From Membranipora membranacea (taxonomy: Eukaryota; Bryozoa; Gymnolaemata; Cheilostomatida; Membraniporidae): a DNA stretch of 64,000 nucleotides. The notes under the pieces were generated by a model. The model was not told the DNA's origin. It saw only the letters and a list, made by a program, of their open reading frames with translations, and did no database searches. Each line of letters begins with the position of its first letter. Within the stretch, counting starts at the first letter, position 1. The DNA lies in the NCBI GenBank assembly GCA_914767715.1, contig OU612069.1, positions 22,875,387 to 22,939,386 of the forward strand, read 5' to 3'. The translations under genes and the position numbers were made by a program. Shown here piece by piece: positions 1-64,000 of the stretch.

Positions 1-436
1 TGAGAGGATTGTAATGTAAATTCAACTTTAATCCTTACAATTGCACAAACTCAATAACGAGTCACCATTATAAGTGGATTGCCGTATTTTTAAAAACGAC
101 ACTTATGAACCATCTCAAAGGCATAACCTCTGTTATCGATATATACACTTGCAAGTCACCCTCTATGGCTAACAAAAAGGCGATCTTGTGTCATATTATA
201 AGTCACCTTCATTTTCAAGCGACTTTATCGCGAGGTTTCATGGTATTTATTTTTGGTCAAATAGGTATAGTTATTTTGTAAACGTGTAAACACTGACTCG
301 CTAGTAGCCAGGACTCCCTGGCTTTTCTTCACATTGATCTCAATTGGAAGCCGTTATTTCTCCATGCGACCAAAGCAGCAGGTTTTATGGTTAAGTTTCT
401 CTTATTGACAATGACCTTTCTCCTTTTTATTTACAG

Positions 437-712
437 GTACACAACGTACTCGGCAAGACTTACAAGAAACAAGGGAGACAACGAGAAGCAGCCGAGGAGT
501 TACAAACATTCATCAGAATTCAGAAGAAAATAAACCCTGACAGTAAGGGGAGTCTGCTGAGTGCCCCTGCACACTCTGAGTTAGCCGACATATTCGAGAA
601 ACTTGAGGTAGGTGTAGACGAGGCCGTTGATAGAGTCGCCCCAAAACTGGCCAATTTGTTGGTGAAAGGGGTTGACAAACTGAACAGGCTGTTGGATTCT
701 GACTCGGACTAA
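437..712 (+). CDS. Last exon of a TPR-type protein gene (5' part outside the window)
   Basis: The exon follows a pyrimidine-rich acceptor ending in ttacag and reads 91 codons to TAA at 710-712. It opens with VHNVLGKTYKKQGRQREAAE, which looks like the second half of a TPR helix pair (small residues at regular spacing, KQGRQREAAEEL). It then leaves the repeat and ends in an acidic tail, DSDSD. Positions 1-436 are read as the preceding intron. A complete TPR gene follows on the same strand 1.5 kb downstream, so the two may be tandem paralogues; that is inference, because only this last exon is visible. The partner or pathway of the protein is unknown. Confidence 0.7.
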   Translation, partial: VHNVLGKTYKKQGRQREAAEELQTFIRIQKKINPDSKGSLLSAPAHSELADIFEKLEVGVDEAVDRVAPKLANLLVKGVDKLNRLLDSDSD

Positions 713-2222
713 TGTCAAACGTCTAAATTATGTTACAATATGTGTGATTAATACCTTATCTGTGAAAAGCTGAATGCTGTTTTCTCTTTTACTTACTCAC
801 TAGCTGTAAAATTAGAGCACTTCCATCGGTTTTCATTGCCTGGTGATTGTCCAGCTTTCTATAACTCCTTCTTTGTGTGTTTATACTTCCACGAGGTGTG
901 GTGCTATTGACATTTTATGATCAACATCTTTCCCTAGCCTTCTCAAATGGCTAATCCTTTCCTTCTTTGGAAGAAGAAATGATAGTGATGGAACACTCCT
1001 CTTCACCAATGACTGTATAAACTATAAAACGTGTCTATTATTATTCATTCTCATCTTTTTGGGCTGAGCATTGTTATGAATATACTTGATATGAAGTAGG
1101 ACCATAAGTTTGCCCTGTCCTGCTATCATTCAGATTAGTGATAGTAAGATATGGGCTTACCCTAATAGCAGCAAGGAGTAGCAGCTGCCTACTCCTTGCT
1201 AGCAGCACATGTATATCAGATAAAACTCACAAGTTTATATGACAACTTCAACCAGGGAGATTGTACCTCCAATTCCATCTCACTATTTTCTTATTTTGAA
1301 TACTAGTGAACTTTACTGCTTTGCATGGTCGATTCACTTTCACAGTAATGCCATATTTTGCCATTTCACCTTTATAAATTCATATTTTCCATTTCCCTGG
1401 TTCGATGTGGTGTATCTATTGTGTCTGTCGTGTTTCTATTGTACATTGCTTCCATTTTAACTTCCTTTAATAAATTTAGCTTCTGCTAAAACCACCTTGT
1501 CCAATAATCTTGGTGTCATACATTTCAACAACATCCCACTCCCCCCCCCCTCCCTTGCAAACTTTGTGTACTTCTCTAAGTCTATAAATTAGGCGTTTAT
1601 GACATGATAAATTTCCTCTAAATTTTCAATATGCCTACCGCTGTATAGATACAACCAATTTTGCGTAGCTAGATTTGCTGAATTTATCCTACAAATCTTG
1701 AGTCCGATAGCAGAAAATTTGAATCATTGAATATAACTTAACTGCAAAGTAGTTTGACTCAGTATCTGACTCTGTTGTTACCATAAAAAAAAGTTGTCCT
1801 GGATGTTTTGCTGTTGTGACGTACGCATACAACCACTACAGCTCATATTACTGAAAGTCAAGCTTCAGTCACCTTCTGAAAGAGGACATGTTTGCTGCAG
1901 TACCTAATTGTCATCACTCCTCTACCCAATAGGAATAACCTACCTGCATATAGTTTTCTAAAAAACGAGCTTCAACAGTAGTCATTACTTCATTTATAGA
2001 TTGATTCTTATAGGCTATAATTTAACCAGACTGTGTATATACTTAAATCGTCTGAGTATTTATATTACTATATTTCTGGAGAGGTTCATTGCCCCTTTAT
2101 ATACCATGATAATAATGCTGTTGGGGTTCCACGAAGTTCCCATTTTGATTCCCAGGCTAAGTATGCATTTTGTATCATATTTTATTTGATAGAAACCCGA
2201 GCAAGCAGCTGAACACAAAGCC
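713..2222. other. Intergenic stretch between two TPR genes
   Basis: I see no coding exon here. Contents: the 3' flank of the first TPR gene, with AATAAA near 1469; a short hairpin at 1170-1200; a C-rich run near 1541-1555; and the presumed promoter and 5' UTR of the next gene. The small open frames are low-complexity and have no codon-like pattern. Confidence 0.5.
1170..1200. repeat. Short perfect hairpin
   Basis: AGCAAGGAGTAG and its exact reverse complement CTACTCCTTGCT form a 12-bp stem around a 7-nt loop. It lies in the 3' flank of the first TPR gene. It may be a relic of a repeat; no T-rich tract follows that would suggest a bacterial-type terminator, and the host is eukaryotic. Confidence 0.6.
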
Positions 2223-5200
2223 ATGGCAGAGAGCATTCTAGGTAATATCGGTAATGACGACGGCGATGGACAGGCACTACAACAGAATCTAGAAGGTTGG
2301 TCTTATTCAAATAATCATTCTGAGCCATAGACTGAATAATATGCCTAGACAGGGCACTATACAGCTGAAGTGAGGGACTTAATTGTGGGCGACGTAATGG
2401 CATTGGAAGGTGTAGAAGCATTGGTGTTATCATTGATTTACTGTCCATAATCAAGGTTCTTTGTTCATAACTCGGTCAATTTTGATCGAATTTTGAGTTT
2501 GAAGGTTACAATAATAATTCAGTAATAACTTCCTATTATATTATCAGCTTTGGCCCTTGGTGCCGGTATGGGTGACATGTTAACTGCTGGAGTTTCCTCA
2601 CAGGAGGATATCCAGAAGGGACAGAGACATTATCAACAGGGAAACACTCAGCTAGCTATCCAGAGTTATGAATCGGTATGTTTCATATATTAACATATAT
2701 CACAGAATGTTATATTATATATGTTTACGGTTTCGCATCGCTCCTTATCATTGGTCAATGCAAACAACATGAAATCAATTGGTTTTGATCCAGGCTGCTT
2801 TCCTTGCTATATTGAACTATATATCAAGCTTGAGTTGCTCATGATCGTGTCTGGAGAAATACCTGCTCTTCATATCAAACACGGCCTAAACTATTAACTT
2901 TACTCTAACTAAAATGATAAGGCTTTCACGGAGAGATTATTTTAAGGGGAAAGTTTTACATGGATAAATGTTTATTTGAAGGCCTTTGATCTATTGAGCT
3001 ATTGGCAGTAATTGACTAGTCTAGGATAGATGCAGGTTGTATAAGAATCTGTGAAAGTTGGACAATGTAGGTACATGAGTCACAAAATTAGGCTAGTGTT
3101 CAGTAAAACAGATATTCAAGTTTAATATAACATAAGATATCTTTATCACCCTTATAGGCTATAGGGAAGATAAACTCGCTGCCTGCAGAGCTGAAGAATA
3201 CAGAGGATATAATGTCACAGCTAGCAGCAATTCACAACAACACAGGAAATGCATACAGGTCAATCAGTCGTCATGAAGAGGCCAGGGTAGGGGCTACAGA
3301 GATGTATTTATATATTTTGCTTGTCATGCAATAAGTTCCAATGATTCGATTGCACATAAATTGCAGGAGCTATCAAATGATGGAAATGGCTTTGGTTCAA
3401 TTTTGTTTCACGCCGGGTTCGTGTTTCTTCATGCAAGTTGAGCAAGTGTGGAAGCGACGGCTTGTCTGGTGGTTAGCAACAACAACTGTGGCGCGGGAAG
3501 ACAGAGTTTAAATATTTTATGACGTTACATTATCATGTTAAGCATTCCGTTGAATTGAGAGGAATTAACCTCATTTGGAGTGTCAAATCGTTGCATGGAG
3601 ACTTAGTGATAGTCTCACATTGCCAGCACACTGAAGCATCATCAACCCTTATTTTATCGGATTATTTCAGAACTAATGATGCTTACAACTAAAACATCGT
3701 CTAAGAAAACTTTTGCTGAAAAGCATCGAGTGTATATACTCATATATACTGCTCTGTGTCAGCATAATGTAATTAACCGCCATTTAATTGTGATCTATGT
3801 AATTTTGTGAAATTCTGGATTGTCCATTTTTCCCTAGAGTGAGTCACAAACTACCGGTACCTCCTTCAATTTGTTATCTCTCACTTTCAAATCACGTACC
3901 AAAACGAGCATAAAGTTTGATTGCATGCATGTAAAAAGTCTGTTAGAATTGTTTGGTGTGCTGTGCTGGTTTCATATGGCCAATTTGTTGGGCTGAACTG
4001 ACATTGTCCCTGAAGTGGGCCTCACTGGTGCGGCCGGCAAGAGAGGTTTGGGCGGTGTTTAGTTGCCTTATGGATAAGCTGGCATGGCTGGTTATTTTAG
4101 CCATTGTCACCCCAGTGTGGACCAGCCTTAAATATCTGTTATTGTTGAAGGATCACATAGAGAAATCGCTGAACCTCAGGCGTCGTCTGTATGCCGATGA
4201 GCCTAATGAAGATTTGGTGAGCTCTCTATATAACCTTGGTTTCTTACTGGCCCAGCATGGAGATGTGGGCAATCTTGTACGCTCCGTAGAGTTGCATGAA
4301 GAGGCTGCAGAAACCTATCGCAAACTGGGCGGAGCCAACAAAAATAGTAAGCTGCTCCAAATTGTCCAATCATCTTTTCAGGTTATTCATCTGCCTTCAA
4401 CATTATTGGATCACCCTCAATCTTCATCGACACCTTGCTTCAAACCTGCAAACCTGTTGCAATGAATAGACAGTTATCTGAGGCCTTTATATGTGCCTCA
4501 ATTCGGAGTTGTCCTCTCTCCAGTTTGGTACTTGTAACACGCGCGCGAGTTTTGATTCAGAGTCTGCACCATTGAAAACCCTGTGACAGGGTTTCATAAT
4601 CATTGGAGGCTTGAATGTTCAGAAATCTTAATTTTAGTGACGAAACTCATGAAAAATTCTGCCAAATTTTCCGCAAAACAGGCAAAAAAATGCTATAATT
4701 GACTATCCAAATACTAAAATTGTTTTAAAACTATTACCATATGAGTTTTCAATGCTGCAGATTCTGAATCAAAAATAATTTTTATCCTATTATAAGCGGT
4801 TATCAAGATAACCCTCTTTTCAGCACGTTTTTCCTATGCGGCGAGGGTTAAAAGTACCAAACTGGAGAGGGGACAACTCCGAATTGAGGCCTAAATCAGA
4901 GCTCAGAAAACTGTCTATTCTTAGCTAGATCACGGATAACGATGTCGTAATTTATTAGCGCTTTGGTTGCTATCAATGCATGTCAAACCTTTTGTCCATG
5001 GTTCTTCACAGTCTATGTTCCACTGTGAAATACCAGGTTGTTTTTATAGTATACAATGGCGATGTTTATATGCCCGTTGTGGACTGCATGCTCAGGAAAC
5101 CCCGTCGTTCTCAACACAAACTTGAGCAGTAGTTACATCATTACACAATGATACCTCAAAAATATTCTGTATGTGTATTTCCAGGAGAGTTTCTGAAATA

Positions 5201-8200
5201 TATGGTCGACATTCATCAGTCACTGGGACTAAGGTATGACAAACTCGGCACTTTATCCAAATCTCTTGAGCACTACGAGAAGGCTAAACAGCTCATACAC
5301 GACCACACAGGAAATCATAGAGATCTCCAATCTATCTGTAACAACGCCGGCAATACTTATCAGAAAAATAAGGTACATCTCTCTTACTTACCCTTGGATT
5401 CAGGCCAATAATGGGGCCTTGTCTGAATTGTGGGTTGCGTTGGATATTGCTTCTGTGGTATTATCTACTCATGAATCACTGCATTTCAGAATGGGCCCGT
5501 GTGCTTGTGTTTTGGTTTTGTTTTGATTGGGCAATGGGTTTTTGATTTGTTATTGTATGGCGTTGTCTGCTCATGTAGATAACTCCATATTGTCGGACTG
5601 CTTACTTTGTTTGGAAGAATTCATGTGAAGTGATAGTGCCTACGCTCATTTGCACACAGGTTCAAAGTTTTGGTGGAAAAGATGCCACTGAACATGTTTA
5701 ATTTTGCTGTGAGTTATTTGTGGATTTGATGATTGCATAGCTATGTTCATCAAGGGTTATTACAATGTACAGGATAGGTATACATCCAAGGGTGCTGGGG
5801 GCTGAAACAATCAACCTTGAAAGCTCCCCCAATGGGACAATGTACTATATGAGCATTTACTTATCACAATCTATACATTGGCCAAGCTATCAGTAATCAG
5901 TAATCAGTGAGGTTTTAATCAGTACATGAAAGGATGATTCTTATGAATCATGGATATTTTCACGGTGTTGTTTGATGAGTTGCCTAAATAAAGTGACCAC
6001 GATACAAGTGGCATTCAGGCATTCAGGACCATTTTCAGGTGTTTCAGATTTTCTACTTTCCAGCTAGTAATGAACGAACACTGCGTATGGTATGAACAAT
6101 GAACTCCCTCATTGGTATGAACCCACACAAACACCCTTCATCTTCACACTCAATAAACAGGCCTATCAAAATGAAGTATATTTTGAGAGTTTTGCTTCAT
6201 TATCAAGGTACCATGATAGGAGTTCAATTTTTGTGTCTAAGCTCTCACTATAGATCAGTTGGGACCTGTACAACAAGGCAACCAATTCACTAACTATAAA
6301 ATAACTACTTTTTTAGGAGTTCCGTAAAGCAGAAGAGAATTTTCAGACTTCTGAGGCTCTGGCTGGTATGATGTGTCAGGAGAACCCAGACGACCCTGGA
6401 CTTCAAGTAAGTTACAACTAACTTAACAGTTTTTCTGTAAGGCAAACAGCGTTATAATACCAAATGCTAAGTTCACCAACCAATCACCTGCCAACCTTAA
6501 ACCAGATCCACAGCATTACTTAGGCAAGTAATAAATGGTAATCATCAGAATGAGTTAATGAGACCCTCAAACCTTTGGTGATAGGTTTGAGGCTTGAGAT
6601 TGCACTTTGATGACAATAGAAGTTGTGTCTGAGTAAAAAGATTAACGCGAACTCCCTCCGACCTGCCTGCAAACTGAGTGCAACTTGGCACCGAACATGG
6701 CGGCCACGCCCTTAAGGCACCTCTATTTCTCAGTCCTCAGACAGGGACAAAAACTTCTTTTAACCAACATTAGTGGTGATGTGTTTGTAGAATTGTTTGG
6801 CAGCTGTGAAGAATAATCTTGGCTGTTTGTATCAGGCTATGGAGAAACATGATAAGGCCCTGGAACATCATCAAGCTAGTCTGGAAATACGACAACGGGT
6901 AATAAAACTATATGGATTTTCGGTATATTCAAATCCTGAAAATTGTAGAATTAGGAAGGAGCATACATAGTATAGCTTAATTTTATTGGAAACAAGCTAG
7001 CTTATTTCAGATTTCAACCCACTCTTTATTTTAGTAAATCGTCTTCTACCACTGGTAACTTCTTAATTGTGAATAAATTGCTGCTTAAAGATGGACTCCA
7101 ATTCAGATCCATCATTAACAATAGAGACTCGGTAGTCCATCTACAGGGGAATTAACTTGTGCAAAGAGTAATACTATGGACAAAATGGATTGAAGTCATT
7201 TTGTTCATTCAAGTAAACATATATAACGTGCCATCATGTATATAATTGAGTGTATATATTTATATATATATCTATATCATGTATATAATTGATTACATGT
7301 ATTTTTTATGTTTACAGATAGCAGAATTTAACGCTGAAGCGCTCACAGATATTCCTGGTAATCTACACAACATGGGAAACACTCTAACTAGTCTGGGACG
7401 ATATCGGGAAGCCACTAGTGAGTCTACTTGTTTGTCATTCTACAAAATCATTATGATATTATGATGTCACAGTCTCCTTGAAGTGCAATACAAATAACAA
7501 CCATTTCTGGGAGCCTTGATATCATAATGCAGAGAGTGGCAGTTACCTCCCTTATGGGGCAATTTTTTTCACCATCAATAATTCATGCCAAGTAGAGCAT
7601 TGAACTTTTTTACCATGCAAATCTGACACAACTTTATGATAAGTAACCACCTGACTATAACATGCATTAATCCTTGGGTAGTCTTTAAGTTTTGTTACTT
7701 TCCAAGGGATGTTGGATAGCAACTTGTCCATGTATTTTTAGCTCAGATAATCAAAGAGCGCTCTTTTTGCCGCTCTCCTCCCATTGTTGACATGAGAACA
7801 TGATATATTAAGCACTGCAGCTTTGCTGTGATTGATCATCTGGCCCTTGTATACTCATAACAGAACTTTTACTTGCAAACAACCCTTTGTTCAACTTCAA
7901 TCTCACCGAGTCACTCTCCCAAGACTCACTAATGGGGTGACTACAAACATAAATTTTCTAGTTTTTCTCATCTAACATAAGTAGGAGGTAGAGCACCTGC
8001 CCTTTACCGCGCAAGTGATGGATGTCCTGGGTTCAAATCCCGCTGTGGTCTACTGACTACAACCGACCTGCCTGCAAACTGAGAGCAACTTGGAGCCGAA
8101 TACGGCGGCCGCGCCCTTAAGGCACTGATATTTCTCAGTCAGTCCTCGGACGGAGACAACGCTTGCGAGTTTAACCCACATTTACCCACATAGATACTGA

Positions 8201-8637
8201 AAACTCTGGAGATCAAGATCATCAACAAAATAAGAATCCTTCAGAGCCTAATGGAACAAATTCTTACACAAAAAAAGCATTGCGTCTCGGAGTTTTATTT
8301 TTGATTTGAGTTAACATTATGATAATGGAACTGTCAGATTTCCAAGATGGCGGTATATTACTATTATATAATCTTTATTTCAGACCATTGGTATGCTACC
8401 TTAAGAAAAGTGGCCACCCTCAGAGGTCTTGCCACAAAAAAGAAAACAAAATGATTAAATGCATAAAACTTGCAAGTTAATGTAAAAAAATATATTGTTG
8501 TAGCTTACTACAGTCAGGCAGAAAAGGCTAAGAGAGATCTCGGCGAGGACGTGACTGATGTGTTAATCTCTTTATCTAACGCTTACTCTAAGAGTGGAGA
8601 TAGCGAGATGGCCGAACAAGTACTCAACAGGATATGA
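2223..8637 (+). CDS. TPR-repeat protein, nine exons, 381 aa
   Basis: Exons: 2223-2295, 2548-2675, 3158-3286, 4151-4346, 5185-5372, 6317-6406, 6791-6898, 7318-7417 and 8504-8637. All borders are GT..AG and the phases join into 1146 nt ending in TGA. The start is the ATG in the context gccATGg. The N-terminus (about 45 residues) is acidic and Gly/Gln-rich. The rest is a run of TPR-like helix pairs spaced by about 34-40 residues, such as AAVKNNLGCLYQAMEKHDKA, the NMGNTLTSLGRYREA block and LISLSNAYSKSGDSEMAEQV. This recalls the kinesin-light-chain and LGN/GPSM class of TPR scaffolds, but no partner-binding domain is recognisable. TPR proteins act as protein-protein adaptors; the partner here is unknown. 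Introns hold a MITE (intron 4), SINE pieces (introns 6 and 8) and another repeat (intron 8). AATAAA lies near 8871. Confidence 0.82.
4467..4917. mobile_element. MITE family A, copy 1 (long TIRs, TA ends)
   Basis: Begins TAGACAGTTATCTGAGGCCT and ends with the inverse, ...CAGAAAACTGTCTA. Both arms (about 180 bp) carry the same blocks in inverted order: the CCTCTCTCCAGTTTGGTAC block, the GCGGCG/CGCCGC-AGGAAAAA block, the GGGTTATCTTGATAACC block and the GATTCAGAATC block. No coding capacity. TA on both sides fits a TA target, as in Tc1/mariner-type MITEs. It lies in intron 4 of the TPR gene. Sister copies are at 19379-19891 and 58386-58896. Confidence 0.85.
6658..6765 (+). mobile_element. SINE body fragment
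   Basis: The block from CCGACCTGCCTGCAAACTGA through GGCGGCCACGCCCTTAAGGCAC to TTTCTCAGTCCTCAGAC matches the body of the tRNA-headed element at 7978-8175 with a few mismatches. The tRNA-like head is absent here. It lies in intron 6 of the TPR gene. Confidence 0.7.
7443..7720. repeat. Interspersed repeat R2, copy 1
   Basis: This copy shares the ATTATGATGTCACA start, the ATCATAATGCAGAGA block, the GTTACCTCCCTTATG block, the AATTCATGCCAAGTAG block and the GGGTAGTCTTT tail with copies at 29008-29270 and, split by an insertion, 27313-28310. The ATTATGAT / ATCATAAT pair suggests that inverted ends form part of the unit. No coding capacity. It begins within the first bases of intron 8. Confidence 0.65.
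7978..8175 (+). mobile_element. tRNA-derived SINE
   Basis: A tRNA-like head (GTAGGAGGTAGAGC as a degenerate A box, then GGTTCAAATCC as a good B box about 40 nt on) is followed by a body, CCGACCTGCCTGCAAACTGA ... GCCCTTAAGGCAC ... TTTCTCAGTC. Bodies related to this one recur at 6658-6765 and, reversed with a different tRNA-like head, at 49745-49892. A head plus repeated body is the signature of a SINE rather than of a functional tRNA gene. Confidence 0.75.
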
Positions 8638-9856
8638 TAATATATACAACCTGACGATCGCATTCAATAGCATATTACTTTCAAAACACATGTGACAGTC
8701 CCTCATATTTGTGAGGTATATCAAGTCAAGTTGGATCCGCTTTGCATTCAGCATTGCTTCCCTTGGAGGATTAGCAACACATTATACAGGTAAATTGAAA
8801 AAAACCTTTTCTAGGGGTCACAAGACTCAATTCGCACATGGTCAAGGTTGGTTATGTTTCTGTGGGGCCAAAATAAAGGTTGGTGACTGTGTGACTCTAG
8901 CTAGGAGGCTCTCAACAAAGGAACTGCTTAGTTTATTAGTAGATGGACACATGACTCATTAAGCAGATAAGGATGTATTTTTTGTTGTGTTGACAAGGTG
9001 GCTTTTAGTATGAATCTGACACGTAAGTATAATTTTTGTTGTAGTTTATAAAACTGACTGAAATGTGCCCATTATGATCGCATCACATTCAGGCCTTATT
9101 CTTATCAAAGGCGATGTAATTTCCGTTTGCACATTTTTGAGCTCCCCCTGATGTTCAGGTGCACTCCTTTTATTCAGAGCGTCTCCAGTGAGATATCACC
9201 AAATTTCATAGACTATGATTCTTTAGTGCAATTGCATAGCGATTATTTTCAGTTTTCAATTACTTGTTACAACAAGCATATGTAATGCTTACGTGTTATC
9301 AATGGTTCATTGGTGTTATGTATCTTATCTTTAATTATGAACAAGTATTATTGATTCTTGCAGTAAAATGACAAATCTTTGTCACGTTTTTTAGTTTCCG
9401 AATTTTTCTCAGGCAGTTATTGCAAACTCAAAGTTATGCCTGGCAGAAATTAATGATAATTATTATGTTATTGCTTATGATTGTTTCATCTGGATGTTAT
9501 TCAAATTCTTTTAGTGATAAAATTTAATTATTCATCACGCTAAATCAAAGCTTTGTTTGTGTTAAAAAAAACCCATCAGTATGACTTTTTTCCAAAATTA
9601 CATATTGTGATTACTTATTTGACACAAACTTTCTATGAGGGAATTTTTTTTGTGTTTCTGAATATTCTGTTTCAAGTCATGTGCCATTTAAAATCACACC
9701 ATCGCATACTTTCATATTTTTCTAACCAGACTATCTTTTTGTAAGGTTTAATAATATATTACTTGTAATACTTTTAAAAAAAAGTTTAAGAGAGGCTACA
9801 CAATCTATGTACTTGGCAAACACTTTTTACATTCCATTTTCGGAAGAGAAATTTAG

Positions 9857-9926
9857 GCTCATCGTTTCCCAGCTACGATGAGCAGAGGACTACCGCATTT
9901 CCAAAGTTTGGGAATACGGTAGTCCT
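9857..9926. repeat. Two adjacent hairpins
   Basis: The first stem is GCTCATCGT / ACGATGAGC (9857-9883, 9-nt loop). The second is AGGACTACCG / CGGTAGTCCT (9886-9926), whose inner part (TTTCCAAA / TTTGGGAA) extends the pairing. Only two bases separate them. They lie between two convergent genes. Confidence 0.7.
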
Positions 9927-10740
9927 ATGAGGATGAGCTGTAATCACACTAGTTTAGAATTGCAATCCTCCACATGTAAGCGATGTTTCTGAACTAAAAA
10001 TTAGAGTGCTTCACTAATGGATTATCATCGTAATCTGAAAAAACGCAACCCATAGATTCAGTTCTATTGGTATTTCTGTATGTCTATATTTAGATAAATA
10101 AAATTTAAAATCTATCACATATTTTGCTGAGGCTTGAGTCAACAGCCTGATTCTTGTATGTGACTAACACTCAAACTACACAAGACCTGATGAGAGGATA
10201 AAATCAGTGACTTTGTAAGGTATGAGCTTATAAAAAAATGTATGTTCATTTTGCTCATATTATTTTCAATACTATAGTAACATATGATGGAAATATATAA
10301 TGGTTGCCAAGAGTTAGTAAGGTGATATGGCGGATACGATTTTGACTACATATTTTCTGGCACATAGAAAGATGCAATAAATTTGACAAAAGATCACTAG
10401 CACTAAAGAGTGAAAAAATAGAATTTAGGCATATATTTTAAAGATATAATATAAAAAAATATTGATAAATAATTTAATCTATCCAATAGTATTTATCGCG
10501 GAAATTATACTGAGATTTGATAAAAACATTTCTGGTTGGGGATGATGGATTTTCTCATGCTGACGAAGTGTATGACATGGTAAACGAGGGGATAACTTCT
10601 ACATAACTTATAGTGATCAGCCTGCTCGATGCTGACTTTTAAAAATGATTGATTTCAAACGACAACGTAGAAATGATGACATGCGCCAAACTGATATCCA
10701 TTCATGCGACATGGTGAGAGCAATATAGGATATGGGTTGT

Positions 10741-11120
10741 CATACTGACTCTTGTGATCTGACTGGGCATGTAGATCACTGATAAACTAGGTTGTCATTA
10801 CCACAAAGCAGGTGTCGTAAGGCTAAGTATGCATCATGCGTGACTTGAATTCGCGCATGTGCAAGAACATTGAGTTTAGTTTGGGTTCTGATTGCAACTT
10901 TGGAAAGGGGAAATGGGATATCCCCTGCATAAACTGTCAATCAAAATCAGCTAATAATGACAAGAGAGGATAACTATTAATAACAAATCCGCACGCTTTG
11001 GGGAGTATGTCACCAGAGCAGGAAGCCAATCAGATGGCTTCGGAATTCCGAGACTCAATTTTGCAGAGATCAGCTCATGCCCAGAGCTGAGCATGCGCAG
11101 AGCTGAGCATGCGCAGAATG
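10741..11120. repeat. Interspersed repeat R1, copy 1
   Basis: Starts CATACTGACTCTTGTGATCT and ends GAGCATGCGCAGAATG. It shares the GGGCATGTAGATCACTGAT block, the TTGAGTTTAGTTTGGGTTCT block and the CGAGACTCAATTTTGCAGAG block with copies at 12796-13159 and 46643-47006. This copy has an internal duplication of AGCTGAGCATGCGCAG. The reverse strand gives a conserved short open frame ([17 protein letters not shown]) in two copies. Class unknown: no clear TIR, tRNA head or poly-A. Confidence 0.75.
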
Positions 11121-11231
11121 ATGGGTTGTTTAAAATGTGGCTGCACAGATTGGGCCAATCAACATACAAATAATGGCACAATAAAATCAAGTTTCTGAGA
11201 CATAAAACTTGTCTGAAAGAGGTAAAATAGT

Positions 11232-14200
11232 TCAATCCCAGAGAGCAGCTAACTCCTTCTCTGATATCTCCTGTTCGCGCTGATGTAGAGCTAAGGCTAA
11301 CATTTCATCATATAGACCAAGATCCTTGTTCTGATTCTGATCAGGTAATCCAAACAGTGTGGACATGTTAGTATATCCCTTCTCATCTTCTAAAATATCA
11401 AAATCACATCTTGCTTGAAAACTTTGCGATCCTCAGCTACAGATCAGCCATTTTAAGTCAAGAGTACTTACTATAAAGGCATGATGTTTGGTTTCTACCA
11501 CATACCATCACTTTACACCGTGCTCTGATTCGAGGCTAGGGATGCTTCTGATACCAAGTCAGGAATAATATGGATTATATTGGCCCTGGGGACAGTAGCC
11601 TTTGTTGTCCTGAAAATCAGATGGTCCCACACAAGTCCTGGACTAATCTGACCATGCCGCTGTCTTATTTTATTGAGCCATTTTGCCGCATTAATAAAAA
11701 ATAAAAAAACAAAAAAAAAGAAGCAGAATATGGGAGGATGTAACATTACCTTTGACAATAGAAGCTATTTCTTTAGCCATGATATCTTGTGCCATCAGCT
11801 CATCCCTCATCGTACCAGGCCTCTCCTCACGGATTCTATCTTCAGGCTCTTCTTCTCTCCTCTCGATAAAGGCAACATTACCGTCACCTTCCTCTGATGT
11901 GTCTAGAAGATAAAAGGGGGAACATGTAGATTTCATTCCACTTTTGCAAGCTAAAATCTATACTACCATGATTTGCTGTCTGTTTATGCTATCAAAAGTG
12001 CCACTGCAATCATTGAGAATTTCCTGTGCTATAAGATCAAATGCCGCATTCTTATGGGGACAGTGTATCAATTCATTAATATACCCATTCTCTAGAACAA
12101 GTAAGATCCAATTAGACTGCATTTGGGGTTGAGCCGCAAAATGCGGCAGCTCACCAGTAAAATTGCGACAATCAGAAAGCAGGTGAACTGGATCGAACTT
12201 TACCCACCCATTCTCTCGCAACTTAGTACTATCTGTGGCTGGTTCTACAATTTCAAGATTTTCTGAAGATGAATAAACCCCGTGACAAGTTGTGATAGGT
12301 TTAAAGCATCCATGAAATGAACCTTATAGTAATCAAGGGAACTGCTCCAGCTTATAAGCTTTAAAATGAGCCCAAGAACAGCCCAATTGGTCAACTAGGA
12401 CTGCAGTTATGTCATATCAAAGTAAGGCCTCGCTGAGATTCGCTAGCGAGCTTTGTGCAGGGGAATATGATGTCATGGACATACATTTTGCGTTTATGTC
12501 TACCATTAGAAACTTTGGACTCGTTTAATTTCGTCAAAATTTGATGAAACGAGTTGAAATCCAACGTAGCTCATGTCATAGAGTGCAATCCAAAGCAAAA
12601 AATTGAAGGAGATAAACACATATTTTGCGAGGAAAAAAGTTGGTTTCACTTTAATTAGTTCCATATACAAAAAATGTCGAATATCAGCCGAAAACCCTGA
12701 TGTGACCTCACACCCAGGCATTCAGGTTTCACGAGCGAATGTTGAAAGGGCCAACTTTAATGCCTCATAACACAGCCAGTAGTGGTCCAAGAGAGCATAC
12801 TGACTCTCGTGATCTGACTGGGCATGTAGATCACTGATTAACTAGGCTATCATTACCACAAAGAGAATGTCGTAAGGCTAAGTATGTATCATGCGTGACT
12901 TGAATTTGCGCATGTGCAAGAACAATGAGTTTAGTTTGGGTTCTAATTGCAATTTTGGTCTGGGGAGAGAGGACACCCCCTGCATAAATTGCCAGTCAAA
13001 TTTAGCTAATAGTGACAATAGAAGATAACTCTTTCTAACAATTCCACACGCATTTGAGAGTGTGCCACCAGAGCAGGTAGCCAATCAGATACCTTTGGAA
13101 TTCCGAGACTCAATTTTGCAGAGATCAGCTCATGCCCAGAGCTGAGCATGCGCAGAATGCCAAGAGAGTCAATTTTGGGCTTGTTTTGAAGCTGATTAGC
13201 TGGAGAAACAGCTTTGATAATCCCAATCTTAATCTCGTGGATGCTTTAAGTTGACAAAAATGTTACCTGAATGGTAGATAAGTTTCGCGTGGCCACCAGG
13301 ATCAGGTGAGGCGGACGATGGTGACTCATTCCCAGAAGAGCCATCTCTACTGCGTGTGGGAGCAGAAGCTCCAGGTGGTGGTGATGGAGGACATGGTATA
13401 TAAGGTGAGGCCTGTAGTATCTCTATAGGGATATCTGCTCCCAAAGTGTGTAGAGTCTGCTGTGGATCAATGTCATCTACAATAATGATCAACTGTATAT
13501 AAAAGGCATGACTACATAAATACGGGCAGGCGTATCTCAGCAAGAAGTGGTCGTTTCATTCCATCTCGTACTAGGACTGCCCTTGCTGATAAAAACCATT
13601 TAAGACTTTAGTGTTTTCTGTGTAACTATCTAGTCTAATAAGCTAGTAATTTTTGAAATTACTATTTTCTCACATCTTTTTTACTTACACTATCACAGTG
13701 TAAAACGGAGCAATATGTGCTAGCTCTAATTTTTATTTCAGTTTTTATCTTACCAATTGTAATTGTAATCACTGTCTCATTTGTTATCACTAGCACTGTC
13801 AGGAAACTAAAGTCTACGCAACAACGACAGCAACAAGCCAATTGCTACTTGTGTCTCAGCATGTACTAAATCGGTCATGATGGAGAGTAATATTTCCCTG
13901 ATTTTTAACAAATGCATTGGCAAGAAAACTTCTTAAAACAGATTGATACTCCCTAGATCGGATATAGATCCTAGTACTACCCCAGAATCAGTATTATGTC
14001 AGAAGCTCAAGGTTACTTGCATAACAGCAGTTGAATGGCCAAGTCCTACGTGATCCTTATTTGGTCAAAATATAACTCCTAAGTGACAAATTCTGATTCA
14101 ATTTACCTTGGTCGTAGTTAAATTCGGTTCTACCAGCCGCATCAAGTACTAGTGTCTTATGTCCAAATTCAGGAGACCAGTCGCTTCCTCTGTGAGGAGG

Positions 14201-17200
14201 AGAAGAACCTCCGGGTGGTGGTGATGGAGGACATGGTATGTCAGGTAAGGCCTGTAGTATCTCTATAGGGATATCTACTCCCGCTGTATGCAGAGCCTCA
14301 GCTTTGAGCTCGAGTGAGCGTCGCATCTGCTGAGGGTCCACGTCCTCTACAGTAAAGAGCTCATAAGTAACGGCAACCCTACTGTCAAAATGTTACAATT
14401 TTTCTTTACTTTGTGTGAATATTTATTAAGAAAACTATTACTACTACTATTAAGACTATTAAACTATTAATTGAAGTTAACTGCTACAGATAATCCAGGA
14501 GCACATACCCTACAGGATGAAAAGTTTCATGAGAATAAATAATTCGCGATTTCGCGAAGTTGTCTTCTTGCGATATGTTTGTCCCATTATTTTTTTCTTC
14601 CAGATGATAAATTCTGAGAGCTATCCCCTCATATACCCTTAAACTGATACTCAGATTTTAGCGTTTCCATTAAAATTTTCGCGAGGGGACAACTCCACAA
14701 AACGTTTTGCCGTTAATTCTTGGTCGAGAGAAGACAATCGCAAATTTTTGTTGTATATTGGCACAACACAACCTTTGAACCAAATATGTGTTACATTGGA
14801 GATCTCTAACTTATGAGTGAACAGAGCTAAAACTTAAACAGCGTAGCACTCACTTATTGCGAAGAAAACACATACCAAATTGTATTTCTTCTATATCTAC
14901 ATCTGCATACTTGAGTAAGTCCTCATAGAGCTCACTGTTGCCTCCATTCTTTCTCATATTACCTGCCCCTCCTCTGTGATTGCCTATCAGAGTGTTATCA
15001 ACATCAAGAACATCTAAATCATCATCACTTCTCCTCAGCCTGTGGTCTGCAGGTAGTCTAGGAGGTATGACAGGCGGCGAACGACTTCTACTGATGTCAA
15101 ATATCTGTGCTTGACCATTCTGTAAGGAATTAGCTCGTGTTACAATGATTAAACGCCTGGCTAGGTGATAATTCAAATTTAGTTTAACTCAAGGTGGACA
15201 AAGATACTTCAATGAGTTTCCCTCAGTAAGAACGACAGAGTGACACTGACCAATCAGCAATCAGTATTGCTGTAGATATGAGCGGGAGTCCATTGGATAC
15301 AGATGGTGGTACACTTCATGGTATAATTACAAATATTTATGTGTATATATGTATATAAAACATAACTATCAATTGTTATTATTATTAGTATGTGACTGAC
15401 CCAACTAATGGAGTTTGTCTGTCACATGGTCACATGGTCTGTCACATGGTCTGCAAAACTAATGGTGCTAAAAGTGTTTTCAATGAACTCAGACAATGCT
15501 TATCACAGCTTTATATGAGCTCAATTCTTGAGCAGTCTCAATTGCCCATGGGGTAAGGGAAACAAGTATTGAGTCATCTAAATGTTATGTTAGGGCATAT
15601 CAAGTGTTGTGTTTTTATAACAATTCAACTTACTGGTTGCTGATTTGCATTGAATAGAGGTAACTGCTGCCTAAATTCTTCTCGATGTCTATGGAAAGCC
15701 ATCCCAAAAGTGTCCTTCAGTTCACATAGGTGATTAGGTTTGGCCGCTCTGTCTGGTATTACTGGAGCTTGTCGTGGATTGTGTGCTCCTGCAGGAATAA
15801 TATGTACATTGACTGCTGGCCTCTGATTGGCTACAGGGAATTGTGCTGGTCTTTGGATAGCACCTGGGTATACTATTCCTTGCACAGGTTGATAATGTCG
15901 TCTTTGGTGAGGGTAATAAATATGACCGTCAGGGAATGGATATGGTATTCCTATGTTAGGTTGGGGTCGTTGGAGAGCAAGGGGCACAGGGAAAGGAGGT
16001 GCATTGTGCAGAGCCTGTTTTAGAGCATTAGCGTGAAGTCCTGCACGAGGAACTAAAAATGAAGCAAGATGAAGAAACGATCACTCATAATCATATCAGA
16101 CCTCTAGCATCCTTCACACAGATCTCTGATGACTTTGTGCGAACAAATTTTCTCAGCCAATGACACACCAGGCCAGCGCACTTTGTTCAAAGACAGGAAG
16201 AAATGATCTAGAGTCTAGCGCTAAAGTATGGACAATAAAATCGTGAATTTAATTCAGCGGAGGAGGGGAGTCTTGACTGCCAATTCAACTTCATGATTTT
16301 AATCCCAATTAGACATTCACACAAGTTATAATAAATTACGTCTCAAGACACAACAATCACATAACCCTGTCTAACAGACTTACCTTGCGGTGGATGATTG
16401 CCTTGTAGAGGAGCCAGAGGTTGGCGCTTATCTTGTGTGATCTCAGCGTGCTGTCTGTCTGTTATGAAGCGTCTAGCGATAGTTTTGATAACTGGCTTTT
16501 GTAGAACCTCTTGCAAGGTTGGTCTGGCTCTGAAATGATATCAAAGCATAAACATGATGTTTCACCAAGAGGCAATTTACCCAGTTATAAAAACTATAAA
16601 ATTATATTTTGTTTGATCAGAGATACACCAGGGAGGGGGTATATACCACCCTCCCTGGTTAAACAAATCACTAGTACAAATAGTTGTGTCCTCTTTGTAA
16701 AAAAGGAGACAACTCGGAACTATGTATGTATGTATGTGCGTATGTATTTTGTTTCACATTCTGTATCATGGTGAGAAATATTTCAGGATGATAAAAATGA
16801 ATGTGTGTTAAGAAAAATTGTTTGAGAGACGTATAAAAAAAAAGCTGTTGTTTCGCTTCACAGTGCAAAATCTAGGTGGTCTATACATCGTATTTAGGCG
16901 AGAGGATCGTTTCTCCAGATTAAATGTTGAATGCTCATTTGAATCCGATCCAGGTAAATTTAGATCACTGAAATGAGTATGATAGTCATATGATGTGTGT
17001 ATTTACAGGAGCCCTGACCCATTGGTCACCTCAACATGCTGATGAGTCGATAGATGTGTGATAGCGTTACCCAACAAAATCTCCTCCCAGTCAATTGTGC
17101 GCTTACATATGCGCCTTTGCACACAATAATGCCAGATACTTCTCCACTCACTCCTGAGAATGACCACAGTTTTACTGTACGGGCAGTAGCTCCTTGGTAA

Positions 17201-20200
17201 TTCTACTGTGGGATCCAGTAGACTTGTGTCCAAACCCACATACTACCGGTATAAACCCACATACTACCGGTATAAACCCACAAACTACTGTACAAGCCCA
17301 AATACTACAGCACAAACCTAGGGTTCTTAGCGAGTAGAGAGTCAATCATGTCCTGCATCTCTCGGCTATAACCAGGTTGTAACGGTAGGTGCCTCTCCTT
17401 TCTTATCTTGTACCCCAAGTGTATTATGTTATGAGCATCAAACTGTAACATATATACATGTAAGTAGTTTGAATGTTTTGGCATTTCTGCCTGTGGCAAG
17501 AGTATTCCACCCGCCAACACTTGCTGTGGCGATTTTGTCACTCACATGTTGCTCATATGTGTACTATGTTATGAGCATCAAACTGTAACATATATACATG
17601 TAAGTAGTTTGAATGTTTTGGCATTTCTGCCTGTGGCAGGAGTATTCCACCCGCCAACACTTGCTGTGGCGATTTTGTCACTCACATGTTGCTCATATGG
17701 GTTAAGGAAGATATATCAAATCATAGACGTAAATCTATTGGTTGAGCTCAACAGATTAAAAACAAGATCATAAGGTAAGCATATCTAACCAATGGTTGCC
17801 AGCTTTGACCCCCCTCCGGAGAAATTTGATGTTCACTGCCTTCAACTGTGTACCTAATATATAGTTGAACTGTGGGCAGGACAAGCCTGCTTACCGCACA
17901 ATGTGTTTAGTACGATGCTAAATCTTCTGCATTTTTAACAAATTTACCCTGAACTTTCATTAAGTTTTACCCTAAATTTCATAGCCATAATTTTAAATTG
18001 TGTAATCATCCTCAAGATTAGATTAATGAGACATGTTGTATAGTGCACTACGCAGTCAAGGCTTAATTTGGCGATATTGAAAAGATATGAAATGAAACTG
18101 AGCTGAAACTTAATCTCTCAGGATATGAAGTAAAACTTCCTCCATAATCAGGTTAGGTAAAACTTCAGACTATTTCGACCAGCCATGTAGAATGTTCATA
18201 AAATGTTGAAGAATATGCAGGGTGAAATTCTTGTACTCTTAGATTTCGGCATCTGAATAATGCTGTAACGATTCAGCATACAGTGCAAAGAAGCTGACAC
18301 TTCAATAGTGTCCAGTCCTTCTAGATTCTCAATTCTAAATATCAAAATTCTAAATAGTAAGTATAAAAATTCTCAATATCAAAATTCTCAGTTCATCTCT
18401 ATTGCAAGCTCATTCATTCATTTGGTTGAAGAGGACATACCGGTAATTTTCTGGCTGCCATCTCATATAATATACAGCCTACAGACCAGATATCAGCTTT
18501 CTGGTTATACGCACTACCATCACACATCTCCGGTGCTAGGTACGCTGGAGTACCGGCAAACGTCATCGCGAGATCCTGAGTACTATAATATATAATATAT
18601 ATATATATATAATAATATAATTCAGGCAATCTTAAATGGATTGGATTATAGCCTAGCTGGACTAAGGTGGTAGTGAGGAACAAAGCTTGTCATCGCTAGA
18701 TGCTAGGTACAGAAGTTGACCTAAGCGACACTTAATGGATCAGCTAATAGCCTAGCTGGACAAGGTTTGTGAGGGGGAGGGATTAAACTTGTCATCAGTC
18801 GCATTCAAAATCGAAATCAGTGTGATTTGGAACAAGATAACATTCAAAAATTATGTGGTCATGACAGTTAGTGGTGACAAGATTTGTCCTTCCCCGCCAA
18901 GCATACGTAACTTGTCGAGCCAGTTTCAATAATGCATTCATCAAGTTTCAGGAGACAAATATACAGAGTTTTTTACACTGTTCTGTACTGCACTGTACTT
19001 ACTTGAACATCTTATTTCTAACTTATTGGGGGTTAACCAGAAAATGGCGTATTAGTCGCCCTCCTCCAATAGGGGAACCCCCAGCTATCTTGTAAATCAT
19101 ATAGGTAAGAAACACCATAAACTTCTACTATGCGTCATGTTCCCAGGACAGGCACATAGCACAACCAACATGTCTGTTTACTCTCTGACATTATACTCAT
19201 TTTTAGAAACAGATTTGACTGGACCAAGGGCGTCATTCATCACATCTTCCTAACTCATTGATAAGATCACAAAGGATTGAATTTTTGCGAAACTTATTGT
19301 TTCATAAACACGGTGTGTAAATCAGATTTTCTCCTTTTGAATTTCTTAATTTCTCTATTAACTTGATGATACTTTTAATAGACAGTTTTCTTAGCTCTGA
19401 CTTAGGCCTCAATTCGGAATCGTCCTCTCTCAAGTTTGGTACTTTTAACCAACGCCGCATAGGAAAAATGTGCTGAAAAGAGGGTTATCTTGAAAACCGC
19501 TTATGTAAGGATAAAAATGATTTTTGATTCAGAATCTGCACCTTTGAAAACTGAAAGGGACAATGTTTGGGAAAAAATTTTGGTATTCAGATATTCAATT
19601 ATATGAGTTTCTGCCAGTTTTGCGGACAAATTTCATTGAATTTTTCATGAATTTCGTCACTAAAATTAAGATTTATCAACATTCAAGCCTCCAATGATTT
19701 GGAAACTCTGTCCCACAGGGTTTTCAATGGTGCAGATTCTGAATCAAAAATCAATTTTATCCTAACATAAGCAATTTTTAAGATAACCCTCTTTCAGCAG
19801 GTTTTTCTTATGCGGCGTGGGTTAAAAGTACCAAACTGGAGAGAGGACACCTCCGAATTGAGGTATAAATCAGAGCTCAGGAAACTGTCTATAGTGAATA
19901 TTTTTCTTTGTAAAGCATGTTCTTTTAAGATTGTCATGTGGCGATTTCGAACGCTTTGAATGAAGTTAATATCGTCATCGCTGTTACGCAAAACTTACTG
20001 ATTGAGCTCTTTAGATATTCCGAAGTCACCGAGTTTAACGTCTCCTTTTCTTGTCATAAACACATTGGCAGGTTTAATGTCACGGTGTAGAATATGTTTG
20101 TCATGTAAATATTTCACTGCTAAACAAATCTGTACAAAAAGGTCCCATATCTACGAAAGGATAGTAAAAAACATAACGAAATTAACTACATCATGTTATC

Positions 20201-22364
20201 ATACAATATACACATATATATATGCTCTCTACCCTATAGACAGTAAAAGTAAGCTAGGGTTTTTGTCAAGCTAGTTTGGAGATGACTTTGTTTTGGCTAG
20301 CACCAATTGTTAGCTAGCCTATTTAAAGAATGCGCGACATGGCTAACTTTTCCTCCTGTGAATACCTCTAGGGTAATTACGCTATATTAACATCGAGATA
20401 CCAAGGAGTTGCCTTGGACTTGGAGTAATTGCTAAAATGGATGTGTGGAGTATGAAATCTAATGATATTCAAATGACTCATGACTGATTTACAGAATTGC
20501 CAGCAATAATGTTTGATATTCAAACAAAACTTTGAATGATGTAATGTAAAAATCGGAAATAACAGTCAGTTTCACTACCAGCCACAGATACTTTTTACTC
20601 CTATTTTTGAGCCATGTAAGTCATACTCTAATCATTTTAATATCATGGGCATCAGTATTTAACACATTATTTCACAACATATATCAAGTTAATGATAGAA
20701 ATACAATCAATCAATTAAGAAATTTTAGTATGCCCTAGGTCCTAGAAGGTAGGCAATAAATGAAAACAAAATTATCTGTGCTACAAAGATTGGGCAGGAA
20801 CCAGTGCTACCAGTTTCATTGACATTCAAAACTTTGCTTTTTCCTCATTCCAATTGATAAAAATAAAATTTGGCTAATTAGTCAATAGTCAATTATCACC
20901 TCTGAGTGTTGGCGCCAATTTAAAGCCCACCAAACGCACATCAATAGATAAGAATCGAGTCTATTATGTGAGTTACCTGCTGCTCAATCAGAACTCCTCT
21001 ATTCGGAGGCTTTGGGTATATCTTATCGTGTAAATCTCCTCCATCACAGAACTCCATCACAATACACAGGTTGCCTCTCTCTTACAATATAAATTATAAC
21101 CAGACATTAATTTTACCATATCACACTTAACTAGCTCTTGTACCTAAGCTACTATGACATGGTGAGGGGACGATGTTCTCTTCTACTAACTACACGTTAA
21201 AACAGGGCTGTCGGTGAGGTCCACATACTGTCATCCCATTCGATTAAGTCTCCTTTCTCATGGGATCTTCTGTGTTTCAGATAACTGGTTTATTCTCCTA
21301 AAATCAATCTTATCTTTCAATAGATTAGGTGGATATGTAGATTTGTCAATTAAATGAGGATGTGATCATAATTAAGCAGTTTGCAGGGATATCACCCTGT
21401 GGTTCAAACTCGAGTTACTTGGATTAAAAAATACTGATCAGGCTCACTTGGCAAGTAATTTGGGCGCTTACCGTGTATGCCAATAACATGATCTAATACC
21501 GGGCTATAGTTCTTTTATAAAGTCATGATGATTTCAGACCATTTTTTGGTAGTGCAAGAACACAAGCCACTTTTCCCAATCGGCCTATGAATATTACATT
21601 GAAAAAATGTAGGTTTTAAGGCTTGGAGGCTGTTATCATCAAGGTGGGGGGGGGGGGGGGGGGGGTTGAGAAAATCAGTTGATTGAATCAAGGTTTTGTT
21701 GGGACAATGTGGCTTACACAGTAGTATGCAATAGATAACTTTTCCCAAACCTCTTCAGTAGGTTACAGATACCAGGGTAACCATCTCAACTTGAGTGTCT
21801 CATGACAATTTCTGCTCACCTTCAAATGACTCAAAATATTTCACTATGTTTGGATGAGCAAGATTAGATAAAACTTTTACTTCTTTACGAGCGTCAACTT
21901 TTTCTTCCACAGAGAGGCGGGAGATGTTCATAATCTACAAAAACAAATGTAATGATTGTTAAAAAACGGAATGTTCCATCTAGAAGGAGTACTCAAACTC
22001 GACCCTCTATCTCACACTACGAGATTTTCAGACATTACAGTCTTAACAGTTATCAAAACTGTTAATTTTCAAGATATATAGACTGGTGGGGGATCCTTCA
22101 ATTCATAAACAGCAATATATCGCAATCTGATCACTCACTCATTGATGGAACTATATACATTGCGGTTGAGCGATTTGCGAACAAAACTGGTTAATAGTTT
22201 GGCACATTGCGACATACCTTTACCAAGATATTATGCGTGGAAGTTAGCTACACTCTGTGACTTACCTTCACGACACATTGCTCTTTGGTGCGCTTGTTCT
22301 GGACTAGCAGAGCAGCCCCAAACGCTCCTTTACCAATCTCTCTGATCTTTTTATATTTATCCAT
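11232..22364 (-). CDS. NEK-family serine/threonine protein kinase, 14 exons, 804 aa
   Basis: Exons in transcript order (minus strand): 22266-22364, 21820-21934, 20977-21080, 19999-20150, 18441-18582, 17318-17442, 16384-16529, 15634-16052, 14876-15119, 14107-14346, 13267-13476, 12155-12262, 11750-11902 and 11232-11389. They sum to 2415 nt with continuous phase. Kinase motifs are complete: Gly loop IGKGAFG (10-16), Lys33 in [14 protein letters not shown] (128-137), DFG (148-150), [10 protein letters not shown] and [11 protein letters not shown]. The order and the ALLVQNK / [10 protein letters not shown] segments fit NEK kinases (NEK1/NEK4-like), which act in cilia, centrosomes and mitosis. After about residue 260 comes a Pro/Gln-rich region, a duplicated CPPSPPPG exon, and an acidic, charged C-terminus; none of these is a known domain. 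A 5' UTR exon end is likely near 22450. The border of exon 12 is the least certain: a longer open reading beyond 12155 breaks phase. Confidence 0.9.
12796..13159. repeat. Interspersed repeat R1, copy 2
   Basis: Same order of blocks as 10741-11120, here without the duplicated AGCTGAGCATGCGCAG unit. It lies in intron 11 of the NEK gene, about 1.7 kb from copy 1, in the same orientation. Confidence 0.75.
13267..14346 (-). repeat. Tandem exon duplication in the NEK gene (exons 10 and 11)
   Basis: Exons 14107-14346 and 13267-13476 are both phase 1-1 and encode the same module: [20 protein letters not shown], then [10 protein letters not shown] and a Ser/Pro-rich tail. DNA identity is highest over the stretch ATCTCTATAGGGATATCT and the CCATCACCACCACC region. 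Because the exons are symmetrical, either can be gained or skipped without a frameshift. Confidence 0.85.
16627..16659. repeat. Palindromic hairpin in NEK intron 7
   Basis: ACCAGGGAGGG and CCCTCCCTGGT flank a TATATA-containing centre, so nearly all 33 bases pair. No repeat copy was noticed elsewhere in the window. Confidence 0.6.
17421..17700. repeat. 140-bp tandem duplication spanning a splice acceptor
   Basis: Units 17421-17560 and 17561-17700 are nearly identical; GTATTATG versus GTACTATG and GGCAAGAG versus GGCAGGAG are among the few differences. The unit covers the first 22 nt of NEK exon 6, its acceptor and about 118 nt of intron 5. A second, upstream copy of the acceptor therefore lies at 17583-17588. 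The high identity points to a recent event. Confidence 0.85.
17546..17582 (-). other. Candidate poison exon created by the duplication
   Basis: The duplicated acceptor precedes a 37-nt stretch that begins like exon 6 and is followed by a good donor (CAT|GTGAGT). Read in the incoming phase 0 it encodes FDAHNIVHI and then TGA. Its use would truncate the kinase domain. Whether it is spliced in is not known from the sequence. Confidence 0.4.
19379..19891. mobile_element. MITE family A, copy 2
   Basis: Begins TAGACAGTTTTCTTAGCTC and ends CTCAGGAAACTGTCTA with long inverted arms matching 4467-4917. It lies in NEK intron 4, 108 bp from exon 4. The central part differs from copy 1, which is shorter. 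Confidence 0.88.
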
Positions 22365-23317
22365 CTTGGAGGGCGGTCAGCTCTACAGAGACATCAGCTG
22401 ATGACCTATTCTCTCTCTGTTTATAGGAACAGTGCAGAGTGACAGTTAACCTGTAAAAGAAAAAGCTTGTTATATACTCTTCATGCGCATAGGCCTACCT
22501 GTGCCCTATAGTGATTGGTGAGTAGTCGTTTTGAATGGTGCCGCCCATCCAGTCTAGTCTTTACTTTACGAACATCTGACACCATTTTATGAACTACAAA
22601 GGGTTGGTACCTGGAATGGCTTTGTTGTATCAACTCCAATTCCTATGTTCAAATACTATTAGGTCTAGGTGTCAGAGAAACGATAAACAATACCTAGATA
22701 AAAACACGGAAGTTCAGATAAAACATTTCAAGACCTTTTTTTATGTTATTTCAGACAGTTTTGACCTGCAGCAATAACTCATGCAGTATATCAGAGTAAA
22801 GAGCACCAAACCATACTGCCTAATTGGTAATGATACCAACAAACAAGTCTCTATATTGGATAGTAGTGAGCAGCAAAGAAAAAGAATAATGCCTCGGATA
22901 CTTATGTTGCTGTAGGCTGAAGGGGATACCAGATCCTGTACTTCCATGCCCACAAAGGACCATAAGTATGGTACAGCATAAGGTCAAACAACCATCAAGT
23001 ATTCAACCCTTGATTTGTGATATACAATTGTAGGCTATGTACTTGGTAGATGTTTATGTATGAAGTATATAGATGAACCTTTTTTTTCTGTCTGAAAGCC
23101 CTAGTTATAGCTGGTAAGAAGAGGATTAGCTTCAGTTAGTTTGTTATTGTATCTTATCAATGTACCAGTACTCACAATTGCTAATTAAGCAGAAAGAGAA
23201 TCTCCCAACTCCACTAGTTAAGTTATCATCTCGGTCTAAGAACAGCGACAGCAAGGGATTGATGGCCTATCCAGTCAGTGGAGTGAGAGGGATAAAAGTC
23301 AGCCAACTATCTCCAGC

Positions 23318-23407
23318 CACAGACAGCAGGTCACTGACAGTTGATTTGATGAGTTGCACACAAGGCTGCAACTCATCAAATCAACTGTCAGTGACTTGCT
23401 GTCTGTG
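23318..23407. repeat. Long near-perfect hairpin (41-bp stem, 8-nt loop)
   Basis: Left arm 23318-23358 and right arm 23367-23407 are reverse complements with one mismatch (CAGCAGGTCACTG against CAGTGACTTGCTG). The loop is CACAAGGC. No terminal direct repeats are obvious. It could be a young foldback repeat or a hairpin small-RNA precursor; the sequence alone cannot decide. Confidence 0.8.
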
Positions 23408-24076
23408 CTCCAGCTTTAAAAAAGGGAGCCTGGTTCATGTTGCTCTAAATTACTTAGGACCACTACTTCCAAGCAATTAATTTCTAAGTTTAATCCCACT
23501 TACCTAAGCAGTCTAATAGTCAAAAAGGATTTACCAGGGTCAACTCAACTGGAATGCATCAAAGCTCTGGAATGCATGACTAAAAAGTGTCAGGTGATTT
23601 CAGTTTCTATTCTTTGGTATTGATGAATTTGTCTATTTTTGAGGATAACATTAAAATATCTCGTCCCATTGGTGTATAATCTGAAAACAAACCAATCACA
23701 TTGCATATGGCTTAGTTGATTAAATTTTGAATTTAGGTTATGTTATGTCAGCCGCAATTAGATGCAAGAAAATTAAATGGCCAATGGTATTGAATCTCTC
23801 ATAATACGTTCTAGTGGATCAAGTCACAACTTCTTGTATTGGAATTTCCCATAGACATCAATCGAGGTATCTTTTAAGAAAGTTCCCTTCTTTGATTTGT
23901 CTTGCGGTCCATTTGTCATAGAACCGTTTCTTACCTCACCTTACTACACTTCTGCATTTCCATGTGCTCCTGGGGGTTGCAAGTATGTTTAAAGTCTATG
24001 TTTTGAATCAACCATCAAGCAAGGGAAGACACAAAACTTGAAAACAATTATGGATTTCTCTGAGTGTGGAGACAAT

Positions 24077-24401
24077 CATTACAAAATAAAGTACAGTTGT
24101 GAAATACCCTTTACCAGTGGTTCCTACATATCGTAGCAGCGGGTGGATTGTGTATACCCACAAATGAGTGTAGCAAAAGTAGAGAGCTGAGCCTAGCATA
24201 CACGCGCCCCAGCATGCAATCACATGAATCCAACATGCATTCAGACAAGCTCACTTTGCCTGCCATTGTACTCCTTTGTTCACCAAACAAAAGGCTTTTT
24301 GTTACACAACTCTCATAGGTGCATTGGGGCATGTCTCCCTGACATCGGCCCCCAGGGCCTATCCAACATACTACAGCATAGGTGTACTTTATTTTGTAAT
24401 G
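24077..24401. mobile_element. MITE family B, copy 1
   Basis: Ends are CATTACAAAATAAAGTACA and its inverse TGTACTTTATTTTGTAATG (18-19 bp TIRs). The 325-bp unit has no coding capacity. The same unit lies inverted at 24775-25097, with over 90 percent identity by eye. Confidence 0.85.
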
Positions 24402-24619
24402 ATCCCAAGGGGACTAGTCAAGCAAACATTGCGCGGTCATTGCCGAATATACATTACAGGTTATGGAGAAGATCTGTTTTCCAGGCCCTACTATGTGTAT
24501 GAGAGTTTGGAGTTTTAGCTGCTATCTATAGTATAAGAGCATGGGTCATTGAAAACCAAGTACTCTTTCAATTTATTATTAGTTTGCTTGCATAATAAAG
24601 CTGAAATAGTTTAAATAAA

Positions 24620-25351
24620 GGGCAACCAAGGTTTCAAACAACTTTTCGTTGATTAATGCAGATTGCACCTTCTGCATAGGGAAAAAGACAAAATCTAATT
24701 CGGTTGATTATTCAGCCAGAATTCTTGTGATACAGTTCATTTATCAGGTACTCAAACTCAGCTAAAAACAAAAACATTACAAAATAAAGTACACCTATGC
24801 TGTAGTATGTCGGATAGGCCCTGGGGGCCGATGTCAGGGAGACATGCCCCAATGCAATGAGAGTTGTGTAACAAAAGGCCTTTTGTTTGGTGAACAAAGG
24901 AGTACAATGGCTGGCAAAAATGTGCTTGTCTGAATGCATGTTGGATTCATGTGATTGCATGCTGGGGCGCGTGTATGCTAGGCTCAGCTCTCTACTTTTG
25001 CTACACTTATTTGTGGGTATACACAATCCACCCGCTGCTACGATATGTAGGAACCACTGGTAAAGGGTATTTCACAACTGTACTTTATTTTGTAATGCTA
25101 GAATACCACAGAGATGTTTCCTGTTCCTGTTATTATTTAGCATGTGCTCTATCATTATAACAGCAATGTCTTGGAGCCTTCCCTAAACTGAAGTGTTACC
25201 CAGCTTAAAGTCAGCAACTACATTGAGTTTTGCACCATGTCATGCACAAAGCTGATGCTGCCTAGCACATTATTTACTACCCACTAATGCATTGCTGCGA
25301 AACCTTGGTTGCCCCATTCTCCCTGGTTGCCCCATTCTCCCTGGTTGCCCT
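24620..25351. mobile_element. MITE family C, copy 1, interrupted by MITE B
   Basis: Starts GGGCAACCAAGGTTTC and ends GAAACCTTGGTTGCCC near 25314. Two extra 18-bp units (CATTCTCCCTGGTTGCCC) follow before TTTAAT. The interior matches the uninterrupted copy at 40440-40791 except for the 323-bp MITE B inserted at 24775. The AGGGCAACC ends next to TTAA fit a TTAA-target (piggyBac-type) MITE. Confidence 0.85.
24775..25097. mobile_element. MITE family B, copy 2, nested in MITE C
   Basis: This is an inverted sister of 24077-24401, with the same TIRs. The flanks CAGCTAAAAACAAAAA and CTAGAATACCAC join to CAGCTAAAAGAGAATACCAC in the empty copy near 40569-40590, which proves insertion. The target duplication is not clear-cut (CTA or TA is possible). 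Confidence 0.88.
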
Positions 25352-27368
25352 TTAATAATTTTGATAGTAAAGATTTGAAACAAAACCATTGAATGCCGAG
25401 AAAGTAGTTGCTAAATGATTAACAATGCTCCATTCTTCAAAACTACATCAGCTACTACAGCTGTCGGATCGAGAAAGATCACGACAGTTCACTGCTGGTA
25501 GAGTTCATATGAGATTACTTTATAATACTGAATGCAGTTTTTTGGCAGTTTGATGATTTTATTACTGAACTACACCCTGGGGAAAATGCCCCAGGCAACT
25601 GATAAATTGCAACGCCAAGTTGTAACTGTCACACGTAACTCCCGTCGTACCGATCGTAACTCGCAATTGTAACTGTTCAGAGCAAAAACCACTGTTCTTT
25701 ATACTGACCTGTATAAATAGGTCGTAAAAATAGAAACGGGTGGGACGATACGTCATTATTTTGATGGCCAACCTCCGCATTGAGATGGTAATTAAATGTG
25801 CAAAAAATGGAAGTAAATGCGGAAGAGTATAACAGTTAATCAGATTAGGACCATGGCAACCATGACAGTGCAATATACAGCGCCTAACTTCGTGTAGAGT
25901 CATGCACCTAGGCGTGTCACATTCAGTGTATGTGACACAGCTGCCAACTCTTACACATGTAGTAAATAGACAGGGGCACAACACAGACAGCAATTTTCTT
26001 GATAATCTTTTTTTTTTCAAGTGGCTTACTGCTTAGAACTACCTAGTTGTATCTTTGGTTGGCCAATTCTCATCATAGGCAAACAGGGGCTGGCAAGCCA
26101 CAGGAGCCCTGTGAATTACCTAGCTTTCAGGTTGGTGTTGCCCAAAATATTTAAGTCCTACGTACGTATGGCTTACCTTCCTTCAGCAGAATCCTTGACT
26201 ATACATCCTTGTCACGAACACAATGAAAACTGTATCATAAGTGATACGAAGATAGCAAGCAGGGTTTTATAAGCGTGTCTTGTCAAGCTTGTCAAGACTT
26301 GCTAGGGGTATTTTCATATGACTACCGTGATCCCTAACTTTGGAAAAGTTAGGAAATGTGGTTGGTCCTCTGTAGTTAATATGTTTGCTCAGAGTCGCAC
26401 GGCTAGTCCTATGGGTCTTTCAACTAGAACGATTGTTTCAGTCTTGGCAGCTTGATACACACACACAGTCCAAAGGGTTTATTGTGGCCTCACACATCAA
26501 GGATGAGGATTTAGGGCACCTTGTGGTCCTCCTTAGTACTAGCCCAATTCTATGTCATTATCTAGAAAGAATGACTCGTTGAACACCATCAAGAAGTTCA
26601 ATGGTGTTCTAAACATTGTCATGGCCCATTACAATTCATTTATCAATTCCAATTCCAACGGGTAGGTGAAGGCTCACACAAAGTGTTGTGAAGCAGTCTA
26701 AAGACAGGTCTACAACATATCGAGACTGCCTCACATTACGCATCATGAGCGTTCAAGAAGCCTGTTGCCAGCGACTGTTGGTGTCAATGTTTCGTTTCAA
26801 AACTAAAAAAAAAATCCGTGATGATTACACCTACACCTACGCTGATATTGTAAATGAACAAGTGCATTAGTGCGGTTTTCTTATGGTTTATGATTTTTGG
26901 ACCTCCAACCATGGGAGCTTACTCCTACTCTTATCAACCTAATAAACTCAATTGTGATTATTTCCTGATTTTAAACTGACTTTCTCTAAAGAGTTGTTCT
27001 AAGAAAAGCAAAGCCGACAAGTGGTGACTTTCACATCTTTAACGCCAACAAAAGGGTCAAAAGTATACTGTACTATACTGGCACTATTTTACTAAACTGC
27101 TGGAAAGATTGAAAGATTTTACCTAAAGACTGGAATTGCATGTACCTAGGTTAATCTGCCCCTGAAGTATATTGTGTTAGAATGGCGCATTCGATGTTGT
27201 TACCATGTAACACAGGCTTCTGCTACCTATACATTAATCAGCAGCAAAAATATGCACAATTACTATTTAAAGCTTAACCAAAGACCAATGCAAGTTTTGT
27301 CAGATTTGTAGAGAATGGGAGTTACCTTCCCTTATGAAAGGCACTTTTTCGACCATCAATTCATGCCA

Positions 27369-28172
27369 TGTCAAGAACCGCATCAACTCTGCAACTACAG
27401 ACTGAACAAGGTGTGGAGATCAAGAAGTATGAGCAACCATCTCAAGTTCAAACTCCACAACTCTATGGATGCGAAACATGGCGAATGACGAAAGTGGATA
27501 TGGACAAACTGGAGGTATTCCACATGAACTGCTGCCGTCGGATATTGAAAATATATCGGTGGTCCAAAACTTCCAACTTGGACGTACGTGAACGCAGCAA
27601 GCAGAAACCAGTCTCTCAGCTCATAGAAGTTAGAAGATGGAGGTACTTAGGACACAGCCTAAGGAGGAAGGAATCTCTCCCTCACACCAGTCTCGGGTGG
27701 GCCCCTGAGGGCACCCGAATGAGAGGGCGACCCAATCAGACTTGGCGAAGAACGGTGCTCAAACAGATGAAGGTACACAACATCAAGTCATGGGCGGAGG
27801 CTGGCGAGATGTCGGATATTGAAAATATATCGGTGGTCCAAAACTTCCAACTTCGACGTATGTGAACGCAGCAAGCAGAAACCAGTCTCTCAGCTCATAG
27901 AAGTTAGAAGAGGGAGGTACTTAGGACACAGCCTAAGGAGGAAGGAATCACTCCCTCACACCAGTCTCGGGTGGGCCCCTGAGGGCACCCGAAGGAGAGG
28001 GCGACCCAATCAGACTTGGCGAAGAACGGCGCTCAAACAGATGAAGGTACACAACATCAAGTCGTGGGCGGAGACTGGCGAGATGGCGAGAGATCGGGAA
28101 AGAGGGAAGGGAAAGGAGAAGGCGATTCTGGTGCAATATTCCACCAGGAGTTCTGCAACATAATCAAGTAAG
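27369..28172 (+). pseudogene. 5'-truncated LINE: reverse transcriptase C-terminal tail with internal duplication
   Basis: The frame 27368-27865 encodes the region downstream of the RT catalytic core: LYGCETWRMTKVDMDKLEVF, CCRRILKIYRW, RYLGHSLRRKESLP and GRPNQTWRR. This is the conserved C-terminal segment of CR1/Jockey-like LINE proteins. A 274-bp tandem duplication (second unit from 27811) repeats this tail out of frame, giving a second open frame at 27819-28163. Direct repeats TCAATTCATGCCA at 27356-27368 and 28173-28185 look like a 13-bp target duplication inside repeat R2. There is no catalytic YxDD motif in the piece, so it is inactive. Confidence 0.8.
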
Positions 28173-28683
28173 TCAATTCATGCCAAGTAGGTCATTGAAT
28201 TTTTCAACTATGCAAATCTGACAAAACTCTCTTATGAGTAACTGCTTGACTATAAAATGCATTGGTCTTTGGGTGGTCTTTGGGTGGTCTTCAAAAACTT
28301 GAATGCTAACAGAATGTAACAGCTAAAATTAATGACTCTCTGGTTTATTTATCACACAAAAGGTTATCAGTGTTGAGGGATTCTCTTTGAATTTAATGTC
28401 TCATGATGGATGCTTCGTATTTATGTGGTATATATTTTTGTTTGATGTCCTTTAATAGGTTGTTTGTGCCGTGCAGAATTTGGATATGGATGACAAATAT
28501 ATGAGGGATGTACTACCATCACTAAATAAAAAAAAAAATTTGGGCGTCATTCTCAATGCTCAAATCAATACCAAGATATATCCATGTCATAAGTTTCCTC
28601 CTAAATATTCCAATAACTTATTAAATTGTTAGATTATCGATAGGTTTGAATCTGAAACAAATGAAAATGTTCATTTTTTCCAG

Positions 28684-31600
28684 ACTACTGAAGGCACTGC
28701 GGAGCGTGTAGACCTTATCGATGTTATACAGGATTTAAAACAACCGCTCAAAGCATTTCGGGATTATGACAACGCCCAAAGTCCACAGGTAATTTCAAAT
28801 CAAAATTGTCTTCTCTATTCATGATCAGACATTACTCTTATCTGCCCAAATACAGAAATGTGTGAAAGATTTACTTCAAGACTACCCAAAGACCGAGGGA
28901 TGTTATAGTCAGGCAGCTACTGGTGACAAAGTTTTGCATGATAATAAAATTCAATGCTCTACTTGGAATGAATTATTGATGGTGGAAAGAGTGCCTCCCA
29001 TACGGAAAGTTAACTCTCATTCTCTGTATTATGATGTCACAACAGGATGTGCAATACAAGAAACAAGCTCTTCCTGTTAACTGTGAAATCATAATGCAGA
29101 GAATGAGAGTTACCTTCCCTTATGAGAGGCACTCTTTCCATTATTAATAATTCATGCCAAGTAGGGTAGGGCATTGAATCTTTAAACCATGCAAATCTGC
29201 CACAACTTTATCATAAGTGAATGCCCATCTCTAACATGCATTGGTCTTTGGGTAGTCTTTGAGCCAACCCGATTTGGACAGTATTACAAAAAGTGGATTG
29301 GTAAGTTCCTCAGAAATTCAATAAAACTTATAATCCTTAGTGTTATGTATTACAGTTTTGTTATTATCCTTTAGTAGTTTCACTTTGTAAAGTGAAAGTC
29401 CTTTATGTTATCTATTACTTGATTGGTATTTCATTATTGTAAAGGCTCTTTTTATTGGCCTATTTTAATCATTCGTCTGCATCCTTTTTGTTAGTTGTAT
29501 ATTAGATGTTAAACAAAGAAGATGCTTTGTTTAATAAGTTAATAATAAATAAACTTGTTAGCTTAGGGTTTTAAAGCTAGCACAACCAAATAGATGTCTT
29601 ATCCATGTACAGCTCAATGGCGACGAGATATAGTGATTTGAAGCCCACTGCTCAAGAAGAAACAGACTCAGACTTCAACTGCAGACCAGAAGGAAGTATT
29701 GTTCTAGGATATTCTTTTTCATTCTTTAGATTAAATTGTATGTTTTGTGCTCTTGTTGCAACAGCACAGGTGCTTACTTGGTTGAAGTAAGCTCAGTAGG
29801 TCCAGGATTCAAACACTAGGCACAACTAGGGCAGTTTGAACATAGACTAAGGTGTACTCAGAGCTTTTAGCAGGCATACTCAGGGTGCAACATTTCCTTG
29901 GAGCTAGGAACTTGTTGGTGAGTGCTATTAGTTAGAGTCAAAATACAGTCTGTGTAGGCTTATCTTTAGTGTAAGATAGTGAGTGTCAATCAAAATGGTT
30001 ACTGCTGTGTATTGTGATATAGATCAGTTTGATCTTGATGATGAGCAGGCTAAAACATTGTGGGAAGAGTGGTGTGAAAGACTAGATCAATATTTTATTG
30101 CAAATGGTGTTGACAAAACCAAAGAAACTGATGTTCCAAAGTGTAAGGCTATATTTCTGTCAAGAGTAGGCAGAAAGTGCTATTCGTTGATAAGAACACT
30201 GTGTCACCCAGACAAACCAGACACCAAATCATTAGATGATTTACAAAAGTTAGTCAAAGGCCACCTGTCTCCAGCTCCTGTAGTCATAGCAGAGAGATAT
30301 GTTTTTTATAATAGAAGACAAACAGCGGATGAGTCCGTGTCAGAGTTTTTAAATGCCTTGAGAAAACTAGCAGAGACATGTAGTTTTGAAGCATTTAGGG
30401 AGGAAGCACTGAGAGATATGTTTGTGATTGGTCTACGTGACCGGGATACCCAGAAAAAACTTTTAGGTGAGCAAAACCTCACCTTAGTGGGTGCTTTCAA
30501 TACAGCTCAAGGACACGAGCGTGCTAGAAAGCATGTGGACAACATGACAGGAGAAATTCACAAACTGCAATTCTCAGGTAAGAAATCTAAAGATTTTAGA
30601 AATAAAGAGAGTACTAAAAGCTCTCGTGCTTGTTTCCATTGCGGTAAAGAAGGGCATTTCAAAGCTGACTGTCCAGATAGGAAAAGTTTCACAGGCACAC
30701 CTAAGACTAGTAAACACAAATATAGGAAACAAAAGGTTTACAAAGTGGATCAAACGCAATCAGTTGCTAGTTCAGACTCAGAATCTGAATACGATGATCA
30801 TTTACATGCTGTTAGGGTGAGCAAAGTTGGTGAATCTAAAAGGGTAGGCCTACCCCCATTTATGATACAGATGAGGGTAAATGATGTACCTTTAGATTTG
30901 GAACTAGACACAGGTGCTGCAGTGTCAGTTATATCACTAAAGCAGTTCAAAACCCTTTGTGTTGAAAAGTTGGAACCAAGTGATGTAGGCCTTACAACGA
31001 TAACAGGGCAACCAATCAAAGTTTTTGGGGAATGTAAAGTAAATGTTAAGTATCATGACGCTGTTTATACTGATATGCCTTTGATTGTTGCAGAGTCAAA
31101 GGGTCCTGCTCTACTTGGACGTGATTGGCTTGCAAAGATACAGGTAGACTGGAAGTTCATCAAGTCACTGAAGGAAAATAACCCAACTAGCCGTTTGGTA
31201 CACAAGTACAGCACTTTGTTTGATGGTCAACTTGGCAAGGTGAAAGATATTAAGGTCAAGCTAGAGCTGAAAGGAGGGGCTACACCTCGATTTTTCAAAC
31301 CAAGATCAGTACCGTATGCAGTGAGAGAACCCATCAAAGAGGAGCTGGACAGACTTGTGTCAGAAGGTATTCTTTCAAGGATTGATTACAGTGAGTGGGG
31401 AGCTCCAATAGTACCGGTGAAGAAGCCATCAGGAAAGTACAGAATATGTGGAGACTACTCTGTGACCATCAATCCGCATCTGAAGGTGCCAGAACACCCG
31501 ATGCCAAACATTGAAGAATTACTGACAAAGCTAAACGGAGGGGAAAAGTTTACTAAGCTAGATCTCTCTCAAGCATACCAGCAGATTGAGCTTGACGAGG

Positions 31601-34600
31601 ACTCTCAGGCTTATGTGGCTATCAACACTCACTGTGGGTTGTTTGCACCAACCAGAGTCCCTTACGGCATATCAGCAGCACCATGATTGTTTCAAAGTGT
31701 GATGGACAGAGTGCTCCAGGGTTTGGATTGTGGATGCTATCTTGATGACATCATTGTCACTGGAAAGAATGATCAGGAACATTTACACAATCTGGAGGAA
31801 GTTCTGAGCCGCCTTAGCAAGTATGGTTTCAAGCTGCAACGCTCCAAATGTGAATACATGATGCCTTCAATACAGTACCTAGGAAATGTGGTAGATAAGA
31901 ATGGCATCAGGAAAGATCCTTGCGCAACAGAGGCAATAAGAGATGCGCCAGCACCAAAGAACTCGGGAGAAATGAGGTCATTTTTAGGCCTGGCAAACCA
32001 GTATAGAAAGTTTGTGGATAACATGTCTACCTTAGCAGCACCATTAAATGAGTTACTTCAGCACAAGCAGAGATGGAAGTGGACAGCTGAGAGACAACAC
32101 TCATTTGACAGGATCAAGAGAAAAATTACAGAGGACACAGTACTGGCTCACTATGACCCTAAGGAGGAGATTTATCTAGCTGTGGATGCTTCTCCAGTAG
32201 GATTAGGAGCAGTAATAAGTCATGGACGAGGCAAACATGAGAGGCCAATAGCATTTGCCTCACGTACTCTGACTGATGCTGAAAAGAACTATTCTCAGAT
32301 TGACAGAGAAGCTCTAGCCATAATATATGGTATCAAGAAGTTTCATTACTCTCTATATGGTAGAAAATTTGTATTATGCTCGGACAATCAACCACTATGT
32401 CATATATTAGGATCTCGAAAGGGGCTCCCCAGCCTTGCAGCTGCAAGGATTCTCAGATGGGCTATTGGAATAGCGGGATATACATTCCAGGTGCAACACA
32501 GACCAGGTAGCAAGAATGGTTGTGCTGATGCACTGTCACGTTTGCCACTAAAGAAAACGGAGACGAATCCCGAGATCATCAAATGGACACAGGAAGCTAG
32601 AGAGTGTAATACTGAAGTTCTCGCTTCACTCCCAGTAACAGCTAGACAGATTGCACGTCAAACTCGTACAGATCCCATACTTTCCAAAGTAATGCACTGT
32701 GTGAAGACTGGCTGGCCAGCAGTGTCTGAAGCAACACTGGAAGTTTATCATCATAAAAGGAATGAAATAACGATAGAAGATGGCTGCCTTCTGTGGGGAA
32801 ATCGCGTTATTATACCCAACAAACTGAGATTTAAACTTCTGGAGGAGCTTCACCAGGGTCACCAAGGCATTGTGAAGATGAAGGCACTGGCAAGAATTCA
32901 TTTCTGGTGGCCTAAAATTGATAAAGAGATTGAGGCAGAAGTAAGGAAATACTCACCATGTCAGCAGAATGCTGAAAGCCCACCTCAACTGTCCCACAAC
33001 TCATGGGCTTGGCCGGATCGACCATGGAGAAGGGTACATATAGACTTCGCACAGTTTGAAGGAGATTACTACTTTGTCATGGTAGACGCATTCTCAAAGT
33101 GGACAGAGGTTATCCTGATGTCAAGAGGTACCAATGCGGAGCGCACCATCGAAGCTCTGAGAAGTGTCTTCTCAAGACAAGGGCTATGTGAGGAGATCGT
33201 TGCAGACAACGGACCACCTTTTCCTAGCCTGGAATTACAGAAGTTTCTCCAGAAAAATGGAGTTAAGAGCATATTCTCAGCACCATTTCATCCATCATCA
33301 AACGGAGCCGCAGAAAGGTTTGTAAAAACATTGAAACGAGGGTTAAAGAAGAGCAACGGTAAGTTCTCTAAACTACATCGATTGCATGAGTTTTTATTAG
33401 TGTACCGCTCAACACCTCATTCTTTGACTGGTCAAACACCCTCAGAAATGCTCATGGGCCGTAGAATTCGCACTAGGCTTGATTTGGTGAGACCGGATAT
33501 GAGGGCTCGTATCACTCAAGAATCAGGAGGGGTGCAGCATCCCCGTGCGTTTGTTATTGGAGATCCAGTAATAGCTCGAGACTATCGAAACATTAGGAAA
33601 CCTGGGTGGTTATCAGGCGTAGTAGTTGCCAAAATGTCACCTGTCACTTACAGCATACAGGTCGAACTGAGGGGCGAGTTGGTAATTTGGAAAAGGCATG
33701 TAGACCAGCTTAAGGCCTGTGAATTAGATAATTTTGAGGAGGGAAAGGAGTTTGAAGTCATTGATAGAAGCAAATCTCTGTTTAGAAATAACATGTCATC
33801 TTCTTCTGTTGTAGATAGGGAGGTTGGCCAAATTCCAGCAGAGACTACATTTAACGAGAGACCTGAATCAGAAGAAACTCCCCCACTAGACGCGGCAGTC
33901 ACCGGTGCCGCTGCCAGTACTGCGGTGGAGGGTCAGGAATCTACTGAGGTGCCAGCGGCCACACCAGCTCAACAGATAAGACCACGCAGACAACGCCGCC
34001 TCCCGACTTTCCTTAAAGACTACGATATGACTGTTTAGAATCATTGTTGATGTAATTTTATATAGCGTGGGAGAATGTTATGTATTACAGTTTTGTTATT
34101 ATCCTTTAGTAGTTTCACTTTGTAAAGTGAAAGTCCTTTATGTTATCTATTACTTGATTGGTATTTCATTATTGTAAAGGCTCTTTTTATTGGCCTATTT
34201 TAATCATTCGTCTGCATCCTTTTTGTTAGTTGTATATTAGATGTTAAACAAAGAAGATGCTTTGTTTAATAAGTTAATAATAAATAAACTTGTTAGCTTA
34301 GGGTTTTAAAGCTAGCACAACCAAATAGATGTCTTATCCATGTACAGCTCACTTAGATTCGAGTAGCATTTCTCAGGAGGTAACTATTGCTCACATAACT
34401 TCTGCATCCGACTATCAATTTGTACTTTACCCTGTAATTTTAAAGACCGCCTTCTCAGTTGTGTATAAGGATATTGGGAATAATGATCATACTGGTAACT
34501 CACTGACAGTGGAGCTTGTCAATAAGATTCCGGGAGAGCAAGAATTGTGAGTAATCAAACTGGATATGATAAATATCTATTTCTCTTGAGAATAGGAAAG

Positions 34601-37600
34601 CCATGCATCGTTTGTGAGAGATTTTGTGTACTGGTGTGCCACGAAAGAAAGGCTCATAGTGAAACATTTTGAAGTCTGTCATCTTCAGAATTCTGAGATC
34701 TTTTCAAGACAGTTGCAATGAGATTTCTCCCTAAATTGAATTGTGACTCAACGGGCTGAGACTTTGGCCATATATGTTATTATAATTGGCCTAAAATTTC
34801 AAAAAAATCCCATAGATTCTGCAATTAATTGTTAAACACAATCTTAGAAGATATAAGGTTATTGCACAGCTGCTGCAAGACTGAGGAACGAATTTCAATG
34901 CTACTGTGAACCCCAAAATTTAAAGAATGGTAGATTCTTTAAAGAGCAGTGCAAGACCTTTAAAGGGTCTTGAGACTGTTGAGGTTATCTTCTGCAAATC
35001 GGAATCAGGCTTTACTAGACATGCCGTCATACTATAACTATATACCAATCAAACCTCAAATGCTATTACTTTGCTCAAAAGGAACTTCGCTTTTTGATGG
35101 TATACACTGTATTTAAAAATGAAGCTCGGGTGGATTTTCTATATGGCATCTTGAGCCTTCTCATTCTGCTCAATTATTTAAGCGGATACTGCCTGTTAGA
35201 AACATAGCATAAATGTCTAATGTAATATCAATTACCAAAAAAATTGCTCATTGAAATCTGATTTCAGGGACTCTGCAACAGTATACCTTGCTCTTCTCTG
35301 GAATTTTAACGCTGCACACCTAGTCATCGTGAAACATGTGAGTTATTGGTTTAACAGTTGCACAGTTCTATGAAAATGTTGCTTCGAATCACTCATTGTT
35401 GATTGCAAACTAGTATCACAAACTTGACAATACCTGCCTAGTATGTTTTACCAACAGGTTGCGAAATCTGTCTCTTTCAGTCTTGTCAGCTCATAACTCT
35501 GACTCGAATGTTAGTGTCAAAAGTGGCCAACAACGCGAAAAATGTAAGTGTTGACAAGGGACAGGGAGAAGAAGATTACGAGATTTTGAACCTGTGATAT
35601 TCTCGTTTGAATACTCTTTGGCTTTGAGATTCTGTAGAAATTGTTTACAGCTCGTAGAAAGGACCTAAATTTAAAAGACCAAATTTTCTCAAACTCTTCC
35701 ATTATGTGACTCCCTCCACCTACCATTCCTATCACAATAAGGATTGTATGAGCTGATTTTCCAGGTTCATTCAAGCACCCTTTGCCTCAAAGCACAAATA
35801 GGGGCAAGAGTGGACAAAAAGATAATATCATCTCCATCATCCTCTCAGTCAAGCTTTTTCTCTTAACAGGCGGGCTTGAATAGGAGGAACGACATCAGCA
35901 AGGAATTAAACAATGTCAATAGGTTGGCAGTTCTTGCAGAGAAGAGTGGCATAAATGTTGGAATGTTAGAGCCGGATTTGCCTGATTTATACAGACTGGA
36001 GCTGTATGAGGATCCTAATAAAGCGATATACATGATACTGTTGCGATATGTGCCAGGTGAGTTTGCTTAGTTAATCTGTTATCACACCTAGCTCAAACGC
36101 ATCAAGATGCTGATTTGAATACTTGTGTGCTCGTTTTTTTTAAATTCTGATCATAAAGATACAAATATAAACATAAAAGTAAGTATTTATAAGTTTATGA
36201 TTTTGACAGACACTCTCAACTTAGCTGGATGTGGCTTAGCAGCAGTGCAAGGGCTGGGTGAAATAGGGGAATATTTGGGTAAATATGGGTAAAATAAGGG
36301 GTAAAAATGGGTAAAATAGGACAGCGTTTATAGACAATGATATTTTCCGTAAATACACCTGACTGCTTTGTTTTGTTTATTTATTTAAACATGGTCTTTA
36401 TTTGTCTTTGACTTTGATTGCAATAATAAAGTATATATGTATATTTCGAGACCAGAGGGAATTAAGGAGATAAGATATACAAGTATCTGATGTAGGATTT
36501 TAGATATGAGACTCAAATTGATGGTTGCCAGTAATAACAATTTTAATCTGTGTTGCCGACTGTTAGGAAGTTATAAGGTCCCAGAAAAAGTTAACAGCAC
36601 AACTCGACCATCCCTAAAATTTACCATTTCTATTTTCACCAAATTTAACTTGACAACATAAGCTGTAGGTTTAGTCGCTTCTGCATCACTGCATCATTGA
36701 ACAAAGTGTTTTGTTTGTAGGACCGACTGTCGATCAATTTGTAACTCGGGTAAATAGGAAGCTGATAAATGCTGAGAAGTGCCAAGAGAAGTTCACAGAA
36801 ATCCTGATGTCGAGATGCAGAGATATTTGTGTCTTGGTGAAAGAACTATGTGTAATTGTGATGCAGATCCATGCTGAAGGCTGGATGCATGGTGACGTGT
36901 CACCAAAAAACGTTATCATTTCAGATAGGTATTATCACGGATTTGTATCTTACTCATGCGATAAGTTTTGTTATTGATAATTAGATATATCGGGGGAGTG
37001 CAGTGTCCGTCCACCTGACACATACTGTGGCCGGCTGGTATGTGTCACCTAACCCCCTACATGTCACTAATACCGTTTTAGACTGGGGAATAGGTTGCGA
37101 TAAACTAGCCCTAATCGCCCGACTTTAATGAAAAATAAAATTCACTGGGTTTTAGAGATGTGATTCGGGTTAGTGTAGTTGGACTGTATAGTAGTGACAT
37201 TATATTAGCAACCGCTGCCCCTGTGATTGGGATTTGGTTGATAATGGAATCACAACAAGAAATTTTGAAGGATTCCGTCCTGCCTGTCATGCTGCTTTTC
37301 AATTTGCGCAGTCATTCTCGAAAGCTTATACCGTAATACCTCACTTATAAGGCACCGGCCTTATAAGTGAAGCATCTCCCTCGGAAAAAATAAAAAGCTA
37401 TAAAGCACCCCTTTGAAAGGAGAACTGACCTCAATGGGATCAACTTGCAACATCTATTTACAAGGCAACGAGCTAATCAGGCTCTTGTACCTATTCAGCC
37501 TATTCAGCTATTCAGCCTATTCAACCAACTCAGCCTCTATTCATCACGCTTGTAAGGTGTGGGTTTTGGTCCAAGTCAAATATCAAAATGCTTCAAATGA

Positions 37601-39540
37601 TAGCCGCGCCTATATGCTCCTCTCTTATAGGCGCCTTCACCTATAATGCACGCGCCTTATAGGTGAGGTATTACGGTAACATGCTTTCTTAGTGCAAAAA
37701 AAAACAAATCTATTCCAACAAAGTTGTTGTCATTTGATGATGGCGAATTAATCAAGTACAACATAGTTTCAAAAGGCAGAACCTTACACTGCTAGCCACA
37801 AACTATTTAGTAGCTGATGGGCTCAGACTGTAGCTGTTATTGACATGTGTCGAAGGCCTTTCTTAATGCTGTCATTGGATGATGGTTTGAGTGGTCAGCA
37901 GTAATCGTGTGGCATTGTATTGTACAAATGCCTAATGCTGGCTCACTGAAATCAGATTTCACACTGCTTTCCTGTTCATCTGTTTTATGTTTTAGAACTC
38001 AGTGGGCTATAACTCTTCTTGACTTCGGAGAATCAAGGAGTTTTCCTGTTGGAGAGGGCGAGGTAGGTGTAGCTAACTCAAATCAGATTTTACTGTGAGA
38101 TTCAGATACCCAATACATAAGCATAAGACTTTGCATTTTTGAGCATGTGAGGATGATCCCAAATCTCTTTGAATGTTCCACTGTTCCAGTTATCTTGCCA
38201 AAAATTGTGTCCCCCTCCCATCTGAATTGATAAAAGAATCATTGAATGCTGTGAGCACCTTCTAATCAGACATTCCGTCCTATGATCAATAAAGCTATAA
38301 AATTGTAGATGTAGTTGGAGTGTTTCGGTTTTCATAACAAGAAATTATTAAAGCATTTGTTTTTGTCTCTCTTATGACAGTCGGAACAGATGTATGACAT
38401 CTGTGATGTAGCGGGAGTTTGTTTTAGGCTTATGGAGCAGTTCAAGGTAAGTTCAAGCAAGGAACCAGCCTAAATCAGGCCTGCTCTAATTTAACAGCTT
38501 GTTGGGAATTGCTCCGTGTACTGCTTACCAACTGGCAAAATTAGTCAATAATTGTTTGGTGAAGTTGACAACAACCATTGTTCATATCAATGCTATGAAC
38601 AAAGTGCCAACGTTATTCTTTCCCTGGGTCATCTGTGGGCTATTTCCTCGTTTTTAGAGTTTGAAAACCGAAGGTCTAGTAGGGTATGTTTATTTGTAAA
38701 CCTCTCCCACCTCTCTGTATCACAATGTGTCACCTGGTAAATTGTCTCTAGCACTGTCCTCCTGTTATTAGTTTGCTTATGTAACCTGACATATATAATG
38801 ATCCGTTAGGTGCTCTGGTGCAGCTAGAAATCCTTTGGCTCTGTTGATGGTAGTGAAAGTGGAAAAGAAAGTAATAGCATGTGTTAAATTTCTTGATTTG
38901 ATCTCTTGCTGATGTTGCAGTTGTGCTGAAAATTTTGCCGAAGGTGAAAGTGAATAGACTGAACTTTGTTTATATATTTAAAGCTTATTCTTCGTTCTTG
39001 TTTTCCTCATAAACTCTATATAATACTTTCATTGCATGCAGAATCAGTTTGTACAACAGATCGGTTATGTGGTATACAGGAATTTTAATTTTAGATCGGT
39101 GTGCATAGTTCCAACTTGTTGTTTTTCCCTTCCTTAGTTTTTGTGTCGCAAAAGGGAATTGTATATAATTTTATTGAAGTTAGATTTACTTGGCCTTGGC
39201 CATCCTATTTCAATATTACCATATACTTTCATACTACCCAGCTAGACAGAATTCCCCAAATCAAATAAAAAACTGGATGATAATCCTTGCTTATGGCCAC
39301 TTTCTGTTTCCTTCTCCTATTCATCAGCCAGCTCGTTCTTTAATTAAGAGGAAAACAATGTCTGATAATCAATGTATTGTTATAAGCCCAACAAAAAACG
39401 ACGTTTTCCTTTTTTTGCAGGACCTCAAATCAGCTCTGCCACAAATTGCTCAGGACATCACATACGCAGGTGAGGCGTTAGCCAGAGGCGATATATCACT
39501 CAATCAAATGGTTGAGCGAATGGAAAGACTTAGTGAATAG
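28684..39540 (+). CDS. Protein-kinase-like protein (5' end not resolved)
   Basis: Exons: 28684-28788, 28856-29008 (end uncertain), 34377-34546, 35268-35337, 35481-35543, 35870-36056, 36721-36928, 37996-38062, 38381-38446 and 39421-39540 (TAG). From 34377 on, every junction is GT..AG and phase-consistent. Kinase-fold hallmarks run in order: VYLALLW...VIVKH (ATP-lysine strand), MLLRYVPG-like hinge (ILLRYVPG), WMHGDVSPKNVIISD (catalytic loop with HGD rather than HRD) and LLDFGESR (metal-binding DFG). HGD and the sparse C-lobe recall atypical or aminoglycoside-kinase-like members of the superfamily. The substrate is unknown. The N-terminal part (TAERVDLIDVIQDLKQPLKA) matches nothing I know. The intron 29009-34376 holds the LTR retrotransposon. 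The donor at 29009 (GTTAAC) is poor and coincides with the start of repeat R2, so the first two exons are linked to the rest only tentatively. Confidence 0.72.
29008..29270. repeat. Interspersed repeat R2, copy 3
   Basis: Begins GTTAACTCTCATTCTCTG, which is partly inverted at the ATGCAGAGAATGAGAGTTACC block about 90 bp on, and shares the AATTCATGCCAAGTAGG and GGTAGTCTTTGAG blocks with copy 1. Its first bases overlap the proposed splice donor of the kinase-like gene. Confidence 0.65.
29341..29616 (+). repeat. 5' LTR
   Basis: TGTTATGTATTACAG...GTACAGCTCA. By eye it is identical to the 3' LTR. It contains AATAAA (near 29549) as a candidate polyadenylation signal. Preceded by the target repeat CTTAG. 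Confidence 0.95.
29995..34038 (+). pseudogene. gag-pol of the Gypsy element, one in-frame stop
   Basis: One continuous frame from ATG 29995 to TAG 34036-34038 is interrupted only by TGA at 31684-31686, just after the RT segment PYGISAAP. Visible domains: gag with zinc knuckle CFHCGKEGHFKADC (about residue 210); protease LDTGAAVSVI; RT with YLDDIIVTG beyond the stop; RNase H starting AVDASPVGLGA; integrase with a His-rich zinc region, HIDFAQF, VADNGPPF and SSNGAAERF carrying the DDE residues. In the integrase zinc region the CxxC appears as YSPC, so its first cysteine is missing. The fusion of gag to pol without a frameshift is usual in several Gypsy lineages. The stop predicts a truncated product that ends before the catalytic YLDD. 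Confidence 0.93.
34076..34351 (+). repeat. 3' LTR
   Basis: Apparently base-for-base the same as 29341-29616, followed by the target repeat CTTAG (34352-34356). The next host exon acceptor (TTTCTCAG at 34369-34376) lies only 25 bp further on. Confidence 0.95.
37329..37678. mobile_element. MITE family D (TACCGTAATACC ends)
   Basis: Ends are TACCGTAATACCTCACTTATAAGG and the inverse CCTTATAGGTGAGGTATTACGGTA. Each arm also contains a second inverted TTATAAG/CACCTATAA block. It is about 350 bp, non-coding, and lies in an intron of the kinase-like gene between the catalytic-loop exon and the DFG exon. Confidence 0.85.
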
Positions 39541-41630
39541 AAACAACAAAGTTGCTGCTCAAATGGTTATTTTTCTTTTTTTGATCACCAATCATATCAA
39601 ATAGTGTACCTATATCCTCACTCTGTGCTGAAAACTTAATTTTAGCATCAATGGAGAAGTCACATATTCTATACAGGCCATAGTTTAAAAAATTTGGTCG
39701 GAAGGCAAAAGTCTGAGGTGAGTCCGAAGCATCACCAGGAGGGGTGCTGTAAGCTCTTTCCCAAGCAATAAGTAACAAAAAGCATATAAGTAACAAATTG
39801 GAAGCCCAGAGTAGCTGATTCTGACATGGATTATTCAATTATATTGTTGTTAGGCCATTTCTTTTATCTTTGTATGGGAGGCAGTGCCTCCCTGCCTCCC
39901 ATAGACTTACGGACCTGTTATATCGATCGATTTATTTTATTTTTTATATGCACGTTGAACGCTTACATTTTCAACAACAAAATCAAACTTAATAAACGCT
40001 ATCAGAATGACTGGTGCATTGTACAAATGAGTTGTGATAATGCTCAGTTATGGTAATTTCCTAGTCTGAGACCCTAAGAATTTCCCCATCCCCGCGCGAC
40101 GGCCCCTACCTGGGCAAAAAACACCCAAGGGTCCCCCTTCGTATATTTTTCGGTTTTTTAAAAGTCAGCAAAATTACTGTGCGAATAATCCTAGAATTTT
40201 CACGTTCTGGAAAACTTTATTTTGGATATTTGTACTCCTTTGTTGTGAAGGTTTTACAGAATACCCGAAAAAGTTAGAAAGAAAAAAATAAAATCACAAG
40301 CCTTGATAGTGCAGAAGAATGCCAAGCTGACCTAAATAACATGTTACCTCCTTATGTTGTTAGTATTCATGTTGGTGTGAGATTCTATCATCATGTATAA
40401 CATAAGGTCATATACCCGCAGTGTTGGCTGTTGACTTAAAAGGCAACCAAGGTTTCAGACAACTTCTCATTGCACCTTCTGCATGGGGAAAAAGACAAAA
40501 TATAATTCGGATGATTATTCAGCCAGAATTCTTGTGAAACATTTCTTCCATCAGGTACTCAAACTCAGCTAAAAGAGAATACCACATGGCAGTTTCCTGT
40601 TCCTGTTATTATTTAGCCTGTGCTCTATAATTATTACAGCAAAGTCTTGGAACCTCCCCTAAACTGAAGTGTTACCCAGCTTAGAGTCAGCAACTACTTT
40701 GAGTTTTGCATCGCGTGATGCACAAAGCTGATGCTGCCCAGCACATTATTTGCTACCCATTAATGCATTGCTGCGAAACCTTGGTTGCCCTTTAACCATA
40801 TGTTATACCTGATGCTAAAAACTGCTGATTTATATCACAGCAATGTTTAATTATCAGTCATTTCTACCTAAATTACTGTATCCATGAGGCGGTGAGATAG
40901 TTAAATAGCATAATGGGTGCAACTAGAGCCTTGTCATACCCTTGTTCTTCTCCGACTTTTCAAAGCACCATATGATGGAAGTTGTTCGGAGCAGATTTTG
41001 AAGCATAAAATTTACTTTGTACGCAGGCAGTTACCTACCAACAAGTTTTGAAATTCAATATTATTTTTATCACCTTTTCCATTAATTTGAGTCACTTTTG
41101 GCAGTTAGCCGCTCGTTGTACGACACTGTAGGTATATCAACACCGTTATTATCAGCTCAAAAAAATTCCACCAGAAACAAGATTCACGCTCCCACCTGGC
41201 CAATGTTCTATAGGTTCGCATTCACAAAAAAATTTTGTTCGAATGCTATTGAAACTTTATTGTGTTTCGATAACATAACAAGCCAAACCACACATGACAG
41301 CCAAAATCCATTTGATAGGATGCTAATGATCATTCAACCATGGAAACTTAGTAAATATGCCTATATTTATTGAGGGTATTGGATTTTACTGTCATACAGA
41401 TCACATTGAGGTCACCACCTGTCAGATTCTCATGATATGTTGTGATAATCATATTATACAAATTGCTCACAAGGTCAGATTTGTTATGTTATTTTAGCTG
41501 CAGTTACCACAGTTTGACTGCGCAACAAGCAGAGTGAGCAGTTGTGTGTTTAGTTGAAAAACATTTACCTTTACTACGCTATCCAGTAAAATTGAACTAG
41601 TTTGTAAAGAGACAAGACCAGGCAGACAGA
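39541..41630. other. Intergenic region between kinase-like and dioxygenase genes
   Basis: Contains the 3' flank of the kinase-like gene (AATAAA near 39991), a short inverted GGGAGGCAGTGCCTCCC palindrome near 39878, MITE C copy 2, and the presumed promoter of the next gene. The open frames at 39826-40056 and 41098-41373 show no recognisable domain. Confidence 0.5.
40440..40791. mobile_element. MITE family C, copy 2 (uninterrupted)
   Basis: Starts AAGGCAACCAAGGTTTC and ends GAAACCTTGGTTGCCCT, flanked by TTAA on both sides (40436-40439 and 40792-40795). TTAA target duplication is typical of piggyBac-type elements. This copy gives the empty site for MITE B at 24775. Confidence 0.88.
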
Positions 41631-44600
41631 ATGGATAAAAGCAATGAGAATAATCCCGAAGATATTGGTATGTATAAGTCATCCTCTATGGCATTGGCTG
41701 CTATACAGGACTGGTGGGAACCATTCAAATTCAATGAATATGTTTCATCCAATTTCTTTTATTATGTCTTTGCTGCCACCAAATTGAAATCCGTTGATGT
41801 ATCAATCCCCAAAAATGAGTTTTACCTATTTTCAAACTCTTTACCTTCTCATCGCTAACAATGCTTTCTATGTTGCAAAGGTAGGAGCCAGTTATCTTTT
41901 GAATTAGTGAACGTCATGATACCGAGATATTGAAAGAGCCATATACTGCAATGGATAGTCACGCGACGCTGGTCAGCTGAAGCATGGCTTTGGCAATATC
42001 TCCCTGTCACGAACAGAAGCAAACTCCTGATAGGTGTTCCTCACCCAGAATAAAACATGAGCAGATCAAACCAAGGAGTTAGAGGGCTAACTCCTAACCC
42101 CTTGATCAGACTGTACTGTACTATAGATCATTATCCACTTCTACTTACACATACACCTAATTTGTGTCCTATCTTCTCACATACAGTGTCTGAAGGCATA
42201 TACTCAATGGAGAAAGATGGTAGCTTTCTAGTGACTGAAGAAGTAAAGAGAAGTTACTGGAAGGATGGTTACATCATCATACGGTATGCCTGTAGTGATC
42301 ATGTGTAACAAACTAAAAGTTTTGTTGTTGCTGTTGGCAGAACCTTGATACAAGAGTTTCTTGGTGGTGTGCAGTTATCGCTTTACCACATTCAGATGTG
42401 TCTTCTATTACTTGAGCTGACCGAGTCTCATTACCCTCCCCAAGCAATGTCAGTTATAAACCCATATCAAACAATGACACAAGAGCTGAATCGCATAGAA
42501 CTGACAAAACTGGAAATACCAGTTTTTATTTGCGCTGCGGTGATGTGGCTACTCTTATTTCAAAAGAGGTTGGATCTTTAACCTGCATGCGGGTGGTATA
42601 CACACCAGCGGGCCCTTGTTATTTTAGGTCCGCATCTACTTGGACTGAGTTGTCAGCGATGCCGGAAAGGCCTCAAATCCTGGTTAGCTATATACAGGCA
42701 GAATGCAAAATTAATGAATACTTATGGTAAAGAACTTTTTTTAATTTAGATTGATTTATGTTCCCGAGTCGGAGTGTATATAAGAGAATGGTCTTTTTTA
42801 GCTAGGCTAGCATTAAATTGTTATTATTCTGCTTGGAAGAAGATCATCTTGTTTTCGATACCAAATAATCTCTCACTACAGGTTATTGGGAATCTGCATG
42901 CAACATATCATTGATACTTTTGATTTGCGAGGCCAAGGTTTCAAACATGCCACGTAACATCACTCTTCATGGATTCCAGTAAGGTTGCGTAACAAAATAT
43001 TCATCAGAACAGCAAGAGATATTTAAGATAGATTTGATCGAAGCTGATCCCCCTTGAAACTCTTTAGAAGTGTGCCATTAAATATATTAATTACACCTCC
43101 ACGATCCCTTTCCTCACAAAAGTGCACTTTTCATCGAACGAGTAAAATATTTGATGAATATGAGTGGAAGTTGATAATATTCTATTTTTTTTTCTTTGTA
43201 GAGGGATACTTGATGAAGAGGAGATAAATCTTATAGAGAAAGGCTGGACTGACGATCCATATCTACAGGCTAAAAAGTATGACCAGCCTGATGGTAGGTT
43301 ATGTTGTTATATGTGAGGTCCAACAAATATAACTGTACAATGTTATCTAAAAAAGTGTGCATTCTTCTATTGGCATGGTGTTAGGAGTTGTCCCTCATTC
43401 TGGAGTGCTGAACAAATGAGACCATGAATTTTTTTGATGTTCATCGTTGGAGCAGATCACTGATTCTTTGTCTGGCAGCCAGGGAAGTTGAATATAGAAA
43501 CACAGAATGCAACACAACCCCATTACCTTCCTTCGCTTTTAGTTATTATTCTTGCAACATACTTTTGGGAACCCGGCTATTCATCAATATGACTGCAACA
43601 GATAGTATTTCTTGGTACACTGCTCTTAAATTATCGGTAAACTCATCTCAATATGATAATGTATTAAACTAGTACCTGTAACCGGTTCAGATATGACCTT
43701 CACCTTTAGATAAAGGTAATAAAATGTGGTTGGCTCTGTGGGACGATGCATCGAATGATGTCACAGGGCTTTTCTCTAGAAGTCAGAAGTTAGCTGGCAC
43801 CATCCAACAGGTTTGTGGGTCAGCAAAAATGTACAGTCTTGATCGAGATACATTATGTGTGATAGTTATTTACAGGTATCACAAATATTTGCTTGGTATA
43901 TGGGTAGTCATGTATTTCTTGGCTATATACTGGAAAGACCGTAGACATGAGCCCATTAGCGAACATTGAATTCTGTTTTTGTTGTCATATTCCTAGATAT
44001 AAAGGATTAACTTAACCAGCTGCATTTCTCATACCATAACAGCACTTCCAATCTGTTTCTCATGATTAATACTCACAACTGAAGATGGCTCTCACTATTA
44101 TAGTTATTCTTGAATTGTTACTTTTATTTCACAGATACTTGGGGAAGAAATTTACCATTATCATGCCAAATTTCTGGAGAAACCACCAAAGACCGGAGGT
44201 TCATTCATATGGCACCAGGATTATGGGTATGTTAGCTTGAGGTCCTTAGTTTCATTGATGTTTTGTGCTAGGAGGGGCATGCAGTATAAGGGTTGATAGT
44301 TAGCCCCTCGGCGGTTTATCAAAGCATATTGTGGTATCAAGCTATTTGGTTAGTTATGGATTAATTAGAAACAACAGCTAATGTCACAACAAAAGGACAC
44401 ATCATATTGTGAGATCGGTCTATAACTCGCTGGAGGGACCGTACAAGAGGTAAGGGTTCCAGGATGAGATCGGTCTATAACTCCCTGTATGTATGTATGT
44501 ATATATTTGTATCAATTCTCATGATAAAATCAATGTTTCTCTTGTGCTCTGTGAATAAAAATAAAGTTTTTAAAAATTATAATAAAACATTGACTAGATT

Positions 44601-47600
44601 TATAATAAATGAATCAAGCTATTCGATTGAGCAGTTTTACACATAATGAGCGAAAACAGTGTTTACGGCAGTTTACACGGTAGGCTGGCACTCTGTATCT
44701 ACCAGATGGGAGTTGTTCTAGCGTTATGACAGTGTCTTTGCCCGAAGCGAACATTCTCAGGCATTTAGTTTTGAAGAACTTATCGAATATATCGTCTATG
44801 GTTGTAACTTCAAGCCTGCCTTTGCTTAGTCTACGTGCTGTGTTGATGAGGTGATTGTACTGGTTCTTAATATCAGATGAGAGGTGTCCGTATATAATAC
44901 ATAGGTGATATTGTAGGACGCTTTCGAGAAATGAGGTGTATGCCAGCTTAATGGTAGTTGTCTTGACATTCATAAAGGCTAGCTGCTTCATGATGAATAG
45001 TCGTTTGTTAGCTTTGCTGATGATGTTTTTGGTGTTCGTATTGAAGTTAAGCTTATGATTGAGTGTGGTGCCAAGATATTTGTATTCATCTACTCGTTCG
45101 ATGGCGGAGTTGTTGATCATGATGGGTGGAGGGTCAGGATCATCGCGTAGATTACAGAAAACAAGCTCTTTGGTTTTCTTTGTGTTGATGAGCAGACTGT
45201 TTCTTGTGCACCAGGATTCGATATTATTGATTTCAACTTGCAGTGATGATGGTGATTTTGGCGAGATGAATTCTAATATCACAGTGTCATCGGCATATTT
45301 TATGATGGTGTGATCATCGCTTACTGCCATGTCGTCTACGTAAAGTGAGAAGAGGATGGGACTGAGGACACATCCCTGAGGGCATCCAGTTGATGTTATG
45401 ATGCTGTTAGATAGAGTATTACCTACTTTCACTCGCTGTGTACGTGATGACAGAAAGTTATATGACCAGGATACGATGTTGGGGTTTACTTTATGAGATG
45501 ACATCTTTTGGACTAGGGTGTTACTGTTGATTGTATTAAAAGCACTGCTAAAGTCAATGAAAATCGAGCGTACATAATTCTTTGCAGAGCTATCGAGATG
45601 ATTAGTGATTTTGTCAAGTAACAACAATAGTGCGTCGTCTGTACTGCTGTTACGTTTATAGGCAAACTGGTTACTATCGGCAATGTGAGCACTGATGTGG
45701 GGCGCTACAAGTTTTTCAAGACACTTAGCGAGGATTGGTGTCAGGGCGATGGGCCTAAAGTCTTTAGGTTCTGTTGCGCCTTTCAGTTTAGGTAAAGGCA
45801 CTATATTGGCAGCTTTCCAAATATCGGGCACAGTGGCACTTTGTAGCGAGATATTGAACAAAGTACACATAGGAGCAGCTATACAATCTGCTAGTGTTCT
45901 TATCATCCGGATGGAGGGACCGTACAAGATGTAAGGGTTCCAGGAGCTCAAACTAGTTGATGACCGGTGCTGAGATGAAGCTGACAATGTCTACTAAAGG
46001 AAACTGAATAGGCTTGTTAAGTTATAACTACTTAACTTAATTTCATGTTAAAAATGATAAAGAACAACATCAATGCCTTCCTATGAGGTGTAAAGGTGAC
46101 ACCCTACCCTTTATTTATGATCTACCATATATCAGTCACTCTTAAATCTATTACGCTTGCCGATTACAGATACTGGTATTACAATGGTACATTGTTTCCT
46201 GATGATATGTGCACTGCATTCCTTGCTGTCGATGATATTGATATGGAGAACGGCTGTATAAAGGTCAGTAAGTTCCATGCTATGACTCATATAAGGGACA
46301 CAAATTTGGAGTTATCAGCACTGTTTTGTAAATATGACAACTCCACATTTGAATTGTGCAATTGTCACAGGATGAATTCTTCTCTGATCTTGTGATGATT
46401 ACAATGGCCTCTGACATGTATGGTTATCATACATGTCCACATTCACTGTGCTGCTATCTTTTTATAGATAATCCCAAAATCACACAAATCAGGGAGAGTA
46501 GACCACATCAAGTATGATGCCCAGATCCAGGCTGATCTACAGAGAGTTGAGCAGTATAAAGAGAGACTGGGTAGGTTTAGGCAAATAGTCTGAATAGTGA
46601 GAGGCAGGTAAATGTTAGTTGTCAGAGTAAGGAGCTGTTGGTCATACTGGCTCTCGTGATCTGACTGGGCATGTAGATCACTGATAAACTAAGCTAGCAT
46701 TACCACAAAGAAAGTGTCGTAAGGCTATGTATGTATCATGCGTGACTTGAACTTGTGCATGTGCAGCAACAATGAGTTTAGTTTGGGTTCTGATTGCAAT
46801 TTTTGTCTGGGGAAATGGGATACCCCCTGCATAAACTGCAAGTCAAATTTAGCTAATATTGACAATAGAAGATAACTCTATCTAACAATTCCGCACGCAT
46901 TTGGGAGTGTGCCACCAGAGCAGGTAGCCAATCAGATGGCTTCGGAGTTCCGAGACTCAATTTTGCAGAGATCAGCTCATACCCAGAGCTGAGCATGCGC
47001 AGAATGGCTGTTGGTTTGTCTGATAGTCTGAGTAAATATATTTTGAGTAGTCTGAATTCTGAACTGTGTCTAACCTGCATAGTATATTGGATCTCTGTCA
47101 GCTTCTTTGCAAAACCTTGGTTTATTTATATCATTTGCAGGAATTAAGCAGGTGGTCTTGAAGAAAGGTGATGTGATCATTTTTCACTCCAACGTTCTAC
47201 ACAGAAGTGATGCTAATCAGAGTGACAGAAGAAGGCTGGCGCTGGCTATAGCTTACAACACGAAGAGAAATAATCCTACTAAGATACACCACCATCCGTT
47301 CTACAAGAAGCTGGATATGGTATGATAACTGTACCAACATAACATGCTCAGACCATATACCCGATGTTCTTTGGCATGCCCAGTCAAAGCGGATATTATT
47401 TCTCACACACTCATACCTTGTCACCAGGGATACCAGCCGATTTGTATGCGGGTGGGTAGGGTGGGGGAGAAGATAATGCCAGGTCGGATGGTACTTTTTT
47501 GAAGGTAACTAGTGATTTATAGTGAATTCAGTTTCACCCTCTTATATCTAAAGAAATACTTTCAGCCGCCTGATATTGGCTCTCTTTCCCACTCAACTGT

Positions 47601-48373
47601 AATTCAGGTCAGAATCAGCTCATCTGCTACCTCGGATACCTGCACACTGTTGTCAGTTAAGATCATTGCCAACTATGCTATCAAACTGGTTAATTGGCTT
47701 CCATCTATCAGTAACCCCTATGACCCATATACTAAAGTAGTAAGAAAATTAGAGACCCGCCAGTTCAGTGTACTCAGAAATGCAACATACCTAGTAGTTG
47801 ATGACGACATCCTCGGACTCGACATAATGAAGTTTATCATCCCAAAAAAACTTATTTTTATGTCATTATTGTATCCTTATGTATCATTAAACTTTATTGT
47901 AAGTAAAACTAACAGCTATTTAGTCTTATCCTCTTAACATAGCAATTGTGCTCCCTTGTCTGTAACCTTGGAAAGGTTTGCAGCTCACCCAGGGTTTCCC
48001 TACTTCTGACCAATCAGAAGTCGATTAGCTCAATGTCATGAGGTCATACAACCGGGCGTTTCTATTCTCCTTCCTTTCGAACTGAAAACCTAAAAGAGCT
48101 ACACAAACTTGAGGGGGGAGCGGGAAAGGTTTCTGACTAACCAATTGTGATGGAAATATATTATTCACTGTGAGAGCAGTTGATGACGCTTGACTACTGC
48201 CTTGAAAATGGTGGTTTGTGCCATGCGTATTGATAACTCCACTAATTTTGCAGGTGGATAATCAGGCTGTGCTGGAATGGGGAAGAGAAATGGAGTGGGA
48301 TTCAACAAAACACTTCTATGACCCAACTGCAGAGACAACCCACATGACTATGATTGACGAGAAGAAAGATTGA
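41631..48373 (+). CDS. PHYHD1: Phytanoyl-CoA dioxygenase domain protein (PHYHD1-like), 304 aa
   Basis: Exons: 41631-41667, 42187-42283, 43202-43293, 43710-43810, 44135-44226, 46170-46263, 46468-46570, 47141-47319 and 48254-48373. Phases join to 915 nt, ending in TGA. The 304-residue length is close to the roughly 290 residues of animal PHYHD1. PhyH family hallmarks are present: WHQDYGYWYY with the iron ligands His136 and Asp138, NGCIKIIPKSHKSGR, GDVIIFHSNVLHRS with the distal His226, and an Arg cluster (DRRRL) placed to bind 2-oxoglutarate. The family uses Fe(II), 2-oxoglutarate and O2 to oxidise substrates; the substrate of PHYHD1 itself is unsettled. There is no signal peptide or obvious C-terminal SKL. 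Intron 5 carries an antisense LINE fragment and intron 7 a copy of R1. AATAAA occurs near 48825. Intron 8 has a 141-codon unassigned open frame (47512-47937). Confidence 0.92.
44466..45911 (-). pseudogene. 5'-truncated LINE reverse transcriptase with flanking direct repeat
   Basis: An uninterrupted minus-strand frame (44614-45987, 457 codons) covers most of an RT domain of CR1/L2/Rex type: VPDIWKAANIVPLPK, DFRPIAL, QFAYKRNSST, FIDFSSAFNTI, TGCPQGCVLSPILFSLY, KYADDTVIL and DEYKYLGTTLNHKL, then a C-terminal tail. The catalytic Asp residues are present. The endonuclease is missing. A 34-bp direct repeat with one mismatch (TGGAGGGACCGTACAAGA... at 44431 and 45912) brackets the piece, so the first residues of the open frame may be flanking DNA. 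The 3' side ends in a GTATGTATGTAT microsatellite, as CR1/L2 elements often do. It lies in intron 5 of the dioxygenase gene, antisense. Confidence 0.85.
46643..47006. repeat. Interspersed repeat R1, copy 3
   Basis: Same order of blocks as 12796-13159, from CATACTGGCTCTCGTGATCT to GAGCATGCGCAGAATG. It is in intron 7 of the dioxygenase gene. Confidence 0.75.
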
Positions 48374-49390
48374 AGAGGCTGGTATCAATTTCAAAATCAA
48401 AAGTCTACGTGGAACTCTTTTTTTACGAAGCAAATTTATTTTAAGATCATCACTTTTCCTGTCTAAACAAAAAACAACGGGGTATATTCCCAAATGTGAC
48501 ACACCATTACACTATACATTAAATCTCAAGATATGTCCCATATATATTTTGAAATTGCTTTCTGAACAATGGCAGGGTATTTTCTCCAGATGTGGCTTAC
48601 AGTTACCTAATACTTTTCAGTCAATATAATTATCCCAAATTCACTTTGAAATATGATGTTACTAAGCAGCAAACTTGGACTTCTGTATAGTTTATTTTAC
48701 ATTTTTATTGGTCGCTCATTCTTTTTAATATATCACTAGTTTTAAATTGCAAGTTCCATTGATCTACAGATTTTAAGCCTGCTCGATAAAAGACATCATA
48801 TCAATGTTTTATTTGAGGGTAGTGAATAAATCTAGCTCAGAAGGAACAGTTAATGAAAGGCAACATCTGATGTTAACACATTGGATTATAACTCATAGCC
48901 CACAAACCAACGTTAGGATTACAGCCGTGCTACACACAAAATTTTTGGCTTAGTTGCTGTGGATAATCTAATGGTAAAAATGGTTCATTTCGATATATAG
49001 AATCAATCATATTGTATTGTCCAGGATTCTTTCTGCACAGTTACGTGTTGAAAAATTTTGTAAAAACAGTTTTGATCAACTGATTCAACAATTTTCACCG
49101 ATTCTGATAGGTGATCCATTGTACATTGTAGACAGTGTTATTTATTTTCAGGCATATTTTATTTGAAAGAATAAACTGCAGGAATAAATACCAACAAAAT
49201 TATAAATAAGTCAATTGCATGAAAATTAAAGACGAAAACACATCTATATCCACTTATATTGTATCTGACTGAGTCAATTTTTATCATTTTATTGCAATGT
49301 GTCAACTTACAGTGGGCTCTGACCCAGCAAAACACACCGATATGTTGATCGTTTTCCTCTCATTGAGCAGTCCGGGGGTTGTCTGTCTGA

Positions 49391-49623
49391 TCAGTCCGAT
49401 GGTCGCCGTACTACACAGCATCTCGGCGGTAAAGCTATGCGGATAGCATTGAGATGATCACAGTGTCTGTAACACTGTGTTAGATTGTACAATCTGAGAG
49501 ATTCAGCACAGGATTCACAACCGAGGGCGCAGGAACATTTCATAAAGTATGTATCACCGAGAAAGTTACGGGTGGTCATTGTACACTGAGGCATTTCATT
49601 GCATACATCTGTCGACTCTCTGT
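49391..49623 (-). CDS. Possible terminal exon of a small cysteine-rich protein
   Basis: On the minus strand, an acceptor (TTCACTTGATAG) precedes 77 codons ending in TGA. The peptide has eleven cysteines in 77 residues, arranged as CNEMPQC, then MKCSCALGCESC, then QCYRHC and CC. Such density suggests a secreted disulphide-rich domain. No matching signal-peptide exon was found upstream, where a SINE begins within about 120 bp. I do not recognise the family. It may be a genuine last exon, a gene remnant or chance. Confidence 0.35.
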
Positions 49624-49744
49624 CTATCAAGTGAAGCAGATGTATACCGAACAGTATGAACAGTATGCACGTTTAAAAATCAAAAAGGAACTAAAGAAAA
49701 TCAGTTTTGTCACACGCCACATCCTTGAGCATGGATGCCCGCCT

Positions 49745-49892
49745 GTCTGCTGCTCTTTGTTTGCAGGCAGGTCGGAGAACCATCGGGGCCAACCGAACCC
49801 CAGTAGCCGGTGGACAGCAGTGGGATTCGAACCAACTATCGCCAGCATTTACATGCTAAAGGTACGGCGCTCTAACCAACTGAGCTGCCTCC
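49745..49892 (-). mobile_element. tRNA-derived SINE, reversed
   Basis: On the minus strand: GCTCAGTTGGTTAGAGCGC (A box), an anticodon-like arm, and GGTTCGAATCCC (B box), followed by a body with TCTCCGACCTGCCTGCAAAC. The last block is shared with the SINE at 7978-8175. The head folds like a tRNA, but the attached body marks a SINE. Confidence 0.72.
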
Positions 49893-50385
49893 TTCTCCTA
49901 ACTTACTCGGAAAGGTCCTTAGAAATGTGTGAAAACAATAAATCCAAGCTGTGAGGTTGCAGTTGCCTGCTTACAATCATCTAAGACTTAAAATTGGTAG
50001 GGCTCTACAGTAACCCTATTGTGTTTGCTGCGTTGGTGATTGTCCGCTGACCAGGCGTAGTTTAGCATCTTGATAGTTATACATCTCTAGGAAAATTGAA
50101 TATGATACGATTCCATGTCTTGGAGACTCTACAAGTTGTTTTAGATGAGAGATTAGATTTGTTCATTTTTGGTTTTGCTGACTTGGTCTCTTAAATCAGA
50201 ATGGTCGGAAAATCTCAAAAACACACTGGTCAGGTGGTGGTTGATGACAAGATGGTCTCCAGCAATGTACTGGTTACGTCAAATCCGTTCAATGATAGTA
50301 TGGAAATGGTGGCTGAAATTTGTAATTAGTTATTATTTTTGAATTTTGTAAATTAGTTAATATCACACAGCACAGAAGCCCTATG

Positions 50386-50965
50386 GAATCCGCGACAACT
50401 TGGCCCGAGCCAAACTTGGCCCGAGCCAAACTTGGCCCGAGCCAAACTTGGCCCGAGACAAACTTGGCCCGAGCCAAACTTGGCCCGAGCCAAACTTGGC
50501 CCGAGCCAAACTTGGCCCGAGCCAAACTTGGCCCGAGCTAAACTTGGCCCCAATTAGTAAAACTTGGCCCCAGATACTAAAAATTGGCCCCAGATACTAA
50601 AAATTGGCCCCAGATACTAAAACTTGGCCCCAGATACTAAAACTTGGCCCCATACAATGAAACTTGGCCCCAATTAGTAAAACTTGGCCCCAAATACCAA
50701 AACTTGGCTCCAGATATAAAACTTGGCCCTATTAGTAAAACTTGGCCCAGATACTAAAACTTGGCCCCATGCAATGAAACTTGGCCCAATTAGTAAAACT
50801 TGGCCCCAAATACCAAAACTTGGCTCCAGATATAAAACTTGGCTCTATTAGTAAAACTTGGCCCAGATACTAAAAGTTGGCCCCATGCAATGAAACTTGG
50901 CCCAATTAGTAAAACTTGGCCCATATACTAAAACTTGGCTCCAAATATAAAACTTGGCCCCATGC
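50386..50965. repeat. Left arm of the foldback element (tandem modules)
   Basis: About nine 16-bp units run to near 50540. Some twenty units of the form AACTTGGCCCC plus a variable 6-9 nt linker follow. The linkers come from a small set: AATTAGTAAA, AGATACTAAA, ATGCAATGA, AAATACCAAA and AGATATAAA. Confidence 0.9.
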
Positions 50966-51383
50966 ATGCCTCATACAATATTAATCTCTCGCAAGTGAAC
51001 TATATACTAGGCTGGACAGGAGTTTCTTGTACAGATGTTTAGCCGCCCAGTTCCTATCATTTAAGACAGTTCTACAGTATTACCTGGCGATGCAGCTAGT
51101 TGGTCATGTCATTGAAACTAAATTGTATAAATCTCGCTCAAATCAGCTTCCATGTGGCATATATTAAGTATTACAGAAAACCACCTTAAATAAATAGTCG
51201 ATATAATGAGCGAACATGCTAATTGTTACCGCATTTATGGTCTGCTTACTGTATGTTTATTTCTGGAGTTATCTGTGTTATGCTTATAAGAAGGCAATTC
51301 TGAACTCAAACAACAGCCACAGTATTCTGGTTTGTGATAATTGCATCATAAACGTTTTTTTTAAACCTGTGAGCTTGCCATCC

Positions 51384-54300
51384 CTAAAGAGTTCTGTGGA
51401 AATGACCGGTCCTGCTGAGGCATCTGCTGATGAGAATATCGTACATGCCAGGTAAGAAAGTTGTTTTCAGGATCCTTTCATTTGATATAAACTGCCACCA
51501 CTTTATGTTGAGTATCTGTCTCAGGTGTCTCATCATGAATGCATTAAGTTTATAAGCAGTAACCTTGTACCTTGTCTTGATGGTAGGATCCTTATTGTCC
51601 CATATATGATCTCTGAGTCTCCCAAAGGCTTTTGAGGCATTGGACATGCGTGTCTCCAGTTCAGTGTCGAGCTTGTTGTCGTTGGTGTCAGTTGTACCAA
51701 GATACTTAAACCTGCTAACCATAGCAAGGTTTTCACCATCAATATGGATGTCATCTCCTGCGTCAGATAAGCCCGGTGAAGGTTGGTACATCACCTCAGT
51801 CTTTTTTATGCTAATCTTTTACCCGAACTGTTTGGCTGACTGGGCAAAACCAGATATAGTTTCCTGTGCATCTGCATGGTCTTGAGCAACAACTGGAGTA
51901 TCATCTGCAAATATAAGTTCACGTACCAAAGCCCTTTCACCTGCTAACTGATGCATTCACTCCTTTGTGTCGGGCCGACACAAGATTGGTGAAATTGGCA
52001 GGACAACCAAGTTTCTCTAGAATAGCCCACAAGGCATTTCTGTTCACAGTGTCAAAGCCAAAAGTCAAAACACCATTACATCCTCGGCTCAACACAATCT
52101 TCTTGAATTTGCTTCAGGAAGAATATCATATCTACAGTGTCTTCGCCTGCACAAAATCCACATTGTGCCTCTGGGAGTAGGTCCTCTGCATAAAAGCTCA
52201 ATCTTTTGAGTAACACACAGGCTAATACTTTACCAGGTGTTGATAGAAGTGAGATGCCTTGATATTTCCCACGGAGACGTCGATCACCTTTCTTAAACAG
52301 GGTTATAAGCTGAGCATCCTTCCAATCTTGTGGAGGCTCTCCGCTCTTCCAAGAGTCAACAATGATCTCATGGTGTTGCAGGTGCTGCACTAGTAGAGTC
52401 ACTCTGAATATGATATTTCAGGGTGTATTCTATCTGCACCGGGTGACTTTCCATTGCTGAGCATATACATAGCATTGTTCACTTCGTCCAAGTCAGGAGC
52501 ATCATCAATCTCATTGCTTTCATTGAGAAGAGTGTTGAGATGTTCTGTCCAACAAGGGAGAAGGTCTTTTTCTCAGTTAGTAAAGTCTGATTGTCGGAGG
52601 AAAGTAGCTGATCAGATTGATCAACCCTCGGACCCCGTACTGCCCAAAGTCCTTGATGGAAACCTCTAGTGTCATTCATGTCTGCCAGCTCCTGTAGTTC
52701 AGCAGCTTTACTCTGCCACCATTCATTTTTCAATTCACGACATTTCTTTTGCAGACGACATGAGTAGTGTCTAAACCTGTTTTTGATGGATCTGGTATTA
52801 CGATTCAACATTTCATTCAGGGCATGGTTACAAGCAGCTATCGGTTCACACAGTTCTTTATCGCTCTCCTCAAACCAGTCTGCATGATATCTCTCCACAT
52901 ATTCCAAGATCTCTTTGTACACCTCATACACCGTTGACTTGAATGCGGACCATTATTCTCTTCCACTGAGCCTGCCAGAGCAGGGAGCTTTTCATTCATG
53001 TTAGTTTCTAATTCACTCCTGATGGTATCAGACTACATAGTGTTAACATTGAGCTTTCTAGGACGCTGACTAGATTTACACATGAGCTTCCGCACTCTGA
53101 GCCTGGTGTAACACCTGTTGATGATGTGATCAGTGCTGCAGTTGGCACTAGCTCTAGTATCACTGATGTCACACAATTCACATTGGCGGTTGACAATGAA
53201 CTCAATCAGGTGCCAGTGTCAAGCCCTCGGATGCATCCATGTTTTTTTATTGCTAGCTTTGTGCTCAAAGCTCGTATTTGTTTTCACCAGCTGATGTTCA
53301 GCACAGATAGACAGTAAAAGCTCACCATTAGAATTAGATCGTCCAGTTCCAAATTTTCCAAACACATTATTCCAGATCTCATTATCTTGGCCAACTCTAG
53401 CATTAAAGTCACCTAGGAACATAATTTTAGCTTCTTTAGGTACTGTCATCAAGGTGGAATCCAGCTGCTGATAAAACTGTGCGATGTTCTCAGGGCTATT
53501 CGTCCTTGTACCGTAAGGTCGCGTATTGTAGCTGCATGGTTAATGTCTTTGAGTGGTTAAAACTTAGTCAAGCATACCGCGGTTATAATAAGGGCATTGT
53601 TTCCAAATTCTATAGGCAGGCGGCTAATCAGTGAACATACATACTAACTCAGTTGTAACATGCTAGCAGCGACTATATATCTCTTATTTTTTTTAACAAT
53701 ATCTGACCTCAGAAGAGACATATAAGGATGTGGAGCACAATGTATTGACCTTCAAGGTCAAGCAGTTGTTGCCTCGTTACACCTCCATAAAATTATCATC
53801 CAATTAGAAACGATCTGACCAATAGTTAACCAATCAGCATTCTTCTTCCCCAACCAGTCGATGCAATGCTTTTTATTATGGCTGACAGAAATGTATCATA
53901 ATGTCTTGTTTTGAAGAAGTTAGTAGGACAGCTGACGGCTGTGGTCAGGTCTGTGCAGTGTGGTGGGAGGGCATTAGCATGTAACACATAGTGTGCACAT
54001 TTCTTGATCATTATATTGCCTGGGCGGCTAAATATTGTGGTTAAATTATAGTGTTCACCAACAAGCCACGTGGTTACAATACGCTACCTTACGTTAGGTG
54101 CATACACCGCAATGATAGTACAATATCTGTTCTTGTTTAGAGGAAGTCTAAGGGTGATCATTCTATCATTTACAGATTTGGGGGTCTTCAGTCATATTGG
54201 CGATGACAGCATTGATTCACTCTTCATTTCTGAGATCTTAGCACTACCAGTATCACCAAAACAAGCCTCACTTAGTGCTTCAACATCAATTCTATATTTC

Positions 54301-54413
54301 TTTAGCTCTTGTACAATGATGCCACTTCGCCTTTCTGGTCTATCTGCTCTGTCACGATCAAGCATTGTTCTAATGTTCAACAAAGCAAAATTCAGATCAT
54401 AAGCTGTTTGCAA
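51384..54413 (-). pseudogene. Decayed LINE (endonuclease plus reverse transcriptase) inside the foldback element
   Basis: Reading the minus strand from 54413: LLNIRTMLDRDRADRPERR and LPLNKNRYCTIIAVYAPN (start of an AP-type endonuclease), then, after an insertion, IMFLGDFNARVGQDNEIW (endonuclease core). A linker (52931-52480) with CRELKNEWWQSKAAELQEL comes next, followed by RT start PPQDWKDAQLITLFKKGDRR, LPEAQCGFCAGEDTVDMIFF, FDTVNRNALWAILEKLG, and LIFADDTPVVAQ with the FADD catalytic box. The tail SRFKYLGTTDT and LSRTGHFHRTL ends at 51384. Several frameshifts and stops, plus a deletion before FADD, make it inactive. The fragments are collinear, so this is one element. Confidence 0.85.
53512..54093. 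mobile_element. Small TIR element nested in the LINE endonuclease
   Basis: The ends are CGTAAGGTCGCGTATTGTA and, reversed, CGTAAGGTAGCGTATTGTA: near-perfect 19-bp TIRs. They sit exactly where the LINE endonuclease frame breaks between YAPN and TNSPENIAQFYQQLD. The 582-bp interior has no recognisable transposase. TA next to both ends could be the target duplication. Confidence 0.8.
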
Positions 54414-54814
54414 TTTTTATCCTTGGCGACGTCCTGCCAGTATGTATTTTATTTCTTGTGAGACTTCATGATCCAAATTGGAATAATGCTTGCAAAGGAT
54501 TTGAAAGGCTACTCTGAGTTTTGTAGGTTGTCAGAGCAGCCTTCTCTACAGGTTTAGGAAATTCTGTACTGGCAAGGTGAGACTAAGACGAGTGCAGATC
54601 CTCAGCCTGCTGATGCAATGACCAGCCAGATGTGCTGTAGGCTTACATACACATTGCCCTTACAGGTTGTCACGCTCCTGGCTTATTTTCATGGTTTGTT
54701 CTCCCAAAGATCCCCATCTGATTAGCCTTGTGTCCAGTGTCCATTTCACCTTACATTATACATTAAAAGTTGGCTTGACTTCATATTATCTTTTAGTGTG
54801 CAGAGGCAAGTTTC

Positions 54815-56159
54815 AGTACATATGGCCAAGTTATATATTTGGGGCCAGGTTTTACTAATTGGGGCCAAGTTTCATTGTATGGGGTCATGGTTTAGTTACT
54901 GGGTCCAATTTTCAGTACATGGGCCCAAGTTTTAATAATTGGGGCCAAGTTTCATTTCGTGGGGCCAAGTTTTATATTTGGGGCCAAGTTTTAATGAATG
55001 GGGCTAAGTTTTATTTATTGGGGCAAAGTTTTACTAATTGGGGCTAAGTTTTACTGATTGGGGTCAAGTTTCATTGCATGGGGCTAAGTTTTATATTTGG
55101 GGCCAAGTTTTAGTTATCTGGGCCAAGTTTCATTGCATGGGGCAAAGTTATACTAATTGGGGCCAAGTTTCATTGCATGGGGCCAAGTTTTATATTTTGG
55201 GCCAAGTCTTAGTTATTGGGGCCAAGTTTCATTACCTTGGGCCATGTTTTGTATATGGGGCCAAGTTTTACTAATTCAGGCCAAGTTTTAGTAATTGGGG
55301 CAAAGTTTCATTGCATGGGGCCAAGTTTTCTATTCGGGCCAAGTCTTAGTTATTGGGGCCAAGTTTCATAACATGGGGCCAAGTTTTATATTTGGGGCCA
55401 AGTTTTACTAATTGGGGCCAAGTTTCAGTACATGGGGCCAAGTTTTATTTTTGGGGCCAAGTTTTACTAATTTGGGCCAAGTTCCAGTACTTGGGGCCAA
55501 GTTTTACTAATTGGGGCCAAGTTTCAGTACTTGGGGCCAAGTTTTACTAATTGGGGCCAAGTTTCAGTACTTGGGGCCAAGTTTTACTAATTGGGGCCAA
55601 GTTTCACTGCATTGGGGCCAGGTTTCATTGCATCGGGCCAAGTTTTATATTAGGGGCCAAGTTTTACTAATTGGGGCCAAGTTTCAGTACATGGGGCCAA
55701 GTTTTATATTTGGGGCCAAGTTTTACTAATTGGGGCCAAGTTTCAGTACATGGGGTCAAGTTTTACTAATTGGGGCTAAGTTTCAGTACTTGGGGCCAAG
55801 TTTTACTAATTGGGGCCAAGTTTCACTGCATTGGGGCCAGGTTTCATTGCATCGGGCCAAGTTTTATATTTGGGGCCAAGTTTTACTAAATGGGGCCAAG
55901 TTTCAGTACATGGGGCCAAGTTTTATATTTGGGGCCAAGTTTTACTAATTGGGGCCAAGTTTCACTGCATTGGGGCCAGGTTTCATTGCATCGGGCCAAG
56001 TTTTATATTTGGGGCAAAGTTTTACTGATTGGGACCAAGCTTTACTAATTGGGGCCAGGTTTCATTGCATCGGGCCAAGTTATATATTTGGGGCCAAGTT
56101 TGGCTCGGGCCAAGTTTGGCTCGGGCCAAGTTTGGCTCGGGCCAAGTTGTCGCGCTTAC
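54815..56159. repeat. Right arm of the foldback element (tandem modules)
   Basis: About sixty units of GGGGCCAAGTTT plus a 7-8 nt linker (TACTAATT, CATTGCAT, ATATTT, CAGTACAT or AGTTATT), then three to four 16-bp GGCTCGGGCCAAGTTT units at the outer end. The linkers are the reverse complements of most of those in the left arm. Several segments repeat as higher-order blocks, for instance around 55600-55720 and 55800-55900. Long open frames here arise from the lack of stops in the unit. Confidence 0.9.
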
Positions 56160-56731
56160 GCCCTATGTTGTCACTAAGACAGTTGAGTGTGAGTCTTAAA
56201 TAGAAAAGAATAATTGTAAAGAATAAATTTTCGATGCCGCAAAGTGGCATATATTTATAAATCTGGCAGCAGGTGGGAGAAAGATAAGATATTTGAGGTA
56301 AATTTAGATATCCTGTTTAAAATAATAAAGCTCTTGTCATCACCTGGCATTTTGTTTGTGGAGAATTTGCTTGATATAGAATAAGTGATGACTCCATCTT
56401 GATGTCTCAGTCAAAACAATAAATCTATAATTTGCTGTAAAGATAGCAAAATTATGTCCATGAAGTAAATTCTTGGTGGCGATTAATTAAACTGTATAAT
56501 CTTCCTATGTTACGACTGGAATGTCAGTCAATGCATAAAGATGAAGCTGCCAGAATTTAAGCTAGATCCAATCACTGACACAAAGTTTTATACAGATGTA
56601 ATTTCTCCACAAATAGCCATACTGAGTATTTTACCACTAGTCCAATGAATGGTTACACAATCTCCAATCACTCTTAGTCTATAAGTTATATGTGAAGTGT
56701 TAGTTTGATGGCTGGTGATATCTGAGGCTAA
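56160..56731. other. Stretch between foldback element and channel gene
   Basis: It begins with the second copy of the 8-bp target repeat. The rest is AT-rich and unrecognised, and presumably includes the 3' UTR of the minus-strand channel gene. Confidence 0.5.
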
Positions 56732-59338
56732 TCATCCTGTGTCCCTTGTCTCATCTGCGGGCGCCACTTTAATTACTGAGGAGACTCGACTATTATTCCC
56801 TCTGTCATCTTTGTCTTTGCAGCCGCAACACCGACAGACGGCCAGTATGGCGTACTCAGCAAACTCACACAGTGTCAGGGCACTGCCTCCAATACATAAA
56901 CCAAGAGTACCTCCCAGATTAGCTATAACACATAAACATTATGATAATGTAGAGATAATGCAGAATTGAGTTTAGAATCGTAATTGAAAATATTCATTGA
57001 AATGATTACAGCAGGCAAAAAAATCATCAAATAAATATGTCTCCAACCTCTGTGCTATACAATAACTTTTCCAACAACAAGCCCTTGTGTTAGACACATT
57101 GGACAGATAATTTGTTACAACTTGTTCATATTTTGAAGACAGCTTGTGTCATACAGGGAAGCCGGCCAATTGACTGTAGGTGCTTGAAACATGGCTGTAT
57201 GCGACAAAGTGTCAGACTGTCTCAGCCTTAGTTAAGCGCTCAAACTTAGCTTGGGTTGCTGATTGTACCATTCTACTATCAACCAACCCTGACCTCCAAC
57301 CAACTGATGGTGATATGGTTGATATTGGAATGCCACTACCAGCGAACCCGGCATAATTTGAGTCATTCGCTCGCTCACCAATCATATCGAGTACATTATA
57401 CGCTAGATCCTCCTCCAGTCTGTGGTATGACATCTTGCCGTAGAATATATCCAGTAAGACCACATTATCCCTCATCCATTTCACTTGCTCTGCAAGGATA
57501 CAATAAAGGAGATACAACATACAGTGGTGCGCGTACCACTGCACAACACACAGGTTTTCAGCTGGAAACCAAGAGTCGAGCGCTGTTTCGAGGCCTTCTC
57601 TAGTACTACGATATAGTAAAGTGTTAGCTGTAGGCTCCAACACTTCAATCTTATCAACCATCATTAGATTATGAAAATATTGCCAAGAAACCTTTCCTGA
57701 GAACTTGTTAGAACTTATTCGTCATTACACTAAATTGAGAGTTGACCTGCTTGCAGTGTCTTGGAGTGGCTAGTATACATAGTTTGCAACATTCTTACCG
57801 TCCGGCATATCAGCCTGTCTGATGAAGTTAGTACTTGGAAATCTGAAGTTAGAGACTTGTACATTGTACTCATAATCTACACACGGATCATGGCAGTCAC
57901 ACTTAGTGAGCCCTTCAGTATCGCTCGGAAATGCCTCTGAAAATATTTCCAACAAGAATTTCTCAAACAACATAGTATCTGTGATAACTTTGATATATAA
58001 TAAGTTGTTGTTGCTATTATGGGTGACACGGTGGATAGAATGTTTGTACTATGATATAAGTTTGATTCAGGCTTCAACAGCATAAACGTGTAACCTTCGA
58101 ACAAAGGAGTCCATATCGTGAACGCATATTGATTGAAATGAAGCTTACTGAATGCATTAGCTGAGCAATTGAGCATCTCCGGAAAGGTACAGATCTTTGT
58201 ACCGTTTAAAGCTACAACATGAAAATAAAACTCTGTCATACCTCGGTAAGGAAAGGTGGATCAGGGCTTTCTTAGTCAGGGAAGAATAAGAGGGTGTCAC
58301 ATTTACACAATATATCAGCATTAACTGGCAAGCTTTGTTTGTGGAAATGGCGACAGAGCTAGATCTTGGGCTATTAAGAAAACAATAGACACTTTTCTGA
58401 GCTCTGATTTAGGCCTCAATTCAGAGTTGTCCTCTCTCCAGTTTGGTATTTTTAGCCCACGCCGCATAGGAAAAACGTGCTGAAAAGAGGGTTATCTTGA
58501 TAACCGCTTATAATAGGATAAAAACTATTTTTGATTCAGAATCTGCAGCGTTGAAAACTCATACGGACATAGTTTGGGAAATAATTTTAGTATTTGGATA
58601 GTCAATTATAGCATTTTCTGCCTGTTTTGCGGACAATTTGGCAGAATTTTTCATGAGTTTCGTCACTAAAATTGAGATTTATCAACATTCAAGCCTCCAA
58701 CGATTTGTAAACCCTGTCTCACAGGGTTTTCAATGGTGCAGATTCTGAATCAAAAATCATTTTCATCCTTACATAAGCGGTTCTCAAGATAACCCTCTTT
58801 CAGCAGGTTTTTCCTATGCGGCGTGGGTTAAAAGTACCAAACTGGAGAGAGGACAACTCTGAATTGAGGCATAAATAAGAGCTCAGAAAACCGTCTTTTT
58901 GCCATTCAAAAGACCTGGTTTGATACGGATTTCTATCTTGAAAATTGAAACTTAGTGCCAAGCAAAAAAGCCATGGCCATAAAGAATTTGGGAAGAATAA
59001 CCAATTTCTTGACAGCTCGAAAGCAATAGTTCATGAGTATCAAGATAGGCTAATCAGGAAAATAGCTCCAACTGGTTGTTAAGAACTTTCAAAAGTCACT
59101 GCAATGCCTGCTAGTGAATTCCTGCCGACAAAACCGACGCCGCACTAATGAGTGGTCAATGCTCACCTGGCTGGAAGGGATCAGTGCAGCCACATTTCCT
59201 GATGATGTATTCAGTCTTACATTCCACCATACAGCCAGAATAGGAGTAACTCTCATAGTAGTGCAGTGAGTTTGGTACTGAGTCTGTATCAACACAGTTA
59301 GATCTATTCTCGTCAGCAGGAGGGGGTTCTCTTATTAT
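56732..59338 (-). CDS. DEG/ENaC (ASIC-like) sodium channel, C-terminal five exons
   Basis: Exons in transcript order (minus strand): 59167-59338, 58149-58211, 57799-57936, 57379-57489 and 56732-56922. Every junction has GT..AG and matching phase; together they give 224 codons to TGA. They cover the second half of a DEG/ENaC subunit: the cysteine-rich extracellular domain (YESYSYSGCMVECKTEYIIR, CGCTDPF, CTFPEMLNC, KCDCHDPCVDYEYNV), the pre-TM2 strand VVLLDIFYGKMSYHRLEED, and TM2 as LGGTLGLCIGGSALTLCEF, with GGS where most family members have GAS (selectivity filter). A short Cys/Lys-rich cytoplasmic tail follows. The family forms trimeric, amiloride-sensitive, Na-selective channels in the plasma membrane. 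No TM1 exon was found between 59339 and 60860, where an oppositely oriented gene begins. The 5' half is therefore missing, overlooked or displaced. Confidence 0.88.
58386..58896. mobile_element. MITE family A, copy 3
   Basis: Starts TAGACACTTTTCTGAGCTC and ends GCTCAGAAAACCGTCT, with the same inverted arms as 4467-4917 and 19379-19891. The last bases are mutated. It is in the first visible intron of the channel gene. Confidence 0.87.
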
Positions 59339-60860
59339 CTACAAACAAGAGTATAAAACTGAATAGTACTGTAACACAGCAGTATAAGTGAGCTTTTTTT
59401 TGTGTGGGTATTCTACTCCCTGATTGAAAGTGGCCAAAAGGTCTGCAATGCAGCCTGCAGAGCTTTGCTGAGGTGCCGGAGGGGTGGCATAGCGCCGTCC
59501 CGCCTTTTGAAAACTTGTGCAATAGCTATTTCAAATTATACAAACTTTTGCCTGTTGAGCTGAGTGTGACAATCATGCAAAAAGTGTGATTGATGATTGA
59601 TGTGATAGATATCTGGACATTATGCAACAAGCTGTCAATGCTCGAAGTTATTCCCTCTTTGTACGTATGTAGACAACTCCTAATTCCATTATGCTTGAAG
59701 CAGGGAGTTTGGTAAAACTGTGCTTCACAGCTAACTCGATGATTTGATGTAGCGCCTATTGTTCAGCTTTGCACTGGTTTCACAGTGACAGCTGCCAGTA
59801 AGGGCAGTAAATAAGTAAACTTGTATCCAACTGCACTCATTACTGCTGGTAGTGATAAACTAAGATAAATGACATAAGACAAACATAAGATTATGTTACA
59901 AGGAAAGTATTACTTGTTGTGCCCTGACATGACCAATTGATGTAAGTCTAGATGTGTATGCAGGCTGAACATTATAAACACTGTTATGCAATTATTTTTT
60001 TGCGTATCCTTGTTAGCTGATGATCTTAGGCGTCAGACTTTGTTAGATTTGAATTCTGAACGCCAGATTGTTATATATCCCAGCTTGTCTGGCTGCTGTA
60101 AGCTTTCTATGATTTCATTTCATTATTATCCTGTAAATTTTATCTTTCGCTTTGTATCGTCAATGATATAATAGTATATTAACTAATAGAAAGGAGATGT
60201 ATAGGTCTATCTCTTAGCTTATTCGCAGGATTACGCCCACATGAGAAGGTAACTCCAAGAAGTCATCTGCAAATCAGTAAACTGTGAAGCTGTGCTTTAA
60301 GGATGCACGTTTAGCGGACACTATGTAATGATGGAATTGGACCTTGATCTGTTTCTAAGTCAAGAATTGGGTCGAATACACAAGGTAAATTCTCTAGCAC
60401 TTTTCTTATCACTGATCTCAATCACATCACGTTTTCACTTGCTCCTCTACATTTACTCTGTCCCTATATATCACTTGTTTGTACGTACATAATTATAAAT
60501 CAGCGATCATAGCAAGCTGCTATCAGGGGAACTATGAACAGTTATCAGATAGTAAACTTTATCTAGAGAGACTTATCCATTAGTATCGACGATAGCTACT
60601 CTGAGAACAAAACAAAATTCATGCAGCTAAAATCTAGACATGGAGCTTTCAATACAGGTACGTCTTTTCAGGTTAAGTTTTAAGTTGCAAATAGAGAACT
60701 TCAGTTTTGGAACAAAGGCTTGTTTGTCAGCTACAATTCATATCCACCCTACAAACAGGCATGTAAAGCAAAGCCATAGATGCTAAGTTCAGCTGATTTA
60801 TATGTTAATCAGTTCAGTACGCTTCTGAGAATAATTTCTTTTTAATTTTCTTAGTGTTGG
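59339..60860. other. Region between divergently oriented channel fragment and NHL/HYR gene
   Basis: I see no DEG/ENaC exon, although the missing 5' half of that gene should lie here or beyond. A short plus-strand open frame (ATG near 60327 to a GTAAAT donor at 60384) encodes MMELDLDLFLSQELGRIHK. It could be an upstream exon, but nothing links it. The rest is AT-rich and unassigned. Confidence 0.45.
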
Positions 60861-63800
60861 ATGCTGTCGGTCGGTGTTTGTGTACTGATATCTGATGTTT
60901 GCAGCGATAGGACATCTGAGCGATTCAGGTATGAGGCGTCTACTAGGGAAGGAAGGGGATGGGTAGAATGGTGTTGGGGTTATATGATACCTAAGGGATG
61001 ATGTGATAGATAGGGGGTGAGGTGATCTCTAGGGCTGATATGATACCAGCCTGGAATTTTTATTTTCTTTTGTGCTATAGAAATTTCTTCTTTTGTAGGT
61101 TTCCGCAGCCGGTAGAAAACCTCAATGGTCTCAAACCAGAAAACTTAGTGTCTCACATGCAGCTACATGTGAACCATCCCAATATTCTGTTGTTCGCTGA
61201 CGGAGCTGCACTGAAATCTTATGATGGGACAACAACTCATCTCCTTGCTGGCTCTTCGAATAATCTCGGATACAAAGAAGGATTTGGAGCGTTTGCAAGG
61301 TTTCAAATCATCACCTCCTTTGTTCAGCTTGACAGCAAGCAAATCGTGGTCACGGACAGGCTGAATCACTGCCTACGCATTATCACATTGTCCAGTAGAA
61401 CTACCGAGAGTTACTTTGGGAATTGCACACAACCACGTCATCAGTCGGGGCTGGATAAACTAACAAAAAAACCGGTATGCATAATCAAAGACAACCAGAG
61501 GGCGAATAAGCTGATATTTGCAGAGGAGTCTGACGCAATACGGGAGTTAGATACGCTAACAAAAACAGTCAAAATTTTTTTCCATAAAGGACAACATGGG
61601 ACATTAAAACCGTACTCTATGACTCAGCACAGCAAAAGTGGGGACATATACATGACCTCCCAAAGTGGCTTGATATTAAGAATCTTATATAAAACACGTA
61701 AGCTTGGTTTCATAGCAGGGCCAAAAGATGGGATCAGCAATCCTCTTGGAGTTCTGCTTATAGATGATGGGAGTAAAGTTCTGGTGGCTGATACTTATTT
61801 GAGGGTTACAGACCGGTGCAATAAAAACATGCGCTCGTTTTGTCCAACATCCAATGGAACATTCGAAGGCGAGGAAGAAGCTTGCGGCTTGAATGTCCCT
61901 ACTTCTCTTTTGGTCAACGGTACAGAACTCTTGATTGGTGAATCTAGGAGGATTACAAACATCAAAGGTGAGATTGAACAGTTGTATTTCAGTGCATTCG
62001 GTGTATCAACATCAGGCCATCTACCTTTGCTGGTTGCTCATTGTTTGGGGACAACTCTCACACACTCTCAAACAGAGGGTAACCAACATCCTGTCTATAT
62101 TTTCAGTTGTTAGTTTTGTTTAGAGTGGCACAAACTGAGGTCAGGATGAACAGAGAGTGAACTGACCTGTGACCTGTGACCTGTGACCTCTGACCCCTGA
62201 CTCCTCTATATTATCTTATTGCGAGTCAAAAAGTATTAAAATATTACTGCTTTGAAGGAACAGTCTGAAATGAACTAGACCTGCATTGGAATAAATTTCT
62301 ATTCATTATCATAACATTGTTTATTGTTAGTTTTATTATTATTAATATTATTATTATTATATTATATTGATATAACACTATTACTGTTGTTTATTCCCTC
62401 ATCATTGTCTTATGTAGTAGATGTGTGATGCATATCCAACTGGTTTCCTACGTATCATATCACAATAAGTATATAAATACGCACACTGCTTGTATACACC
62501 TAAATCTAGGTGTATTTTAGGCGAGCTTTCGCCGTAGCCGTCTCCTAAGTAAAGTGTACATTAAAATAAAGTGCAAAATATTTCCAACACAGCCACACTA
62601 CTCCTAATATCAATCTTCTGGGTGCGTCTTTTAGGTGAGATTCCTCCGAACCAGCCAACAAACAGTTTTACAGGATGTCCTGAGGTTGTTACTGCGGGTA
62701 CAACACGCTCAAAGCCTTCAACAACGAAAACTCCAATAACATCAAAACCACAAGTGATAAGCCCAACTGAAACATGCAGAAGTGCGAATATCACAAAATA
62801 TCTAAAACCAGGAGAGGACAGTGTTGATGTCAAAATCTCAGCGACGAAAACGCTGGTTTTGGGAGAAGGAATCCACATCTACAAGCAGAAAAAGAAATCA
62901 AAAGGAAGAACAGAAACCTGTCAAATAAATATATCGGTCCTAACAGTGGGTGAGTTCAGGCCTGTAGATCTAGGAAGGCAGGAATGCTCTGCCTCTCCTA
63001 GAATACTGAATAGTGCGGCCTCAAAATGCTATCAGTGAGTGTTCCATGTCAGAATCAGCTTATTTTGGACTTCCATTTGCTATTCATATCATCAAAACGC
63101 TTTGAAGTCTGGGGACCCAGGAAGAGCTTACAATACCCAACCTGGTGTTAGTACTTCACACTTTCAAGGAGTTGCGCTTCCTCTTGCATTGTTTTCCTCA
63201 ACTACAGTCCTGATAGTTAAAATGTGCTGTAGTATAGAAAGTGTAATTGTAGACAGAGTATAGTAGGGATAAAATTGAAATTTAACCGAAATAGTTTTAC
63301 TTGTTTATTTGCTTGTCTAGAAGGCCAAATAATCCTTAAAACCTGATTAAGAGAATTAATCTTTCAGACATTGAGCCTTGTCTAATGTAGTTCGTGTGAT
63401 TTGACCCATTGCTGTGCCTATGCTGTCTCAGCGCTGAGATGGTGTTTTAATGCATTGTTTGTTCTCATATCTCTGCCCTAGACTGTGAATATATTATTTG
63501 ATTGCAACCCTAACCCACCCATGCAGGCCTCGGCAACTACATTCAGCACCAATCAACGCTCTCTATCTGTGGCTGTGTCTTATACTTCCAGATCCTCCCA
63601 AAGGGCAGGATGAATGTTTAGAGGAGATCAGAGCCATCACTTCTCCTCTGACTGGTACAGCTTCTGTGGATATGAGGTCATCTGATCAGACCTTCAAAGT
63701 CAATTTGCCCATTGGGACTTACAGCTATGATATTGTGAGGGCGGGAAAGAGCTGCCCATCAAAGGTCAGAGTCTTTGGTAAGCAAACTAAATAAATCATA

Positions 63801-64000
63801 TCCCCAGATACTTTGGCAGCACTGACCACCAAGTAAATTGAAAAAGTTGTATTTGTGTGGCTGAGGAAATATTAAAGTTATCGATCTTTAAATTGATGCA
63901 CTGTCGCTGGACTATTTCAGATTACCGGGTCGTCCGTAGATTGGAGTTCAGAGCAAACTATGATATAGACTGTAGCCTTCTTGCTCATCCAGTCACAAGA
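60861..64000 (+). CDS. Extracellular protein with NHL-like propeller and HYR-like domains (3' end outside the window)
   Basis: Exons: 60861-60928, 61099-62078, 62635-62949, 63592-63777 and 63921 to the window end, all GT..AG with matching phase. The ATG at 60861 gives a short hydrophobic start, MLSVGVCVLISDVC, compatible with a signal peptide. Exon 2 encodes about 325 residues of propeller-like repeats (ILLFADGAALKSYDG, GFGAFARFQ, IVVTDRLNHCLRIITL, ISNPLGVLLID, KVLVADTYL), resembling NHL repeats. Exon 3 has a Thr/Pro/Ser-rich linker, then an Ig-like unit; exons 4 and on give SPLTGTASVDM, FKVNLPIGTYSYDIVRAG and CPSKVRVFG, the pattern of a HYR domain. Each HYR-like exon is phase 1-1, as expected for shuffled modules. 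Function is likely adhesion or a receptor; no transmembrane segment has been reached by the window edge. Confidence 0.8.
62160..62380. repeat. Short tandem repeats in intron 2 of the NHL/HYR gene
   Basis: Degenerate TGACCTG units run at 62163-62205, and an ATT-rich microsatellite lies at 62330-62370. Both are simple repeats with no further structure. Confidence 0.6.

Follow-up and report, generated by a model that had tools for sequence, protein, structure and literature searches.

The window analyzed here, a contiguous stretch of 64 kb, contains a 5774-bp element at 50386..56159 that consists of two arms of tandem repeats and a middle region. The octamer GCCCTATG lies directly outside both ends on the plus strand, once at 50378..50385, adjoining position 50386, and once at 56160..56167, adjoining position 56159. 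Accordingly, the extent proposed in a preliminary description of this DNA proved to be exact. Within the window these are the only two plus-strand sites of GCCCTATG, where about 0.5 would be expected from base composition, and the minus strand contains none. When the two ends were compared as inverted repeats, they were identical over positions 6-69 (64/64), with the left terminal inverted repeat at 50391..50454 on the plus strand and its partner at 56091..56154 on the minus strand. The outermost bases (50386..50390 on the plus strand and 56155..56159 on the minus strand) are asymmetric and agree at two of five positions, the mismatches being located at positions 2, 4 and 5. The termini had been described as matching, which is correct for positions 6-69 but not for three of the outermost 5 bp, so that the inversion is incomplete at the very ends. 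Moreover, GCGACAACTT occurs once per strand in the window and in both cases at an end of the element, which indicates that the termini are defined.

Each arm consists of an array built on the core ACTTGGCCC, with 16-bp units on the outside and mostly 19-20-bp units of several subtypes on the inside. Tandem Repeats Finder (TRF) placed the left arrays at 50397-50550 (16 bp) and 50540-50962 (about 20 bp, with higher-order periods of 58 and 116 bp) and the right arrays at 54824-56101 (about 20 bp) and 56091-56148 (16 bp). The arms are unequal in length, the left one measuring about 0.58 kb and the right one about 1.34 kb. We identified single units by using ACTTGGCCC as an anchor with at most two substitutions and by keeping stretches of 14-22 nt; the count excludes two stretches, one of 24 nt at the inner edge of the left arm and one of 40 nt within the right arm. 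On the plus strand, the left outer domain (50398..50541) comprises nine 16-bp units, seven of which are ACTTGGCCCGAGCCAA and two one-base variants thereof, and the left inner domain (50542..50961) comprises 21 counted units of 19-20 bp. On the minus strand, the right inner domain (54824..56099) holds 61 counted units of 18-21 bp belonging to several subtypes, and the right outer domain (56100..56147) holds three 16-bp units. Altogether, 30 units were counted on the left and 64 on the right, and these represent 51 distinct sequences, three of which are common to both arms. These shared units and the terminal inverted match support the earlier view that the two arrays are inverted relatives; the distance of 4 kb given for them is corrected to 3.86 kb, the length of the middle region (50962..54823, 3862 bp). 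In the left arm, the two copies of a 116-bp higher-order repeat are 98% alike, and the best higher-order shifts in the right arm were 219 bp (99/100 identical) and 139 bp (98/100), each measured over its best stretch. Near-identical higher-order copies of this kind fit local expansion within each arm. The arms are therefore of common origin, and they seem to have grown separately since.

The repeat motif is largely confined to the element. We found 70 sites of CTTGGCCC in it (24 on the plus and 46 on the minus strand) and none in the window to the left of 50300 or to the right of 56200. For the shorter ACTTGGCC, a lone site per strand exists outside the element (39188, 14037), and the 12-bp core had four matches with two mismatches and 25 with three mismatches in the remainder of the window. 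In the middle region no 12-bp core with up to two mismatches was present, and a single site with three mismatches was located at 54802. Among the 56 units measuring 20 nt, conservation was lowest at positions 12, 13, 14, 16 and 18 (at most 1.02 bits) and the other 15 positions held at least 1.27 bits, a profile in which positions 1-9 are favoured by the anchor search with ACTTGGCCC. We also compared each of these 56 units with the closest of six typed subtypes and counted the deviations, which numbered 18 at positions 1-9, eight at position 10, 24 at positions 11-18 and four at positions 19-20. Deviations within subtypes were thus not clearly rarer in the core, and these units gave no sign of present selection on it. 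Recurrent variants of the core region included 21-nt units with a C at position 3 and four units with a G at position 10.

Long inverted termini built from internal direct repeats and a target-site duplication, here of 8 bp, at both outer ends are characteristic of foldback elements, and both were found. When two positions were drawn at random from the window, the octamers directly there agreed at 8/8 bases in 70 of 1,000,000 draws; allowing an offset of 0-20 bp, the same at both positions, gave 401 matches in 400,000 draws. It seems extremely improbable that the structure consists of two inverted minisatellite arrays which arose by local duplication and inversion and are bordered by an octamer that matches by chance. 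Local expansion is indeed clear in each arm, the arms differ in length, and a free choice of two independent offsets of 0-20 bp yielded an 8-bp match in 455 of 50,000 random pairs. However, independent offsets make such a match commoner, and therefore the exact placement of the octamer is the telling part; the frequency of a match directly at both ends and the position of the sole GCGACAACTT of each strand, which points to defined termini, both argue against this origin. The 8-bp duplication shows that the element arrived in one insertion event. Terminal symmetry, the exact duplication and the units common to both arms bear out, for the one copy studied, the suggestion of a single foldback-type insertion. 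Based on this copy, we conclude that the element is very probably a non-autonomous foldback-type DNA transposon which inserted as one unit.

Most of the middle region is taken up by a broken LINE-type retrotransposon on the minus strand (51384..54416, limits approximate), whose interrupted antisense frame is visible in the translation. Seven open pieces of the middle were scanned with Pfam. An endonuclease-like piece (53222-53539) matched Exo_endo_phos_2 with an E-value of 5.1e-05 and 23.6 bits, which is below the Pfam cut-off of 27.4, and a reverse-transcriptase-like piece (52076-52417) matched RVT_1 with an E-value of 0.002 and 18.3 bits, below the cut-off of 29.6. A third piece (52479-52952) had no match other than a weak one to a coiled-coil family (TRIM_CC, E 0.012), and the other four had no Pfam match. 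Comparison of the endonuclease-like piece with solved structures returned one match, which was not meaningful (E 0.9). The motifs FADD and LGDFNARVG, which we recognised by eye in the middle region and take to be of LINE origin, point in the same direction. LINE- and Ty3-type elements were also the basis for reading this DNA as eukaryotic and probably animal. The LINE is itself interrupted by a nested inverted-repeat element of 584 bp (53511..54094), which sits inside the endonuclease region, is flanked by TA at 53509-53510 and 54095-54096 and ends in a 31-nt inverted pair of 81% identity; by its look, this is presumably the ordinary Tc1/mariner-type pattern. A 16-bp inverted match was additionally noted between 51035 and 54020. 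Rfam gave no family at or above the gathering score, and ARAGORN detected no tRNA, nor any in 49701-50000 when introns were allowed.

No transposase was recognised by Pfam in the seven open pieces of the middle, a scan that covered a minority of the 36 ORFs of at least 60 aa overlapping the element; for these pieces the earlier statement that no transposase is visible holds. One might suppose that the foldback was once autonomous and lost its own transposase through the LINE insertion or through a deletion, an idea that is compatible with a non-autonomous element today, as it concerns the past only. The LINE is bordered at either end by about 0.4 kb of unassigned sequence (50962-51383 and 54417-54823), and no clear duplication of its own was detected, since the longest exact match was 9 bp and matches of at least this length were reached in 161 of 300 shuffles. 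Both observations would leave room for such a past, but the seven pieces scanned, which do not include the two unassigned flanks, yielded no recognisable remnant of a transposase, and we regard an autonomous ancestor of this kind as rather unlikely.

The ends of the element may hint at the kind of transposase that would have mobilized it. A transposase of the Mutator/Phantom kind is the probable candidate, because the 8-bp duplication together with the asymmetric outermost bases fits this group best. The duplication lies within the range of 8-11 bp for Mutator-like elements, and Phantom elements have 8-10 bp where a length is given in the available part of the source (PMC6446971). The Pfam scan of the seven middle pieces recognised no MULE transposase. 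The same foldback architecture could alternatively have been moved by a transposase of the P superfamily, as is the case for Galileo, which we consider distinctly unlikely. P elements generate duplications of 8 bp, but those of Galileo measure 7 bp and its ends start with other bases; moreover, the seven middle pieces contained nothing recognisable as P-like. What speaks for this superfamily are the long, internally repeated arms of Galileo, which contain transposase binding sites according to the accessible portion of its description (PMC3688188). A hAT transposase acting on the same architecture fits poorly and is very improbable. Its ends would presumably look different from the termini GAATC/GTAAG found here. 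Elements such as Hermes do make 8-bp duplications, as stated in the part of the study at hand (PMC10368747). GCCCTATG agrees in length with the Hermes preference nTnnnnAn, which is a preference and not absolute, but it departs from the pattern with a C at position 2 and a T at position 7 (PMC10368747).

The element belongs to an already known kind, the foldback elements, of which it is a well-formed example. FB of Drosophila and TU of sea urchin, which we likened by description only, carry short direct-repeat arrays inside inverted termini as well, and TU in addition has 8-bp duplications and outer repeats of about 15 bp. Among the systems compared from papers, the closest anatomy is that of Tm1, a Phantom-type Mutator foldback of root-knot nematodes, as far as its description was available (PMC3169594). 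Like our element, Tm1 has arms of short repeats (mostly of 14 bp in Tm1) whose number varies; the arms are unequal at the two ends, and asymmetric bases lie beyond the inverted repeat, where they form 7-bp end motifs in Tm1; one described copy even carries a nested inverted-repeat element in its middle (PMC3169594). In contrast, the same portion of text gives 9-bp duplications instead of 8 bp and one to nine repeats per arm instead of 30 and 64, some copies of Tm1 carry a transposase gene whereas none was found here in the seven pieces scanned, and the printed repeat consensus is unlike our repeat (PMC3169594). Tetris of Drosophila virilis is likewise an apparently non-autonomous foldback with multi-domain tandem-repeat arms, a variable middle and duplications of 8-10 bp, but it is built of units of about 220 bp plus a long flanking domain and not of 16-21-bp units (PMC4079207, available sections). 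Its assignment to Mutator was based there on the length of the duplications and on the fact that most foldbacks seemingly belong to this superfamily (PMC4079207). Galileo shares the long internally repeated arms but differs in having a known P-type transposase (PMC3688188, part of the text).

Searches for further copies covered prokaryotic and viral collections, which carry little weight for a eukaryotic element. Exact-pattern scans of bacterial, archaeal and viral genome contigs yielded 0 stretches, and a comparison of the left arm with a plasmid collection in distant mode produced no match. The terminal 15-mer was present in at least 120 stretches of viral contigs; none of these 120 contained two ACTTGGCC cores 6-14 bases apart, and they were taken as chance. 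The two-core pattern was found in one stretch of the genome contigs (L121), in a record titled Burkholderiales MAG; it has 2.2 copies of a 19-bp repeat with the searched core in otherwise unlike sequence and was also judged to be a chance match. In the literature no description of the element was recognised by a text search, which is blind to sequence and had most subscription papers outside its reach.

The structure of the arms suggests how the element may have been mobilized. It would have been inserted as one unit at an 8-bp staggered cut. The arms may represent multiplied copies of a recognition site, the core AACTTGGCCC being located at the very terminus as well. The terminal CAACTTGGCCCGAG and the AAACTTGGCCCGAG of the repeats are one base apart over 14. 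That the outermost unit has the same core as the repeats fits arrays which grew by multiplication of a terminal recognition site. A transposase made elsewhere in the genome and acting in trans would bind to these many sites, assemble on the two arms so that the ends meet, and cleave at the outermost bases, and the number of repeats might change via slippage or unequal exchange. The middle would then be free to hold other DNA, here a dead LINE. We suggest, tentatively and with some doubt, that the element represents a previously undescribed foldback family, probably of an animal, whose arms consist wholly of the multiplied terminal recognition site, arranged in two phases (16 bp outside and about 20 bp inside) and in subtype modules. 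If so, such an element would in effect be a portable array of binding sites for a transposase or a host protein, carrying any DNA, and binding of the transposase would be predicted to centre on AAACTTGGCCC in the 16-bp and 20-bp units.

Galileo has generated chromosome inversions (PMC3688188), and satellite DNA has drawn repeats from Tetris (PMC4079207), as reported in the parts of these studies available. The role of the repeats as transposase binding sites was called untested for Foldback and Phantom elements in the accessible text of 2013 (PMC3688188), and the present copy, whose duplications are exact and whose modular arms can be read, lends itself well to testing this role. As single-stranded DNA, the left arm folded over its first 175 bases better than shuffled sequences (z -6.2) because the repeat contains GCCAA-AC-TTGGC; this folding was not counted as support for a hairpin function.

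A Ty3-type LTR retrotransposon was identified at positions 29341-34351 of the window. Its two direct repeats of 276 bp each share 100% identity and enclose matches to protease, reverse transcriptase, RNase H and integrase, with the frame being broken by a single stop at 31684-31686. Both outer ends are adjoined by CTTAG, and this pair is likely a 5-bp duplication. We consider the insertion to be probably recent.

A reverse transcriptase was also found in an open frame of 458 aa on the minus strand (44614-45990; RVT_1, E 3.4e-32), which by its look is another LINE besides the broken antisense one inside the foldback element. Within the latter LINE sits an inverted-repeat element of 584 bp with TA at either side (53511-54094). 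Moreover, a frame holding a tandem duplication at 27537-28085 (unit of 274 bp, 97% matches) looks by eye like the C-terminal part of a reverse transcriptase; a Pfam search of this frame gave no match.

On the minus strand at 49803-49900, sequences resembling the tRNA boxes A and B were spotted by eye. This stretch is perhaps a tRNA-derived SINE, and ARAGORN detected no tRNA there. Besides, two repeats are each present in three copies in the window. The first, of about 515 bp and with inverted ends (4464-4922, which is shorter, 19377-19890 and 58384-58896), shows 87-93% identity in pairwise BLAST and likely constitutes a MITE family. The second, a dispersed repeat of about 365 bp, is located at 10736-11101, 12796-13159 and 46637-47006, its copies being 88-92% identical.
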